Virus record (IMG/VR): IMGVR_UViG_3300040856_002589
Span: 1 to 34,926 of that record
Source of the DNA: a virus
Length of the DNA: 34,926 bases
Direction: 5' to 3' (one strand)
Of this stretch, positions 1-34,926 are shown one piece after another. Every line of letters starts with the position of its first letter. Position 1 is the stretch's first letter. The position numbers and the translations under genes are program-made. Below the pieces are notes generated by a model. The model was not told the DNA's origin. It worked only from the letters and a program-made list of their open reading frames with translations, and did not search any database.

Positions 1-16
1 TAGCAATAGTCTTCAT
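1..16 (-). CDS. Start of a gene running off the left edge
   Basis: An ATG on the minus strand at 16-14 opens a frame reading MKTIA to the edge. It overlaps the stop of the gene at 13-582 in an ATGA arrangement, the usual coupling in this region. Five residues are too few to name a product. Confidence 0.5.
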
Positions 17-582
17 GAGCGCCCTCCCCATTGAATGTCAGGATATGCATCCTTTACAATTTGGTGAGTTATTTTATATTTATTTGTGAGTCTCTTATCT
101 TTTGTAAGGATTAAAATTTCGGCTTCTAGTGGGTGCAATCCTTCTAGAAGATTAATAAACATAGTCTCCCTACGAATTTTTGAGAGAGTATCATTACCAC
201 CCTTGATGAAGTTATAAAAAATATGAGCTTCTTTTCTCAGCGAAGTTCTTTGTGCTGATGTTCTTTCATCTACTTTACTAGAAGTATTGAGTTGTTTTTC
301 GATACTTCCAGATAGAGTATCATTACCAGAAGTTTGTTCTTGTACTCCTGAGTATGGTACATCTCCTTCTGGTAAGATAGAAATTATACTTTCATCAAAA
401 TTCCAAATCAAAATAGAAACAAGAGCATCATTTCGATACTCTTGTAGAACTTCTACTTTCTTTTGTGCTGTTCGCTGTTTAGAAGCTAGCTCAAGAATCT
501 CATGTTGGAATGGATTCGGTTGCAGTTTTACTGGTTCAGTCTTCGTCGCTGTCGTCGTCTTCTTCGTCTTCGTAGTAGTCAT
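13..582 (-). CDS. Conserved phage hypothetical protein, DUF6433-like
   Basis: About 189 residues. I place the start at the ATG at 582-580 because AAGGAGA lies six bases upstream; an earlier in-frame TTG at 597 falls in that ribosome site. The N-terminus is Thr/Lys-rich, the middle Ser/Thr-rich, and the C-terminal third (RRETMFINLLEGLHPLEAEI, then a basic stretch ending WGGRS) resembles a small conserved family of T4-like phages that I recall as DUF6433. Function is unknown. It starts inside the last 47 bases of the upstream gene, suggesting translational coupling. The family name is from memory; the reading frame is secure. Confidence 0.75.
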   Translation of the reverse strand: MTTTKTKKTTTATKTEPVKLQPNPFQHEILELASKQRTAQKKVEVLQEYRNDALVSILIWNFDESIISILPEGDVPYSGVQEQTSGNDTLSGSIEKQLNTSSKVDERTSAQRTSLRKEAHIFYNFIKGGNDTLSKIRRETMFINLLEGLHPLEAEILILTKDKRLTNKYKITHQIVKDAYPDIQWGGRS

Positions 583-775
583 TAAAATCTCCTTCAAATC
601 TAAAAGCTAATACTTCGTCTGGAATTATATTTCCATTCTTATCAAAAAATTCTGGGTGCATATACGGTAATTTATTGTCGGCAATATATTGACTTACCAC
701 CCAAACTATAAGTCCGCCGACAAGGAAGAACAAAATTGAAACAAGAATGCTTAGTGTTATAGCTACTGATACCAT
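536..775 (-). CDS. Small single-span membrane protein with acidic tail
   Basis: 79 residues. Residues about 4-30 form one hydrophobic segment (ITLSILVSILFFLVGGLIVW), so the protein is probably anchored in a membrane. The rest is polar and ends in an Asp/Glu run (DYYEDEEDDDSDED). AGGAG lies about eight bases before the ATG. Its 3' end overlaps the next gene by 47 bases, so the acidic tail is encoded over the Thr/Lys-rich N-terminus of that gene in another frame. I recognise the pattern as a conserved cyanophage hypothetical but know no function. Confidence 0.75.
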   Translation of the reverse strand: MVSVAITLSILVSILFFLVGGLIVWVVSQYIADNKLPYMHPEFFDKNGNIIPDEVLAFRFEGDFNDYYEDEEDDDSDED

Positions 776-786
776 TGTTCTTTCTC

Positions 787-915
787 CTAGGAATTTCGTT
801 TTTTTATTTGAAATTCAAACCGAAAATGAAATTCCCTAGAAAAAAGAGAAACCATTTTCCCATAAACAAAATTAAAAAGACTTGGTTCCTCCTTTTTCTT
901 ATTATTTCGGAGCAT
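787..915 (-). CDS. Small basic hypothetical protein
   Basis: The frame is open from 972, but its first part overlaps the gene at 929-1282. A start at 915 (MLRNNKKKEE...) has AGAGG about ten bases upstream and begins 13 bases after the upstream stop; an ATG at 924 is the alternative. It would make about 42 residues, Lys/Arg- and Phe-rich, without a recognisable domain. It fills the otherwise empty gap between two good genes, which is the main support. Confidence 0.45.
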   Translation of the reverse strand: MLRNNKKKEEPSLFNFVYGKMVSLFSREFHFRFEFQIKKRNS

Positions 916-928
916 AAGCTCCATACCT

Positions 929-1282
929 CTATTTATTCGTAACTTTCTTGCGTCTCCCTGGTCGTTTGTCATAAAGATACTTTTCTGTGTCTGTCAAAAT
1001 AGAGTCAAGATAGTTACGAATTTTTCGAGCAAATGGCTTTGATAAGTAGCCATATGCTTCTCTCAGTTGTTTATGTACTTCGTCTTGTCCTCCTTCCAAA
1101 TATGTATCTAAGTCTTCGACCAACAACTTAAGATTGGCTGCTGTACTACTTTCTAAAAATCGTTTTGCCTCGGCTCTCTTCGCTTCTTTCCCCTTTAAGT
1201 ATTGGTAAAAATTCATAACAAATTTTTGTTCTGAGAAAGCATAATCAATTGCTTTCTCTACATCGAAGCAATATTCTTCCAT
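929..1282 (-). CDS. Conserved cyanophage hypothetical protein, helical
   Basis: 117 residues, predicted mostly helical (MEEYCFDVEKAIDYAFSEQK at the start, Lys/Arg-rich end GRRKKVTNK). Its ATG follows directly after the glutaredoxin stop codon without a gap, so the two are almost certainly co-translated. The pairing with glutaredoxin looks like a conserved cyanophage arrangement, but this is memory only. No catalytic motif is visible. Confidence 0.75.
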   Translation of the reverse strand: MEEYCFDVEKAIDYAFSEQKFVMNFYQYLKGKEAKRAEAKRFLESSTAANLKLLVEDLDTYLEGGQDEVHKQLREAYGYLSKPFARKIRNYLDSILTDTEKYLYDKRPGRRKKVTNK

Positions 1283-1519
1283 CTATACAATTCCGCTTTC
1301 TTTTAGGTATTTGACGGTATCTGTGCAGCCACCTAAATGTTTTTCATTCATAATGACCTGAGGGAAAGTAGATCCGAATCCAAACTCGGCATAAAACTCT
1401 TCTTTAGAAAAATCTTCTCCAAGATTGTAAACAACATGATTCAGATTAGAGAGTTTCAAGACTTGTTTAATTTTTTCGCAGTACGGGCAACCATCTTTAG
1501 AATAAACAGTGAATTTCAT
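1283..1519 (-). CDS. Glutaredoxin
   Basis: 78 residues, the normal size of a small phage glutaredoxin. The redox motif CPYC is at residues 11-14, the cis-proline in TFPQV at about 53, and the glutathione-side GGCTDT at about 62-67. The family reduces disulfides with glutathione; in T4-like phages the usual role is to supply electrons to the phage ribonucleotide reductase for dNTP synthesis. No reductase gene is in this window, so the partner is inferred. The stop abuts the ATG of the next gene. Confidence 0.95.
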   Translation of the reverse strand: MKFTVYSKDGCPYCEKIKQVLKLSNLNHVVYNLGEDFSKEEFYAEFGFGSTFPQVIMNEKHLGGCTDTVKYLKESGIV

Positions 1520-1550
1520 TTTGTTGTATGTGTTACTTTTTAGAAAATAT

Positions 1551-1739
1551 TTAGTAATTACTTGGAGTCTCGTGGGTTGCTAGATTTCCTTTTCCTTCTA
1601 GTGTGCGAACAAACAATTCAGTAAATCGTTCCATTTTCATGGGATGGACTGATGCTGGATGTTGATTGATGGCGTTCTTAAGGTCTGTAAGTTCAATCCA
1701 CTCTTCGGGAGAAAGCATAGGGAGTTCTGTATCGTCCAT
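1551..1739 (-). CDS. Small conserved hypothetical protein
   Basis: 62 residues from the ATG at 1739 (MDDTELPMLSPEEWIELTDL...). The frame extends upstream to 1760, but an extended -10 box (TGCTATAAT, minus strand, 1743-1748) overlaps that extension, so the shorter start is preferred. Acidic N-terminus, then a helical segment (ERFTELFVRTLEGKG). No known domain. Confidence 0.7.
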   Translation of the reverse strand: MDDTELPMLSPEEWIELTDLKNAINQHPASVHPMKMERFTELFVRTLEGKGNLATHETPSNY

Positions 1740-1742
1740 TAC

Positions 1743-1748
1743 ATTATA
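1743..1748 (-). promoter_or_regulatory. Extended -10 promoter
   Basis: The minus strand reads TGCTATAAT, a full TGn extended -10, just before the gene at 1551-1739. No good -35 lies 16-18 bases upstream. The start site would be very near the ATG at 1739, giving little or no leader. Confidence 0.4.
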
Positions 1749-1794
1749 GCACATAATCAAATTATGTATGGAAGATTTAACCTTTTCTTAATGT

Positions 1795-2040
1795 TCAGAA
1801 AAGACCCCCAAAGAAAGAAGAGCCATTTCCGCCACCGCCATCTTTTTTCATTTTTTCGGTGATTTCATCAATCTTGTCGGAAAATTCTTCCATTTTTACA
1901 ATACGATCAATGCCAACAACAAGCTCAGAAATGCCATGAGCAATATTTGACTTTTCCGAACGAGCGGCATTAGCTAGTGCAGCACGAAGATAGCTCTGGG
2001 CTTCTTCGAGATTTTCTTTTACATTCTTTGATAGTGACAT
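1795..2040 (-). CDS. Small coiled-coil hypothetical protein
   Basis: 81 residues. Nearly the whole chain is amphipathic helix (KNVKENLEEAQSYLRAALAN and DKIDEITEKMKKD), followed by a glycine hinge and a short hydrophobic end (GGGGNGSSFFGGLF). Such a tail can act as a docking peptide, but this is inference. It lies after the terminator-like hairpin at 2091-2108. Confidence 0.75.
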   Translation of the reverse strand: MSLSKNVKENLEEAQSYLRAALANAARSEKSNIAHGISELVVGIDRIVKMEEFSDKIDEITEKMKKDGGGGNGSSFFGGLF

Positions 2041-2090
2041 AAGTTTTCCTCGTTTACTTTACTATTTTATCATATCCACGAACACAGAAA

Positions 2091-2108
2091 AGTGCGGATG
2101 ACCGCACT
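2091..2108 (-). terminator. Terminator-like hairpin
   Basis: Minus-strand stem AGTGCGG / CCGCACT with a four-base loop, followed by TTTTC. It overlaps the stop codon of the gene at 2107-2679. The T-run is short, so termination may be partial. Confidence 0.6.
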
Positions 2109-2679
2109 AGACCTTACGAAGTTCAAAAGAGCCGTCGCCACGATCAATCCATTCTAACTGATCGTTTTCTTTCCAGCCAACTTTTTCTAGCAAATCATCT
2201 GGCAATGTAATCAAACACTCTCCAGTTAGTCCATCAAGTTCCACAGGAAGAGTCCATTTTTTGTTTTCCATAATCCAAAATCCATCCGCAGTCATTGTAT
2301 ATCCATTGGCAACCATTTCATCGTAAGTTGCTAATTTTCTTTGATTTTGGTCCGAAACACCATCTTGTTTTAAATCACTCGGAACACTGACATTCGATTT
2401 TGTAAGGTATTCCAAATCACTGTGTCCCCGAGGAGGCATAGCATCCCATCCTTCATAATACTCATTTTCTTGGGTAGCAGCTCCATATCCTTCAATATCA
2501 TCGATGTCACTGAACAAAGCCAAAAACTCATAAGCACGGCTACACATGTGCTTATGGTAGTGGTATTGTTCTAGTACCGCTTGCTTAATTTCTTTATGGA
2601 CTTCTTCTAGTGGAACATCTCCATCTAAAACATCCATAAACAGATCTCCAAACTTTTGACGAAAAACATCAAGTTTCAT
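2107..2679 (-). CDS. Hypothetical protein with AbrB/MazE-like C-terminal domain
   Basis: 190 residues from the ATG at 2679 (MKLDVFRQKFGDLFMDVLDG...). Residues 1-60 are helical. The last ~40 residues (GECLITLPDDLLEKVGWKEN... then DGSFELRK) follow the swapped-hairpin SpoVT-AbrB pattern: a strand, LPxxLLExxGWxxxDxLE, then a turn and strand. That family binds DNA in bacterial transition-state regulators and in antitoxins. The domain call is by pattern only. Its start sits at the end of the coiled-coil gene upstream. Confidence 0.75.
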   Translation of the reverse strand: MKLDVFRQKFGDLFMDVLDGDVPLEEVHKEIKQAVLEQYHYHKHMCSRAYEFLALFSDIDDIEGYGAATQENEYYEGWDAMPPRGHSDLEYLTKSNVSVPSDLKQDGVSDQNQRKLATYDEMVANGYTMTADGFWIMENKKWTLPVELDGLTGECLITLPDDLLEKVGWKENDQLEWIDRGDGSFELRKV

Positions 2680-2681
2680 AA

Positions 2682-2864
2682 TCAATTCTCCATTAGATCA
2701 ATTTTGTTTTCTAACTCGTAAAGACGGTTTGTGGTCTCTACATTTTCTCGTTCAAGAGTTTCAACCCTTTTTGTAAGGTTGGTAATAGTTTCCATCAATG
2801 AGTAACCAATTCCAGTCAAGTCATTAACTTTACCATAGATTAACTCATAATTTTTCAAATTCAT
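2682..2864 (-). CDS. Small coiled-coil protein
   Basis: 60 residues, about half a regular heptad coiled coil (LTKRVETLERENVETTNRLY). The start ATG overlaps the stop of the gene upstream by four bases. No enzymatic motif; probably an oligomerising partner of a neighbour, which is inference. Confidence 0.75.
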   Translation of the reverse strand: MNLKNYELIYGKVNDLTGIGYSLMETITNLTKRVETLERENVETTNRLYELENKIDLMEN

Positions 2865-3148
2865 GGTTTTTTAATCTGGCGAAATGGAATGTTGAGGGTA
2901 TCCTCATATTTCAATGGACAGCCTTCGGTCGATCCATACTTAGATACCCACTTACGCAATAGCATCTTAGCACAATCTGGACGGATCGAGAAGGCTTCTG
3001 TCCTGGTTTGGAAATACTCACGAGATTTCTTGGGATGCAACTCTGCCTCCTCTAGAGTAGAATATTCCAATTGAGACAGTGAATACAAGAAACTGATTTT
3101 GTTCTCGTCGGTTGGATTTTCGACAAGATGATCAATCATTTCAAACAT
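2861..3148 (-). CDS. Hypothetical protein
   Basis: 95 residues, mixed charge, no recognised domain. Start and stop are chained to neighbours by short overlaps, giving one translational unit from 3924 down to 2107. Confidence 0.7.
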   Translation of the reverse strand: MFEMIDHLVENPTDENKISFLYSLSQLEYSTLEEAELHPKKSREYFQTRTEAFSIRPDCAKMLLRKWVSKYGSTEGCPLKYEDTLNIPFRQIKKP

Positions 3149-3341
3149 AATGAATTTTTTTTTCTGGATTGTTGAGTTGCTTTTTGATAAATTTCGTTGC
3201 AGATTCTAGAGAATGAAATTTGATTATTTTTGGAAAGACTTCCATCTCCATGAAATTAAACCAAAGAAAAACTCTTCTATATTGTGGAAAAAAGCAGACC
3301 TCTCCATTGAGATCCGCCTTTTCTACGATGCGATACTTCAT
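3141..3341 (-). CDS. Small hypothetical protein
   Basis: 66 residues with an aromatic-rich centre (FFPQYRRVFLWFNFMEMEVF) and a helical basic end. It overlaps both neighbours (8 bases downstream, 4 upstream), which supports it as a real coupled gene. Function unknown. Confidence 0.7.
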   Translation of the reverse strand: MKYRIVEKADLNGEVCFFPQYRRVFLWFNFMEMEVFPKIIKFHSLESATKFIKKQLNNPEKKIHYV

Positions 3342-3553
3342 TGCCTTTGCGTGGTAATGGGTCTAGTATACTCTACATCATTCCAATGTCTGACCACTCC
3401 TGCCACAATGAAACAATTTGTAATAAGATATGTCAAAAAGATTACAGTTCTGATGGCAGCAATGATATCTGACTCACGATCACACTTTGATGCTTTTTCT
3501 CCGAGAGATTTTGCCCACCACCTAAAAGCTGTTTTACGCTTCTTTGTTGTCAT
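3338..3553 (-). CDS. Small membrane protein
   Basis: 71 residues: a basic N-terminus (TTKKRKTAFRWWAKSLGEKA), then one hydrophobic segment at about 32-54 (AIRTVIFLTYLITNCFIVAG). Predicted single-span inner membrane protein with the basic part in the cytoplasm. No known family. Confidence 0.65.
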   Translation of the reverse strand: MTTKKRKTAFRWWAKSLGEKASKCDRESDIIAAIRTVIFLTYLITNCFIVAGVVRHWNDVEYTRPITTQRQ

Positions 3554-3794
3554 CTTTTTTTATTGGTTCGGTCTTTGAGATTTTGTAATCTTTTTTATTT
3601 AACTTATAACGAGAAATGTATTTGTCTAAGTGTTCTTGGCATACAAAATAACAAACCTTTTCTTGATTTTGATCCTTATGAACTAAAGTCAAAGGAAAAA
3701 ACTCATGAAAAGGCAATACACCAAAAACTGTTTCTTCTTTTGGTTTTTCTCTTTTACTTTGGGGTTTTACTTTGACTGGTTTTTTCTTTCTCAT
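3534..3794 (-). CDS. Basic hypothetical protein
   Basis: 86 residues with a Lys/Arg/Pro-rich N-terminus and the segment VCYFVCQEHLDKYI, which looks like a small folded unit with two cysteines; the metal-ligand set is incomplete. It overlaps the previous small gene by 41 bases and the next by 20. Start MRKKKPVKVK has no strong ribosome site, so it may depend on coupling. Confidence 0.6.
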   Translation of the reverse strand: MRKKKPVKVKPQSKREKPKEETVFGVLPFHEFFPLTLVHKDQNQEKVCYFVCQEHLDKYISRYKLNKKDYKISKTEPIKKDDNKEA

Positions 3795-3924
3795 CTAAAA
3801 CTGATTTATAATATCTATTGTAGGCAAGAAAACGATTCATACTAGGCGTTACCCCTAATGACTCACAACACCTTATATAAGAAACAAATTCAAACCAAGG
3901 TGCTGTTGGATCAGTATCACTCAT
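3754..3924 (-). CDS. Very small hypothetical protein (56 aa)
   Basis: The ATG at 3924 overlaps the TGA of the gene upstream as ATGA, and the frame runs 56 codons (MSDTDPTAPWFEFVSYIRCC...). The composition is normal for a folded protein (Trp, paired Cys, aromatic residues), not for a random frame. It bridges a gap of over 100 bases between two coupled genes. Confidence 0.7.
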   Translation of the reverse strand: MSDTDPTAPWFEFVSYIRCCESLGVTPSMNRFLAYNRYYKSVLDEKEKTSQSKTPK

Positions 3925-4136
3925 AGTTTATACTCAATTTCTCCCGAATAAGTAGATTGATCTTCCCATCCCTCTTGAAGTCCTTTGAGATAAAATCGAG
4001 TTGCACGAATACAATTTTCTTCTGTGAGGCTGGTAATCAATCCTTTGCCATCTTTATCATAACTTTTCCATGTTCCCCATCGTGCTTTCTCGATATAAAA
4101 AGCACCGTCGTCAATCCAGTTCTTTTGGTTGTCCAT
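3921..4136 (-). CDS. Conserved cyanophage hypothetical protein
   Basis: 71 residues. The pattern WGTWKSYDKDGKGLITSLTE followed by CIRATRFYLKGLQEGW is one I recognise from T4-like cyanophages, with no known function. It starts within the last 26 bases of the upstream gene and ends in an ATGA overlap with the next. Confidence 0.8.
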   Translation of the reverse strand: MDNQKNWIDDGAFYIEKARWGTWKSYDKDGKGLITSLTEENCIRATRFYLKGLQEGWEDQSTYSGEIEYKL

Positions 4137-4716
4137 AATACATCATGTCCTCACGATAACGAGTAATAATAGCAGAAGCGAGTTCTACAAAATTGTCCAT
4201 ATTCTGTTGTAATTGCTCATGATCGTCATCAAAGTCATGCGTAATCCTAGCAATCATGTCCTCACTAGGAATCTGGCACATTAGGAGAGTAAGAGCAGCA
4301 ATAATATAAGAAGCCATATCATGCGCTGGACTAACATCTCTCATTGCCAAGATGACATCAAATGTACTAGGAATTCCTTCTTCTTCGTCTCCATCCTCGT
4401 CTGCTCCATAAGAAGCAAGTGCTCCCATACCACAGACCCAGATCAATTCAAAGCACATAAAGTTTTGTGCATCTGGAGAAATTGAAATTAGTTGTTCTTT
4501 TTCTGGGACACTTCCATTCCTCAAAGATTCGACAATATGATCAGGAATATCTTCTAGTTCAAAATCAGGAGGAATACAGTCTGCAAGATCATGACGATTC
4601 ATTAAACAGTGAAGAAAATCATAAGTAAAATCTGTAATTTCTTCTCCTTCCTTTTTGATCTCATTAATCCTAGATTGTAAGGATTTTAGATCAATTGGGT
4701 TTGATTCGGTACTCAT
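4111..4716 (-). CDS. Hypothetical protein
   Basis: 201 residues, acidic (DEDGDEEEG around residue 115), with a hydrophobic helical centre (MASYIIAALTLLMCQI) that may be buried helix rather than membrane. It has its own likely promoter inside the upstream gene (4738-4766) as well as a four-base overlap with it. Confidence 0.75.
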   Translation of the reverse strand: MSTESNPIDLKSLQSRINEIKKEGEEITDFTYDFLHCLMNRHDLADCIPPDFELEDIPDHIVESLRNGSVPEKEQLISISPDAQNFMCFELIWVCGMGALASYGADEDGDEEEGIPSTFDVILAMRDVSPAHDMASYIIAALTLLMCQIPSEDMIARITHDFDDDHEQLQQNMDNFVELASAIITRYREDMMYYGQPKELD

Positions 4717-4985
4717 TGCTTTTCGGTGTCAGACTCCACTATATCAGGCTCCTGGGAGCTTGTCAACTCCTTTTGGAGTTCCAGTGCCATCTTTTTATAT
4801 TTACGCTCCATCAGGAAATTTGTGATGGGATTTCTAGGATGAAAACGAACCGCCCAAAAAAATCTTTGTATTTTTATAGGAATCATTCTGAGCACCAAAA
4901 CAATGGCATCAGAAACATTTTTATCAACAATTAGCACATAAGCTATGATTCCAAAAATTGCAAGTGATGTATAATAAATTTGCAT
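4713..4985 (-). CDS. Conserved small membrane protein
   Basis: About 90 residues from the ATG at 4985 (MQIYYTSLAIFGIIAYVLIV...). The frame is open to 5078, but that part overlaps another gene. The N-terminus is one clear membrane span, followed by a basic amphipathic part (RMIPIKIQRFFWAVRFHPRN) likely to lie on the membrane surface, then a helical tail. I recognise the pattern as a conserved cyanophage membrane protein. Its last 30 codons contain a promoter for the next gene. Confidence 0.75.
   Translation of the reverse strand: MQIYYTSLAIFGIIAYVLIVDKNVSDAIVLVLRMIPIKIQRFFWAVRFHPRNPITNFLMERKYKKMALELQKELTSSQEPDIVESDTEKQ
4738..4766 (-). promoter_or_regulatory. Sigma70-type promoter inside a coding region
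   Basis: Minus strand TTGACA (4766-4761), 17 bases, TATAGT (4743-4738), with start expected about 20 bases before the ATG at 4716. The spacer holds a small inverted repeat (GCTCC/GGAGC). It would let the gene at 4111-4716 be transcribed separately. Confidence 0.65.
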
Positions 4986-4987
4986 GG

Positions 4988-5176
4988 TTAAAGCGTCGAA
5001 TTTCCGTCTAGTGTAGTTCTTATGTTCTGAAGGTATTCCAAGACAAAATCTTGCCAAATGGTTAGTTCTTTGTCGCAATCTAGTTTTTTTGCTCGCATTC
5101 GAATTTCACTGTGTGGAGTACGAATATCTTCGATGAATAAATCAATTGCTTCGAGTTGTTTGTTTTTGAGTTTCAT
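4988..5176 (-). CDS. Small hypothetical protein
   Basis: 62 residues, helical and charged (KLKNKQLEAIDLFIEDIRTP...). It ends three bases before the ATG of the membrane protein gene. No known family. Confidence 0.7.
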   Translation of the reverse strand: MKLKNKQLEAIDLFIEDIRTPHSEIRMRAKKLDCDKELTIWQDFVLEYLQNIRTTLDGNSTL

Positions 5177-5330
5177 TTTTTATTATGATTGGACAAGTTG
5201 GAATAACTTTTCTAATTTCTGTAATGACTTCAATTTTTTGTCTTGGGGAAAGTCCAATGACATTCTGCAAACGATCAAAAATTTGAATCGCCTGTGAGCA
5301 ACTTATAATAGTTACTGACAATAATTCCAT
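5142..5330 (-). CDS. Small conserved hypothetical protein
   Basis: 62 residues (MELLSVTIISCSQAIQIFDR...), with the segment GLSPRQKIEVITEIRKVIPT CPIIIK near the end. The hydrophobic start could be a weak signal sequence. It overlaps the next gene by 35 bases. I recall similar small proteins in cyanophages, without function. Confidence 0.7.
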   Translation of the reverse strand: MELLSVTIISCSQAIQIFDRLQNVIGLSPRQKIEVITEIRKVIPTCPIIIKNETQKQTTRSN

Positions 5331-5641
5331 TAATCTCTTCGCATTGAATCGTCATCGTTTTTAAAAAAGTTATAAAGATCATCTACAGACATCGAAGAAT
5401 CTAGGTGTGTAGATGGATCAGGATTTCCTAAATCCATAATTTGCATGAACTCATCAAGACTACCTTCTTTTCCTTTTCCTTGTACTGCAATTCTCCTTGC
5501 TTTCCTTATGATTTCTGCCGCAGATCTGTTTGCCTTTGACCACTTTTCGGCAAAGATCATATCCTCCAAACTAACTTCTTCTCCATTTTGAATCCTTTCT
5601 GCAATTTTTTCAAGAAGTAATCTTGTTTTTACCGAGAGCAT
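5330..5641 (-). CDS. Hypothetical protein
   Basis: 103 residues. I start it at the ATG at 5641 (MLSVKTRLLLEKIAERIQNG) because GGAG lies six bases upstream; the in-frame TTG at 5653 is part of that site. N-terminal half is helical and basic, C-terminal half acidic (SVDDLYNFFKNDDDS). No known domain. Confidence 0.75.
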   Translation of the reverse strand: MLSVKTRLLLEKIAERIQNGEEVSLEDMIFAEKWSKANRSAAEIIRKARRIAVQGKGKEGSLDEFMQIMDLGNPDPSTHLDSSMSVDDLYNFFKNDDDSMRRD

Positions 5642-5664
5642 AAAATTCTCCAATTAAACTATAT

Positions 5665-5892
5665 TTATTTGGTTTGTTTTTTCCTTGGCTTCCTCACTTT
5701 AGCAGGCGGAGAAGAAGAGTCAACAAACACTGTGCCAATTCCAGGTTTGGTTCTATGGTCGTCAATGAACTTTTTTGCTTGCAATTCTGTATTGACTATT
5801 TCCAACTGCTCGCCATTAAAAATGACCATTAGCTGCTTTTTCCCAAAAGGAATAACAGCATAATGATCTTGTGTAATAAATCCTTTTTTCAT
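5665..5892 (-). CDS. Small hypothetical protein with basic tail
   Basis: 75 residues from the ATG at 5892, which overlaps the TGA of the HNH gene as ATGA; earlier in-frame codons overlap that gene and are less likely. Middle strands (YAVIPFGKKQLMVIFNGEQL) and a lysine/arginine-rich end (KVRKPRKKQTK) suggest a small nucleic-acid-associated fold, but this is inference. Confidence 0.7.
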   Translation of the reverse strand: MKKGFITQDHYAVIPFGKKQLMVIFNGEQLEIVNTELQAKKFIDDHRTKPGIGTVFVDSSSPPAKVRKPRKKQTK

Positions 5893-6257
5893 GTCATTAT
5901 TTTTCTCGGTCTGTAAACTTTTAATTCCTGTTTGACCATTTGAGTTCTCCAGGCTTCGATTTGTTTGAATCTCTCTTCGGTATAAAATTCTTGCTTTGGG
6001 TACCACTCATAAAAATCAGTATGGGCTTTTGCGCGATTACAAGATTCACATGCACAAACAACATTAGTTATGTGATCGGTTCCTCCTTTTGCTTGTGGAA
6101 TTATATGATCTAGTGTTATGTTCTCTTTACTTCCGCAATAAGCACATTGATGTTCCCACTTTTCCCGTATTGACTGTCTCCATAATCTTCTTGCTTCTTG
6201 TGGTGATGATGTTTCTAGATTGTAAAGGTATTCGTCAGAAGATTGGTACAATTGCAT
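5889..6257 (-). CDS. HNH endonuclease
   Basis: 122 residues. The HNH/zinc pattern is complete: CAYCGS at about 38-43, LDHIIPQAKGGTDHITN (catalytic DH and Asn) and CESCNRAKA. In phages such proteins are homing nucleases or packaging/recombination helpers. This one has no NUMOD repeats and sits inside a compact gene run, so it could be a domesticated phage nuclease rather than a selfish element. It is coupled to the next gene by ATGA. Confidence 0.9.
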   Translation of the reverse strand: MQLYQSSDEYLYNLETSSPQEARRLWRQSIREKWEHQCAYCGSKENITLDHIIPQAKGGTDHITNVVCACESCNRAKAHTDFYEWYPKQEFYTEERFKQIEAWRTQMVKQELKVYRPRKIMT

Positions 6258-6286
6258 GTATTATGCGCGAATTGCAATTATTTAGA

Positions 6287-6451
6287 TTAAAATATAGAAT
6301 ATAACAAATTAATTAGTTTTGTCATAATAAAATCTTGTATATTAGAGCATAAAATTTTCAGAGTTTCTCTAACTGTAATATAAATGTAAGTAAACTCGAT
6401 GAGATAAGTTATATCACAATCTCTCTCCAAAAAAGATTTAAATTTCTTCAT
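6287..6451 (-). CDS. Small hypothetical protein
   Basis: 54 residues from the ATG at 6451 (MKKFKSFLERDCDITYLIEF...), overlapping the preceding micro-gene by 14 bases. Hydrophobic and Ile/Tyr-rich; AT-rich sequence could produce such a frame by chance. Weak ribosome site. Confidence 0.4.
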   Translation of the reverse strand: MKKFKSFLERDCDITYLIEFTYIYITVRETLKILCSNIQDFIMTKLINLLYSIF

Positions 6452-6536
6452 TATTTTTCGGTTTACCAATATTAAATCCCAGATAGATTAAATACAATGC
6501 AAAAATAACATTAAGCCAGTCAATGCTTCTTCCCAT
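6438..6536 (-). CDS. 32-residue membrane micro-protein
   Basis: The frame MGRSIDWLNVIFALYLIYLG... is one hydrophobic helix with a short polar tail (KPKNNEEI). It follows a good promoter (6562-6590) by about 25 bases, and I recall similar micro-proteins in cyanophages. Too short for a functional guess. Confidence 0.6.
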   Translation of the reverse strand: MGRSIDWLNVIFALYLIYLGFNIGKPKNNEEI

Positions 6537-6561
6537 TTTTATTTTCCGTAGTTGAGTTCTT

Positions 6562-6590
6562 ATTGTAGCATGTTTTGGGTCTTATGTAAA
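6562..6590 (-). promoter_or_regulatory. Sigma70-type promoter
   Basis: Minus strand TTTACA (6590-6585), 17 bases, TACAAT (6567-6562). It lies between the LOG gene and the membrane micro-protein and is the only apparent signal in this 107-base gap. Confidence 0.6.
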
Positions 6591-6643
6591 GCCCAGGCCA
6601 TGTATCTCTGATGATCTCTGCTAACTTATAAGGCGTTTCCGAA

Positions 6644-7195
6644 CTAATCACTTAAAAGTCCTTTAAGTAAATGAGTTGCCTCTGAAAATCTATCCACATA
6701 ATGAAGAAGTTTCATTTCCTCATTATTCAAAAAACCATCATCCAACATTTCTTGCTCAATCCAAGTTCTCAAAGTTCTCCACATTCTACCCACGCATATG
6801 ATGGGTTTTTGTTCCATATGTTTTGCTTGAACCAACTGATAGATCATTGACATTTCAAGTAATGTTCCAATACCACCTGGAGTCACTATGAAAGCGTCAC
6901 AATCTGCAAAAGTTTTTAATCTTGAGTAAAATGTTTCGTGTCTTTCATACTCTTCCACATAAGCATTTACGCCATCCTCAAATGGCAAATATATTGCCTG
7001 TGCAATTGACACAGTTTCAGATCCTGTTTTTGTAGATAATGCCCCTTTATTTGCTGCTTCCATTGTTCCTGGGCCACCACCAGTCACAACAATCCATCCT
7101 TGAGACGCAATGTTTTTCGCAAGTGTTTCGACTGCCTTATAAAGGTTAGAATCCGGTTTTGTTCTTGCCGAACCAAATATTGCTACCTTTTTCAT
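6644..7195 (-). CDS. LOG-family Rossmann-fold nucleotide hydrolase
   Basis: 183 residues from the ATG at 7195 (MKKVAIFGSARTKPDSNLYK...). The two LOG signatures are present: GGGPGTMEAANKGA and PGGIGTLLEM, with the Rossmann start VAIFGSAR. Characterised LOG enzymes cleave the N-glycosidic bond of nucleoside 5'-monophosphates (for example cytokinin riboside monophosphate); older annotations call them lysine decarboxylases, which is wrong. In a phage it might act in nucleotide turnover or on a nucleotide signal, but that is inference. The start is two bases after the stop of the small gene upstream. Confidence 0.85.
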   Translation of the reverse strand: MKKVAIFGSARTKPDSNLYKAVETLAKNIASQGWIVVTGGGPGTMEAANKGALSTKTGSETVSIAQAIYLPFEDGVNAYVEEYERHETFYSRLKTFADCDAFIVTPGGIGTLLEMSMIYQLVQAKHMEQKPIICVGRMWRTLRTWIEQEMLDDGFLNNEEMKLLHYVDRFSEATHLLKGLLSD

Positions 7196-7197
7196 AA

Positions 7198-7359
7198 TCA
7201 ATATCGACTTGGGGTATAATCAAGTCCTTCTAGAATTTCATTGAGCATTATACCATATTCTTTGAATCTTCGGTCTCCCGCAATAAAACATCTTTGACGC
7301 ATCCATACAGCATCTGCCAGAAGTTTTACTTGCTCTTCTGTAAGTTGTAAGTTTTTCAT
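7198..7359 (-). CDS. 53-residue hypothetical protein
   Basis: ATG at 7359, MKNLQLTEEQVKLLADAVWM..., ending GLDYTPSRY. Good helical content, no overlap with another frame, and a two-base gap to the LOG gene, so it probably shares its transcript. No known family. Confidence 0.7.
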   Translation of the reverse strand: MKNLQLTEEQVKLLADAVWMRQRCFIAGDRRFKEYGIMLNEILEGLDYTPSRY

Positions 7360-7450
7360 TAGTTTTTGATAACTGTCTTATGTAGCAGTTTAGTAGTCTT
7401 GTGCCACCTCTCTAGGCGCTACGGCAAGCATCACGGTTGTTAGGAATAAT

Positions 7451-7519
7451 TTAATTTGCAGCCCCCATCGCAGCAACGGTGATAGACGCGCCGGCCACTG
7501 CGGCAATGATTTCAATCAT
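7451..7519 (-). CDS. 22-residue hydrophobic peptide (tentative)
   Basis: ATG at 7519 opens MIEIIAAVAGASITVAAMGA..., a single hydrophobic Ala-rich helix. Another frame opening with TTG overlaps it and runs further left, ending AVAPREVAQDY. Either could be real; GC-rich DNA makes chance frames likely. It lies at the end of the tail-fibre cassette, where a very small membrane peptide would not be surprising. Confidence 0.3.
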   Translation of the reverse strand: MIEIIAAVAGASITVAAMGAAN

Positions 7520-7563
7520 GGCAGCAATGGCTACTTGACTAGCTTAGCGACCTTGTGCGCGGC

Positions 7564-7629
7564 CTACTGCGCCACTCCATTCAGCGTGATCGTCCAGCCA
7601 CGGCTTTTCAGGTTGGGGTGGCTACGCAT
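7564..7629 (-). CDS. Short ORF at the end of the LamG gene (tentative)
   Basis: The ATG at 7629 overlaps the TAG of the LamG gene, and 21 codons follow (MRSHPNLKSRGWTITLNGVA...). The string LKSRGWTITLNG resembles the last repeat of leucine-rich surface proteins. It may be a remnant of a longer fibre C-terminus put out of frame. Confidence 0.35.
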   Translation of the reverse strand: MRSHPNLKSRGWTITLNGVAQ

Positions 7630-8353
7630 TAGGGAACGGCGCAGTCGGTGGTGTGAAGTTACTGGTGTAGCGTGCGACGCCTTTGGTGACTCGAACTTCG
7701 TCGATGTAACCGTTCGAGGGCTCTTGAATGGCACCGCTGTTATTTCGCATAGCGCCAACAAACAAAACATCGTCCGTAAGGTTTTGAGTGTTAGAACTTG
7801 TCCCAACAATAGTTCCGTCAAGGAATAGCCTTATGGTTGATCCTTCTCTACTGACAGCAACATGATACCAAGTGTTCAGCGACAGCAGATTTGCAGCGCT
7901 AAACGGCCCGCCATTTGTGTAGAAAAACAATGCGTACGAGGGAAACTGACCGCCGGGTGTTCCGGTGTAACCAAGACTCCAACCCGTCGTAGAGTTTATG
8001 GATCCTTTCCGTGTTCCAACAACAGTATTGAAGTTGTTGAAGCTGTTTATGTAGAGAAAAGCTTCCGCCGTGAAATCACTTGTTCCGACAGCGAAATCTG
8101 AGCTTGTTGATGATAGGTAGTCATTCTGCCCGTCAAATGCAATACTCGCCCCACCAAACTTGCTCTGCGCCGTGCTGATTTGTGCGCCGTTAAGAGCAGA
8201 TACGGTCTTAGTGCTCGGGCTGCTATCAACAATCGTTGTGCTGCCGTTGGTGCCATCACCATGAAGCAGCAGGGAGACGTTGCTGAAGTAAGGGTCAGTC
8301 TCTCCACCAGCCGCAACCGACAAAAACGCCGGATCACTCAGCAGCAGATTCAC
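7622..8353 (-). CDS. Tail-fibre protein with LamG/concanavalin-like lectin domain
   Basis: 243 residues. From about residue 22 the chain follows the laminin-G/ConA jelly-roll pattern: VSLLLHGDGTNGSTTIVDSS, FGGASIAFDG, TWYHVAVSREGSTIRLFLDG, GYIDEVRVTKGVARYTSNFT. Such domains bind sugars and are common at the tips of cyanophage fibres and in cyanobacterial surface proteins. The likely role is receptor contact. DNA is markedly more GC-rich than the surrounding phage genes. It overlaps the next gene's stop by four bases. Confidence 0.85.
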   Translation of the reverse strand: MNLLLSDPAFLSVAAGGETDPYFSNVSLLLHGDGTNGSTTIVDSSPSTKTVSALNGAQISTAQSKFGGASIAFDGQNDYLSSTSSDFAVGTSDFTAEAFLYINSFNNFNTVVGTRKGSINSTTGWSLGYTGTPGGQFPSYALFFYTNGGPFSAANLLSLNTWYHVAVSREGSTIRLFLDGTIVGTSSNTQNLTDDVLFVGAMRNNSGAIQEPSNGYIDEVRVTKGVARYTSNFTPPTAPFPNA

Positions 8354-8919
8354 TGCACACCTCCAGCCAGGCCGGCGACGAACTCAGCGGGCAGGTCGTG
8401 AGCTTGGGCTACACCCTGCATCAGCGCGATCAGCTCTGCGTTGATCAATCCAAACCCAATCGCAGAGCGCCAAGCAGCAAGAAAGATCCTGCTATCACCA
8501 TCAGCGGCTTTGCCCAAGCCCACGCTCAAGGCCATTGCCAAGGCCGGTGCATCAATCAACGCCTTGCCCAGTAGTGCGTTGATCTCTGCTGACGCCTGCA
8601 CTACTTGGCCGAACTCCAGCCAGCGAGGGGGATGTGTAGCGGCGTGATAGGCGGCCTGCTCCTCAGTAGTCAGTGGAACCAGCTCCCACTGCTGTGTCCA
8701 TTCGCCGTTGATCTCAACCGGCTGCGCCTGGATCACCTTTTCCACCGCAGGATCTGCAGTAGGCGTTTTGCTGGGCTTCACTCGATGCACGCCGTAGTGC
8801 GCCAGATCTGCATCACTCGGCGCCCACGAGAATGATTGCGTGGGTTCATCAAGCCTAAGCTGCCCCAGTGAGTAGGGCCAGATCACAGCCCCTTCTTTCA
8901 GTCGAACGAGATCAGCCAT
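8350..8919 (-). CDS. Tail-fibre-associated protein (possible assembly chaperone)
   Basis: About 189 residues from ATG at 8919 or 8922, which overlaps the TGA of the fibre gene upstream. N-terminal part (LVRLKEGAVIWPYSLGQLRL) is like small proteins encoded next to fibres; the C-terminal half is an Ala-rich helical domain. The position between two fibre genes suggests a fibre assembly or attachment protein. No conserved chaperone motif could be named. GC-rich like its neighbours. Confidence 0.6.
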   Translation of the reverse strand: MADLVRLKEGAVIWPYSLGQLRLDEPTQSFSWAPSDADLAHYGVHRVKPSKTPTADPAVEKVIQAQPVEINGEWTQQWELVPLTTEEQAAYHAATHPPRWLEFGQVVQASAEINALLGKALIDAPALAMALSVGLGKAADGDSRIFLAAWRSAIGFGLINAELIALMQGVAQAHDLPAEFVAGLAGGVQ

Positions 8920-9701
8920 CATGCCTGCACCCCCCAGGCTGCAACACAATCGGCATCAGCAGTGCCGAAGGAAGTAAGGCTCAATACGCCAGTCTTTGAT
9001 GCGGCGATGTTCGCTGGCTTAATGCCGAGGAACTTCCAATCTGCCGGGAATGTAAGCGTTCGCTGTGACGCATCAGCAATAATCCGAATCACCACGGTGC
9101 GCCCTGTAGCAAGGTTGCTGGTAGTAAGCGTCAGATCACCAGTGAGGCTGATGGTGCGATATTGACCGCCAAGAGCTGACAGATCAAGAGCAACGCTAGT
9201 TGCGTAGGTGATTGCCGCATAACTGGTAGCTGGGGCCAAGCCTGCAGCAGTTGTAGTGAACAGCGGCAGCGTTGCATCCGCGCCGGTTGAACTGGCGAGA
9301 ACGCGAGTGGCTGCGGTGTAGCTGAGATCAGTGGTGAGGCGGCTGTCGTCGCCTGCAGCCACCGTGCCTGCACTGGTGCCGACGTTCAGTGTGGCACAGC
9401 CGCCAAGCCCCAACGTTGTGCGCTGCGCCGCTGCATCGGCATCATCAAGCAGTGCTTTGCCAGCTGCGGTAATGTCACCACCAAGGGCAGCGGTATCAAC
9501 AGCACCGTCGTCAATCGTCCAGACGGTGCCGATGCCGCTAACGGTGATATCGCCTTTGTCGCCATCAGCAACTCTTGCCAATCCCACAACATTACTAATA
9601 GTCGATAATCGAGTACTTCCACTCTGATTAACAATTATATCTTCAGCACCAGTTAAAGCAAATGCTGAAGGTAATTGGCTTATCTTAATGGTTCCTATCA
9701 T
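8919..9701 (-). CDS. Tail-fibre protein, mosaic
   Basis: 260 residues. The start TIKISQLPSAFALTGAEDII is the standard N-terminus of a family of phage fibre or collar proteins. Then comes ADGDKGDITVSGIGTVWTID, the GDxGDITVSG fibre motif, Ala/Thr-rich beta-repeats, and a C-terminal strand domain. About the first 36 codons are AT-rich like the phage, the rest GC-rich, so the gene looks like a recombinant with a fixed attachment end and a swapped distal part. Three bases separate it from the long fibre gene upstream. Confidence 0.85.
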   Translation of the reverse strand: MIGTIKISQLPSAFALTGAEDIIVNQSGSTRLSTISNVVGLARVADGDKGDITVSGIGTVWTIDDGAVDTAALGGDITAAGKALLDDADAAAQRTTLGLGGCATLNVGTSAGTVAAGDDSRLTTDLSYTAATRVLASSTGADATLPLFTTTAAGLAPATSYAAITYATSVALDLSALGGQYRTISLTGDLTLTTSNLATGRTVVIRIIADASQRTLTFPADWKFLGIKPANIAASKTGVLSLTSFGTADADCVAAWGVQA

Positions 9702-9703
9702 TA

Positions 9704-11638
9704 TTAAAACTGTACTGTAATTGTTTTATCATCTTCGGTGAGAAGTGCATTATTATTTTCGTCTGTAATAGTGTATTGGCTATATGGTTTAGTAATTGCA
9801 GTATATATCATACTATATATTATTCGATCTGTTGTGGTTGGTGTTGCTACTAAATTGATAAGTTCATTTTCTATTGTTACATCATAACTGACAAAAGTAG
9901 ATCCCGTAGAAACAGAACTCACTTCAAGATTATTTATACTTATACCATTATTTACTGATAGTATTTTTACAGTATGAAAGTCAATACCATTAGTTGCCTG
10001 AATCGAATATTCAACTGTACCATACTCATCTACTGAAAGTACTTTATGAAGTGAAGTAGGAGTTAATGTTTGTGTAATTGTGGTATAAGATTTTTGTAAA
10101 GAAACAACTTCTCCACTATAATCAGAACCAGAATCATTATCTATGATACTAACTGAACTTACAGAAATATTAGGAGTATTAGTAAGTCCTTGTGCGACTG
10201 TTGCAATTCCTGCCACTGATGCATAGTCACCACTTCCTCCAGAAACAGTAACAAACTCAAACTTACCCAAACTATGATTATACTTGAGAAACTTATCATC
10301 ATAAGCACTTGGATTTGTTGCAATACCAACAATATCATCAAGATACTTTAATCTCGTTTCGCCACCACCTCCAAGAGTGGAGAGTTGTTGTTGAATACGA
10401 TTTAAGAAAAGACGATAATGTTGCTGAAGTTGGTCAAAAGTAACAAAGTTTTGATCCAGTGGAGTCAGTGGGTCTTTATTATCAGTAGAAGGTGGTTCAT
10501 TAAGTAAACCTTCTTTGATAACCTCTTTAACTATTACTTCAGGTTCAACCCTAGAATAAGTTTCTCTAATAAAATCAATTTTCTTCTCAAGTCTTTCAAG
10601 ATTATCTTGGAGATTACCTACTGAAAGTTTTTCAATTTCACTGAAAACTTCTTCTTTTAATTCTTCTAGTTCCTGATGGTGTTTTTTAAGATACTTATCT
10701 ACATTATTAATGTGTTTCTCATTAATAATAACATCTGCTTTTACATCAACTAGTTCTTTTCTGTAGTCTTCTAATTTGTCATCAACAGATTCTTCGATAT
10801 TACTGGACTTTTTATTAATAGTTTCTATTAAAGAAGAAGAAATACTTTCAAAATATTCTTTGTATTCATCAAACTTTTCTTCTGTAAGATTAGACTGATG
10901 GTTAATTTCTTTTTTTAATGTCAAAGAAAGTTCTTCAAAAGTAGAAGATATATCATCAACAATTTTAGAATATTCTTCTATCTTTTGATTTTCTTCTAAA
11001 ATTTTATTTTCTAATATTTTAGAAAGATTACTATATGTCTTTTTTGTTTCTTTAACTTGAAATGAAGTTTCTTCTAATTTATTATTAAAGTAATTTATAT
11101 TATTATCAACAACTTCTGCAATATTATTGAATTGTGTATCAATATTTTCTTGGAGGTTACTAATATCTTCTTCTACATTTTCTTTGAGTTTCTTGACTTG
11201 TTCGCCAACAAAAACTTCTGTCTTTATGACTTTATTTTTATACTTTGGTAGTTCTACATTTAGAAAATTATCTACAACTTCTGTAAGAGAATTTGTGGTT
11301 CTTTTAAACTCTTGTAAGTCTTTTTTGTTAAGACCTTTTACTTCACTTTGAATTAGTTTGAAGTTTTCATCAAGAACCATCATTTGAGAAAGCATGGCAT
11401 TCTCAAGGTCAGTCTTATCTAGTTTTTCTTCTAAGTTTTGAGAAAACAATTCGACAAGATTTGAGAGTTGTTCGATTTTCTCAAATACATTTGTCTTCTC
11501 AGTAATTTGAGTTATGGTTTCATAATTTTCTAGAAACTTATCATAACTTTCAGTGATATATGGAGAAACCTCTGGAGATTCAAACACACCAGAAGTTTGT
11601 TTTTTCTCAAATAAATCTGATGGTTTCTTTAATGCCAC
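9704..11638 (-). CDS. Long coiled-coil tail-fibre/baseplate structural protein
   Basis: 644 residues. Residues about 20-380 are almost continuous heptad coiled coil rich in Lys, Glu and Asn (for example NVEEDISNLQENIDTQFNNI). Residues 400-480 contain LFLNRIQQQLSTLGGGGETR and LKYLDDIVGIATNPSAYDDK, the latter a motif of cyanophage structural proteins. The C-terminal 150 residues are Ser/Thr/Val-rich beta structure. This architecture fits a trimeric fibre shaft. First in the fibre transcription unit. Confidence 0.85.
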   Translation of the reverse strand: MALKKPSDLFEKKQTSGVFESPEVSPYITESYDKFLENYETITQITEKTNVFEKIEQLSNLVELFSQNLEEKLDKTDLENAMLSQMMVLDENFKLIQSEVKGLNKKDLQEFKRTTNSLTEVVDNFLNVELPKYKNKVIKTEVFVGEQVKKLKENVEEDISNLQENIDTQFNNIAEVVDNNINYFNNKLEETSFQVKETKKTYSNLSKILENKILEENQKIEEYSKIVDDISSTFEELSLTLKKEINHQSNLTEEKFDEYKEYFESISSSLIETINKKSSNIEESVDDKLEDYRKELVDVKADVIINEKHINNVDKYLKKHHQELEELKEEVFSEIEKLSVGNLQDNLERLEKKIDFIRETYSRVEPEVIVKEVIKEGLLNEPPSTDNKDPLTPLDQNFVTFDQLQQHYRLFLNRIQQQLSTLGGGGETRLKYLDDIVGIATNPSAYDDKFLKYNHSLGKFEFVTVSGGSGDYASVAGIATVAQGLTNTPNISVSSVSIIDNDSGSDYSGEVVSLQKSYTTITQTLTPTSLHKVLSVDEYGTVEYSIQATNGIDFHTVKILSVNNGISINNLEVSSVSTGSTFVSYDVTIENELINLVATPTTTDRIIYSMIYTAITKPYSQYTITDENNNALLTEDDKTITVQF

Positions 11639-11671
11639 TTATATAAAATTCGTTTTCTTATGAGATTATTT

Positions 11672-11700
11672 ATTATACTATCTTTAGTGAGTGCAGTTAA
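11672..11700 (-). promoter_or_regulatory. Probable sigma70-type promoter for the fibre genes
   Basis: Minus strand TTAACT (11700-11695), 17 bases, TATAAT (11677-11672), followed by AATAAATAA, a near-match to the T4 late box. The -35 is weak and overlaps the inverted repeat at 11698-11737. Confidence 0.45.
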
Positions 11701-11737
11701 CAGTCCTGAGAGAGTGATACGAGCATCAGGACTGTTA
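11698..11737. repeat. Perfect 12-bp inverted repeat
   Basis: TAACAGTCCTGA at 11698-11709 and its complement at 11726-11737, loop 16 bases. No T-run follows on either strand, so it is not a standard intrinsic terminator; it separates the endonuclease gene from the fibre unit and touches the fibre promoter. Confidence 0.7.
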
Positions 11738-11752
11738 GGAATGTTAAGAGTG

Positions 11753-12451
11753 TTATGAGGATTGGGAGCATTTTAACTGAGAGAATAGTTTTAGTAAGTG
11801 GGGAATACCTTCAGGTTTTATGAGTTCAGTGGTAGAGTGACTAGAATACCTCCACCCATTTTCTTTTGCGTATTTGAGTTGTTCTTGTTCTACATCAAAA
11901 CATTCTCCCAATGTAGATTCATAAACTTCAACAATTGAAATTAAATGTTTCTTGAGTCTCTCTTGTAAGGTACGAACAGTTATCCCCAACTTAAAATGCA
12001 TACCATCATTGTCTATATAACGAACCAAATACAAAAAACAAGGAAGAGTTCTTTGTTCTTCTGTTGGCAATCTACCATATCCACCAAATCCATCCCACCC
12101 TTCTTCTAGTTTTTTCTTCCAAGAGTTGCTTATATTTTTTGCTTTTTCTGGAGAACAAGGAACTCTTGCCGATGGATTTGGTTTTCCTTTTCTTGGAGAT
12201 TGATAAACACCTTTCATACCTTTATTCCAAGCAACTTGTGCTCCTTTCAATCCCTTATTCCAAGGTTCTTTTCCTTTTTGCCATTCTGACCAGTTGCGAG
12301 TAATACCACATTTTTGCAAATGTTTATATACTGTCGATTTGGGAATGTCTAGATGATTTGCGATTTCCTGCGAAGACATTCCAGAAATATACATTTCTTC
12401 CCAAAGTTTTCTGTCAGCTTCAGTATATTTTTGGTTCATTTTGCTGCTCAC
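11753..12451 (-). CDS. Homing endonuclease: HTH + NUMOD3 + GIY-YIG-like nuclease
   Basis: 232 residues. Residues 10-50 hold a resolvase-like helix-turn-helix (SSQEIANHLDIPKSTVYKHL). Residues 58-100 carry repeated NUMOD3-type motifs (EPWNKGLKG, AWNKGMKG, SPRKGKPNPSA). Residues 135-220 (CFLYLVRYIDNDGMHFKLGI, then RTLQERLKKH) resemble the GIY-YIG/Mug113 superfamily. It lies just 3' of psbA, the place of the free-standing psbA-targeting endonuclease F-CphI described in cyanophage S-PM2. The target is therefore probably the psbA intron site. A terminator with a late promoter lies directly upstream. Confidence 0.85.
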   Translation of the reverse strand: MSSKMNQKYTEADRKLWEEMYISGMSSQEIANHLDIPKSTVYKHLQKCGITRNWSEWQKGKEPWNKGLKGAQVAWNKGMKGVYQSPRKGKPNPSARVPCSPEKAKNISNSWKKKLEEGWDGFGGYGRLPTEEQRTLPCFLYLVRYIDNDGMHFKLGITVRTLQERLKKHLISIVEVYESTLGECFDVEQEQLKYAKENGWRYSSHSTTELIKPEGIPHLLKLFSQLKCSQSS

Positions 12452-12460
12452 GGTTATTTT

Positions 12461-12493
12461 TATTTATAAAAAAAGGGAACTCAGAAGAGTTCC
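12461..12493 (-). terminator. psbA terminator fused to a late promoter
   Basis: Minus strand GGAACTC / GAGTTCC (12493-12476, loop TTCT), then a seven-T run that runs into TATAAATA (12468-12461), the T4-type late promoter. One module therefore ends psbA transcripts and starts late transcription of the endonuclease gene. Confidence 0.8.
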
Positions 12494-12497
12494 TTAA

Positions 12498-12526
12498 AGT
12501 ATACCGTTATTTGGTTTCTATGTCAA
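12498..12526 (-). promoter_or_regulatory. Sigma70-type promoter over the psbA stop codon
   Basis: Minus strand TTGACA (12526-12521), 17 bases, TATACT (12503-12498). The TGA inside the -35 is the psbA stop codon. The predicted start falls just before the terminator hairpin, so the transcript would begin with that hairpin. Confidence 0.65.
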
Positions 12527-13810
12527 CCAATAGAAGGAGCAGTTAGAGCAACAGGAGTTGCTTCAATGCTGGCCAAGTCAAGTGGGAAGTTGTGGCTATT
12601 TCTTTCATGGACCACTTCTAGTCCCAAATCTGCTCGGTTAAGGATGTCAGCCCAAGTTGGAACAACTTTACCAGTGTGGTCAAGAATACTTTGATTAAAG
12701 TTTAGACCATTCAGATTGGTTGAAGAAACAGCAATTCCAAGAGCAGCACACCAAATTCCAACTACTGGCCAAGCAGCAAGGAAGAAGTGTAGTGAACGAG
12801 AATTATTGAAAGAAGCATATTGGAAGATTAGACGACCAAAGTAACCGTGAGCCAATTATCCAAAAGTTTCCTTAAGGGTTGGACTATATCTTCACCAATT
12901 AAGGTGCTGGGCGCTCTTGCCTGTTATTAAGAAGACTGAACTTCTCAGGTAGTCTCTGAACCTTTCCCAGATGTATCTAGGACTTGGATGCTGATTGCCA
13001 TATCCTTTTGGGACTTAGGTTTCCAGCAGTTCACCCAGTTTAGCGTGACCCGCTCTGTCAAGCCACGATGTTATATGTTTCTTCCTCTTGACCAAACTTA
13101 TAACCATAATTTTGAGATTCGTTTTCAGTAGTCTCACGAACAAGACTGCTAGTGACTAGCGAACCATGCATAGCTGAGAAAAGACTTCCTCCAAAAACAC
13201 CAGCAACCCCAAGCATATGTAGTGGATTCATAAGAATATTATGTTCAGCCTGAAAGACTAACATAAAATTAAAAGTGCCACTAATTCCCAAAGGAAGACC
13301 ATCAGAAAATGAACCTTGACCGATTGGATAGATAAAAAGAACAGCAGTTGCCGCAGCCGCCGGAGCAGTAAAAGCAACAAAAATCCATGGCCTCATTCCG
13401 AGACGATATGAAAGTTCCCATTCCCTACCAGCGTAGGACCAAATACCGATCAGGAAATGAAAAACAATTAATTGATAAGGTCCGCCATTATAAAGCCATT
13501 CATCAAGTGATTGGGCATCCCAAATTGCATAAAAATGCAATCCAATAGCATTAGAACTTGGAATCACTGTAGCAGAAATAATATTGTTTCCATCCATAAA
13601 AGAACCGGAAACCATTTCTCTAATACCATCAATATCTACTCCGGGAGCAGCAATCATAGCGATAATGAAGCAGTTAGTCGCAACTAATAAAGTTGGAATA
13701 CATAATACACCAAACCAACCAACATAAAGTCGGTTGTCGGTAGAAGTAACCCACTGGCAGAAAGATTCCCAGGGGTTAGTAGAATTGCGTTGTGCAATAG
13801 AAGCAGTCAT
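12523..13810 (-). CDS. psbA: Photosystem II D1 protein, interrupted by a group I intron
   Basis: Exon 1 is 13810-13061 (250 codons), exon 2 is 12852-12523 (109 codons plus stop); joined they give a 359-residue D1. Joining at GTGGCT/GCTCAC restores IVAAHGYFGR. Key residues are present at standard numbers: H118, E130 (high-light form), Y161, D170, E189, H190, H198, H215, H252, S264, H272, H332, E333, H337, D342 and A344, the processing site. D1 carries much of the electron-transfer chain and the Mn cluster; phages express it to keep photosynthesis running during infection. Unspliced RNA would stop at a TGA immediately after A250. Several usually invariant positions are changed (see findings). 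Driven by two promoters and a late box upstream. Confidence 0.97.
12853..13060 (-). ncRNA. Group I self-splicing intron in psbA (208 nt, no ORF)
   Basis: The minus strand carries the conserved core: R-like GTTCAGAGACTA (12961-12950) and S-like AAGATATAGTCC (12892-12881), which pair as P7, and a Q-like AATCAGCATCCAAG. P1 is clear: exon end GTGGCT pairs with intron GGTCAC, putting the required U-G pair at the 5' splice site. The intron ends in G. It encodes no protein, so mobility would rely on a separate nuclease such as the adjacent 11753-12451 gene. Position after codon 250 matches cyanophage psbA introns known from S-PM2. Confidence 0.93.
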
Positions 13811-13973
13811 TTTTCGTTAAAGGGTAAGTAATAGTTCGGGGGAACGAACGAGTAATATTATTCCCACGACACCCTCCATCGTGGGTATGAGAGACGCATT
13901 TATACTCCCTATAGGTCTCGGTTTGGGGAGTGACAATGTAACGAATTGTGAGGAATCCGTAACATTTGTTTAC
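13811..13973 (-). promoter_or_regulatory. Structured psbA 5' leader
   Basis: About 160 bases between the predicted start site and the psbA ATG. Two inverted repeats are exact: CCCACGA/TCGTGGG (13863-13869, 13879-13885) and ACTCCC/GGGAGT (13904-13909, 13926-13931). No strong ribosome site precedes the ATG. The leader could control mRNA stability or translation. Confidence 0.6.
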
Positions 13974-13974
13974 C

Positions 13975-14008
13975 TATTTATAGTAGCACAGGCTACTAAC
14001 CTTGTCAA
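13975..14008 (-). promoter_or_regulatory. psbA promoter P1, sigma70 plus late box
   Basis: Minus strand TTGACA (14008-14003), 17 bases, TACTAT (13985-13980); the -10 overlaps a T4-type late box TATAAATA (13982-13975). The spacer and -10 also form a perfect TAGTAGC/GCTACTA inverted repeat (13981-13998), a possible operator. psbA could thus be read both early by host sigma70 RNA polymerase and late by the phage-modified form. Confidence 0.8.
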
Positions 14009-14053
14009 CCCCTTGATTTAGGATTGGTCGGGAGTTCCCTCACCGACCCCATA

Positions 14054-14082
14054 AGAATACCACGGTCAGGGAACCCTGTCAA
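14054..14082 (-). promoter_or_regulatory. psbA promoter P2, sigma70-type
   Basis: Minus strand TTGACA (14082-14077), 17 bases, TATTCT (14059-14054). It lies upstream of P1; a GGTCGG/CCGACC hairpin (14026-14048) lies between them. A near-late box (TCTAAATA, plus strand, about 14105) may serve the divergent plus-strand genes. Confidence 0.6.
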
Positions 14083-14132
14083 TACCCCCATAAGACCCAA
14101 CTAAATCTAAATACTTACACAGCTCCCATAAT

Positions 14133-14333
14133 ATGTCATCGCGCACATATAACACCAAATCCAGAGAGCCCTGGAACGCACCAATACATAATATCCTAAA
14201 AGCAATAGATAATCACAATCAAGAATACTTCAAAACAAATAACATTTGGCATTTGGAGAAAGCAGATATGTTGAGAAAATATCTACACGAACTCAAAACC
14301 TGGATCGCAACACAGGAGACAAATGGACATTAA
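14133..14333 (+). CDS. Conserved small cyanophage protein
   Basis: 66 residues (MSSRTYNTKSREPWNAPIHN..., then HLEKADMLRKYLHELKTWI). Recognisable as a conserved cyanophage hypothetical. First of four small genes on the plus strand, divergent from psbA. It overlaps the next gene by 11 bases. Confidence 0.75.
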   Translation: MSSRTYNTKSREPWNAPIHNILKAIDNHNQEYFKTNNIWHLEKADMLRKYLHELKTWIATQETNGH

Positions 14334-14523
14334 ACAAAGAGAAAAATGCTGGAGTTTTGTGATGTCATCATTCACAAGAACTTATGGTGTCAAAAGAGTG
14401 ATGAACGAGGAGAAGTTCCACGAGATTGCACTCTTCTGGTGTGATGTCAATGCGATTGACAAATACAAAACTTTAGAAGAATATGATGCTTATTTTAAAA
14501 AATTATACGAGGAATGGCAATGA
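14323..14523 (+). CDS. Small hypothetical protein
   Basis: 66 residues (MDIKQREKCWSFVMSSFTRT..., ending YFKKLYEEWQ). GGAG lies about eight bases before its ATG, inside the previous gene. Its stop overlaps the next ATG (ATGA). No known domain. Confidence 0.7.
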   Translation: MDIKQREKCWSFVMSSFTRTYGVKRVMNEEKFHEIALFWCDVNAIDKYKTLEEYDAYFKKLYEEWQ

Positions 14524-14627
14524 CTGATTTTCCCTGGGGAGTAAGTATAGGACTTGGAATAGTTCTTTTAGGAACACTGGGCTGTATAGTGTACATTTGT
14601 TTCCTAGATAGTATAGAGGATAGATGA
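14520..14627 (+). CDS. 35-residue membrane micro-protein
   Basis: ATG overlaps the preceding TGA. The product MTDFPWGVSIGLGIVLLGTL... is essentially one membrane helix with a charged end (DSIEDR). Coupled position and hydrophobic profile support it. Confidence 0.65.
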   Translation: MTDFPWGVSIGLGIVLLGTLGCIVYICFLDSIEDR

Positions 14628-14687
14628 AAAGATTATTTCTTCTTGGATTGTTAGTTACAAGACTCATCACCAATGAAGGAGTGTTCA

Positions 14688-15008
14688 ATGAAGGCAGAAG
14701 ACCCAAACCAAAAACCCAGTCCCCAGAGGTCGTCAGGTTCATCAAGAGGACGCCCAAAAAAGGTGGAAAAAAAGGGTTCCGTATTAAATAAGTTAATCTT
14801 TGTCATCTGCTGTGCCATTATTGGATTCGTTGGAATCAACTTTGTTTCTTGTAACTTTATGATTCCAGGTTCTATGAATCGGGCAAATGCCAATGGAACA
14901 TTAAAAAACCCTCCTCCTCTAGATTGTAAAGAATCAGAGAAAAAAGGTTATGAGACACTACTTACGATTTTAACTACCGTGATTGCACTAAGGACGAAGA
15001 TTGAATAA
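14688..15008 (+). CDS. Small membrane protein with basic GRPKK segment
   Basis: 106 residues from the ATG at 14688, chosen because AAGGAG lies six bases upstream. N-terminus has an AT-hook-like RGRPKK at about 20-25, then a membrane span (LNKLIFVICCAIIGFVGINF), then a polar part with DCKESEKKGYETLLTILTTV. Conserved-looking in cyanophages; function unknown. Confidence 0.75.
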   Translation: MKAEDPNQKPSPQRSSGSSRGRPKKVEKKGSVLNKLIFVICCAIIGFVGINFVSCNFMIPGSMNRANANGTLKNPPPLDCKESEKKGYETLLTILTTVIALRTKIE

Positions 15009-15018
15009 ACAGAAATAT

Positions 15019-15675
15019 TTATTTTTTTCGAAGACGATAAACATAAATGTGTTTTCCCGGTGTATCGACATAATGTGCCTCACCAGTTTCCAATGCTTTC
15101 TTTACTTTTTTGGCGAAAGGTTTTAGTTTTTTGACTCCATTTTTATCAGTATAAAAAGTACGAATACATTTATCGTGATATGTTTGATCACCAAATTTGA
15201 TCAATTTTCCTTTTGCTGTCATTCCACGATACTCGAAATTTGATGCCTTATAAATGGTTCCTTCGTGATTATGAAAAGTATCAGCATAAGAAACAACCAC
15301 TTTATAGTCAGTGTTCTTCTTGAGCCATTTTAGTGTCTTTCCTATAAAATAACTTTCTGTATTTTTTGGTGTATTGTCAATACAACAAAGACGACGAAGT
15401 TCAATTACATCATCCTCAGAATCTGCATACTTCTTCCATGCGTTTGCCATACCAAGAGAACCATAAATCATGGCACCCACAAGATCATAACCATAAAACA
15501 AACCAAATACATGAGACACTCTGAGTCCATTGATGTTTGAGGAATAATGCCATTCCTCAATGAAGTCTCTAACTACCTGAATTGTGGTCTCTTTGACAGT
15601 AAATTCTTTAACTTTTACATCACGATAATCAAGATTTTCAGAGAGAAGGGATAATAGTGGATTGAACTTCTTCAT
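15019..15675 (-). CDS. Mom-like GNAT-fold DNA adenine modification protein
   Basis: 218 residues. The chain follows phage Mu Mom-family proteins: IEEWHYSSNINGLRVSHVFG, DLVGAMIYGSLG, DDVIELRRLCCIDNTPKNTE, SYFIGKTLKWLKKN, VVVSYADTFHNHEGTIYKAS NFEYRG. Mom converts adenine in phage DNA to an acetamido-adenine and blocks many restriction enzymes. Here it follows, with a 38-base overlap, a PD-(D/E)XK-like nuclease under one consensus promoter. The logical role is to protect DNA, either from host enzymes or from the partner nuclease. Similarity is judged by eye. Confidence 0.75.
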   Translation of the reverse strand: MKKFNPLLSLLSENLDYRDVKVKEFTVKETTIQVVRDFIEEWHYSSNINGLRVSHVFGLFYGYDLVGAMIYGSLGMANAWKKYADSEDDVIELRRLCCIDNTPKNTESYFIGKTLKWLKKNTDYKVVVSYADTFHNHEGTIYKASNFEYRGMTAKGKLIKFGDQTYHDKCIRTFYTDKNGVKKLKPFAKKVKKALETGEAHYVDTPGKHIYVYRLRKK

Positions 15676-16192
15676 ATGTTTCTCTAATTACCTGTTTAAT
15701 TGTATCACACAAGTCTTCATAATTTACTCCAATACTAGACCAAAAATCTTCTCCACCAATATACAAAACTTCGTCTTTATAATAACGATAAGATTCACTG
15801 ATGGCAGTCACAAAAAAAGGAGCAGTATTATTTTTTTGTGTTGTATTAAGAAGTTTATCGAGAGAATCTTTCTTATGTGTTCCAGTTTGCGTTGTTTTTG
15901 TTAGTTTCATCTGCCCTTCACCAAATGAAGTTCTGATGTCAATTCCTACAGTTTTCTTTTCTGCCTTGTCAATGTTTACCACATCTTTCCCACAAACGGC
16001 AGCAATTTCTTGTAATTTTAGTCCTAAACAAGTAGAGAATGTTCTTTCAAGTGTTGAATAGATATTAATCTCTTTGATTTCGGACTTAACGATACTGAGC
16101 TTTTTTTGTGGCTGATTTAGGTTGTATTTTATTTTCTTAATTGTTTTTTCTTTAAGTGGAATAAGAACATCATATATTTCCTGAGATACCAT
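15638..16192 (-). CDS. PD-(D/E)XK-like type II restriction endonuclease homologue
   Basis: 184 residues from the ATG at 16192 (199 from 16237, but the -10 box overlaps that ATG, so its RNA would begin after it). The middle holds a restriction-like core: LGLKLQEIAAVCGKDVVNID, then VGIDIRTSFGEGQMKLTKTT and QTGTHKKDSL. The GID...E-G-Q-x-K spacing fits PD-(D/E)XK with catalytic Asp, Glu/Gln and Lys. Later YIGGEDFWSSIGVNYEDL is typical of small type II enzymes. Followed by the Mom-like gene. Specific recognition site cannot be read. Confidence 0.65.
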   Translation of the reverse strand: MVSQEIYDVLIPLKEKTIKKIKYNLNQPQKKLSIVKSEIKEINIYSTLERTFSTCLGLKLQEIAAVCGKDVVNIDKAEKKTVGIDIRTSFGEGQMKLTKTTQTGTHKKDSLDKLLNTTQKNNTAPFFVTAISESYRYYKDEVLYIGGEDFWSSIGVNYEDLCDTIKQVIRETYEEVQSTIIPSL

Positions 16193-16213
16193 AATATACT
16201 TTCGGTTTTTCTT

Positions 16214-16230
16214 ATGAAACTTAGTTTCAT
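16214..16230 (-). repeat. Hairpin at the predicted 5' end of the nuclease mRNA
   Basis: ATGAAAC / GTTTCAT with a three-base loop. The predicted start site of the promoter at 16236 is at about 16229, so the transcript would open with this hairpin. Confidence 0.55.
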
Positions 16231-16235
16231 AAGTC

Positions 16236-16264
16236 ATTATATCCGATCATAAGAGATGTGTCAA
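16236..16264 (-). promoter_or_regulatory. Full-consensus sigma70 promoter of the nuclease/Mom cassette
   Basis: Minus strand TTGACA (16264-16259), 17 bases, TATAAT (16241-16236). It drives the nuclease and Mom-like genes and points to early expression. Confidence 0.8.
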
Positions 16265-16300
16265 CTAGATGACCGATAAGTACCAACAAGTCAGGTGATA

Positions 16301-16762
16301 TCATTTATAACCGATTTCTTTAAGACCTTCCCCCCAAAGTTGACTTTCTCTCTTGCGTCTTCTTAACAAACCTGCCTCTACAGAACTTCCAGGATTACGA
16401 TAAAGTACCAAAGCATCAGGAACTTCATTCCATTTCTTTTCTTTAAGAACTCTGGTGATTGTATTAAATCCTGATGAATTGTAGAAATTCGCACCCAAGT
16501 TATATGCGAACGAAATCAAAGCAGATTTCATTTTATCATTCATCTCACTCCAATAGGGTATTTTTTGTAGAGGAGGAATAAACTCTTTATTGAGTTGATA
16601 TATTAAGAGTTTTTCGCCCTCCTCTCTGGTAATTGTTTCGCCAATATAAAATGGTGTCCCATCCATTTTCCTAGTGCTACCATATGCGATAGTTATAGGT
16701 AATGCTCCTGTGTGAGGATCATAATATGCTTTGGAACTAAATCCTTCAAACTCCTTTATCAA
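16301..16762 (-). CDS. GH24 lysozyme (endolysin) domain, no ATG of its own
   Basis: 153 residues from a TTG at 16762; the frame is open without ATG or GTG back to about 16842. Features of T4-type lysozyme: IKEFEGF with catalytic Glu (residue 6), AYYDPHTGALPITIAYGST with Asp 15 and Thr 24, then NKEFIPPLQKIPYWSEMNDK and RRRKRESQLW. It cleaves peptidoglycan. GELIKEFEG-type proteins normally continue N-terminally, and here the upstream 23 codons (VEKAPSQGGALPTLEGLPEP...) read as a linker. It probably is the C-terminal domain of a fusion made by -1 frameshifting from the gene at 16828-17535. Confidence 0.9.
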   Translation of the reverse strand: MIKEFEGFSSKAYYDPHTGALPITIAYGSTRKMDGTPFYIGETITREEGEKLLIYQLNKEFIPPLQKIPYWSEMNDKMKSALISFAYNLGANFYNSSGFNTITRVLKEKKWNEVPDALVLYRNPGSSVEAGLLRRRKRESQLWGEGLKEIGYK

Positions 16763-16799
16763 TTCAATTCCAGGTTCTGGAAGTCCCTCAAGTGTTGGT

Positions 16800-16837
16800 A
16801 AGGCACCACCTTGTGATGGTGCCTTTTCTACTTTTTT
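16800..16837 (-). promoter_or_regulatory. Candidate programmed -1 ribosomal frameshift signal
   Basis: Minus strand slippery heptamer A AAA AAG (16837-16831) in the correct frame, followed at once by the TAG stop, a five-base spacer, and a perfect nine-base-pair stem AAGGCACCA / TGGTGCCTT (16825-16800, loop eight). This is the arrangement of the dnaX signal. Slipping by -1 joins the C39 domain to the lysozyme through a Pro/Gly-rich linker, giving about 411 residues. A sequencing error in the six-A run is the main alternative. Confidence 0.7.
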
Positions 16838-17535
16838 ACATCAAATAGCCTACCCCAACCATCTTTTGGATTCTTTACTGTCCATCTTTTTTGTAGAGTA
16901 GACTTTTTATAAACTACTTTCTTACCATTATCCACCGATTTTGTATATCCATCATAAAGATTCCCATAAGGATCGTGCGCGTAATAATCTCCAGATTCAG
17001 TTTTGCCAATACAAACAATCATATGTCCTGAACCAGTAGGAGCAGATTCTGGACCACGATGCAAAATACCAAGAACCACAGGACGACCAGCCTCTAGCTC
17101 TCTATCCAAATCATCAAAACCCAAATCATACCTAAATGCAGATTTGACTCCATAAGACTCTAACACTCTTGTTTGAACTGAGTGGTCAGTGGAGTTTCCT
17201 TGTGCTAGAACTTTTCTCAAGTAAGCATCATCACCTCTTGCACCTGATGGTAATGAATTGGGTTTAAGATACTCAAGACACATAGCACAAGCAGAAGAGT
17301 TACAGGTACTATCTGGAAGTCTATAGTTATCTGTTTGTGGATACCAAGGAACATCTAATAATATTTCATTAGAAGATTTAGTTCTTGCTCTATAAATCCT
17401 CACCCAGTTTGCATCATCTTCTAGTTCTTCTGGTGCTTTTTCTAAAAGAACTCTTTCAAAATCATCTACTGCAGCACGATGCTTTGGATTATTTTCATCA
17501 AAATACTTAAAAAAGTTTCTTAGTTCTATTTGCAT
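16828..17535 (-). CDS. C39-like cysteine peptidase domain protein
   Basis: 235 residues. After a helical N-terminus (MQIELRNFFKYFDENNPKHR...) comes a papain-like C39-type domain: DVPWYPQTDNYRLPDSTCNS with Gln 67 and Cys 78, GSGHMIVCIGK with His 171, and AHDPYG with Asp 188. In this family such domains cut peptides, including cell-wall cross-bridges. With the downstream lysozyme it would make a two-activity wall-degrading enzyme, for lysis or for entry as a virion component. It starts two bases after the upstream gene's stop and ends at the frameshift signal. Confidence 0.85.
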   Translation of the reverse strand: MQIELRNFFKYFDENNPKHRAAVDDFERVLLEKAPEELEDDANWVRIYRARTKSSNEILLDVPWYPQTDNYRLPDSTCNSSACAMCLEYLKPNSLPSGARGDDAYLRKVLAQGNSTDHSVQTRVLESYGVKSAFRYDLGFDDLDRELEAGRPVVLGILHRGPESAPTGSGHMIVCIGKTESGDYYAHDPYGNLYDGYTKSVDNGKKVVYKKSTLQKRWTVKNPKDGWGRLFDVKK

Positions 17536-17536
17536 T

Positions 17537-17695
17537 TTAGTACCTGAATTCCTCTAATCTATCTAGGAGTTCGTTCAGGTGTTTCTGTGCTACTGCCTTT
17601 GGATCACTTGTATAATGAGGTTCTTGTATAAGTTTATGTTTTTGTTTCATTATAAGAACTTTCATCTCATCTTTTGTGATGTGATTTCTAGGCAT
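17537..17695 (-). CDS. Small conserved hypothetical protein (52 aa)
   Basis: Start MPRNHITKDEMKVLIMKQKH at 17695; an in-frame ATG at 17716 lies inside the terminator hairpin and is unlikely. Contains EPHYTSDPKAVAQKHLNELL, recognised as a conserved cyanophage pattern. Just upstream of the peptidase gene in transcription order. Confidence 0.7.
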   Translation of the reverse strand: MPRNHITKDEMKVLIMKQKHKLIQEPHYTSDPKAVAQKHLNELLDRLEEFRY

Positions 17696-17699
17696 ATAC

Positions 17700-17734
17700 A
17701 AAAAAACTCTACCCATTATTTATGGATAGAGTTT
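17700..17734 (-). terminator. Intrinsic terminator after hli
   Basis: Minus strand stem of 13 pairs (AAACTCTATCCAT / ATGGGTAGAGTTT, one G-U) with a five-base loop and a T-run. It ends the hli-ferredoxin transcript. Confidence 0.85.
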
Positions 17735-17755
17735 GTTTTTATTGGGTTCTTATAC

Positions 17756-17875
17756 TCAGAAGACTCCCGGAAGAATTTGTCCAGTAGTAAGATAAGTACC
17801 AACCGCAATTACAAACCCAAGCATCGCAAGTCTTCCATTCAGTTTTTCGTTTTCTTCAGTCCATCCAAATTTCAT
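17756..17875 (-). CDS. hli: High-light-inducible protein (39 aa)
   Basis: MKFGWTEENEKLNGRLAMLG... has the one-helix chlorophyll-binding Hli motif ENEKLNGRLAMLGFVIAV and a short tail (TTGQILPGVF). AAGGAG lies nine bases before the ATG. Hli proteins protect photosystem assembly under excess light; phages express them with psbA. Small even for the family, but the motif is complete. Confidence 0.93.
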   Translation of the reverse strand: MKFGWTEENEKLNGRLAMLGFVIAVGTYLTTGQILPGVF

Positions 17876-17887
17876 TGTTCTTTCTCC

Positions 17888-18022
17888 TTAGTAATGTTTG
17901 AAAAGTTTAGATTCTAGATAAGGTCTTTTAAACACTTGGATAAAAGACATATCTTTTAAGATTTCTTTTTGTTGTGGGGATAGAGAACCCCAACGCAGTC
18001 GTGCAAGAATATATTTAAGCAT
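17888..18022 (-). CDS. Small hypothetical protein (44 aa)
   Basis: [20 protein letters not shown]..., overlapping the upstream gene end by eight bases and ending 13 bases before hli. Basic and aromatic. Belongs to the photosynthesis operon by position; role unknown. Confidence 0.6.
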   Translation of the reverse strand: MLKYILARLRWGSLSPQQKEILKDMSFIQVFKRPYLESKLFKHY

Positions 18023-18206
18023 TATAAGGATGTTTTTGTTTCAACTCAGGATTTGGAATACTATTAAGTTTTTCTTTGATAGGTTTAATCACAATAAACT
18101 TATCATTCTTTAAAGTACCTGCGATTTTCACTTCAAGTTGAGCATCATTATCCCACCCGATTTCTTGGAGAGCAACTCCAAGTTGTCCTAACATACCGGC
18201 ACTCAC
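18015..18206 (-). CDS. Small conserved protein, GTG start
   Basis: 63 residues. I start it at the GTG at 18206 because GAGGAG is five bases upstream and the GTG overlaps the ferredoxin TGA; an ATG at 18194 is the alternative. Sequence [32 protein letters not shown] looks like a compact fold. Its tight coupling to ferredoxin suggests a photosynthesis-related accessory. Confidence 0.65.
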
Positions 18207-18496
18207 AGGTTCTCCTCTTGCTCTGTCAGGATGACACAATCGCTCGTGGGATACGCCACACAAGTGAGTACCCAACCATCAGCAATCTGGTCGTCATCAA
18301 GGAACGATTGCTCCTCATTATCTACGGTGCCAGAGATGAGTTTTCCAGCACAAGCTGAGCAAGCACCCGCTTTACACGACGAAGGAAGGTCTACGCCTGC
18401 CTCTTCTGCTGCTTCAAGAATATATTGATCATCTTGACACTCAATAGTAGTTTCAGTGCCGTCAGGAGATTGAAGAGTGATGTTAAAAACAGTCAT
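18203..18496 (-). CDS. petF: Plant-type [2Fe-2S] ferredoxin
   Basis: 97 residues, normal for the family. Cluster ligands are C41, C46, C49 ([13 protein letters not shown]) and C79 (LTCVAYP). Ferredoxin carries electrons from photosystem I or other donors. In cyanophages it may feed bilin-synthesis or other reductases. Its start overlaps the stop of a 28-residue membrane peptide (TAATG). Confidence 0.96.
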
Positions 18497-18582
18497 TAGT
18501 AAGTGTCACAGAGTTTTTCTACAGATGCTGCCAGCAAAACAAAGAAGGCAACTGATGTTATTGTAAACAGAAGTGAAGTCAT
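18496..18582 (-). CDS. 28-residue membrane peptide coupled to ferredoxin
   Basis: [20 protein letters not shown]... ending EKLCDTY. One membrane helix. Its TAA shares a base with the ferredoxin ATG, and it begins ten bases after the hli stop, so translation is probably coupled. A promoter (18560-18588) lies at and inside its 5' end. Confidence 0.7.
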
Positions 18583-18588
18583 TGTCAA
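18560..18588 (-). promoter_or_regulatory. Internal sigma70-type promoter ahead of ferredoxin
   Basis: Minus strand TTGACA (18588-18583), 17 bases, TACAAT (18565-18560). It would give a shorter ferredoxin transcript lacking the first hli. Confidence 0.6.
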
Positions 18589-18591
18589 GTC

Positions 18592-18801
18592 TCAAACGAC
18601 ACCAAAGAAGAGATTGCCAGTCAGTGCATAAGAAATAGCACCTGCAACAATTCCAAGCATGGCCCAACGACCATTCATTTTTTCTGCCTTCTCAGCATAA
18701 GGTTCAATGCCGTAACGATCAAGATCCTCTTGAGTCATATACATTGCGGGTTCTTTAGCAAACATATTCATTTGCCCGAACTCATTTTTCGTAACCGTCA
18801 T
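18592..18801 (-). CDS. hli: High-light-inducible protein (69 aa)
   Basis: The C-terminal half has EKAEKMNGRWAMLGIVAGAI, the chlorophyll-binding helix, followed by SYALTGNLFFGVV. The N-terminal 40 residues are polar (MTVTKNEFGQMNMFAKEPAM...). First gene of the operon hli, micro-peptide, petF, 18015 gene, 17888 gene, hli. Confidence 0.95.
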   Translation of the reverse strand: MTVTKNEFGQMNMFAKEPAMYMTQEDLDRYGIEPYAEKAEKMNGRWAMLGIVAGAISYALTGNLFFGVV

Positions 18802-18807
18802 TATCTT

Positions 18808-18823
18808 TTGTAAAGATTTACAA
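18808..18823 (-). promoter_or_regulatory. Palindrome at the predicted hli start site
   Basis: TTGTAAA / TTTACAA separated by two bases, directly downstream of the -10. It could be an operator or a 5'-end hairpin. Confidence 0.5.
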
Positions 18824-18827
18824 CACC

Positions 18828-18856
18828 AGTATATAGCAAAAAAAGAGGGGTGTCAA
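18828..18856 (-). promoter_or_regulatory. Sigma70 promoter of the hli-petF operon, nested in a terminator
   Basis: Minus strand TTGACA (18856-18851), 17 bases, TATACT (18833-18828). The -35 lies in the loop and stem of the terminator at 18838-18862, and the terminator T-run forms the spacer. Confidence 0.85.
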
Positions 18857-18862
18857 CCCCTC
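18838..18862 (-). terminator. Intrinsic terminator upstream of the hli operon
   Basis: Stem GAGGGGT / ACCCCTC, four-base loop, seven T. Ends transcription from the gene at 18893-19420 while carrying the -35 of the next operon. Confidence 0.85.
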
Positions 18863-18892
18863 CTTAAGATTTTGTTTAGATTTGCTGACTTG

Positions 18893-19420
18893 TCAACCAA
18901 TAATACTATCTCTCCATTCTTCACTCATATTCACCATAATAGCCTCTGCTGCTTCTGGTGTCTCAGCATAACCTTCATCAAGTAGATGAGAGAGAATGAT
19001 GTCGTAAAGGTCATAGTGGTCAGAAAGTCCCCGTCTCTCAGCAGCATTTCCCATTCTTCTCAACATATCTTCTCTTTTTTTCTTTTTTATATCTTCAGGA
19101 CTCATATTATTTGCTTTCTTCTCTACTGATGCTCGATAATACTTTCCGTGAGAACCGCCTCCACCAATACTTTTCGCAACAGGTTTTCTTTTACCTCTTC
19201 TTTGTTTATGTGCCTGTTGTCTATTTTGATTTACACTCATATCACCAGACTGAACATTCATATCCAAATGTCTTTTTTGTCTTGGACTTAATCTATCAGT
19301 ATGTCTTTTGTCACGAGCATCAAGTTTCTTCCAATCACTCATAGTATCATCAACTTTTGCTTCATTCATAACAACTTCCATATATGCCTCTTGGAGATTG
19401 CGAAGTTCTTGTGCGTCCAT
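18893..19420 (-). CDS. Structural-type protein sharing end modules with 33548-34111
   Basis: 175 residues. N-terminal module MDAQELRNLQEAYMEVV, a very basic Gln/Arg/Lys-rich middle (SVNQNRQQAHKQRRGKRKPV), and C-terminal module LYDIILSHLLDEGYAETPEA then IMVNMSEEW. Both modules recur in 33548-34111 with a different middle. In cyanophages these modules occur in virion-associated proteins. The basic middle would bind DNA, consistent with a packaged protein (inference). Confidence 0.7.
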   Translation of the reverse strand: MDAQELRNLQEAYMEVVMNEAKVDDTMSDWKKLDARDKRHTDRLSPRQKRHLDMNVQSGDMSVNQNRQQAHKQRRGKRKPVAKSIGGGGSHGKYYRASVEKKANNMSPEDIKKKKREDMLRRMGNAAERRGLSDHYDLYDIILSHLLDEGYAETPEAAEAIMVNMSEEWRDSIIG

Positions 19421-19455
19421 TTTACAAATACTTTTTAGTTATTTATTAAAGTAAG

Positions 19456-20088
19456 TTATCTACCAAGAACCCAATTTTCACCAGGACATTCTATTGATAA
19501 TTTATTATTTCCTTTACCATCATTCCACCATTTTTTACCATAGTGAGAATGATTTTCTCCAGTGTATTTACCTTTTTTTACTTCACTTTGTTTTCTTCTA
19601 GTTTCTTCTGAAAGAGGTTTTCCTTTCTTTTTTATACTTATTTTTTTCCTAGTTTCTTCTGAATGAGATTTACCATAAAAATGATTGTTTACTCCTTTAT
19701 TTGCTTCACTATTTTTTCGTCTATGCTCTTCAGATTGTTTTCTACCATAACTAGGATTATTTTCACCTTTCATCATTTCACTATGTCTTCTTTTAAATTC
19801 TTCACTCTTCAAGGAACCAGAAGCACCTTCACCACCATTAGTCCTATTTCTCAATATTCCAGTTCCTAAATCTTTCCTACCAAGAACTGAAATCATATAC
19901 TCTTCGTGATTGAATGCTTCCTCTTCTGTCAAATTTTGTTTAAGAAATATAATTTTGGATTTATCTTTTGGTTTTTTTATTTTTCTATTAGAAGAGTAAA
20001 TTCTATCTTTAACTCCTTTACCAATATAGTAAGGAGTTCCATCTTCACGCAGGTATGCGTAAGTATAAAATATACTAGTGTCTTTCAT
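19456..20088 (-). CDS. GIY-YIG homing endonuclease with NUMOD3 repeats
   Basis: 210 residues. Residues 7-95 hold the GIY-YIG domain: FYTYAYLREDGTPYYIGKG with catalytic Arg in KDRIYSS and Glu/Asn in TNGGEG. Residues 110-190 have four to five NUMOD3-type DNA-binding repeats (SEEHRRKNSEANKGVNN and similar). SegA-like free-standing homing enzyme located between the porin and a structural gene. Preceded by copy 1 of the structured element at 20089-20187. Confidence 0.93.
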   Translation of the reverse strand: MKDTSIFYTYAYLREDGTPYYIGKGVKDRIYSSNRKIKKPKDKSKIIFLKQNLTEEEAFNHEEYMISVLGRKDLGTGILRNRTNGGEGASGSLKSEEFKRRHSEMMKGENNPSYGRKQSEEHRRKNSEANKGVNNHFYGKSHSEETRKKISIKKKGKPLSEETRRKQSEVKKGKYTGENHSHYGKKWWNDGKGNNKLSIECPGENWVLGR

Positions 20089-20187
20089 CTGCTCTTAAAT
20101 TGGTTCGCAATACTATTTATAAAAGAAAAGAGGGCATTTCTGCCCCCCAATCTCTACCTTAAAGATGCGAACCAATTAAGGCATTTT
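20089..20187 (-). promoter_or_regulatory. Endonuclease leader element, copy 1
   Basis: Outer arms TGCGAACCAATT (20166-20177) and AATTGGTTCGCA (20098-20109) are perfect complements. Between them are a terminator (GGGCA/TGCCC with GAAA loop, 20132-20145, then T-rich) and a late box TATAAATA (20121-20114). The 5' arm can itself fold as CCTTAA/TTAAGG. The 3' arm ends beside the AAGAG ribosome site of the endonuclease gene. See findings for the comparison with copies 2 and 3. Confidence 0.75.
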
Positions 20188-20195
20188 TATTTATA
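20188..20195 (-). promoter_or_regulatory. T4-type late promoter box
   Basis: TATAAATA on the minus strand between the porin stop and element copy 1. Confidence 0.5.
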
Positions 20196-20197
20196 CC

Positions 20198-21661
20198 TTA
20201 GAACTTAAAGGTTGTTTGTAAAATTCCTCCCCAGTTGGAAGAGTTACCAGCAAGACGCTGGTTGTCACTACCGTAGATGATAGCAGGAGTGACACTGATG
20301 TTATCAGACACTTGATACTTGTAGAAGATTTCAAGCAGAGTGGACTTCTCAAGGTTCTCACCAGTAGGTGCCTGACCGATAGCAACACCAGCAGAGTTAC
20401 CATCAACAAAAACATCATCCCAAGTGAGACCTGCCATCCAGGATTGACTATCAGTAGCAGAACTAGGAGTGCCACTTACAGTATTCCAACCATAACCAGC
20501 AGATACGGAAGGAATCCAACCACTTTCAAGTGGTTGCCAATATGCGTTGATGGCATAACCATTGGAGGTTTGACCAGGAACCAGAGTACCAGAAGCACCG
20601 TTTAGACCGTTGTAGGTGCGAACACGAGTGCCTTCAGTGCCATAACGATAACCAAATGCGATACCATAGTTATCACCACGGTAACCGATTTGTGCTAGAG
20701 TATTGAGAGCACCAGACTCATCAAACTCACCAGTGGCACTGTTACCACCATCTTGTGCGATGTAGTTTACACCAGCAACGATACCGTTTTTGCCGTTATA
20801 CTGGATACCACCACCAGCACCAGTTGCCTTGTTATAAACACCAGGAGTACCTGCTACTTGGAAGAAGTCAAGAATCTTGGAGTTATAAGCAGAAGGAATC
20901 CACGACATCTCTGTATTACGAACCAGAGCACCTGCGGTAAGAGTTACACTATCACCAACAGGGAACTGGTAATACAGACGATCAACTACGACTTCATTGC
21001 CACTATCACCAACGGTGTTATCTGCCTTATCCAGTTTGAACAAGGAAGAACTAGAACCGAAGGGATTGCTACTGAAGTTGGCAGAACGCAGACGAGTGCG
21101 GAGCAGATCCTTACCAGTGAATGAAGTATCGAAGTTCAGTCGAACATCATAGTTGAAAGCAGTGTGGGTAATGTCACCACCTTTGGTTTCATAGTCATCA
21201 ACACCACCAATTACGAAGTTTGCTTCACCACGCAGTTTGGTAGTGGTAGAGAACTGGGTTGCTTCAAGTTCACTAACTTGTGCTTCCAGACCATCTACAC
21301 GACCCTTAAGAACAGCAAGTTCTGCTTCAAACTCTTTTAGAAGTGCTTTGAGTTCATCAGTAACTTCAGTTACACGGTCAAGGCAAGCATTTAGAAGTGC
21401 TGCTGCCTCATAACGAGTCATAGCACGAGCACCACGGAATGTACCGTTAGGGTAACCAGCAACACATCCGTAACGCTCTACGAGGTTGCTGAGTGCCTGA
21501 TATGCCCAGGAAGTGGGCTCAACATCAGAAAATTGAGTAACACTTACTACTTGTTCTTGTGAATATTGATTGACTCCATCAAGATTAAGATCTGCAGCAA
21601 TCGCAGCTGGAGCAACCACACCTAGAGCAACAGGAGCGAACATCAGATGTTTTAGTTTCAT
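20198..21661 (-). CDS. Cyanobacterial SLH-domain outer-membrane porin (OprB/Som family)
   Basis: 487 residues, full length. Residues 1-23 are a signal peptide (HLMFAPVALGVVAPAAIAA). Residues 42-95 form an SLH domain (FSDVEPTSWAYQALSNLVER, GCVAGYPNGTFRG). Residues 98-132 are coiled coil. Residues 135-487 are a beta-barrel ending in Phe (GGILQTTFKF). In cyanobacteria these are the main outer-membrane channels, anchored to peptidoglycan by the SLH domain. The gene is host-like in base and codon use and has its own promoter. In a phage it might replace or mask the host receptor, or change uptake. Confidence 0.93.
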   Translation of the reverse strand: MKLKHLMFAPVALGVVAPAAIAADLNLDGVNQYSQEQVVSVTQFSDVEPTSWAYQALSNLVERYGCVAGYPNGTFRGARAMTRYEAAALLNACLDRVTEVTDELKALLKEFEAELAVLKGRVDGLEAQVSELEATQFSTTTKLRGEANFVIGGVDDYETKGGDITHTAFNYDVRLNFDTSFTGKDLLRTRLRSANFSSNPFGSSSSLFKLDKADNTVGDSGNEVVVDRLYYQFPVGDSVTLTAGALVRNTEMSWIPSAYNSKILDFFQVAGTPGVYNKATGAGGGIQYNGKNGIVAGVNYIAQDGGNSATGEFDESGALNTLAQIGYRGDNYGIAFGYRYGTEGTRVRTYNGLNGASGTLVPGQTSNGYAINAYWQPLESGWIPSVSAGYGWNTVSGTPSSATDSQSWMAGLTWDDVFVDGNSAGVAIGQAPTGENLEKSTLLEIFYKYQVSDNISVTPAIIYGSDNQRLAGNSSNWGGILQTTFKF

Positions 21662-21693
21662 AAAATCTTTTTGTTTGTACTATAGAACAAAAT

Positions 21694-21720
21694 GTTAAGA
21701 ATTACAACAGAACTCTTAAC
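21694..21720 (-). repeat. Inverted repeat at the porin mRNA 5' end
   Basis: GTTAAGA / TCTTAAC, thirteen-base loop, starting about three bases after the predicted start site. Confidence 0.5.
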
Positions 21721-21729
21721 GAAGTATTT

Positions 21730-21758
21730 AGTATAAGGCACTGCCAAAAATTTGTCAA
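21730..21758 (-). promoter_or_regulatory. Sigma70-type porin promoter
   Basis: Minus strand TTGACA (21758-21753), 17 bases, TATACT (21735-21730); leader about 60 bases. The -35 overlaps the end of the glycosyltransferase gene upstream. Confidence 0.8.
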
Positions 21759-22558
21759 GTGTCTTGCTTGGATGGTTCGGTAATCCGACCAAGATACGGA
21801 TCGAAAGAAGTTATTTGGTCTAATGTGAAATTAGCTCCCATTTGTTGCCAAAAATTTAGGATTCCATTATAACTGTTCTTATGGAAAATTTCTACATGAT
21901 CAGCATGTATAGTTGAACCCAACTCAATCTTATACAAGAACATTGGAGTAGCATAAGTACATCCAGAATTATAGATCAAATCATCAGCAACAGGACGAGG
22001 TTTAACGCCATTATCAAGTTTATACTTATCGCCACGAACATGATACTTGATCAATTTCTCTGCATGGTGTCTTGTAATAACATAACAAGCAGTAGAAAAA
22101 TCATTAACAAATCTAGTGTGAATAGGCACTACAATATCACCAGTACAAATAATTGCAAGCTGAATTACATCCCAACAATATGGAACGCGAGCAATAAAAT
22201 CAGCCCAAGTAAAGTTCCAACAATGAGCAGTGCTCATGTCACAATCGTCTTCCATGATAATCGCATATGGACTATCTGAAGTATGATACCAATGATTGAT
22301 TGCTTTCAAGTGAGATGTTACGCAACCAATTTCTCCCGATGTCATCATATCAGGATATTTTCCTTTTATGATATCACTAAGATCATCATCTCTACCATCA
22401 TAAGCAGAGATACGAGTATAGTCTTCAATTTCCCAGTATTTAAATTGGTCTTCCATATATTGCCATCTTTCTGGCTGTCCATCGAGATTGATATAATAAA
22501 CTGGACCAAAATTTTTTAGTTTGTATGCTGATTTATTTCTATCCATAAGAATATCCAT
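21755..22558 (-). CDS. Glycosyltransferase family 25-like
   Basis: 267 residues (or start at 22543). GT25 pattern: VYYINLDGQPERWQYMEDQF near the start, GEIGCVTSHLKAINHWY, AIIMEDDCD with the metal-binding acidic motif, and DFSTACYVITRHHAEKLI. The family adds galactose or similar sugars to lipopolysaccharide or glycans. Last gene of the glycan operon; it starts inside the stop region of the gene upstream. Confidence 0.85.
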   Translation of the reverse strand: MDILMDRNKSAYKLKNFGPVYYINLDGQPERWQYMEDQFKYWEIEDYTRISAYDGRDDDLSDIIKGKYPDMMTSGEIGCVTSHLKAINHWYHTSDSPYAIIMEDDCDMSTAHCWNFTWADFIARVPYCWDVIQLAIICTGDIVVPIHTRFVNDFSTACYVITRHHAEKLIKYHVRGDKYKLDNGVKPRPVADDLIYNSGCTYATPMFLYKIELGSTIHADHVEIFHKNSYNGILNFWQQMGANFTLDQITSFDPYLGRITEPSKQDT

Positions 22559-23147
22559 TCACATTATATGTAACATGAGAAGAAAGATGTATTTTTCCTC
22601 CTTTATCGCTCAATTGCTTCAAAAACATAAAATCTTCAGCATTATCATTCTCAAAAAAAACTTGATTATTGTCAATAAACTCTTTTTTGGCACAAAAAGA
22701 AATTCCAACAAAGTTTTGAGCTAAGTGATTCATACCAAAAGGAGGAACTACTTTTTGATTATTTTTGTCATATCGCATACGAAATACACAACAATCAAAA
22801 TTTACTTTATTTTTTTCCAACTCAAATATTTCAACATAGTACTGCGAAAGCGTATCATCATCATCAACAAACGCGACCCAATCAATTTCTTCGGTGACAT
22901 TTCTAATTATTGCATTACGAACTTGTCCGGCGTTTCCATGGAATTCCTTTTCGCTTCCCAGCTTTTTTCCAAAATAAAAATAATTAATTCTATTATCATC
23001 TACCAAAATTGAAGGATCAATTTCGCTTTGTTTTTTTCCATCAAACCCAACAAAACACTTCCAATTTGGATTACTTTGGCCCACAAGTGAGTTAAGTGTA
23101 TTTCTTAAAGTTGGTCTACCAACACTAGGAACAACAAACCCTATCAT
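22539..23147 (-). CDS. Glycosyltransferase family 2-like
   Basis: 202 residues from the ATG at 23147, which overlaps the upstream TGA as ATGA. GT-A fold signs: FVVPSVGRPTLRNTLNSL, WKCFVGFDG, NAIIRN and WVAFVDDDDTLSQYY with the DxD metal site. Donor sugar cannot be told. Confidence 0.85.
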   Translation of the reverse strand: MIGFVVPSVGRPTLRNTLNSLVGQSNPNWKCFVGFDGKKQSEIDPSILVDDNRINYFYFGKKLGSEKEFHGNAGQVRNAIIRNVTEEIDWVAFVDDDDTLSQYYVEIFELEKNKVNFDCCVFRMRYDKNNQKVVPPFGMNHLAQNFVGISFCAKKEFIDNNQVFFENDNAEDFMFLKQLSDKGGKIHLSSHVTYNVNGYSYG

Positions 23148-23854
23148 CCCAATACTCCATATTTCTTCATGCAATATTCTGACTCTTTCTCCATAATTTC
23201 TTCTTTATTCAAAATTCCACTAGAAATAGAATTGCCATGTATTCTATTCGTAACTAAGATATCATTATAGTACATTGGCTCTCCATACTTAAGTCTCATA
23301 CCATAATAGTAATCTAAATCCATAAAATAAACAAGATCTTCATCAAAAGGTAGACTCGCAAAACTTTTGAATGCGACCACAGATGGAGAACTGATGGTAT
23401 TAACGCCTTTCAATAAATCGTCATTAAATTTTGGATATAGATCCCAAAAAAATGAATTTCCATGATCTTTAGTGTGGTTAGTACCACTTAGTAACCACAT
23501 ACGATCAGAATCGGAAAGTGAATAGTAAATTTTTTCCAATGCTTCGTCGTCGTAGAAAAAATCATCCTGGAACATAATTTTAATTATTTCTCCAGAACAA
23601 TTATCAATAGCATTATTTAAATTTGCGGGACTATTTCCTATACTATCATTATTCTTGACATATTTTATTTCAAACTTATCATCAAACTCTTTTACTTTAT
23701 TCAATACTTTATTATCACTACTATGATCAGAAATCACGACTTCAAAATCTTTAAAGTATTGAATTTCAATTGTACTAAGAAGATCATCGAGGAAAACATC
23801 CCCAAGACCATTGAATTCCCAAGTAGGAACAGCGATTGATAATTTTATTGACAT
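23144..23854 (-). CDS. Glycosyltransferase family 2
   Basis: 236 residues. KLSIAVPTWEFNGLGDVFLD, DFEVVISDHSSDN, NLNNAIDNCSGEIIKIMFQD DFF: standard GT2 start and acidic motif (QDDF). Overlaps both neighbours by short stretches. Confidence 0.88.
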   Translation of the reverse strand: MSIKLSIAVPTWEFNGLGDVFLDDLLSTIEIQYFKDFEVVISDHSSDNKVLNKVKEFDDKFEIKYVKNNDSIGNSPANLNNAIDNCSGEIIKIMFQDDFFYDDEALEKIYYSLSDSDRMWLLSGTNHTKDHGNSFFWDLYPKFNDDLLKGVNTISSPSVVAFKSFASLPFDEDLVYFMDLDYYYGMRLKYGEPMYYNDILVTNRIHGNSISSGILNKEEIMEKESEYCMKKYGVLG

Positions 23855-24615
23855 GGATAATTTTTAACCTGAATTGGATCATATTCAACTTCTTGTGAAA
23901 TATACTCATCCCACCAAGAAATCATTTCCTCTTTTGACATATTACCAAGTTTTCTCCAATGACTACCAATGAAATTGGGAAAGTCAGTAGTATCATATAC
24001 TTTTTTTCCATTCAAAACTTTCTTTCCAAACTGAGAAAAACTCCTATACTGATAATGACGAATTCCAATCAAATCATATACTCGTTTACCTTTATGATTT
24101 GAGACATCGTGATTCCCCATCTCCAAATAAAAACCAGGATACTTATTAAATGCTACAGCTGGAAAAGAATCAGAGTTCTTTTTTTTGTATGCCATAGAAA
24201 TTATTGGATTATTTGATACATTATCATTTTTAGTTGGTATATAATCTGTCGATGTTGCAACAAAAATATCTCCATCAGTTTCCCTCAACAGAGTTCCCAA
24301 AGTCTTGGATTTATCTTTAGAATACCACACCTCATCGGCATCAATCGGAATAACTATGTCAGCTCCCATTTTGAAGCAAGTGGCGCACCACAAATTCATC
24401 TTATCTGATTGATAATATGCAAATTCATTATCATCTATAATTGTAATATTTTTATATTTTTCCGACAATTCAACCAGAAGTTCTTTTGTTCCATCAGTCG
24501 AGAGATTATTTGCAATATAAAAGTGATCAATATCTTGTGTTTGTAGATATTCTATATTGTATCCAATAATGTCTATTTCATCTTTTACCATCATTACCAC
24601 AAAAATTTTTTTCAT
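23845..24615 (-). CDS. Glycosyltransferase family 2-type (Glyco_tranf_2_4-like)
   Basis: 256 residues. MKKIFVVMMVKDEIDIIGYN, FYIANNLSTDGTKELL, DIVIPIDADEVWY (acidic motif) and FYLEMGNHDVSNHKG fit the Glyco_tranf_2_4/GT92-like group. Four-base overlap with the gene upstream. Confidence 0.85.
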   Translation of the reverse strand: MKKIFVVMMVKDEIDIIGYNIEYLQTQDIDHFYIANNLSTDGTKELLVELSEKYKNITIIDDNEFAYYQSDKMNLWCATCFKMGADIVIPIDADEVWYSKDKSKTLGTLLRETDGDIFVATSTDYIPTKNDNVSNNPIISMAYKKKNSDSFPAVAFNKYPGFYLEMGNHDVSNHKGKRVYDLIGIRHYQYRSFSQFGKKVLNGKKVYDTTDFPNFIGSHWRKLGNMSKEEMISWWDEYISQEVEYDPIQVKNYPCQ

Positions 24616-25271
24616 ACGCCACCTATTATATCATAAACATGTCTACCATCTCCAATGTGACTAACTGATTTATTAGTGAGAGAAACGGTAAATAACTCTT
24701 TTTTTTTGTATATTATCCCAACATCTTTTTCGCTTTTTCCTGCTATTGGCTTTACCAAATTGTAAGCGGAAAATCGAAATAAATTTGGATTATAAGTGAA
24801 ACCTGGCCAACCATTATATCCAGGAATTAACACTTGAAATTCAGATATTGTTCCCTCTTCATATACATCATCGCAAACTGGATGTGGACTGTCAGATCGA
24901 AATGTTACTTGAACTACATTATCATATTTTTCTAAAATCGGAAGGCTTCTATCAATGAAGTCGCCATCACTAAAATCCCAGTCGTCCTCACAATGAAAGA
25001 CATACTCTGTTTTTACCTTTGAGTATGCTTTATCTATACTTGCTGCTTGTCCTAATTTTTCTTCATTCAGCAACAAATCCCACCCAAGCAAGTATCCAGA
25101 TTTATTCTCTCTTTCCAAAGAAGAAAAGCACTGAACATCTGTGGAATCATCTATTAAAATTTTATTTGATATTTTGTCTAGGGTTTCTTTTGGAATTGAT
25201 TGTATTGTCCTCTCTAGTAAATCGAGTCTATTACAACTTGTCAATACCATGGTCACATTATTGTACATCAT
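24612..25271 (-). CDS. Glycosyltransferase family 2-like
   Basis: 219 residues. VTMVLTSCNRLDLLERTIQS, KILIDDST, EKLGQAASIDKAYSKVKTEY, VFHCEDDWDF. GT-A fold with an acidic EDDW motif. Overlaps the GT25 gene upstream by four bases. Confidence 0.85.
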   Translation of the reverse strand: MMYNNVTMVLTSCNRLDLLERTIQSIPKETLDKISNKILIDDSTDVQCFSSLERENKSGYLLGWDLLLNEEKLGQAASIDKAYSKVKTEYVFHCEDDWDFSDGDFIDRSLPILEKYDNVVQVTFRSDSPHPVCDDVYEEGTISEFQVLIPGYNGWPGFTYNPNLFRFSAYNLVKPIAGKSEKDVGIIYKKKELFTVSLTNKSVSHIGDGRHVYDIIGGV

Positions 25272-26029
25272 TTTAAGCCTCCATCATTTTTCTTTTGTAT
25301 TTCCCAAAATTTCTTCCATGTTGAGTCAAGTTTATCATACACATCATTTCTTTTTATGGCTTCGTCTCCAAAAAATCTACCTTCAAATAATGCTCTATCG
25401 TCATACAAAGCAATATGGTCGGAATAGATTCCACATAGATCAGAATAGCTTGGTCTCTGCCAAGCTAAATGTGGTCTAATGATGTAACAATTCACTTTAC
25501 TCTGAATACTAGCAAATAATGAATCATTAGTATCATTCATTTTTGATAGAGATTCTATAGACAAATCATATACTGTGTTTTTTACTGCGTAGCAATGTAA
25601 AGCAAGGGAGTGCGTAACTTTAAAAACATTTTTATTAATTTCTTTCAATGATCCATTTGCCCATGGATTATTCCCAATATGATTTCCGCCAAATAAAATT
25701 ATATCCCAATCATCTGGAATTCTATCATATATTTCTGGAAATTTTGAATTTAATCCACTATCAAATTTTACATCATCTTCAAGAATCAATACATTATCTA
25801 AATTCAAATCCTTTGCTTTTTGTATTACACCTCGATGGGAATAAATTGCCCCAAGTTGTCCCGGATTTAAACCGGGAATTTGATCTAGCTCGTTGCCATC
25901 AAAAGCAGAATATCTTTCGACTTCTAGTTTAAAAGTATCAAATTCTAAAATAGATTCTTCCCACCTATCAGTCCTTCTTTCTAAGTTAATGCAGTATATT
26001 TTTTGAAAGAAGTCATTTAAAGTTTTCAT
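25268..26029 (-). CDS. Glycosyltransferase family 25-like
   Basis: 253 residues. KIYCINLERRTDRWEESILE, LNPGQLGAIYSHRGVIQKAK, NVLILEDDVKFD and DWDIILFGG fit GT25. Second GT25-like gene in the operon. Overlaps the upstream gene by four bases. Confidence 0.87.
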   Translation of the reverse strand: MKTLNDFFQKIYCINLERRTDRWEESILEFDTFKLEVERYSAFDGNELDQIPGLNPGQLGAIYSHRGVIQKAKDLNLDNVLILEDDVKFDSGLNSKFPEIYDRIPDDWDIILFGGNHIGNNPWANGSLKEINKNVFKVTHSLALHCYAVKNTVYDLSIESLSKMNDTNDSLFASIQSKVNCYIIRPHLAWQRPSYSDLCGIYSDHIALYDDRALFEGRFFGDEAIKRNDVYDKLDSTWKKFWEIQKKNDGGLK

Positions 26030-26841
26030 AGTATCGTCCAGCCATCACAATATATATCTTTTGTATTGTAGTGAGAATTTATTCCACTAAACCAACTACT
26101 AGGAGCAATAACTTTTTTGCTCTCTGCTAGCCAAGCCCCCCACCAGGAATATGAACTATTAGCAATGATATGATAATCGCAAAAAGTCATTAAGCACATA
26201 TCAATATATGTATCATTTTCTTCGGAAATTAAAAATCTATCGTCCGAAAACAAACTTTGAGACTTCGCCCAAGATGGGTCATCAGAAAAAATAATTACAG
26301 TTGAGCTAGTGTCTAATAAGTTTAACGCAGTTTCATAATAACTCAACTCTTGAACAGGGTGATTTGGATTATATACATAATCTCCTCTTCTGATATGCAA
26401 AGATATTACTTCACTACTACACAAGGAGTCAAAACAATTTTTGGCAATATCATATATTTCTTGTTTAAACTGAAAATCTTTTCTAATTTCAGATTCAATG
26501 TTTTTGAAATATTTTTCCGATTGCAAATAACCATTAAGACTCACATTGTCTCTACAATTATCAAAAAGATTTTCATCAAAATGAAAGTGTTTTTCTTCCA
26601 ATACTTCTCCACCAATAAACCCAAAATTTTTAGCGGAAGACAACTCAAATGCTTTGTATATTGATGTGTCGTTATTTCTAACATTTGGATCAAGTTTACC
26701 AAATGCATCTTCTGGTGGGATGATCCAGTCAAAGTCATTGTTTGACGCAATTCCTCTCAATGAAGCATACTGGAACATCTGATTTCCAATTCTACCCAAA
26801 TTACCTAACAGATCAAATCCTATCATTGTCCTCACCACCAA
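26026..26841 (-). CDS. Fucosyltransferase-like, glycosyltransferase family 11
   Basis: 271 residues. LGRIGNQMFQYASLRGIASN at the start, VISLHIRRGDYVYNPNHPVQ (HxRRGDY donor motif), IIFSDDPSWAKSQ, and ANSSYSWWGAWLAESKKVIA P at the end: all blocks of the alpha-1,2-fucosyltransferase family GT11. It suggests that the operon makes a fucose- or similar-capped glycan. Overlaps the methyltransferase gene by 29 bases, and an internal start at 26826 (MIGFDLLGNLG) would reduce this. Confidence 0.92.
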   Translation of the reverse strand: MVVRTMIGFDLLGNLGRIGNQMFQYASLRGIASNNDFDWIIPPEDAFGKLDPNVRNNDTSIYKAFELSSAKNFGFIGGEVLEEKHFHFDENLFDNCRDNVSLNGYLQSEKYFKNIESEIRKDFQFKQEIYDIAKNCFDSLCSSEVISLHIRRGDYVYNPNHPVQELSYYETALNLLDTSSTVIIFSDDPSWAKSQSLFSDDRFLISEENDTYIDMCLMTFCDYHIIANSSYSWWGAWLAESKKVIAPSSWFSGINSHYNTKDIYCDGWTIL

Positions 26842-27448
26842 ATTTTACATAAAATGCATCCCCCCAAATATTTCCGGACCAATCAGTTTCTACCCGTTTC
26901 ATATTATATTTTCCTAGGAAATCATCAATTTGTTCTATGTATGCATTGTTTTCATATACTTCATCTCGATTGACTTCGCAATAAACATAGTCAATATATT
27001 TTAGTGTATTTTCCGCTCCCTTCAAAACTTCCAACTCATATCCCTGAACATCCATGTTTATAAAATTATACTCAGTATATCCAAAATCATCCAATTTTTT
27101 CATTTCAACTTCTTCTACACCAGTAAAATGGACATTAGGGTGTTGAATAAGATGCTTCTTTGGTCTCAATATAGAACTACTCTGCAGTTCGTTATCACTC
27201 AAATGCATGATTACTTTTTTATTGTCATTTCCGAGTGCTAGCTGATGTCCAATAATATTGGCATTCACTCTGGACATGTTTGATTTTAAAATTTCAAAAT
27301 TTAAATCGAGTGGCTCAAATAGAACCATATTAGTAACATCGTTTGAAATGTAGTCAAGTATTTCTTCTCCGTGATGGGCACCAACATGAATAATTCCCGT
27401 CACATTTAAATTATACTTATTTTTTAAATCTCTAAATCCCAACAGCAT
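26813..27448 (-). CDS. FkbM-family methyltransferase
   Basis: About 211 residues from the ATG at 27448; the upstream in-frame TTG is part of the -35 box. IIHVGAHHGEEILDY (SAM-binding), NMVLFEPLDLNFEILKSN, NFINMDVQGYELEVLKGAEN are the FkbM motifs. These enzymes O-methylate sugars and other small groups. First gene of the glycan operon; leader of only about 15 bases. Confidence 0.9.
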   Translation of the reverse strand: MLLGFRDLKNKYNLNVTGIIHVGAHHGEEILDYISNDVTNMVLFEPLDLNFEILKSNMSRVNANIIGHQLALGNDNKKVIMHLSDNELQSSSILRPKKHLIQHPNVHFTGVEEVEMKKLDDFGYTEYNFINMDVQGYELEVLKGAENTLKYIDYVYCEVNRDEVYENNAYIEQIDDFLGKYNMKRVETDWSGNIWGDAFYVKFGGEDNDRI

Positions 27449-27469
27449 AGAATACCAAAACAAAAAACT

Positions 27470-27499
27470 ATTATACCAAAAAAGAGGAGCTGTTGTCAA
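27470..27499 (-). promoter_or_regulatory. Full-consensus sigma70 promoter of the glycan operon, nested in a terminator
   Basis: Minus strand TTGACA (27499-27494), 18 bases, TATAAT (27475-27470). As at 18828-18862, the -35 lies in the terminator hairpin and the T-run fills the spacer. Confidence 0.85.
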
Positions 27500-27505
27500 C
27501 TCCTC
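27478..27505 (-). terminator. Intrinsic terminator before the glycan operon
   Basis: Stem GAGGAGTTG / CAGCTCCTC (one G-U), four-base loop, six T. It ends the transcript of the HNH gene at 27565-27993. Confidence 0.85.
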
Positions 27506-27564
27506 TAGTTAGGGTTATCATACGCGCCACCAATTCTTTAACTGGAAATTGGAAACCAGGCATC

Positions 27565-27993
27565 TTATCCGTTTTTATATTGTGGAGACCAAGAAGGTAG
27601 ATTAGTGCCTTCTTTTTCATACTGCTCCATCAACTTTTCTTGTTCCTCCAAAGAAAGATTTTTGAAGTAATGCCAAGCAGCATTCGTTTGAAGTTGCGAT
27701 TTATCGCGGTGACAAGACTTACAAAGAAGTTGAAGATTATTCATTTCATTTTTTATTCTATCCCAAGAACAAGAATAAAGACATTTTCTATCTTTTTTGA
27801 GTCCAGGATTAATATGATCTATTTCTAGACAATCAGTTGTACCACATTTACAACACTTGGAACCAAGATTTTGTATGATAAAGTTTTTCTTTTCTTGTCT
27901 TAGCTTAATGTTAATTTCTTTGGATTCTTTATTTAATTTGTCTTTATTTTTTAAATAGTGCTCTCTTCTTGATTCTGGACTAGACCAACCCAT
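27565..27993 (-). CDS. HNH homing endonuclease
   Basis: 142 residues. Basic helical N-terminus (SSPESRREHYLKNKDKLNKE), then CCKCGTTDCLEIDHINPGLK, NEMNNLQLLCKSCHRDKSQL: two CxxC pairs, catalytic DH, Asn and His. A late box (28022-28015) lies 22 bases upstream. No NUMOD repeats. It lies between unrelated genes, typical of a mobile endonuclease. Confidence 0.9.
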   Translation of the reverse strand: MGWSSPESRREHYLKNKDKLNKESKEINIKLRQEKKNFIIQNLGSKCCKCGTTDCLEIDHINPGLKKDRKCLYSCSWDRIKNEMNNLQLLCKSCHRDKSQLQTNAAWHYFKNLSLEEQEKLMEQYEKEGTNLPSWSPQYKNG

Positions 27994-28014
27994 TTTACCC
28001 CATATAACCTAAAT

Positions 28015-28022
28015 TATTTATA
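28015..28022 (-). promoter_or_regulatory. T4-type late promoter
   Basis: TATAAATA on the minus strand, 22 bases before the HNH start. Confidence 0.6.
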
Positions 28023-28065
28023 TGTAGTAAAAGTTCTACTTGACATTTAAGAAATGACAAGAAAC

Positions 28066-28272
28066 CTACTTTGCAGCAGAAACAAAATTATTAATTGCTT
28101 CTGCTTGATTAAGCACATCATCTAAAGTCGGAAAATCTGGATAATCCATTTTAACCGAATTTTCATAATTTTCATTCCAACAACGAGCAGTATCATATTC
28201 AATACTGAACTTATCATTCAGCATATTATATGCCTGCTTGAAAATTTCAAACCGAAGTTCATAAGGTGTCAT
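28066..28272 (-). CDS. Conserved small phage protein
   Basis: 68 residues: MTPYELRFEIFKQAYNMLND..., ending PTLDDVLNQAEAINNFVSAA K. Widely conserved pattern in T4-like phages that I recognise, without known role. AGGAG lies eight bases before the ATG. Confidence 0.8.
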   Translation of the reverse strand: MTPYELRFEIFKQAYNMLNDKFSIEYDTARCWNENYENSVKMDYPDFPTLDDVLNQAEAINNFVSAAK

Positions 28273-28320
28273 CGTTTTACTCCTGTGTGTTTGTGTGTTA
28301 ATTGGGTCATTTTGACTCCA

Positions 28321-28345
28321 CCAGTACTGTTAACGCCCATCCGTG
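28321..28345. repeat. Imperfect direct repeat, left copy
   Basis: The sequence ccagtactgt to atccgtg here matches 28582-28606 at 21 of 25 positions. Each copy covers or follows the 3' end of a small gene (28330-28563 and 28610-28834). Confidence 0.6.
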
Positions 28346-28563
28346 GCGGAAAGATGGATTAATCTCGTAATCTCAATAAAAGCATAAAATCCACAAATTG
28401 TCACCGAATCCCACATTTTAAAATAAACAAAAGAGGGCAACAATAGTACTCCGGCAATAAGTTTAATGATCAATCCAAGGCGCTCATCTCCCCATAAGAT
28501 TATATAATAACCAATAATGAGAAGTGCATTACCAAAATACCGAAGTATTGTTGTTTTATCCAT
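28330..28563 (-). CDS. Small three-span membrane protein
   Basis: 77 residues with hydrophobic segments at about 6-24 (ILRYFGNALLIIGYYIILW), 29-46 and 50-68. Inner-membrane protein of unknown function. The gene is flanked by the 25-bp direct repeats, as if inserted or duplicated. Confidence 0.65.
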   Translation of the reverse strand: MDKTTILRYFGNALLIIGYYIILWGDERLGLIIKLIAGVLLLPSFVYFKMWDSVTICGFYAFIEITRLIHLSATDGR

Positions 28564-28581
28564 AAGGGGGGGTTGCTACCG

Positions 28582-28606
28582 ACCAGTGCTGTTATAGTCC
28601 ATCCGT
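28582..28606. repeat. Imperfect direct repeat, right copy
   Basis: Second copy of the repeat at 28321-28345, 261 bases away. Confidence 0.6.
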
Positions 28607-28609
28607 GAC

Positions 28610-28834
28610 TTAGGCCGGAACATCAACTTTAAGATCTTCACATAGAAGACTCAAAATAATTTCATAATCGGCTTCTGATTCTTGATAAAATTCTACTCCT
28701 TGTTCTTCATAAAACTTTTTAACTTTTTTGAAAAGTTTCGGTTGATCAAATTCTAGATCAATTTCTCGATTTGCAGCACGAGTAAGAGTATAGATGGATT
28801 TACGAAATTTTGAAGTTAGTGAAAAATCAGACAT
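28610..28834 (-). CDS. Conserved small cyanophage protein
   Basis: 74 residues from the ATG at 28834 (MSDFSLTSKFRKSIYTLTRA ANREIDLE...). The frame is open to the TTG of the -35 at 28885, upstream of the predicted start site, so the ATG at 28834 is chosen. Helical, charged; no known function. Confidence 0.75.
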   Translation of the reverse strand: MSDFSLTSKFRKSIYTLTRAANREIDLEFDQPKLFKKVKKFYEEQGVEFYQESEADYEIILSLLCEDLKVDVPA

Positions 28835-28856
28835 TGGTTGAATTAAATTCGTTCTT

Positions 28857-28885
28857 ATTATAGAGGAAAGTCTTGTGGGTGTCAA
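28857..28885 (-). promoter_or_regulatory. Full-consensus sigma70 promoter
   Basis: Minus strand TTGACA (28885-28880), 17 bases, TATAAT (28862-28857), 15-20 bases before the ATG at 28834. Confidence 0.8.
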
Positions 28886-28907
28886 GAAGAGGAGGGATTA
28901 AAGAATC

Positions 28908-29117
28908 TTATGATGCCTCTTCATGATCTGTATGAATTTTTATGAGGTCGTCATCAGAACAAGTTCCACCAAAAACCTCTACTACCTCATTATATGGAAC
29001 CATAACTGCGTTTCCATGATCACTTGTTATGATAAATGATTCTCCCTTTTCGACTCTCTCCATTAAAGTGTCAAAGTCGGCCTGAAATTCTTCTACAGTA
29101 AACGATTGCATTGTCAT
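28908..29117 (-). CDS. Phd/YefM-type antitoxin-like protein
   Basis: 69 residues (or 67 from 29111). MQSFTVEEFQADFDTLMERV EKGESFIITSDHGNAVMVPY: the N-terminal DNA-binding fold of Phd/YefM antitoxins. The C-terminal toxin-neutralising part is short and acidic (DDDLIKIHTDHEEAS). No toxin gene adjoins it. It may neutralise a host toxin or act as a repressor. Transcribed after tRNA-Pro. Confidence 0.85.
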   Translation of the reverse strand: MTMQSFTVEEFQADFDTLMERVEKGESFIITSDHGNAVMVPYNEVVEVFGGTCSDDDLIKIHTDHEEAS

Positions 29118-29135
29118 AAAGTTAGAGTTTTATAA

Positions 29136-29206
29136 TCCGAGTGGAAGGTACTGCCCCCTCTTCGCTGCGTCCCAAACGCAGAGTTATACTTTTCTACTAC
29201 ACCCGG
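29136..29206 (-). tRNA. tRNA-Pro(UGG), degenerate
   Basis: Acceptor CCGGGTG/CACTCGG and anticodon arm CTGCG-TTTGGGA-CGCAG are perfect (anticodon TGG at 29174-29172). The D-loop (AAAAGTA) lacks GG and the T-loop (GGCAGTA) lacks TTC, so the usual elbow contact is missing. No encoded CCA. A full-consensus promoter ends ten bases upstream. Confidence 0.75.
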
Positions 29207-29215
29207 ATGTCTATC

Positions 29216-29244
29216 ATTATATAGCATGGGCATAAGGCTGTCAA
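29216..29244 (-). promoter_or_regulatory. Full-consensus sigma70 promoter of tRNA-Pro
   Basis: Minus strand TTGACA (29244-29239), 17 bases, TATAAT (29221-29216). The TGA in the -35 is the stop codon of the gene at 29241-29354. Confidence 0.8.
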
Positions 29245-29354
29245 TAGTCTTCTTCGTCTTCATAAGAACTGGGCTCATGAAAGAGTTCTATCATTTTTTG
29301 CTCTAGAACTCTTTGTTGTAATTCCTCTATGTCTTTTTCTGTAATCTCGATCAC
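29241..29354 (-). CDS. 37-residue acidic peptide, GTG start
   Basis: GTG overlaps the preceding TGA (GTGA) with GGAGG just upstream. Product MIEITEKDIEELQQRVLEQK... ends SSYEDEEDY. Helical, acidic. Confidence 0.55.
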   Translation of the reverse strand: MIEITEKDIEELQQRVLEQKMIELFHEPSSYEDEEDY

Positions 29355-29500
29355 TTTCCTCCGTTAAGAAACTTTTCTAATGGATCTTTTCTTGTTTTAG
29401 CTATTTCAACTGCTCTCTTATAAAACATGTTGTCTGTGTTACCAGAAGCTTCAAATGTGGCTTTGATTTTTAGCCAGTTTTCGTATGTGTGTTGATCCAT
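29351..29500 (-). CDS. 49-residue hypothetical protein
   Basis: ATG at 29500, MDQHTYENWLKIKATFEASG..., ending KFLNGGK. Follows a promoter-like pair (29525-29552). Coupled to the next micro-gene. Confidence 0.6.
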   Translation of the reverse strand: MDQHTYENWLKIKATFEASGNTDNMFYKRAVEIAKTRKDPLEKFLNGGK

Positions 29501-29524
29501 TGAATTGGTATCGTATTGATACTA

Positions 29525-29552
29525 ATTATACTGGATAAACCTTCGATTGCAA
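29525..29552 (-). promoter_or_regulatory. Probable sigma70-type promoter
   Basis: Minus strand TTGCAA (29552-29547), 16 bases, TATAAT (29530-29525). -35 less perfect than most in this window. Confidence 0.5.
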
Positions 29553-29569
29553 CCTTATGTTAGGATTTC

Positions 29570-29941
29570 TTAATATCCGTGGTTCATTATGGTCTTTGTA
29601 TACTTCCTTAAAATTTCTCCTGCCTTGGAATTAGCTTCATTTTCGCATTCACTTCCAGTTTCGCCACTCATTTCTTTGCCGCTTTGTTTCTGATGATAAT
29701 GAACTAACTCGTGTCCCAAGGTGCGGTACACATCTAATGGATGTCTTTGGGCAGTCTGAATTTTTATTTCATCAGTGCCAAGGTTAAAACAACCAAAAGT
29801 CTTATTATCGATCGAAAACTTCGGATCATCAATGACAATAACTTTGGGTAAGGAAGCTAATCCAAGCTCATCTTTGACGAAGTTCATAAAATCTTTAATT
29901 TGAACCTTTTTAGATTCAGTTAGAAACTCTTTAAATCTCAT
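29570..29941 (-). CDS. Zinc metalloprotease-like protein with capsid-targeting-like N-terminus
   Basis: 123 residues. HELVH at 77-81 is a gluzincin/minigluzincin HExxH zinc site; the third ligand may be a Glu in SECENEANSKAGEIL. The N-terminus MRFKEFLTESK closely resembles the capsid-targeting peptides of T4-like internal proteins, which end in (L/I)xE, the cut site of the prohead protease (here LTE). This suggests packaging in the head and injection into the host. Protease call good, targeting is inference. Confidence 0.78.
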   Translation of the reverse strand: MRFKEFLTESKKVQIKDFMNFVKDELGLASLPKVIVIDDPKFSIDNKTFGCFNLGTDEIKIQTAQRHPLDVYRTLGHELVHYHQKQSGKEMSGETGSECENEANSKAGEILRKYTKTIMNHGY

Positions 29942-29956
29942 GAGTTTTTTAGATAT

Positions 29957-30208
29957 TTATCGGACTTCAAAATCAAGTCTACGAACTTTTCTTTGTCTTC
30001 TGGCTTCCTGCCACATAATATCTTCATTCGTCAAGACTTTTGTGGATTCTTTCTGCGTAAGAGAATTCAACATCACAATTTTCGAAAGATCTACAGCAGA
30101 AATCTTATCTTCTTTGATTGTTGCCATATTAGGACAACCACAAGACTTTGATTGTCCTGGTTTTGCTGTCACTTCGGTGTTACACTGTTTGCATCTTATT
30201 TTTAACAT
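29957..30208 (-). CDS. Zinc-ribbon-like conserved protein
   Basis: 83 residues. CKQCN at 6-10 and CGCPN at 23-27 give a four-Cys metal site; then KISAVDLSKIVMLNSLTQ and a basic C-terminus (WQEARRQRKVRRLDFEVR). Conserved cyanophage pattern; probably nucleic-acid binding. Preceded by terminator and late box. Confidence 0.8.
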   Translation of the reverse strand: MLKIRCKQCNTEVTAKPGQSKSCGCPNMATIKEDKISAVDLSKIVMLNSLTQKESTKVLTNEDIMWQEARRQRKVRRLDFEVR

Positions 30209-30238
30209 TTTGATTCATTATGAATATTAGTGTTTTAT

Positions 30239-30246
30239 TATTTATA
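30239..30246 (-). promoter_or_regulatory. T4-type late promoter at a terminator end
   Basis: TATAAATA starting two bases after the T-run of the terminator at 30248-30275; drives the zinc-ribbon gene late. Confidence 0.65.
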
Positions 30247-30247
30247 C

Positions 30248-30275
30248 TAAAAAAGCCCACATAATGTGAGCTTTT
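30248..30275 (-). terminator. Terminator after the tRNA pair
   Basis: Stem AGCTCACAT / ATGTGGGCT (one G-U) followed by six T. Confidence 0.8.
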
Positions 30276-30290
30276 GGTTCTTATGATTAG

Positions 30291-30369
30291 TTTCCCTTCG
30301 ACCGAGAATCGAACTCGGACTCCAAGTGCATTATCTGCCTGTCCTGACCACTGGACTACCGAAGGGAAA
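30291..30369 (-). tRNA. tRNA-like RNA with abnormal anticodon arm
   Basis: Cloverleaf core at 30294-30365: acceptor CCTTCGG/TCGAAGG (7th pair G-U), D-stem GTCC/GGAC, T-arm CCGAG-TTCGATT-CTCGG. The 17 bases expected to form the anticodon arm (GGCAGATAATGCACTTG) do not pair, so no anticodon can be given. The acceptor helix continues to 11 pairs (30359-30369 with 30291-30301). Six bases after tRNA-Gly. Confidence 0.65.
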
Positions 30370-30371
30370 AA

Positions 30372-30443
30372 AGCGTCTCATCGAATTTGAATCGATCCCG
30401 CCAGAGTGGAAATCTGGAATGCTACCGCTGACACCAGAGACGC
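30372..30443 (-). tRNA. tRNA-Gly(UCC)
   Basis: Acceptor GCGTCTC/GAGACGC, anticodon arm CCAGA-TTTCCAC-TCTGG (anticodon TCC), T-arm ATCGA-TTCAAAT-TCGAT, D-loop with GG. Canonical 72-nt tRNA. Read from promoters at 30454 and 30500. Confidence 0.93.
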
Positions 30444-30453
30444 AATAAAAGCA

Positions 30454-30482
30454 ATCATAACTTATTTATGGTTGCTTGTCAA
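30454..30482 (-). promoter_or_regulatory. Sigma70-type tRNA promoter
   Basis: Minus strand TTGACA (30482-30477), 17 bases, TATGAT (30459-30454); -10 ends eleven bases before the tRNA-Gly 5' end, so the primary transcript would need little 5' trimming. Confidence 0.75.
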
Positions 30483-30499
30483 GTGTTTTGTTGGGTCTT

Positions 30500-30529
30500 A
30501 TTATATCAGGTGGGGGTGGGTGGTGTCAA
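30500..30529 (-). promoter_or_regulatory. Second sigma70 promoter upstream of tRNA-Gly
   Basis: Minus strand TTGACA (30529-30524), 18 bases, TATAAT (30505-30500). The -35 contains the stop codon of the HNH gene at 30526-31329. Confidence 0.75.
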
Positions 30530-31329
30530 GTGTTCCTAGTTCTTAGGCAATCAAATGGAATATAATTGGGGACATATTTTTTAAACAACATTATTAAATT
30601 TTCTTGTGTTTTGTCATAACTATATTTACTTCTTATAGTCTGGAAACCTTCTGTCAGATATGTATCATAAAGTTGACTATAATATTCTATTTTCGCTTTA
30701 AGTTCATTTTCCTTTTCTTGTTTTCTTTTTTCTTTTATGTTTAACTTTTCAATATAACCATCAAAATCTATTATTCTTCCAAGACACCAACCATCAGGAA
30801 TAGGTTCTCCTTTGATTATTCTAGTATTTTCTTTCTTTTCTAAATTATAAATCCAAACTTTGCCATACTGTGAATTCGTTTCTCCTTGTTGGTGGTTTAT
30901 TTCTTTTAGTTTTTTCTTTTGTCTTTCTCTAGCTTCTGGAGTTCTTGCTGCTTCGACTGCTTTTGGCTGAATTTCTTTCAGTTTCTGCACATGCTCTTCT
31001 CTATTCTTTTCCCAACTTTCTAATCTCTTGGCTATTATTTCGGCTCTAAATTCTGGATCATTTTTCAGCTTTTCTCGAACTATGCCACTTCCTATTTTGC
31101 CAAATATTTTGAATTTTTCCGCCAAAAATTCTTGTTCGCTTATTTGGCCAGATAATCCTCTCCATGCTACATAATCTTCTATGTTGTTCCACAATTGAAA
31201 ATTACAAAAATGATACATTGCGTGTTGAGTTACGGTAACTTCAACTAGGTTTTCCTTAGTATCTGTTCCCCCCATATACCTTGGGATGATATGATGCTTA
31301 TGCGTAAACGAATTATTTTGGCAATCCAT
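30526..31329 (-). CDS. HNH homing endonuclease (paralogue of 31782-32717)
   Basis: 267 residues. HNH core near the N-terminus: THKHHIIPRYMGGTDTKENL VEVTVTQHAMYHFCNFQLW. Then QPKAVEAARTPEARERQKKK and YGKVWIYNLEKKENTRIIKG, DNA-binding-like repeats shared with its paralogue; the C-terminal 80 residues are unique. Sits between tRNA genes, with element copy 2 upstream. Likely selfish, with a target near tRNA genes. Confidence 0.92.
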   Translation of the reverse strand: MDCQNNSFTHKHHIIPRYMGGTDTKENLVEVTVTQHAMYHFCNFQLWNNIEDYVAWRGLSGQISEQEFLAEKFKIFGKIGSGIVREKLKNDPEFRAEIIAKRLESWEKNREEHVQKLKEIQPKAVEAARTPEARERQKKKLKEINHQQGETNSQYGKVWIYNLEKKENTRIIKGEPIPDGWCLGRIIDFDGYIEKLNIKEKRKQEKENELKAKIEYYSQLYDTYLTEGFQTIRSKYSYDKTQENLIMLFKKYVPNYIPFDCLRTRNT

Positions 31330-31332
31330 TTC

Positions 31333-31428
31333 TTATGCTCTTAAGTTGATTGGCAATATTATTTATACAAGAAAAGGAGGATTTCGCCTCCCCTTCTTTA
31401 CCTTAAAGACGCCAATCAACTAAGGCAT
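31333..31428 (-). promoter_or_regulatory. Endonuclease leader element, copy 2
   Basis: Outer arms GCCAATCAACT (31411-31421) and AGTTGATTGGC (31344-31354) are perfect complements although the sequence differs from copies 1 and 3. Terminator GGAGG/CCTCC (31376-31391), late box TATAAATA (31367-31360), inner CCTTA/TAAGG hairpin. The 3' arm ends at the AAGAG ribosome site. Confidence 0.75.
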
Positions 31429-31439
31429 TATTATTTAGC

Positions 31440-31525
31440 AGGCTCCGGATGAATTGAACATCGACCTCCTCCTTCCGGCGTTATTTAAGGAGACTGGCTT
31501 AGAAGGCCAGAGCCGGTACGGAGCC
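31440..31525 (-). tRNA. tRNA-Arg(UCU)-like RNA lacking a D-arm
   Basis: Acceptor GGCTCCG/CGGAGCC and anticodon arm CTGGC-CTTCTAA-GCCAG (anticodon TCT, 31503-31501) are perfect; the T-arm is GATG-TTCAATT-CATC (four pairs). Only seven bases (TACCGGC plus T) replace the D-arm, and a 26-base hairpin (CTCCTT/AAGGAG, 31469-31492) is inserted before the variable loop. Its loop has GCCGG, complementary to CCGGC in the residual D region. Functional status unknown. Confidence 0.7.
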
Positions 31526-31541
31526 CAATAAGAACCCAACA

Positions 31542-31752
31542 ATCATAAGATACAAATCTTAAGTTGTCAAGTATTTTGGCTGGTTATCTAGATCAACTAG
31601 ATTTCCAGAACTCAACAATCATAACATATTTATGTTTGGCTGTCAAGTGTTTTGTATTTTACCTGATAATCATAACATATGTATGTTTGGTTGTCAAGTA
31701 GTTGTTTTGTTGTTTACTTGATTAGTATACAATGGCTTCTTATGGTTGTCAA
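31542..31752 (-). promoter_or_regulatory. Array of four tandem sigma70 promoters
   Basis: Four TTGACA elements at 31570-31565, 31646-31641, 31697-31692, 31752-31747, each 17 bases from its -10: TATGAT (31547-31542), TATGAT (31623-31618), TATGAT (31674-31669), TATACT (31729-31724). The two middle units share nearly the same spacer. The array lies between two HNH genes and directly before the tRNA-Arg-like gene. Nothing else is visible in this stretch. Confidence 0.8.
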
Positions 31753-31781
31753 GGGTCTTGTGACGGTTGTGGGATTGATAC

Positions 31782-32717
31782 TCATTTTATTCTTATTCTC
31801 CTAGAAGTGTCGATACCTCTATTTTTTTGATAAGTTGTAAGTGGCCCAGCATTACAAACATGACCAGTTTCTAGACACATCCATCTTTGCGAAGATGAGT
31901 TTTTCCCTCCTTTAGAAGCCAATTCTTTTCTTTCTTCTGTAGTTTGCGCATGAATGCCAAGCTTATTTTCATATGAATATTTTCCATTTTTACTATATTG
32001 TTCTCTGTCTATATTATTAACAAATTTCTTACTCCTTCCTCTATAATATCCTTCAGGGATAGGGTCATCTTTGGATATTAGGTATGAATGATCACCATCA
32101 GTAATAAAAATCTTACCATAAGTAGAAGTATTCTCTCCACAAGGATATTCTTCTAAAAATACTGCCCCAGGTCTAAAACCTTCTGGAATGGGATCTCCTT
32201 TCTTTATTCTATGGGAACCTTCTATAGTTCCATCGGTAATCCACATAGTTCCATACTGCGGATTCTTTTCTCCTTTCAGATGTCCCCTTTCCTTGAATGT
32301 ATTGATCTTCTTTTCTATTGCTTCTGGAGTTCTTGCTGCATCAACTGCTTTTGGTTGATTTATTATACATCTTTCAATTGCTTCTTCTTTATGTGGCGAG
32401 TTGTGAAACCCTTGTTTACATTTTTCTTTATGTTCTCTTAGATTTTCTGGATCCTTGAACTTTTCTTTTAGAACTTCAGTACCTTTCTTACTGCCAAGTT
32501 TCATTGCTTCAATTTTTGCTTCATCTGCAGTAATTTGGCCGGATAACATTCTCCAGGCAATTCTGTCCTGTTCGTTGTTCCACAATTGGAAATTACAAAA
32601 ATGATACATTGCATGTTGAGTTATAGTAACTTCAACTAAATTCTCTGCGACATCTGTGCCACCCATATATCTTGGAATAATATGATGCTTATGGGTGCGT
32701 TCGTTTTCCCTACACAT
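31782..32717 (-). CDS. HNH homing endonuclease (paralogue of 30526-31329)
   Basis: 311 residues. N-terminal HNH core nearly identical to its paralogue: THKHHIIPRYMGGTDVAENL VEVTITQHAMYHFCNFQLW. Then repeats of the type YGTMWITDGTIEGSHRIKKG DPIPEGF and YGKIFITDGDHSYLISKDDP, and a C-terminal part with RKELASKGGKNSSSQRW. Preceded by element copy 3. Located just after tRNA-Leu. Confidence 0.92.
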   Translation of the reverse strand: MCRENERTHKHHIIPRYMGGTDVAENLVEVTITQHAMYHFCNFQLWNNEQDRIAWRMLSGQITADEAKIEAMKLGSKKGTEVLKEKFKDPENLREHKEKCKQGFHNSPHKEEAIERCIINQPKAVDAARTPEAIEKKINTFKERGHLKGEKNPQYGTMWITDGTIEGSHRIKKGDPIPEGFRPGAVFLEEYPCGENTSTYGKIFITDGDHSYLISKDDPIPEGYYRGRSKKFVNNIDREQYSKNGKYSYENKLGIHAQTTEERKELASKGGKNSSSQRWMCLETGHVCNAGPLTTYQKNRGIDTSRRIRIK

Positions 32718-32719
32718 AG

Positions 32720-32815
32720 TTCTGCTCTTGAATTGGTTCGCACATCTATTTATACAAGAAAGGGAGGTAAAAATACCTCCCTTTCGCCTTAAAGACGCGA
32801 ACCAATTAAGGCACT
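32720..32815 (-). promoter_or_regulatory. Endonuclease leader element, copy 3
   Basis: Outer arms GCGAACCAATT (32797-32807) and AATTGGTTCGC (32731-32741). Terminator AAAGGGAGGTA/TACCTCCCTTT (32759-32784, loop of four), perfect 11 pairs; late box TATAAATA (32754-32747); inner CCTTAA/TTAAGG. Confidence 0.75.
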
Positions 32816-32823
32816 TTTATTTA

Positions 32824-32909
32824 TGTCACCTGCGAGATTTGAACTCGCAAGGGCGATTGATGCCCGACGCATTTTAAGTGCGTTTCGTAGACCATTCCGA
32901 CAAGGTGAC
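32824..32909 (-). tRNA. tRNA-Leu(UAA)
   Basis: Acceptor GTCACCT/AGGTGAC, anticodon arm ACGCA-CTTAAAA-TGCGT (anticodon TAA), long variable arm with CGGGC pairing to GCCC, T-arm GCGAG-TTCAAAT-CTCGC. Canonical class II tRNA. Confidence 0.95.
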
Positions 32910-32948
32910 AATAAGAACCATAAGAATTTTATATATTTTTATGGTCGA

Positions 32949-33021
32949 TGGTCCTGCAGAGAATTGAACTCTGTTCACAGCTTTATAAGAACTGGGCCTT
33001 AGACCAATAGGCGACAGGACC
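32949..33021 (-). tRNA. tRNA-Ile(UAU)
   Basis: Acceptor GGTCCTG/CAGGACC, D-stem GCC/GGC, anticodon arm CAGTT-CTTATAA-AGCTG (anticodon TAT), T-arm CAGAG-TTCAATT-CTCTG. It would read AUA, a codon rare in many hosts but used in this AT-rich phage. Confidence 0.94.
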
Positions 33022-33032
33022 TTTATAAGACA

Positions 33033-33061
33033 ATCATAAGACATAAGTCCCAGATTGTCAA
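33033..33061 (-). promoter_or_regulatory. Sigma70-type promoter of tRNA-Ile
   Basis: Minus strand TTGACA (33061-33056), 17 bases, TATGAT (33038-33033), -10 about 12 bases before the tRNA. Confidence 0.8.
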
Positions 33062-33136
33062 GTGTTGAAATTACATAAGACCTAAACCTTATGAATATTA
33101 CCGAAAATGTTAGAGGACTTCCGAACCAACAAAACC

Positions 33137-33165
33137 ATCATATCACTCTTTAGGGCAGTTGTCAA
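33137..33165 (-). promoter_or_regulatory. Sigma70-type promoter at the end of the lipoprotein gene
   Basis: Minus strand TTGACA (33165-33160), 17 bases, TATGAT (33142-33137). The spacer ends in the stop codon of the lipoprotein gene. Between it and the tRNA promoter (33062-33136) there is only a CATAAG/CTTATG repeat. Confidence 0.7.
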
Positions 33166-33544
33166 CCCATGGGGCACACAACCTGATTTCTCCTCCAAGT
33201 GACCGACACTCATCAGTATAACACACAGAAGTGTCAACTGGTTTTTCTGAGCGTCGCGGTAGAGGTATTATAGGTGGTTCTGTTCCCTTTGTCAAGTCCT
33301 CATACTCGCGGATTGCCTTGTCCACAGTTCGCTTGACATCTCGTTCCACTATACCAGGATCTTTTTGAAGTTCTGGAATGAGTGGAGAATCTGGTTGATA
33401 TGTTTGGAGATACTCATAAACAATATCCCAGATATGTTTTTCTTCTATCTTCAAGCAAGAGGAAAGTGATGCTACTATTAAAGATAAAATTACAATCGTT
33501 TTAATAGATGCTTTCTTTTTTCCAAAATGAAAGTTGAATTTCAT
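33143..33544 (-). CDS. Phage lipoprotein, possible outer spanin
   Basis: 133 residues. Basic start, hydrophobic segment (KTIVILSLIVASLSSC) with lipobox LSSC (Cys 30), so lipid-anchored in the outer or inner membrane. Then a helical region with HIWDIVYEYLQTYQPDSPLI and REYEDLTKGTEPP, and a C-terminal domain with three Cys (VCYTDECRSLGGEIRLCAPW). Could be the outer-membrane spanin component used for lysis; no partner is recognised here. A full-consensus promoter lies inside it. Confidence 0.75.
   Translation of the reverse strand: MKFNFHFGKKKASIKTIVILSLIVASLSSCLKIEEKHIWDIVYEYLQTYQPDSPLIPELQKDPGIVERDVKRTVDKAIREYEDLTKGTEPPIIPLPRRSEKPVDTSVCYTDECRSLGGEIRLCAPWVDNCPKE
33267..33295 (-). promoter_or_regulatory. 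Full-consensus promoter inside the lipoprotein gene
   Basis: Minus strand TTGACA (33295-33290), 17 bases, TATAAT (33272-33267). Third promoter in series ahead of tRNA-Ile. Confidence 0.65.
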
Positions 33545-33547
33545 AAA

Positions 33548-34111
33548 TCAAAGAGGAAGCCCCAATGCCGTCATAATAGCAAATCTACCTGCTTTTTTTG
33601 CATATTTCTTTACTGTTGGTTTTGCTGCCTCTACTCCTTTCTTTGCTACATATTTTGCTGCTTTTCCTGTTGTTTTTACTGCTTTCTTTAAAATGTCGGT
33701 TTTCCAACCTTCACTCATGTTATCCAGAATTACTTGTGCTTCTTCTGGGGTGTTGGCGTATCCTTCATCGAGTAAGTGAGAAATAATAAGGTCATAAGAT
33801 TCATTTTGTTCTGAATCTTGTCTTCTCATCATTTCTTCGGCATTAGATAATGTATCTTTGATCGTTTTCAGTCTTTCTTGTGAACTTCTTGGCATAGAAG
33901 AAGATCTTGTGGGTTTTACTTTTCCATAAGTATCTTCCAAACTTTGATTTAATGCACGAAGTCTTTTTTGGGCATCATTAGCGTGTTTTTGGGATTTATT
34001 AAATAGATCGTCATTAGCAGCAGAAAACATGTCTGCTAAAGATTCCTCCAACACTTCCCCATAAAGACCCAAATACGCTTCCTGAAGACCCAAAAGTTCT
34101 TGTGCGTTCAT
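33548..34111 (-). CDS. Structural-type protein sharing end modules with 18893-19420
   Basis: 187 residues. N-terminal MNAQELLGLQEAYLGLYGEV LEE, middle helical, then SYDLIISHLLDEGYANTPEE and DNMSEGW, and an extra Lys/Ala-rich C-terminus (KKAVKTTGKAAKYVAKKGVE) like a DNA-binding tail. Probably a virion internal protein. A late box and terminator (34133-34169) precede it, fitting late expression. Confidence 0.72.
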   Translation of the reverse strand: MNAQELLGLQEAYLGLYGEVLEESLADMFSAANDDLFNKSQKHANDAQKRLRALNQSLEDTYGKVKPTRSSSMPRSSQERLKTIKDTLSNAEEMMRRQDSEQNESYDLIISHLLDEGYANTPEEAQVILDNMSEGWKTDILKKAVKTTGKAAKYVAKKGVEAAKPTVKKYAKKAGRFAIMTALGLPL

Positions 34112-34132
34112 TTTTATAAACTCTTTTAAGTC

Positions 34133-34169
34133 TATTTATAAAAAAAGAGTCACACATAAGGTGTGACTC
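34133..34169 (-). terminator. Terminator fused to a late promoter
   Basis: Stem GAGTCACAC / GTGTGACTC (34169-34147), T-run of seven running directly into ATAAATA, so TATAAATA (34140-34133) begins on the last T. Ends the RlpA-like gene and starts the 33548-34111 gene late. Confidence 0.85.
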
Positions 34170-34181
34170 ATAAGAAAGAAT

Positions 34182-34544
34182 CTAAACTCGACTATAACAA
34201 ACTCGTGCTACACCTTGACTTGGTGGTGCAATAGAAGAGAATGCACCATAAGACAAATCAAGATCTCGACCTCCAACATAAGGCCCACGATCGTTTACAC
34301 GCACAATTACTGACTTACCATTTCGTTGATTTGTTACTCGTAATCTCGTGCCGAATGGAAGCCAACGATGCGCAACTGATTTACCATAAGCATTGTATAC
34401 TTCGCCATTTGCTGCTATTTGTCCATGGTAGGAATCTCCCACACCATAATGAGAAGCGAGAGTGCAGCCACTCGCTGCCTTTGCTTGCAGTGGTGCTAGT
34501 CCTGCAGTAGCAACGGCAAGAATTGAAAGTGTTTTGAAAAGCAT
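34182..34544 (-). CDS. RlpA-like double-psi beta-barrel wall enzyme with signal peptide
   Basis: 120 residues. Residues 1-23 are a signal peptide (LSILAVATAGLAPLQAKA). The rest is an RlpA domain: ASHYGVGDSYHGQIAANGEV YN, AHRWLPFGTRLRVTNQRNGK SV, VRVNDRGPYVGGRDLDLSYG. RlpA proteins are lytic transglycosylases of the cell wall. A secreted phage version probably helps lysis. Structured leader, consensus promoter at 34672. Confidence 0.93.
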   Translation of the reverse strand: MLFKTLSILAVATAGLAPLQAKAASGCTLASHYGVGDSYHGQIAANGEVYNAYGKSVAHRWLPFGTRLRVTNQRNGKSVIVRVNDRGPYVGGRDLDLSYGAFSSIAPPSQGVARVCYSRV

Positions 34545-34580
34545 TTAAATTAGTTAAACTCTACATCCGTATAGGCAAAG

Positions 34581-34611
34581 GAGAAGTTCCCCTTCTCAGG
34601 GGCAGTGCCCA
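34581..34611 (-). repeat. Hairpins in the RlpA-like leader
   Basis: GAGAAG/CTTCTC (34581-34597) and GGGCA/TGCCC (34601-34611). Together with 34648-34664 they make a strongly folded leader of about 120 bases. Confidence 0.5.
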
Positions 34612-34647
34612 CGGCTCTAAATCAAATCAAAATCTCATAATAATAAA

Positions 34648-34664
34648 CCCTGCTCATAACAGGG
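34648..34664 (-). terminator. Hairpin directly after the RlpA-like promoter
   Basis: CCCTG / CAGGG with a seven-base loop followed by TTTATTATT. It starts about ten bases after the -10, so it can terminate only transcripts from further upstream and would cap the 5' end of its own. Confidence 0.6.
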
Positions 34665-34671
34665 ATTTTCC

Positions 34672-34700
34672 ATTATAAGTGAATATTTAGGATTTGTCAA
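34672..34700 (-). promoter_or_regulatory. Full-consens sigma70 promoter of the RlpA-like gene
   Basis: Minus strand TTGACA (34700-34695), 17 bases, TATAAT (34677-34672). The TGA in the -35 is the stop codon of the gene at 34697-34870. Confidence 0.8.
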
Positions 34701-34870
34701 TCAATCGTCATGACCTCAATATCTCCATCGAGACCAGAGCCAAGCCACTCAGAAAATTCTTCTTCCAGTGCAATGGCATCTTCGAATTTATTTTTCTTCG
34801 TCAATTTTGAAAAACGATCAATACTCCAGTCTCGAATATCGACGACTAGATCTTCCATTGGGGTGTCCAT
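34697..34870 (-). CDS. Small acidic hypothetical protein
   Basis: 57 residues from the ATG at 34870 (MDTPMEDLVVDIRDWSIDRF...). An in-frame ATG at 34894 overlaps the -10 box and would not be on the mRNA. Helical, acidic. Stop codon overlaps the next promoter. Confidence 0.65.
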   Translation of the reverse strand: MDTPMEDLVVDIRDWSIDRFSKLTKKNKFEDAIALEEEFSEWLGSGLDGDIEVMTID

Positions 34871-34892
34871 AAATAAATTTTGATTCTCATAC

Positions 34893-34921
34893 ATAGTAGG
34901 TCATAAGGCCAGATCTGTCAA
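34893..34921 (-). promoter_or_regulatory. Sigma70-type promoter
   Basis: Minus strand TTGACA (34921-34916), 17 bases, TACTAT (34898-34893), about 20 bases before the ATG at 34870. Confidence 0.75.
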
Positions 34922-34926
34922 GTGTG

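Follow-up and report, generated by a model that had tools for sequence, protein, structure and literature searches.

A leader element that occurs three times in a cyanobacterial virus of freshwater type, each time directly 5′ of a homing endonuclease gene (HEG), is, judging from its sequence, probably a two-promoter antisense device that travels in a cassette with the HEGs of cyanomyoviruses and in which a small RNA would block translation of the endonuclease. The window, which is the whole stretch of 34,926 nt that was analysed, corresponds to positions 1-34,926 of IMG/VR record IMGVR_UViG_3300040856_002589. The parts of the element, their covariation and positions, and the association with HEGs can be read from the DNA itself.

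Parts of the three elements in the window

The three elements, each of about 95 nt, lie on the minus strand (Table 1), and copy 1 used as a blastn query recovered copies 2 and 3 with E-values of 9e-23 and 1e-18. From 5′ to 3′, each consists of a late-type promoter box, five bases, a stem-loop starting with GCCUUA, an intrinsic terminator, the box TATAAATA, another five bases, the 3′ arm, an AAGAG ribosome site and the ATG. The downstream box (P_down) is exact in all three copies, and in all three the upstream box (P_up), of the form N[A/C]TAAATA, sits 5 nt ahead of the 5′ stem-loop. The sequence-only reading that preceded this work had reported such an element in front of three HEGs, with perfectly paired outer arms, a compensated change in copy 2 and a 5′ arm able to fold on itself, and each of these observations was reproduced: the arms are TTGGTTCGC/GCGAACCAA in copies 1 and 3 and TTGATTGGC/GCCAATCAA in copy 2, and folding returned the GCCUUA/UAAGG stem. 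It overlooked the second late-promoter box, upstream of the 5′ arm. It had also assigned one gene to the GIY-YIG and two to the HNH class, with which we agree. HEG1 matches NUMOD3 (1.5e-21), and YTYAYLR...YYIGKG was spotted in it by eye; HEG2 matches the HNH domain (1.2e-4); HEG3, with no Pfam match, is placed by its visible resemblance to HEG2, and it aligns with an annotated endonuclease of S-CBWM1.

Table 1. Features of the three leader elements and their genes in the window. Predicted +1 positions are derived from T4-type spacing.
Feature	Position	Strand	Remarks
Copy 1 P_up box TATAAATA	20188..20195	-	late-box rule; predicted +1 at 20182
Copy 1 predicted small RNA	20124..20182	-	5′ stem-loop 20182-20156 and intrinsic terminator ~20150-20122; fold -22.5 kcal/mol, z -3.3
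Copy 1 P_down box TATAAATA	20114..20121	-	predicted mRNA +1 at 20108
Copy 1 3′ arm GCGAACCAATT, predicted HEG1 mRNA 5′ end	20098..20108	-	AAGAG ribosome site 20096-20092
HEG1, GIY-YIG/NUMOD3 homing endonuclease, 210 aa	19456..20088	-	
Copy 2 P_up box GCTAAATA	31432..31439	-	late-box rule; predicted +1 at 31426
Copy 2 predicted small RNA	31372..31426	-	stem-loop 31426-31400, then terminator; fold -17.2 kcal/mol, z -1.6
Copy 2 P_down box TATAAATA	31360..31367	-	predicted mRNA +1 at 31354
Copy 2 3′ arm GCCAATCAACT	31344..31354	-	AAGAG 31342-31338
HEG2, HNH endonuclease, 267 aa	30526..31329	-	
Copy 3 P_up box CATAAATA	32818..32825	-	late-box rule; predicted +1 at 32812
Copy 3 predicted small RNA	32757..32812	-	stem-loop 32812-32786, then terminator; fold -29.2 kcal/mol, z -6.8
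Copy 3 P_down box TATAAATA	32747..32754	-	predicted mRNA +1 at 32741
Copy 3 3′ arm GCGAACCAATT	32731..32741	-	AAGAG 32729-32725
HEG3, HNH-type endonuclease, 311 aa	31782..32717	-	

Occurrence, promoters and covariation outside the window

Beyond the window the element was found in more than 100 distinct copies, whose arms show 73 different sequences, although IMG/VR contigs are interrelated, so that counts are not independent and E-values and p-values serve as guides. A DNA pattern for the 5′ arm only retrieved 36 stretches from IMG/VR, with a complete second half in all readable ones except L027, and a pattern of terminator and promoter that left the arms unconstrained retrieved at least 120. 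Exact inverted repeats, with 63 arm sequences, flank 165 of the 852 ATAAATA boxes in 171 loci; since three permuted boxes yielded 4/728, 20/808 and 6/649, a chance origin of the repeats is ruled out. A fourth permuted box, TAAATAA, was left aside as a control, as it overlaps the true box and recovers the same elements. A descriptor that took no account of complementarity recovered 109 distinct elements among a total of 148. There are six elements in the isolate S-SRM01, two in the isolate B23 and nine on one 136-kb contig, and the pattern is absent from all eight marine or estuarine isolates searched (Syn9, S-PM2, S-N03, RN05-S, Sf-CH5, ACG-2014f, S-CBWM1 and S-B68); a match in T4 was regarded as due to chance. 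A search of Rfam with gathering and E-value thresholds assigned the element to no family (best below-threshold match, E 0.005). No description of it was found in the literature searched, and the words “promoter” and “terminator” do not occur in the S-SRM01 paper.

Three tests on the sequence identify the upstream box as a putative late promoter. Of 122 elements that had been defined by their inverted repeat only, 120 have TAAATA ahead of the 5′ arm, against a background of 1.4%. The base preceding it is A or C in 115 of the 120; on the same contigs, 15-55% of N[A/C]TAAATA boxes stand near ordinary gene starts, versus 0-4% of N[G/T]TAAATA. Finally, with five bases between box and start, the predicted +1 is a purine for 115/120 P_up and 117/120 P_down boxes. 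The published cyanophage late promoter is NATAAATA (PMC2984593), and the T4 late box occupies the -10 position (PMC7892883). The first position of the box is T in 19% of P_up, as opposed to about 60% in gene promoters, and P_up may therefore be weak, as the T associated with strong late boxes is mostly missing from it. Because both boxes look late, timing alone would provide no switch. The intrinsic terminator is strongly conserved across elements, so that transcripts arriving from upstream or from P_up should mostly stop before the 3′ arm.

Covariation, which the sequence-only reading had named in advance as a check, extends well beyond the three copies. All of the 109 distinct elements, chosen without regard to complementarity, pair: the mean duplex energy is -21.9 kcal/mol with their own partners, -10.7 with swapped and -9.7 with shuffled ones, and in a fixed register 8.69 of 9 positions are Watson-Crick with own partners versus 4.62 of 9 with swapped. 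Three or four pair types occur at each position from +3 to +7, and all four from +5 to +9; closely similar elements show paired substitutions, for instance G-C in one where the other has C-G. The local 5′ stem covaries too, with many variants of GCCUUA/UAAGG (own -6.8, swapped -4.1). Non-canonical arm pairs comprise 40 G-U and 5 A-C (p 8e-8 assuming independence, which related sequences violate), a bias that points to RNA of this strand and is not what would be expected if template-switch correction of a DNA palindrome were solely responsible. Within the window, copies 1 and 3, with the same arms, pair across at -22.3 kcal/mol, and either of them with copy 2 at -12 to -14. Selection for distinct arms within a genome received no support from the frequency of identical pairs, 2/87 within contigs versus 4/693 between them.

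The genes behind the elements are HEGs only (GIY-YIG subfamilies, HNH and a few others), and the earlier suggestions that the element is not confined to one mobile gene and should keep company with endonucleases elsewhere both held. In S-SRM01 each of the six elements is followed by an HNH, NUMOD3 or homing endonuclease gene; of these genes, one is annotated as hypothetical only and another is misnamed initiation factor 2. A set of 91 diverse downstream proteins contains 65 with a match to the PHROG homing endonuclease family and 39 with NUMOD3. No non-HEG gene was found among those behind elements: the odd proteins, mostly HNH-like, proved to be HNH, NUMOD3, or weakly PD-(D/E)XK- or Endo VII-like, with the one in L110 left without assignment. 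Leader and nuclease type combine freely: 17 of 49 arm cores stand before at least two HEG types, and every larger HEG type has many cores. A few elements have outlasted their HEG, keeping its first codons after it was broken (L016, L029 and L157), a few codons (L098) or none (L121); such cases could reflect decay, or retention of the small RNA.

The predicted antisense RNA and alternative explanations

From this arrangement we infer transcription from both boxes at the predicted +1 positions, pairing in trans, a translational block and a dosage logic, as follows. P_up would give rise to an RNA of about 55-60 nt, spanning the 5′ stem-loop and ending at the intrinsic terminator, and P_down, just past the terminator, to the HEG mRNA, whose short leader opens with the 3′ arm. 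At its very 5′ terminus this mRNA is complementary to the small-RNA loop, and pairing would nucleate there; the duplex would then zip through the opened stem-loop up to the purine-rich ribosome site and so block translation of the endonuclease. Since both pairing partners come from the same DNA, repression should track copy number: a rare HEG-bearing genome would express its nuclease, which would be quieted by stronger repression once most genomes carry the HEG. The rare read-through RNA would be silenced in cis by the same arms.

The geometry is consistent with this scheme. When T4 spacing is applied, the HEG mRNA is predicted to start exactly at the 3′ arm, a median of 21 nt from its +1 to the AUG. 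Positions +1 to +6 of the mRNA are 99-100% complementary to the 5′ stem-loop, a value that falls to about half at +12; on the other side it is 69% at -1 and at background farther up. The mRNA 5′ end faces predicted small-RNA nucleotides 8-16, mostly in or adjoining the loop. In cofolding, positions +1 to +8 are 98.6% intermolecularly paired, with a median binding energy of -13.1 kcal/mol and a median reach to -7 from the AUG. At the level of sequence, the short predicted stem-loop RNA resembles IS10 RNA-OUT in being able to pair with the 5′ terminus of the mRNA and the region around its start.

The sequence-only reading had preferred a hairpin in cis, of the kind established for I-TevI, I-TevII, I-TevIII, segB and Aeh1 mobE (PMC2988022; PMC3014915): RNA reading through from upstream pairs the arms and hides the ribosome site, and late P_down transcripts without the 5′ arm are translated. 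On this view P_up would be incidental. In folding predictions for read-through RNA the arms pair with a probability of 0.99 and the stretch from ribosome site to AUG is 62% paired (copy 1, -40.9 kcal/mol, z -5.9), while HEG leaders alone are almost without structure in copies 1 and 3 and weakly folded in copy 2; in silico, the longer transcript can hide the ribosome site and the P_down transcript cannot. As a complete explanation the cis hairpin appears unlikely to us, as it leaves unaccounted for a P_up at fixed spacing, a conserved terminator that would halt most read-through before the 3′ arm, a conserved local stem-loop at the 5′ side whose formation competes with that of the long hairpin, and pairing that is strongest from the mRNA +1 and weaker toward the ribosome site, and the T4 leaders that serve as its model lack P_up, terminator, local stem-loop and a pairing edge at +1. 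P_up, the terminator and the edge exactly at the predicted mRNA +1, which such a hairpin does not need, make sense if a discrete P_up RNA meets the 5′ end of the P_down mRNA, and it is for these features that we prefer an antisense small RNA, with any read-through RNA expected to mask the ribosome site in cis as well.

The insertion structure of the element bears on a further possibility. Its 5′ boundary is sharp at the box, with random flanks, and the copy 1 cassette has been inserted between a porin-like gene and a late gene: in an empty-type junction (L207) the porin gene is followed by a terminator, TATAAATA and the next gene, and in the window the gene after HEG1 retains its own box. A conserved late box as the 3′ end of the cassette was considered and rejected, such a box lying within 40 nt of the HEG stop in only 25 of 126 cases. 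These boundaries and the shuffling of leaders among HEGs are in keeping with a DNA-level module, as proposed for the promoter/stem-loop cassettes (PeSLs) of T4-like phages, in which the boxes and repeats serve recombination or bind protein so that the cassette can insert between genes, and covariation arises by template-switch (quasi-palindrome) correction and not from a function of the RNA, but we consider this highly improbable, as 73 arm sequences exclude a single binding site, the excess of G-U over A-C is specific to strand and to RNA, and an arm edge at +1 with extension into the ribosome site has no DNA-level reason.

Returning to the antisense RNA, a pattern of P_up plus 5′ stem that was run for orphan small RNAs gave real matches all of which had a 3′ half (22, and L115, L302 and L304 with shorter arms), and L027 is the only clear small-RNA orphan lacking one; this near-absence of small RNAs without a linked 3′ half makes action in trans on other loci not evident. 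The elements may form a large set of mutually distinct small-RNA/HEG pairs, the pairing sequence defining a compatibility type, with dosage-dependent self-silencing and possibly cross-silencing of same-type HEGs from a co-infecting phage, a proposal for and against which we see about equal grounds. Should the small RNA act in trans, control would be shared by HEG1 (GIY-YIG) and HEG3 (HNH), as copies 1 and 3 carry the same arms, and HEG2 would stand apart.

Free-standing homing endonucleases are thought to persist only if their cost is kept low, and the HEG controls known to us are a handful of separate T4 cases. If the present reading is true, a single RNA architecture, recurring with dozens of different pairing sequences and exchanged between nucleases of unrelated type, would serve as a common means of controlling selfish genes throughout a phage group. 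It would bear on how fixed HEGs stay quiet and on whether one HEG silences another during co-infection, and would provide a natural collection of compact antisense repressor pairs that are for the most part distinct from one another.

Comparison with known systems

T4 HEGs and late genes, and mobE of Aeh1, have a late promoter adjoining an RNA structure able to hide the ribosome site (PMC2988022, PMC3014915). The likeness to T4 I-TevI that had been drawn for the present element is valid for logic and purpose, with a HEG behind a late promoter and a longer transcript that, in silico, hides the ribosome site, but not for anatomy. In the I-TevI, segB and e leaders, the sequences of which we inspected, a compact hairpin forms between the promoter box and the SD/AUG stretch, whereas the cyanophage box is not a hairpin strand. 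These T4 leaders have neither a terminator nor a 5′ stem-loop, and they have no second promoter that would supply a separate arm. Gene e has two tandem late boxes, yet its hairpin is formed from the box. Furthermore, each T4 hairpin is single, whereas the cyanophage elements represent one architecture with dozens of arm sequences.

The PeSLs reportedly described in T4-like phages by Arbiol in 2010 and Comeau in 2014 are composite terminator-promoter motifs between genes, tied to modular shuffling, and their promoters are early. We know of no arms flanking that motif and of no link between it and HEG leaders. The present element does not combine an early promoter with a stem-loop; both of its boxes fit the late consensus N[A/C]TAAATA. 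A precedent for a HEG-linked antisense RNA in a T4-like cyanophage is CfrI of S-PM2, of about 225 nt, encoded on the strand opposite to psbA and the HEG F-CphI (PMC2984593); it is a different RNA from the one proposed here, the pattern of which has no match in S-PM2.

In IS10, a short antisense RNA, RNA-OUT, covers the translation start of a nuclease mRNA and blocks ribosomes in a copy-number-dependent manner (PMC5006887). RNA-OUT is encoded on the opposite strand, whereas the cyanophage arm is an inverted repeat placed ahead of its target on one and the same strand. Same-strand antisense RNA is known from C4, which lies upstream of its target, pairs via inverted repeats over the ribosome site, and is released by processing of the transcript of that target as part of a lysogeny switch. 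C4 is the antisense RNA that controls ant in phages P1 and P7 (PMC8201110). The cyanophage element differs from it in having a predicted late promoter and terminator of its own and HEGs as targets. In mechanism, IS10 RNA-OUT and P1 C4 appear nearer to the proposed device than the T4 leaders are.

Homing endonuclease genes with and without the leader

The two-arm leader element is missing at both further HNH genes of the window, and it is thus found at half of the window's six genes resembling homing endonuclease genes (HEGs).

At five IMG/VR loci outside the window (L016, L029, L098, L121 and L157) the leader is kept and its HEG has either been lost or shrunk to a handful of codons, and L027 carries at 1583-1680 a solitary 5′ half, composed of the upstream box, stem-loop and terminator, with neither 3′ arm nor HEG. 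GIY-YIG/NUMOD3-type HEGs of the isolates S-SRM01 (gp114), B23 (gp45) and Sf-CH5 (SfCH5_200) are annotated as “translation initiation factor 2”, a label that is apparently a propagated misannotation.

Features of the window
Feature	Position	Strand	Source
HNH gene	5889-6257	minus
HEG-like gene with HTH, after psbA	11753-12451	minus
Group I intron in psbA	12860-13112	minus	RF00028 (Rfam)
PhotoRC-II RNA, upstream of psbA	13850-13941	minus	Rfam
HNH gene	27565-27993	minus
tRNA-like sequence, anticodon loop CTTCTAA, Arg-TCT by eye	31440-31526	minus

Late boxes and their tRNA neighbours

The late-promoter box preceding the 5′ arm of copy 2 lies immediately 3′ of the tRNA-like sequence, for which ARAGORN made no call in the window; that of copy 3 likewise follows tRNA-Leu (32823-32910). 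In the fetched contigs, late boxes upstream of ordinary genes fit N[A/C]TAAATA, a broader consensus than the published NATAAATA, and CTAAATA boxes are enriched near gene starts about as much as AATAAATA boxes.

The psbA region

In the stretch 11753-13810 (minus strand), which spans psbA and a HEG-like gene after it, psbA is split by a group I intron. The leader of the HEG-like gene that follows consists of a terminator and TATAAATA, and upon examination it contained no two-arm element. An intron-split psbA followed by a HEG-like gene is a layout similar to that of psbA/F-CphI in S-PM2.
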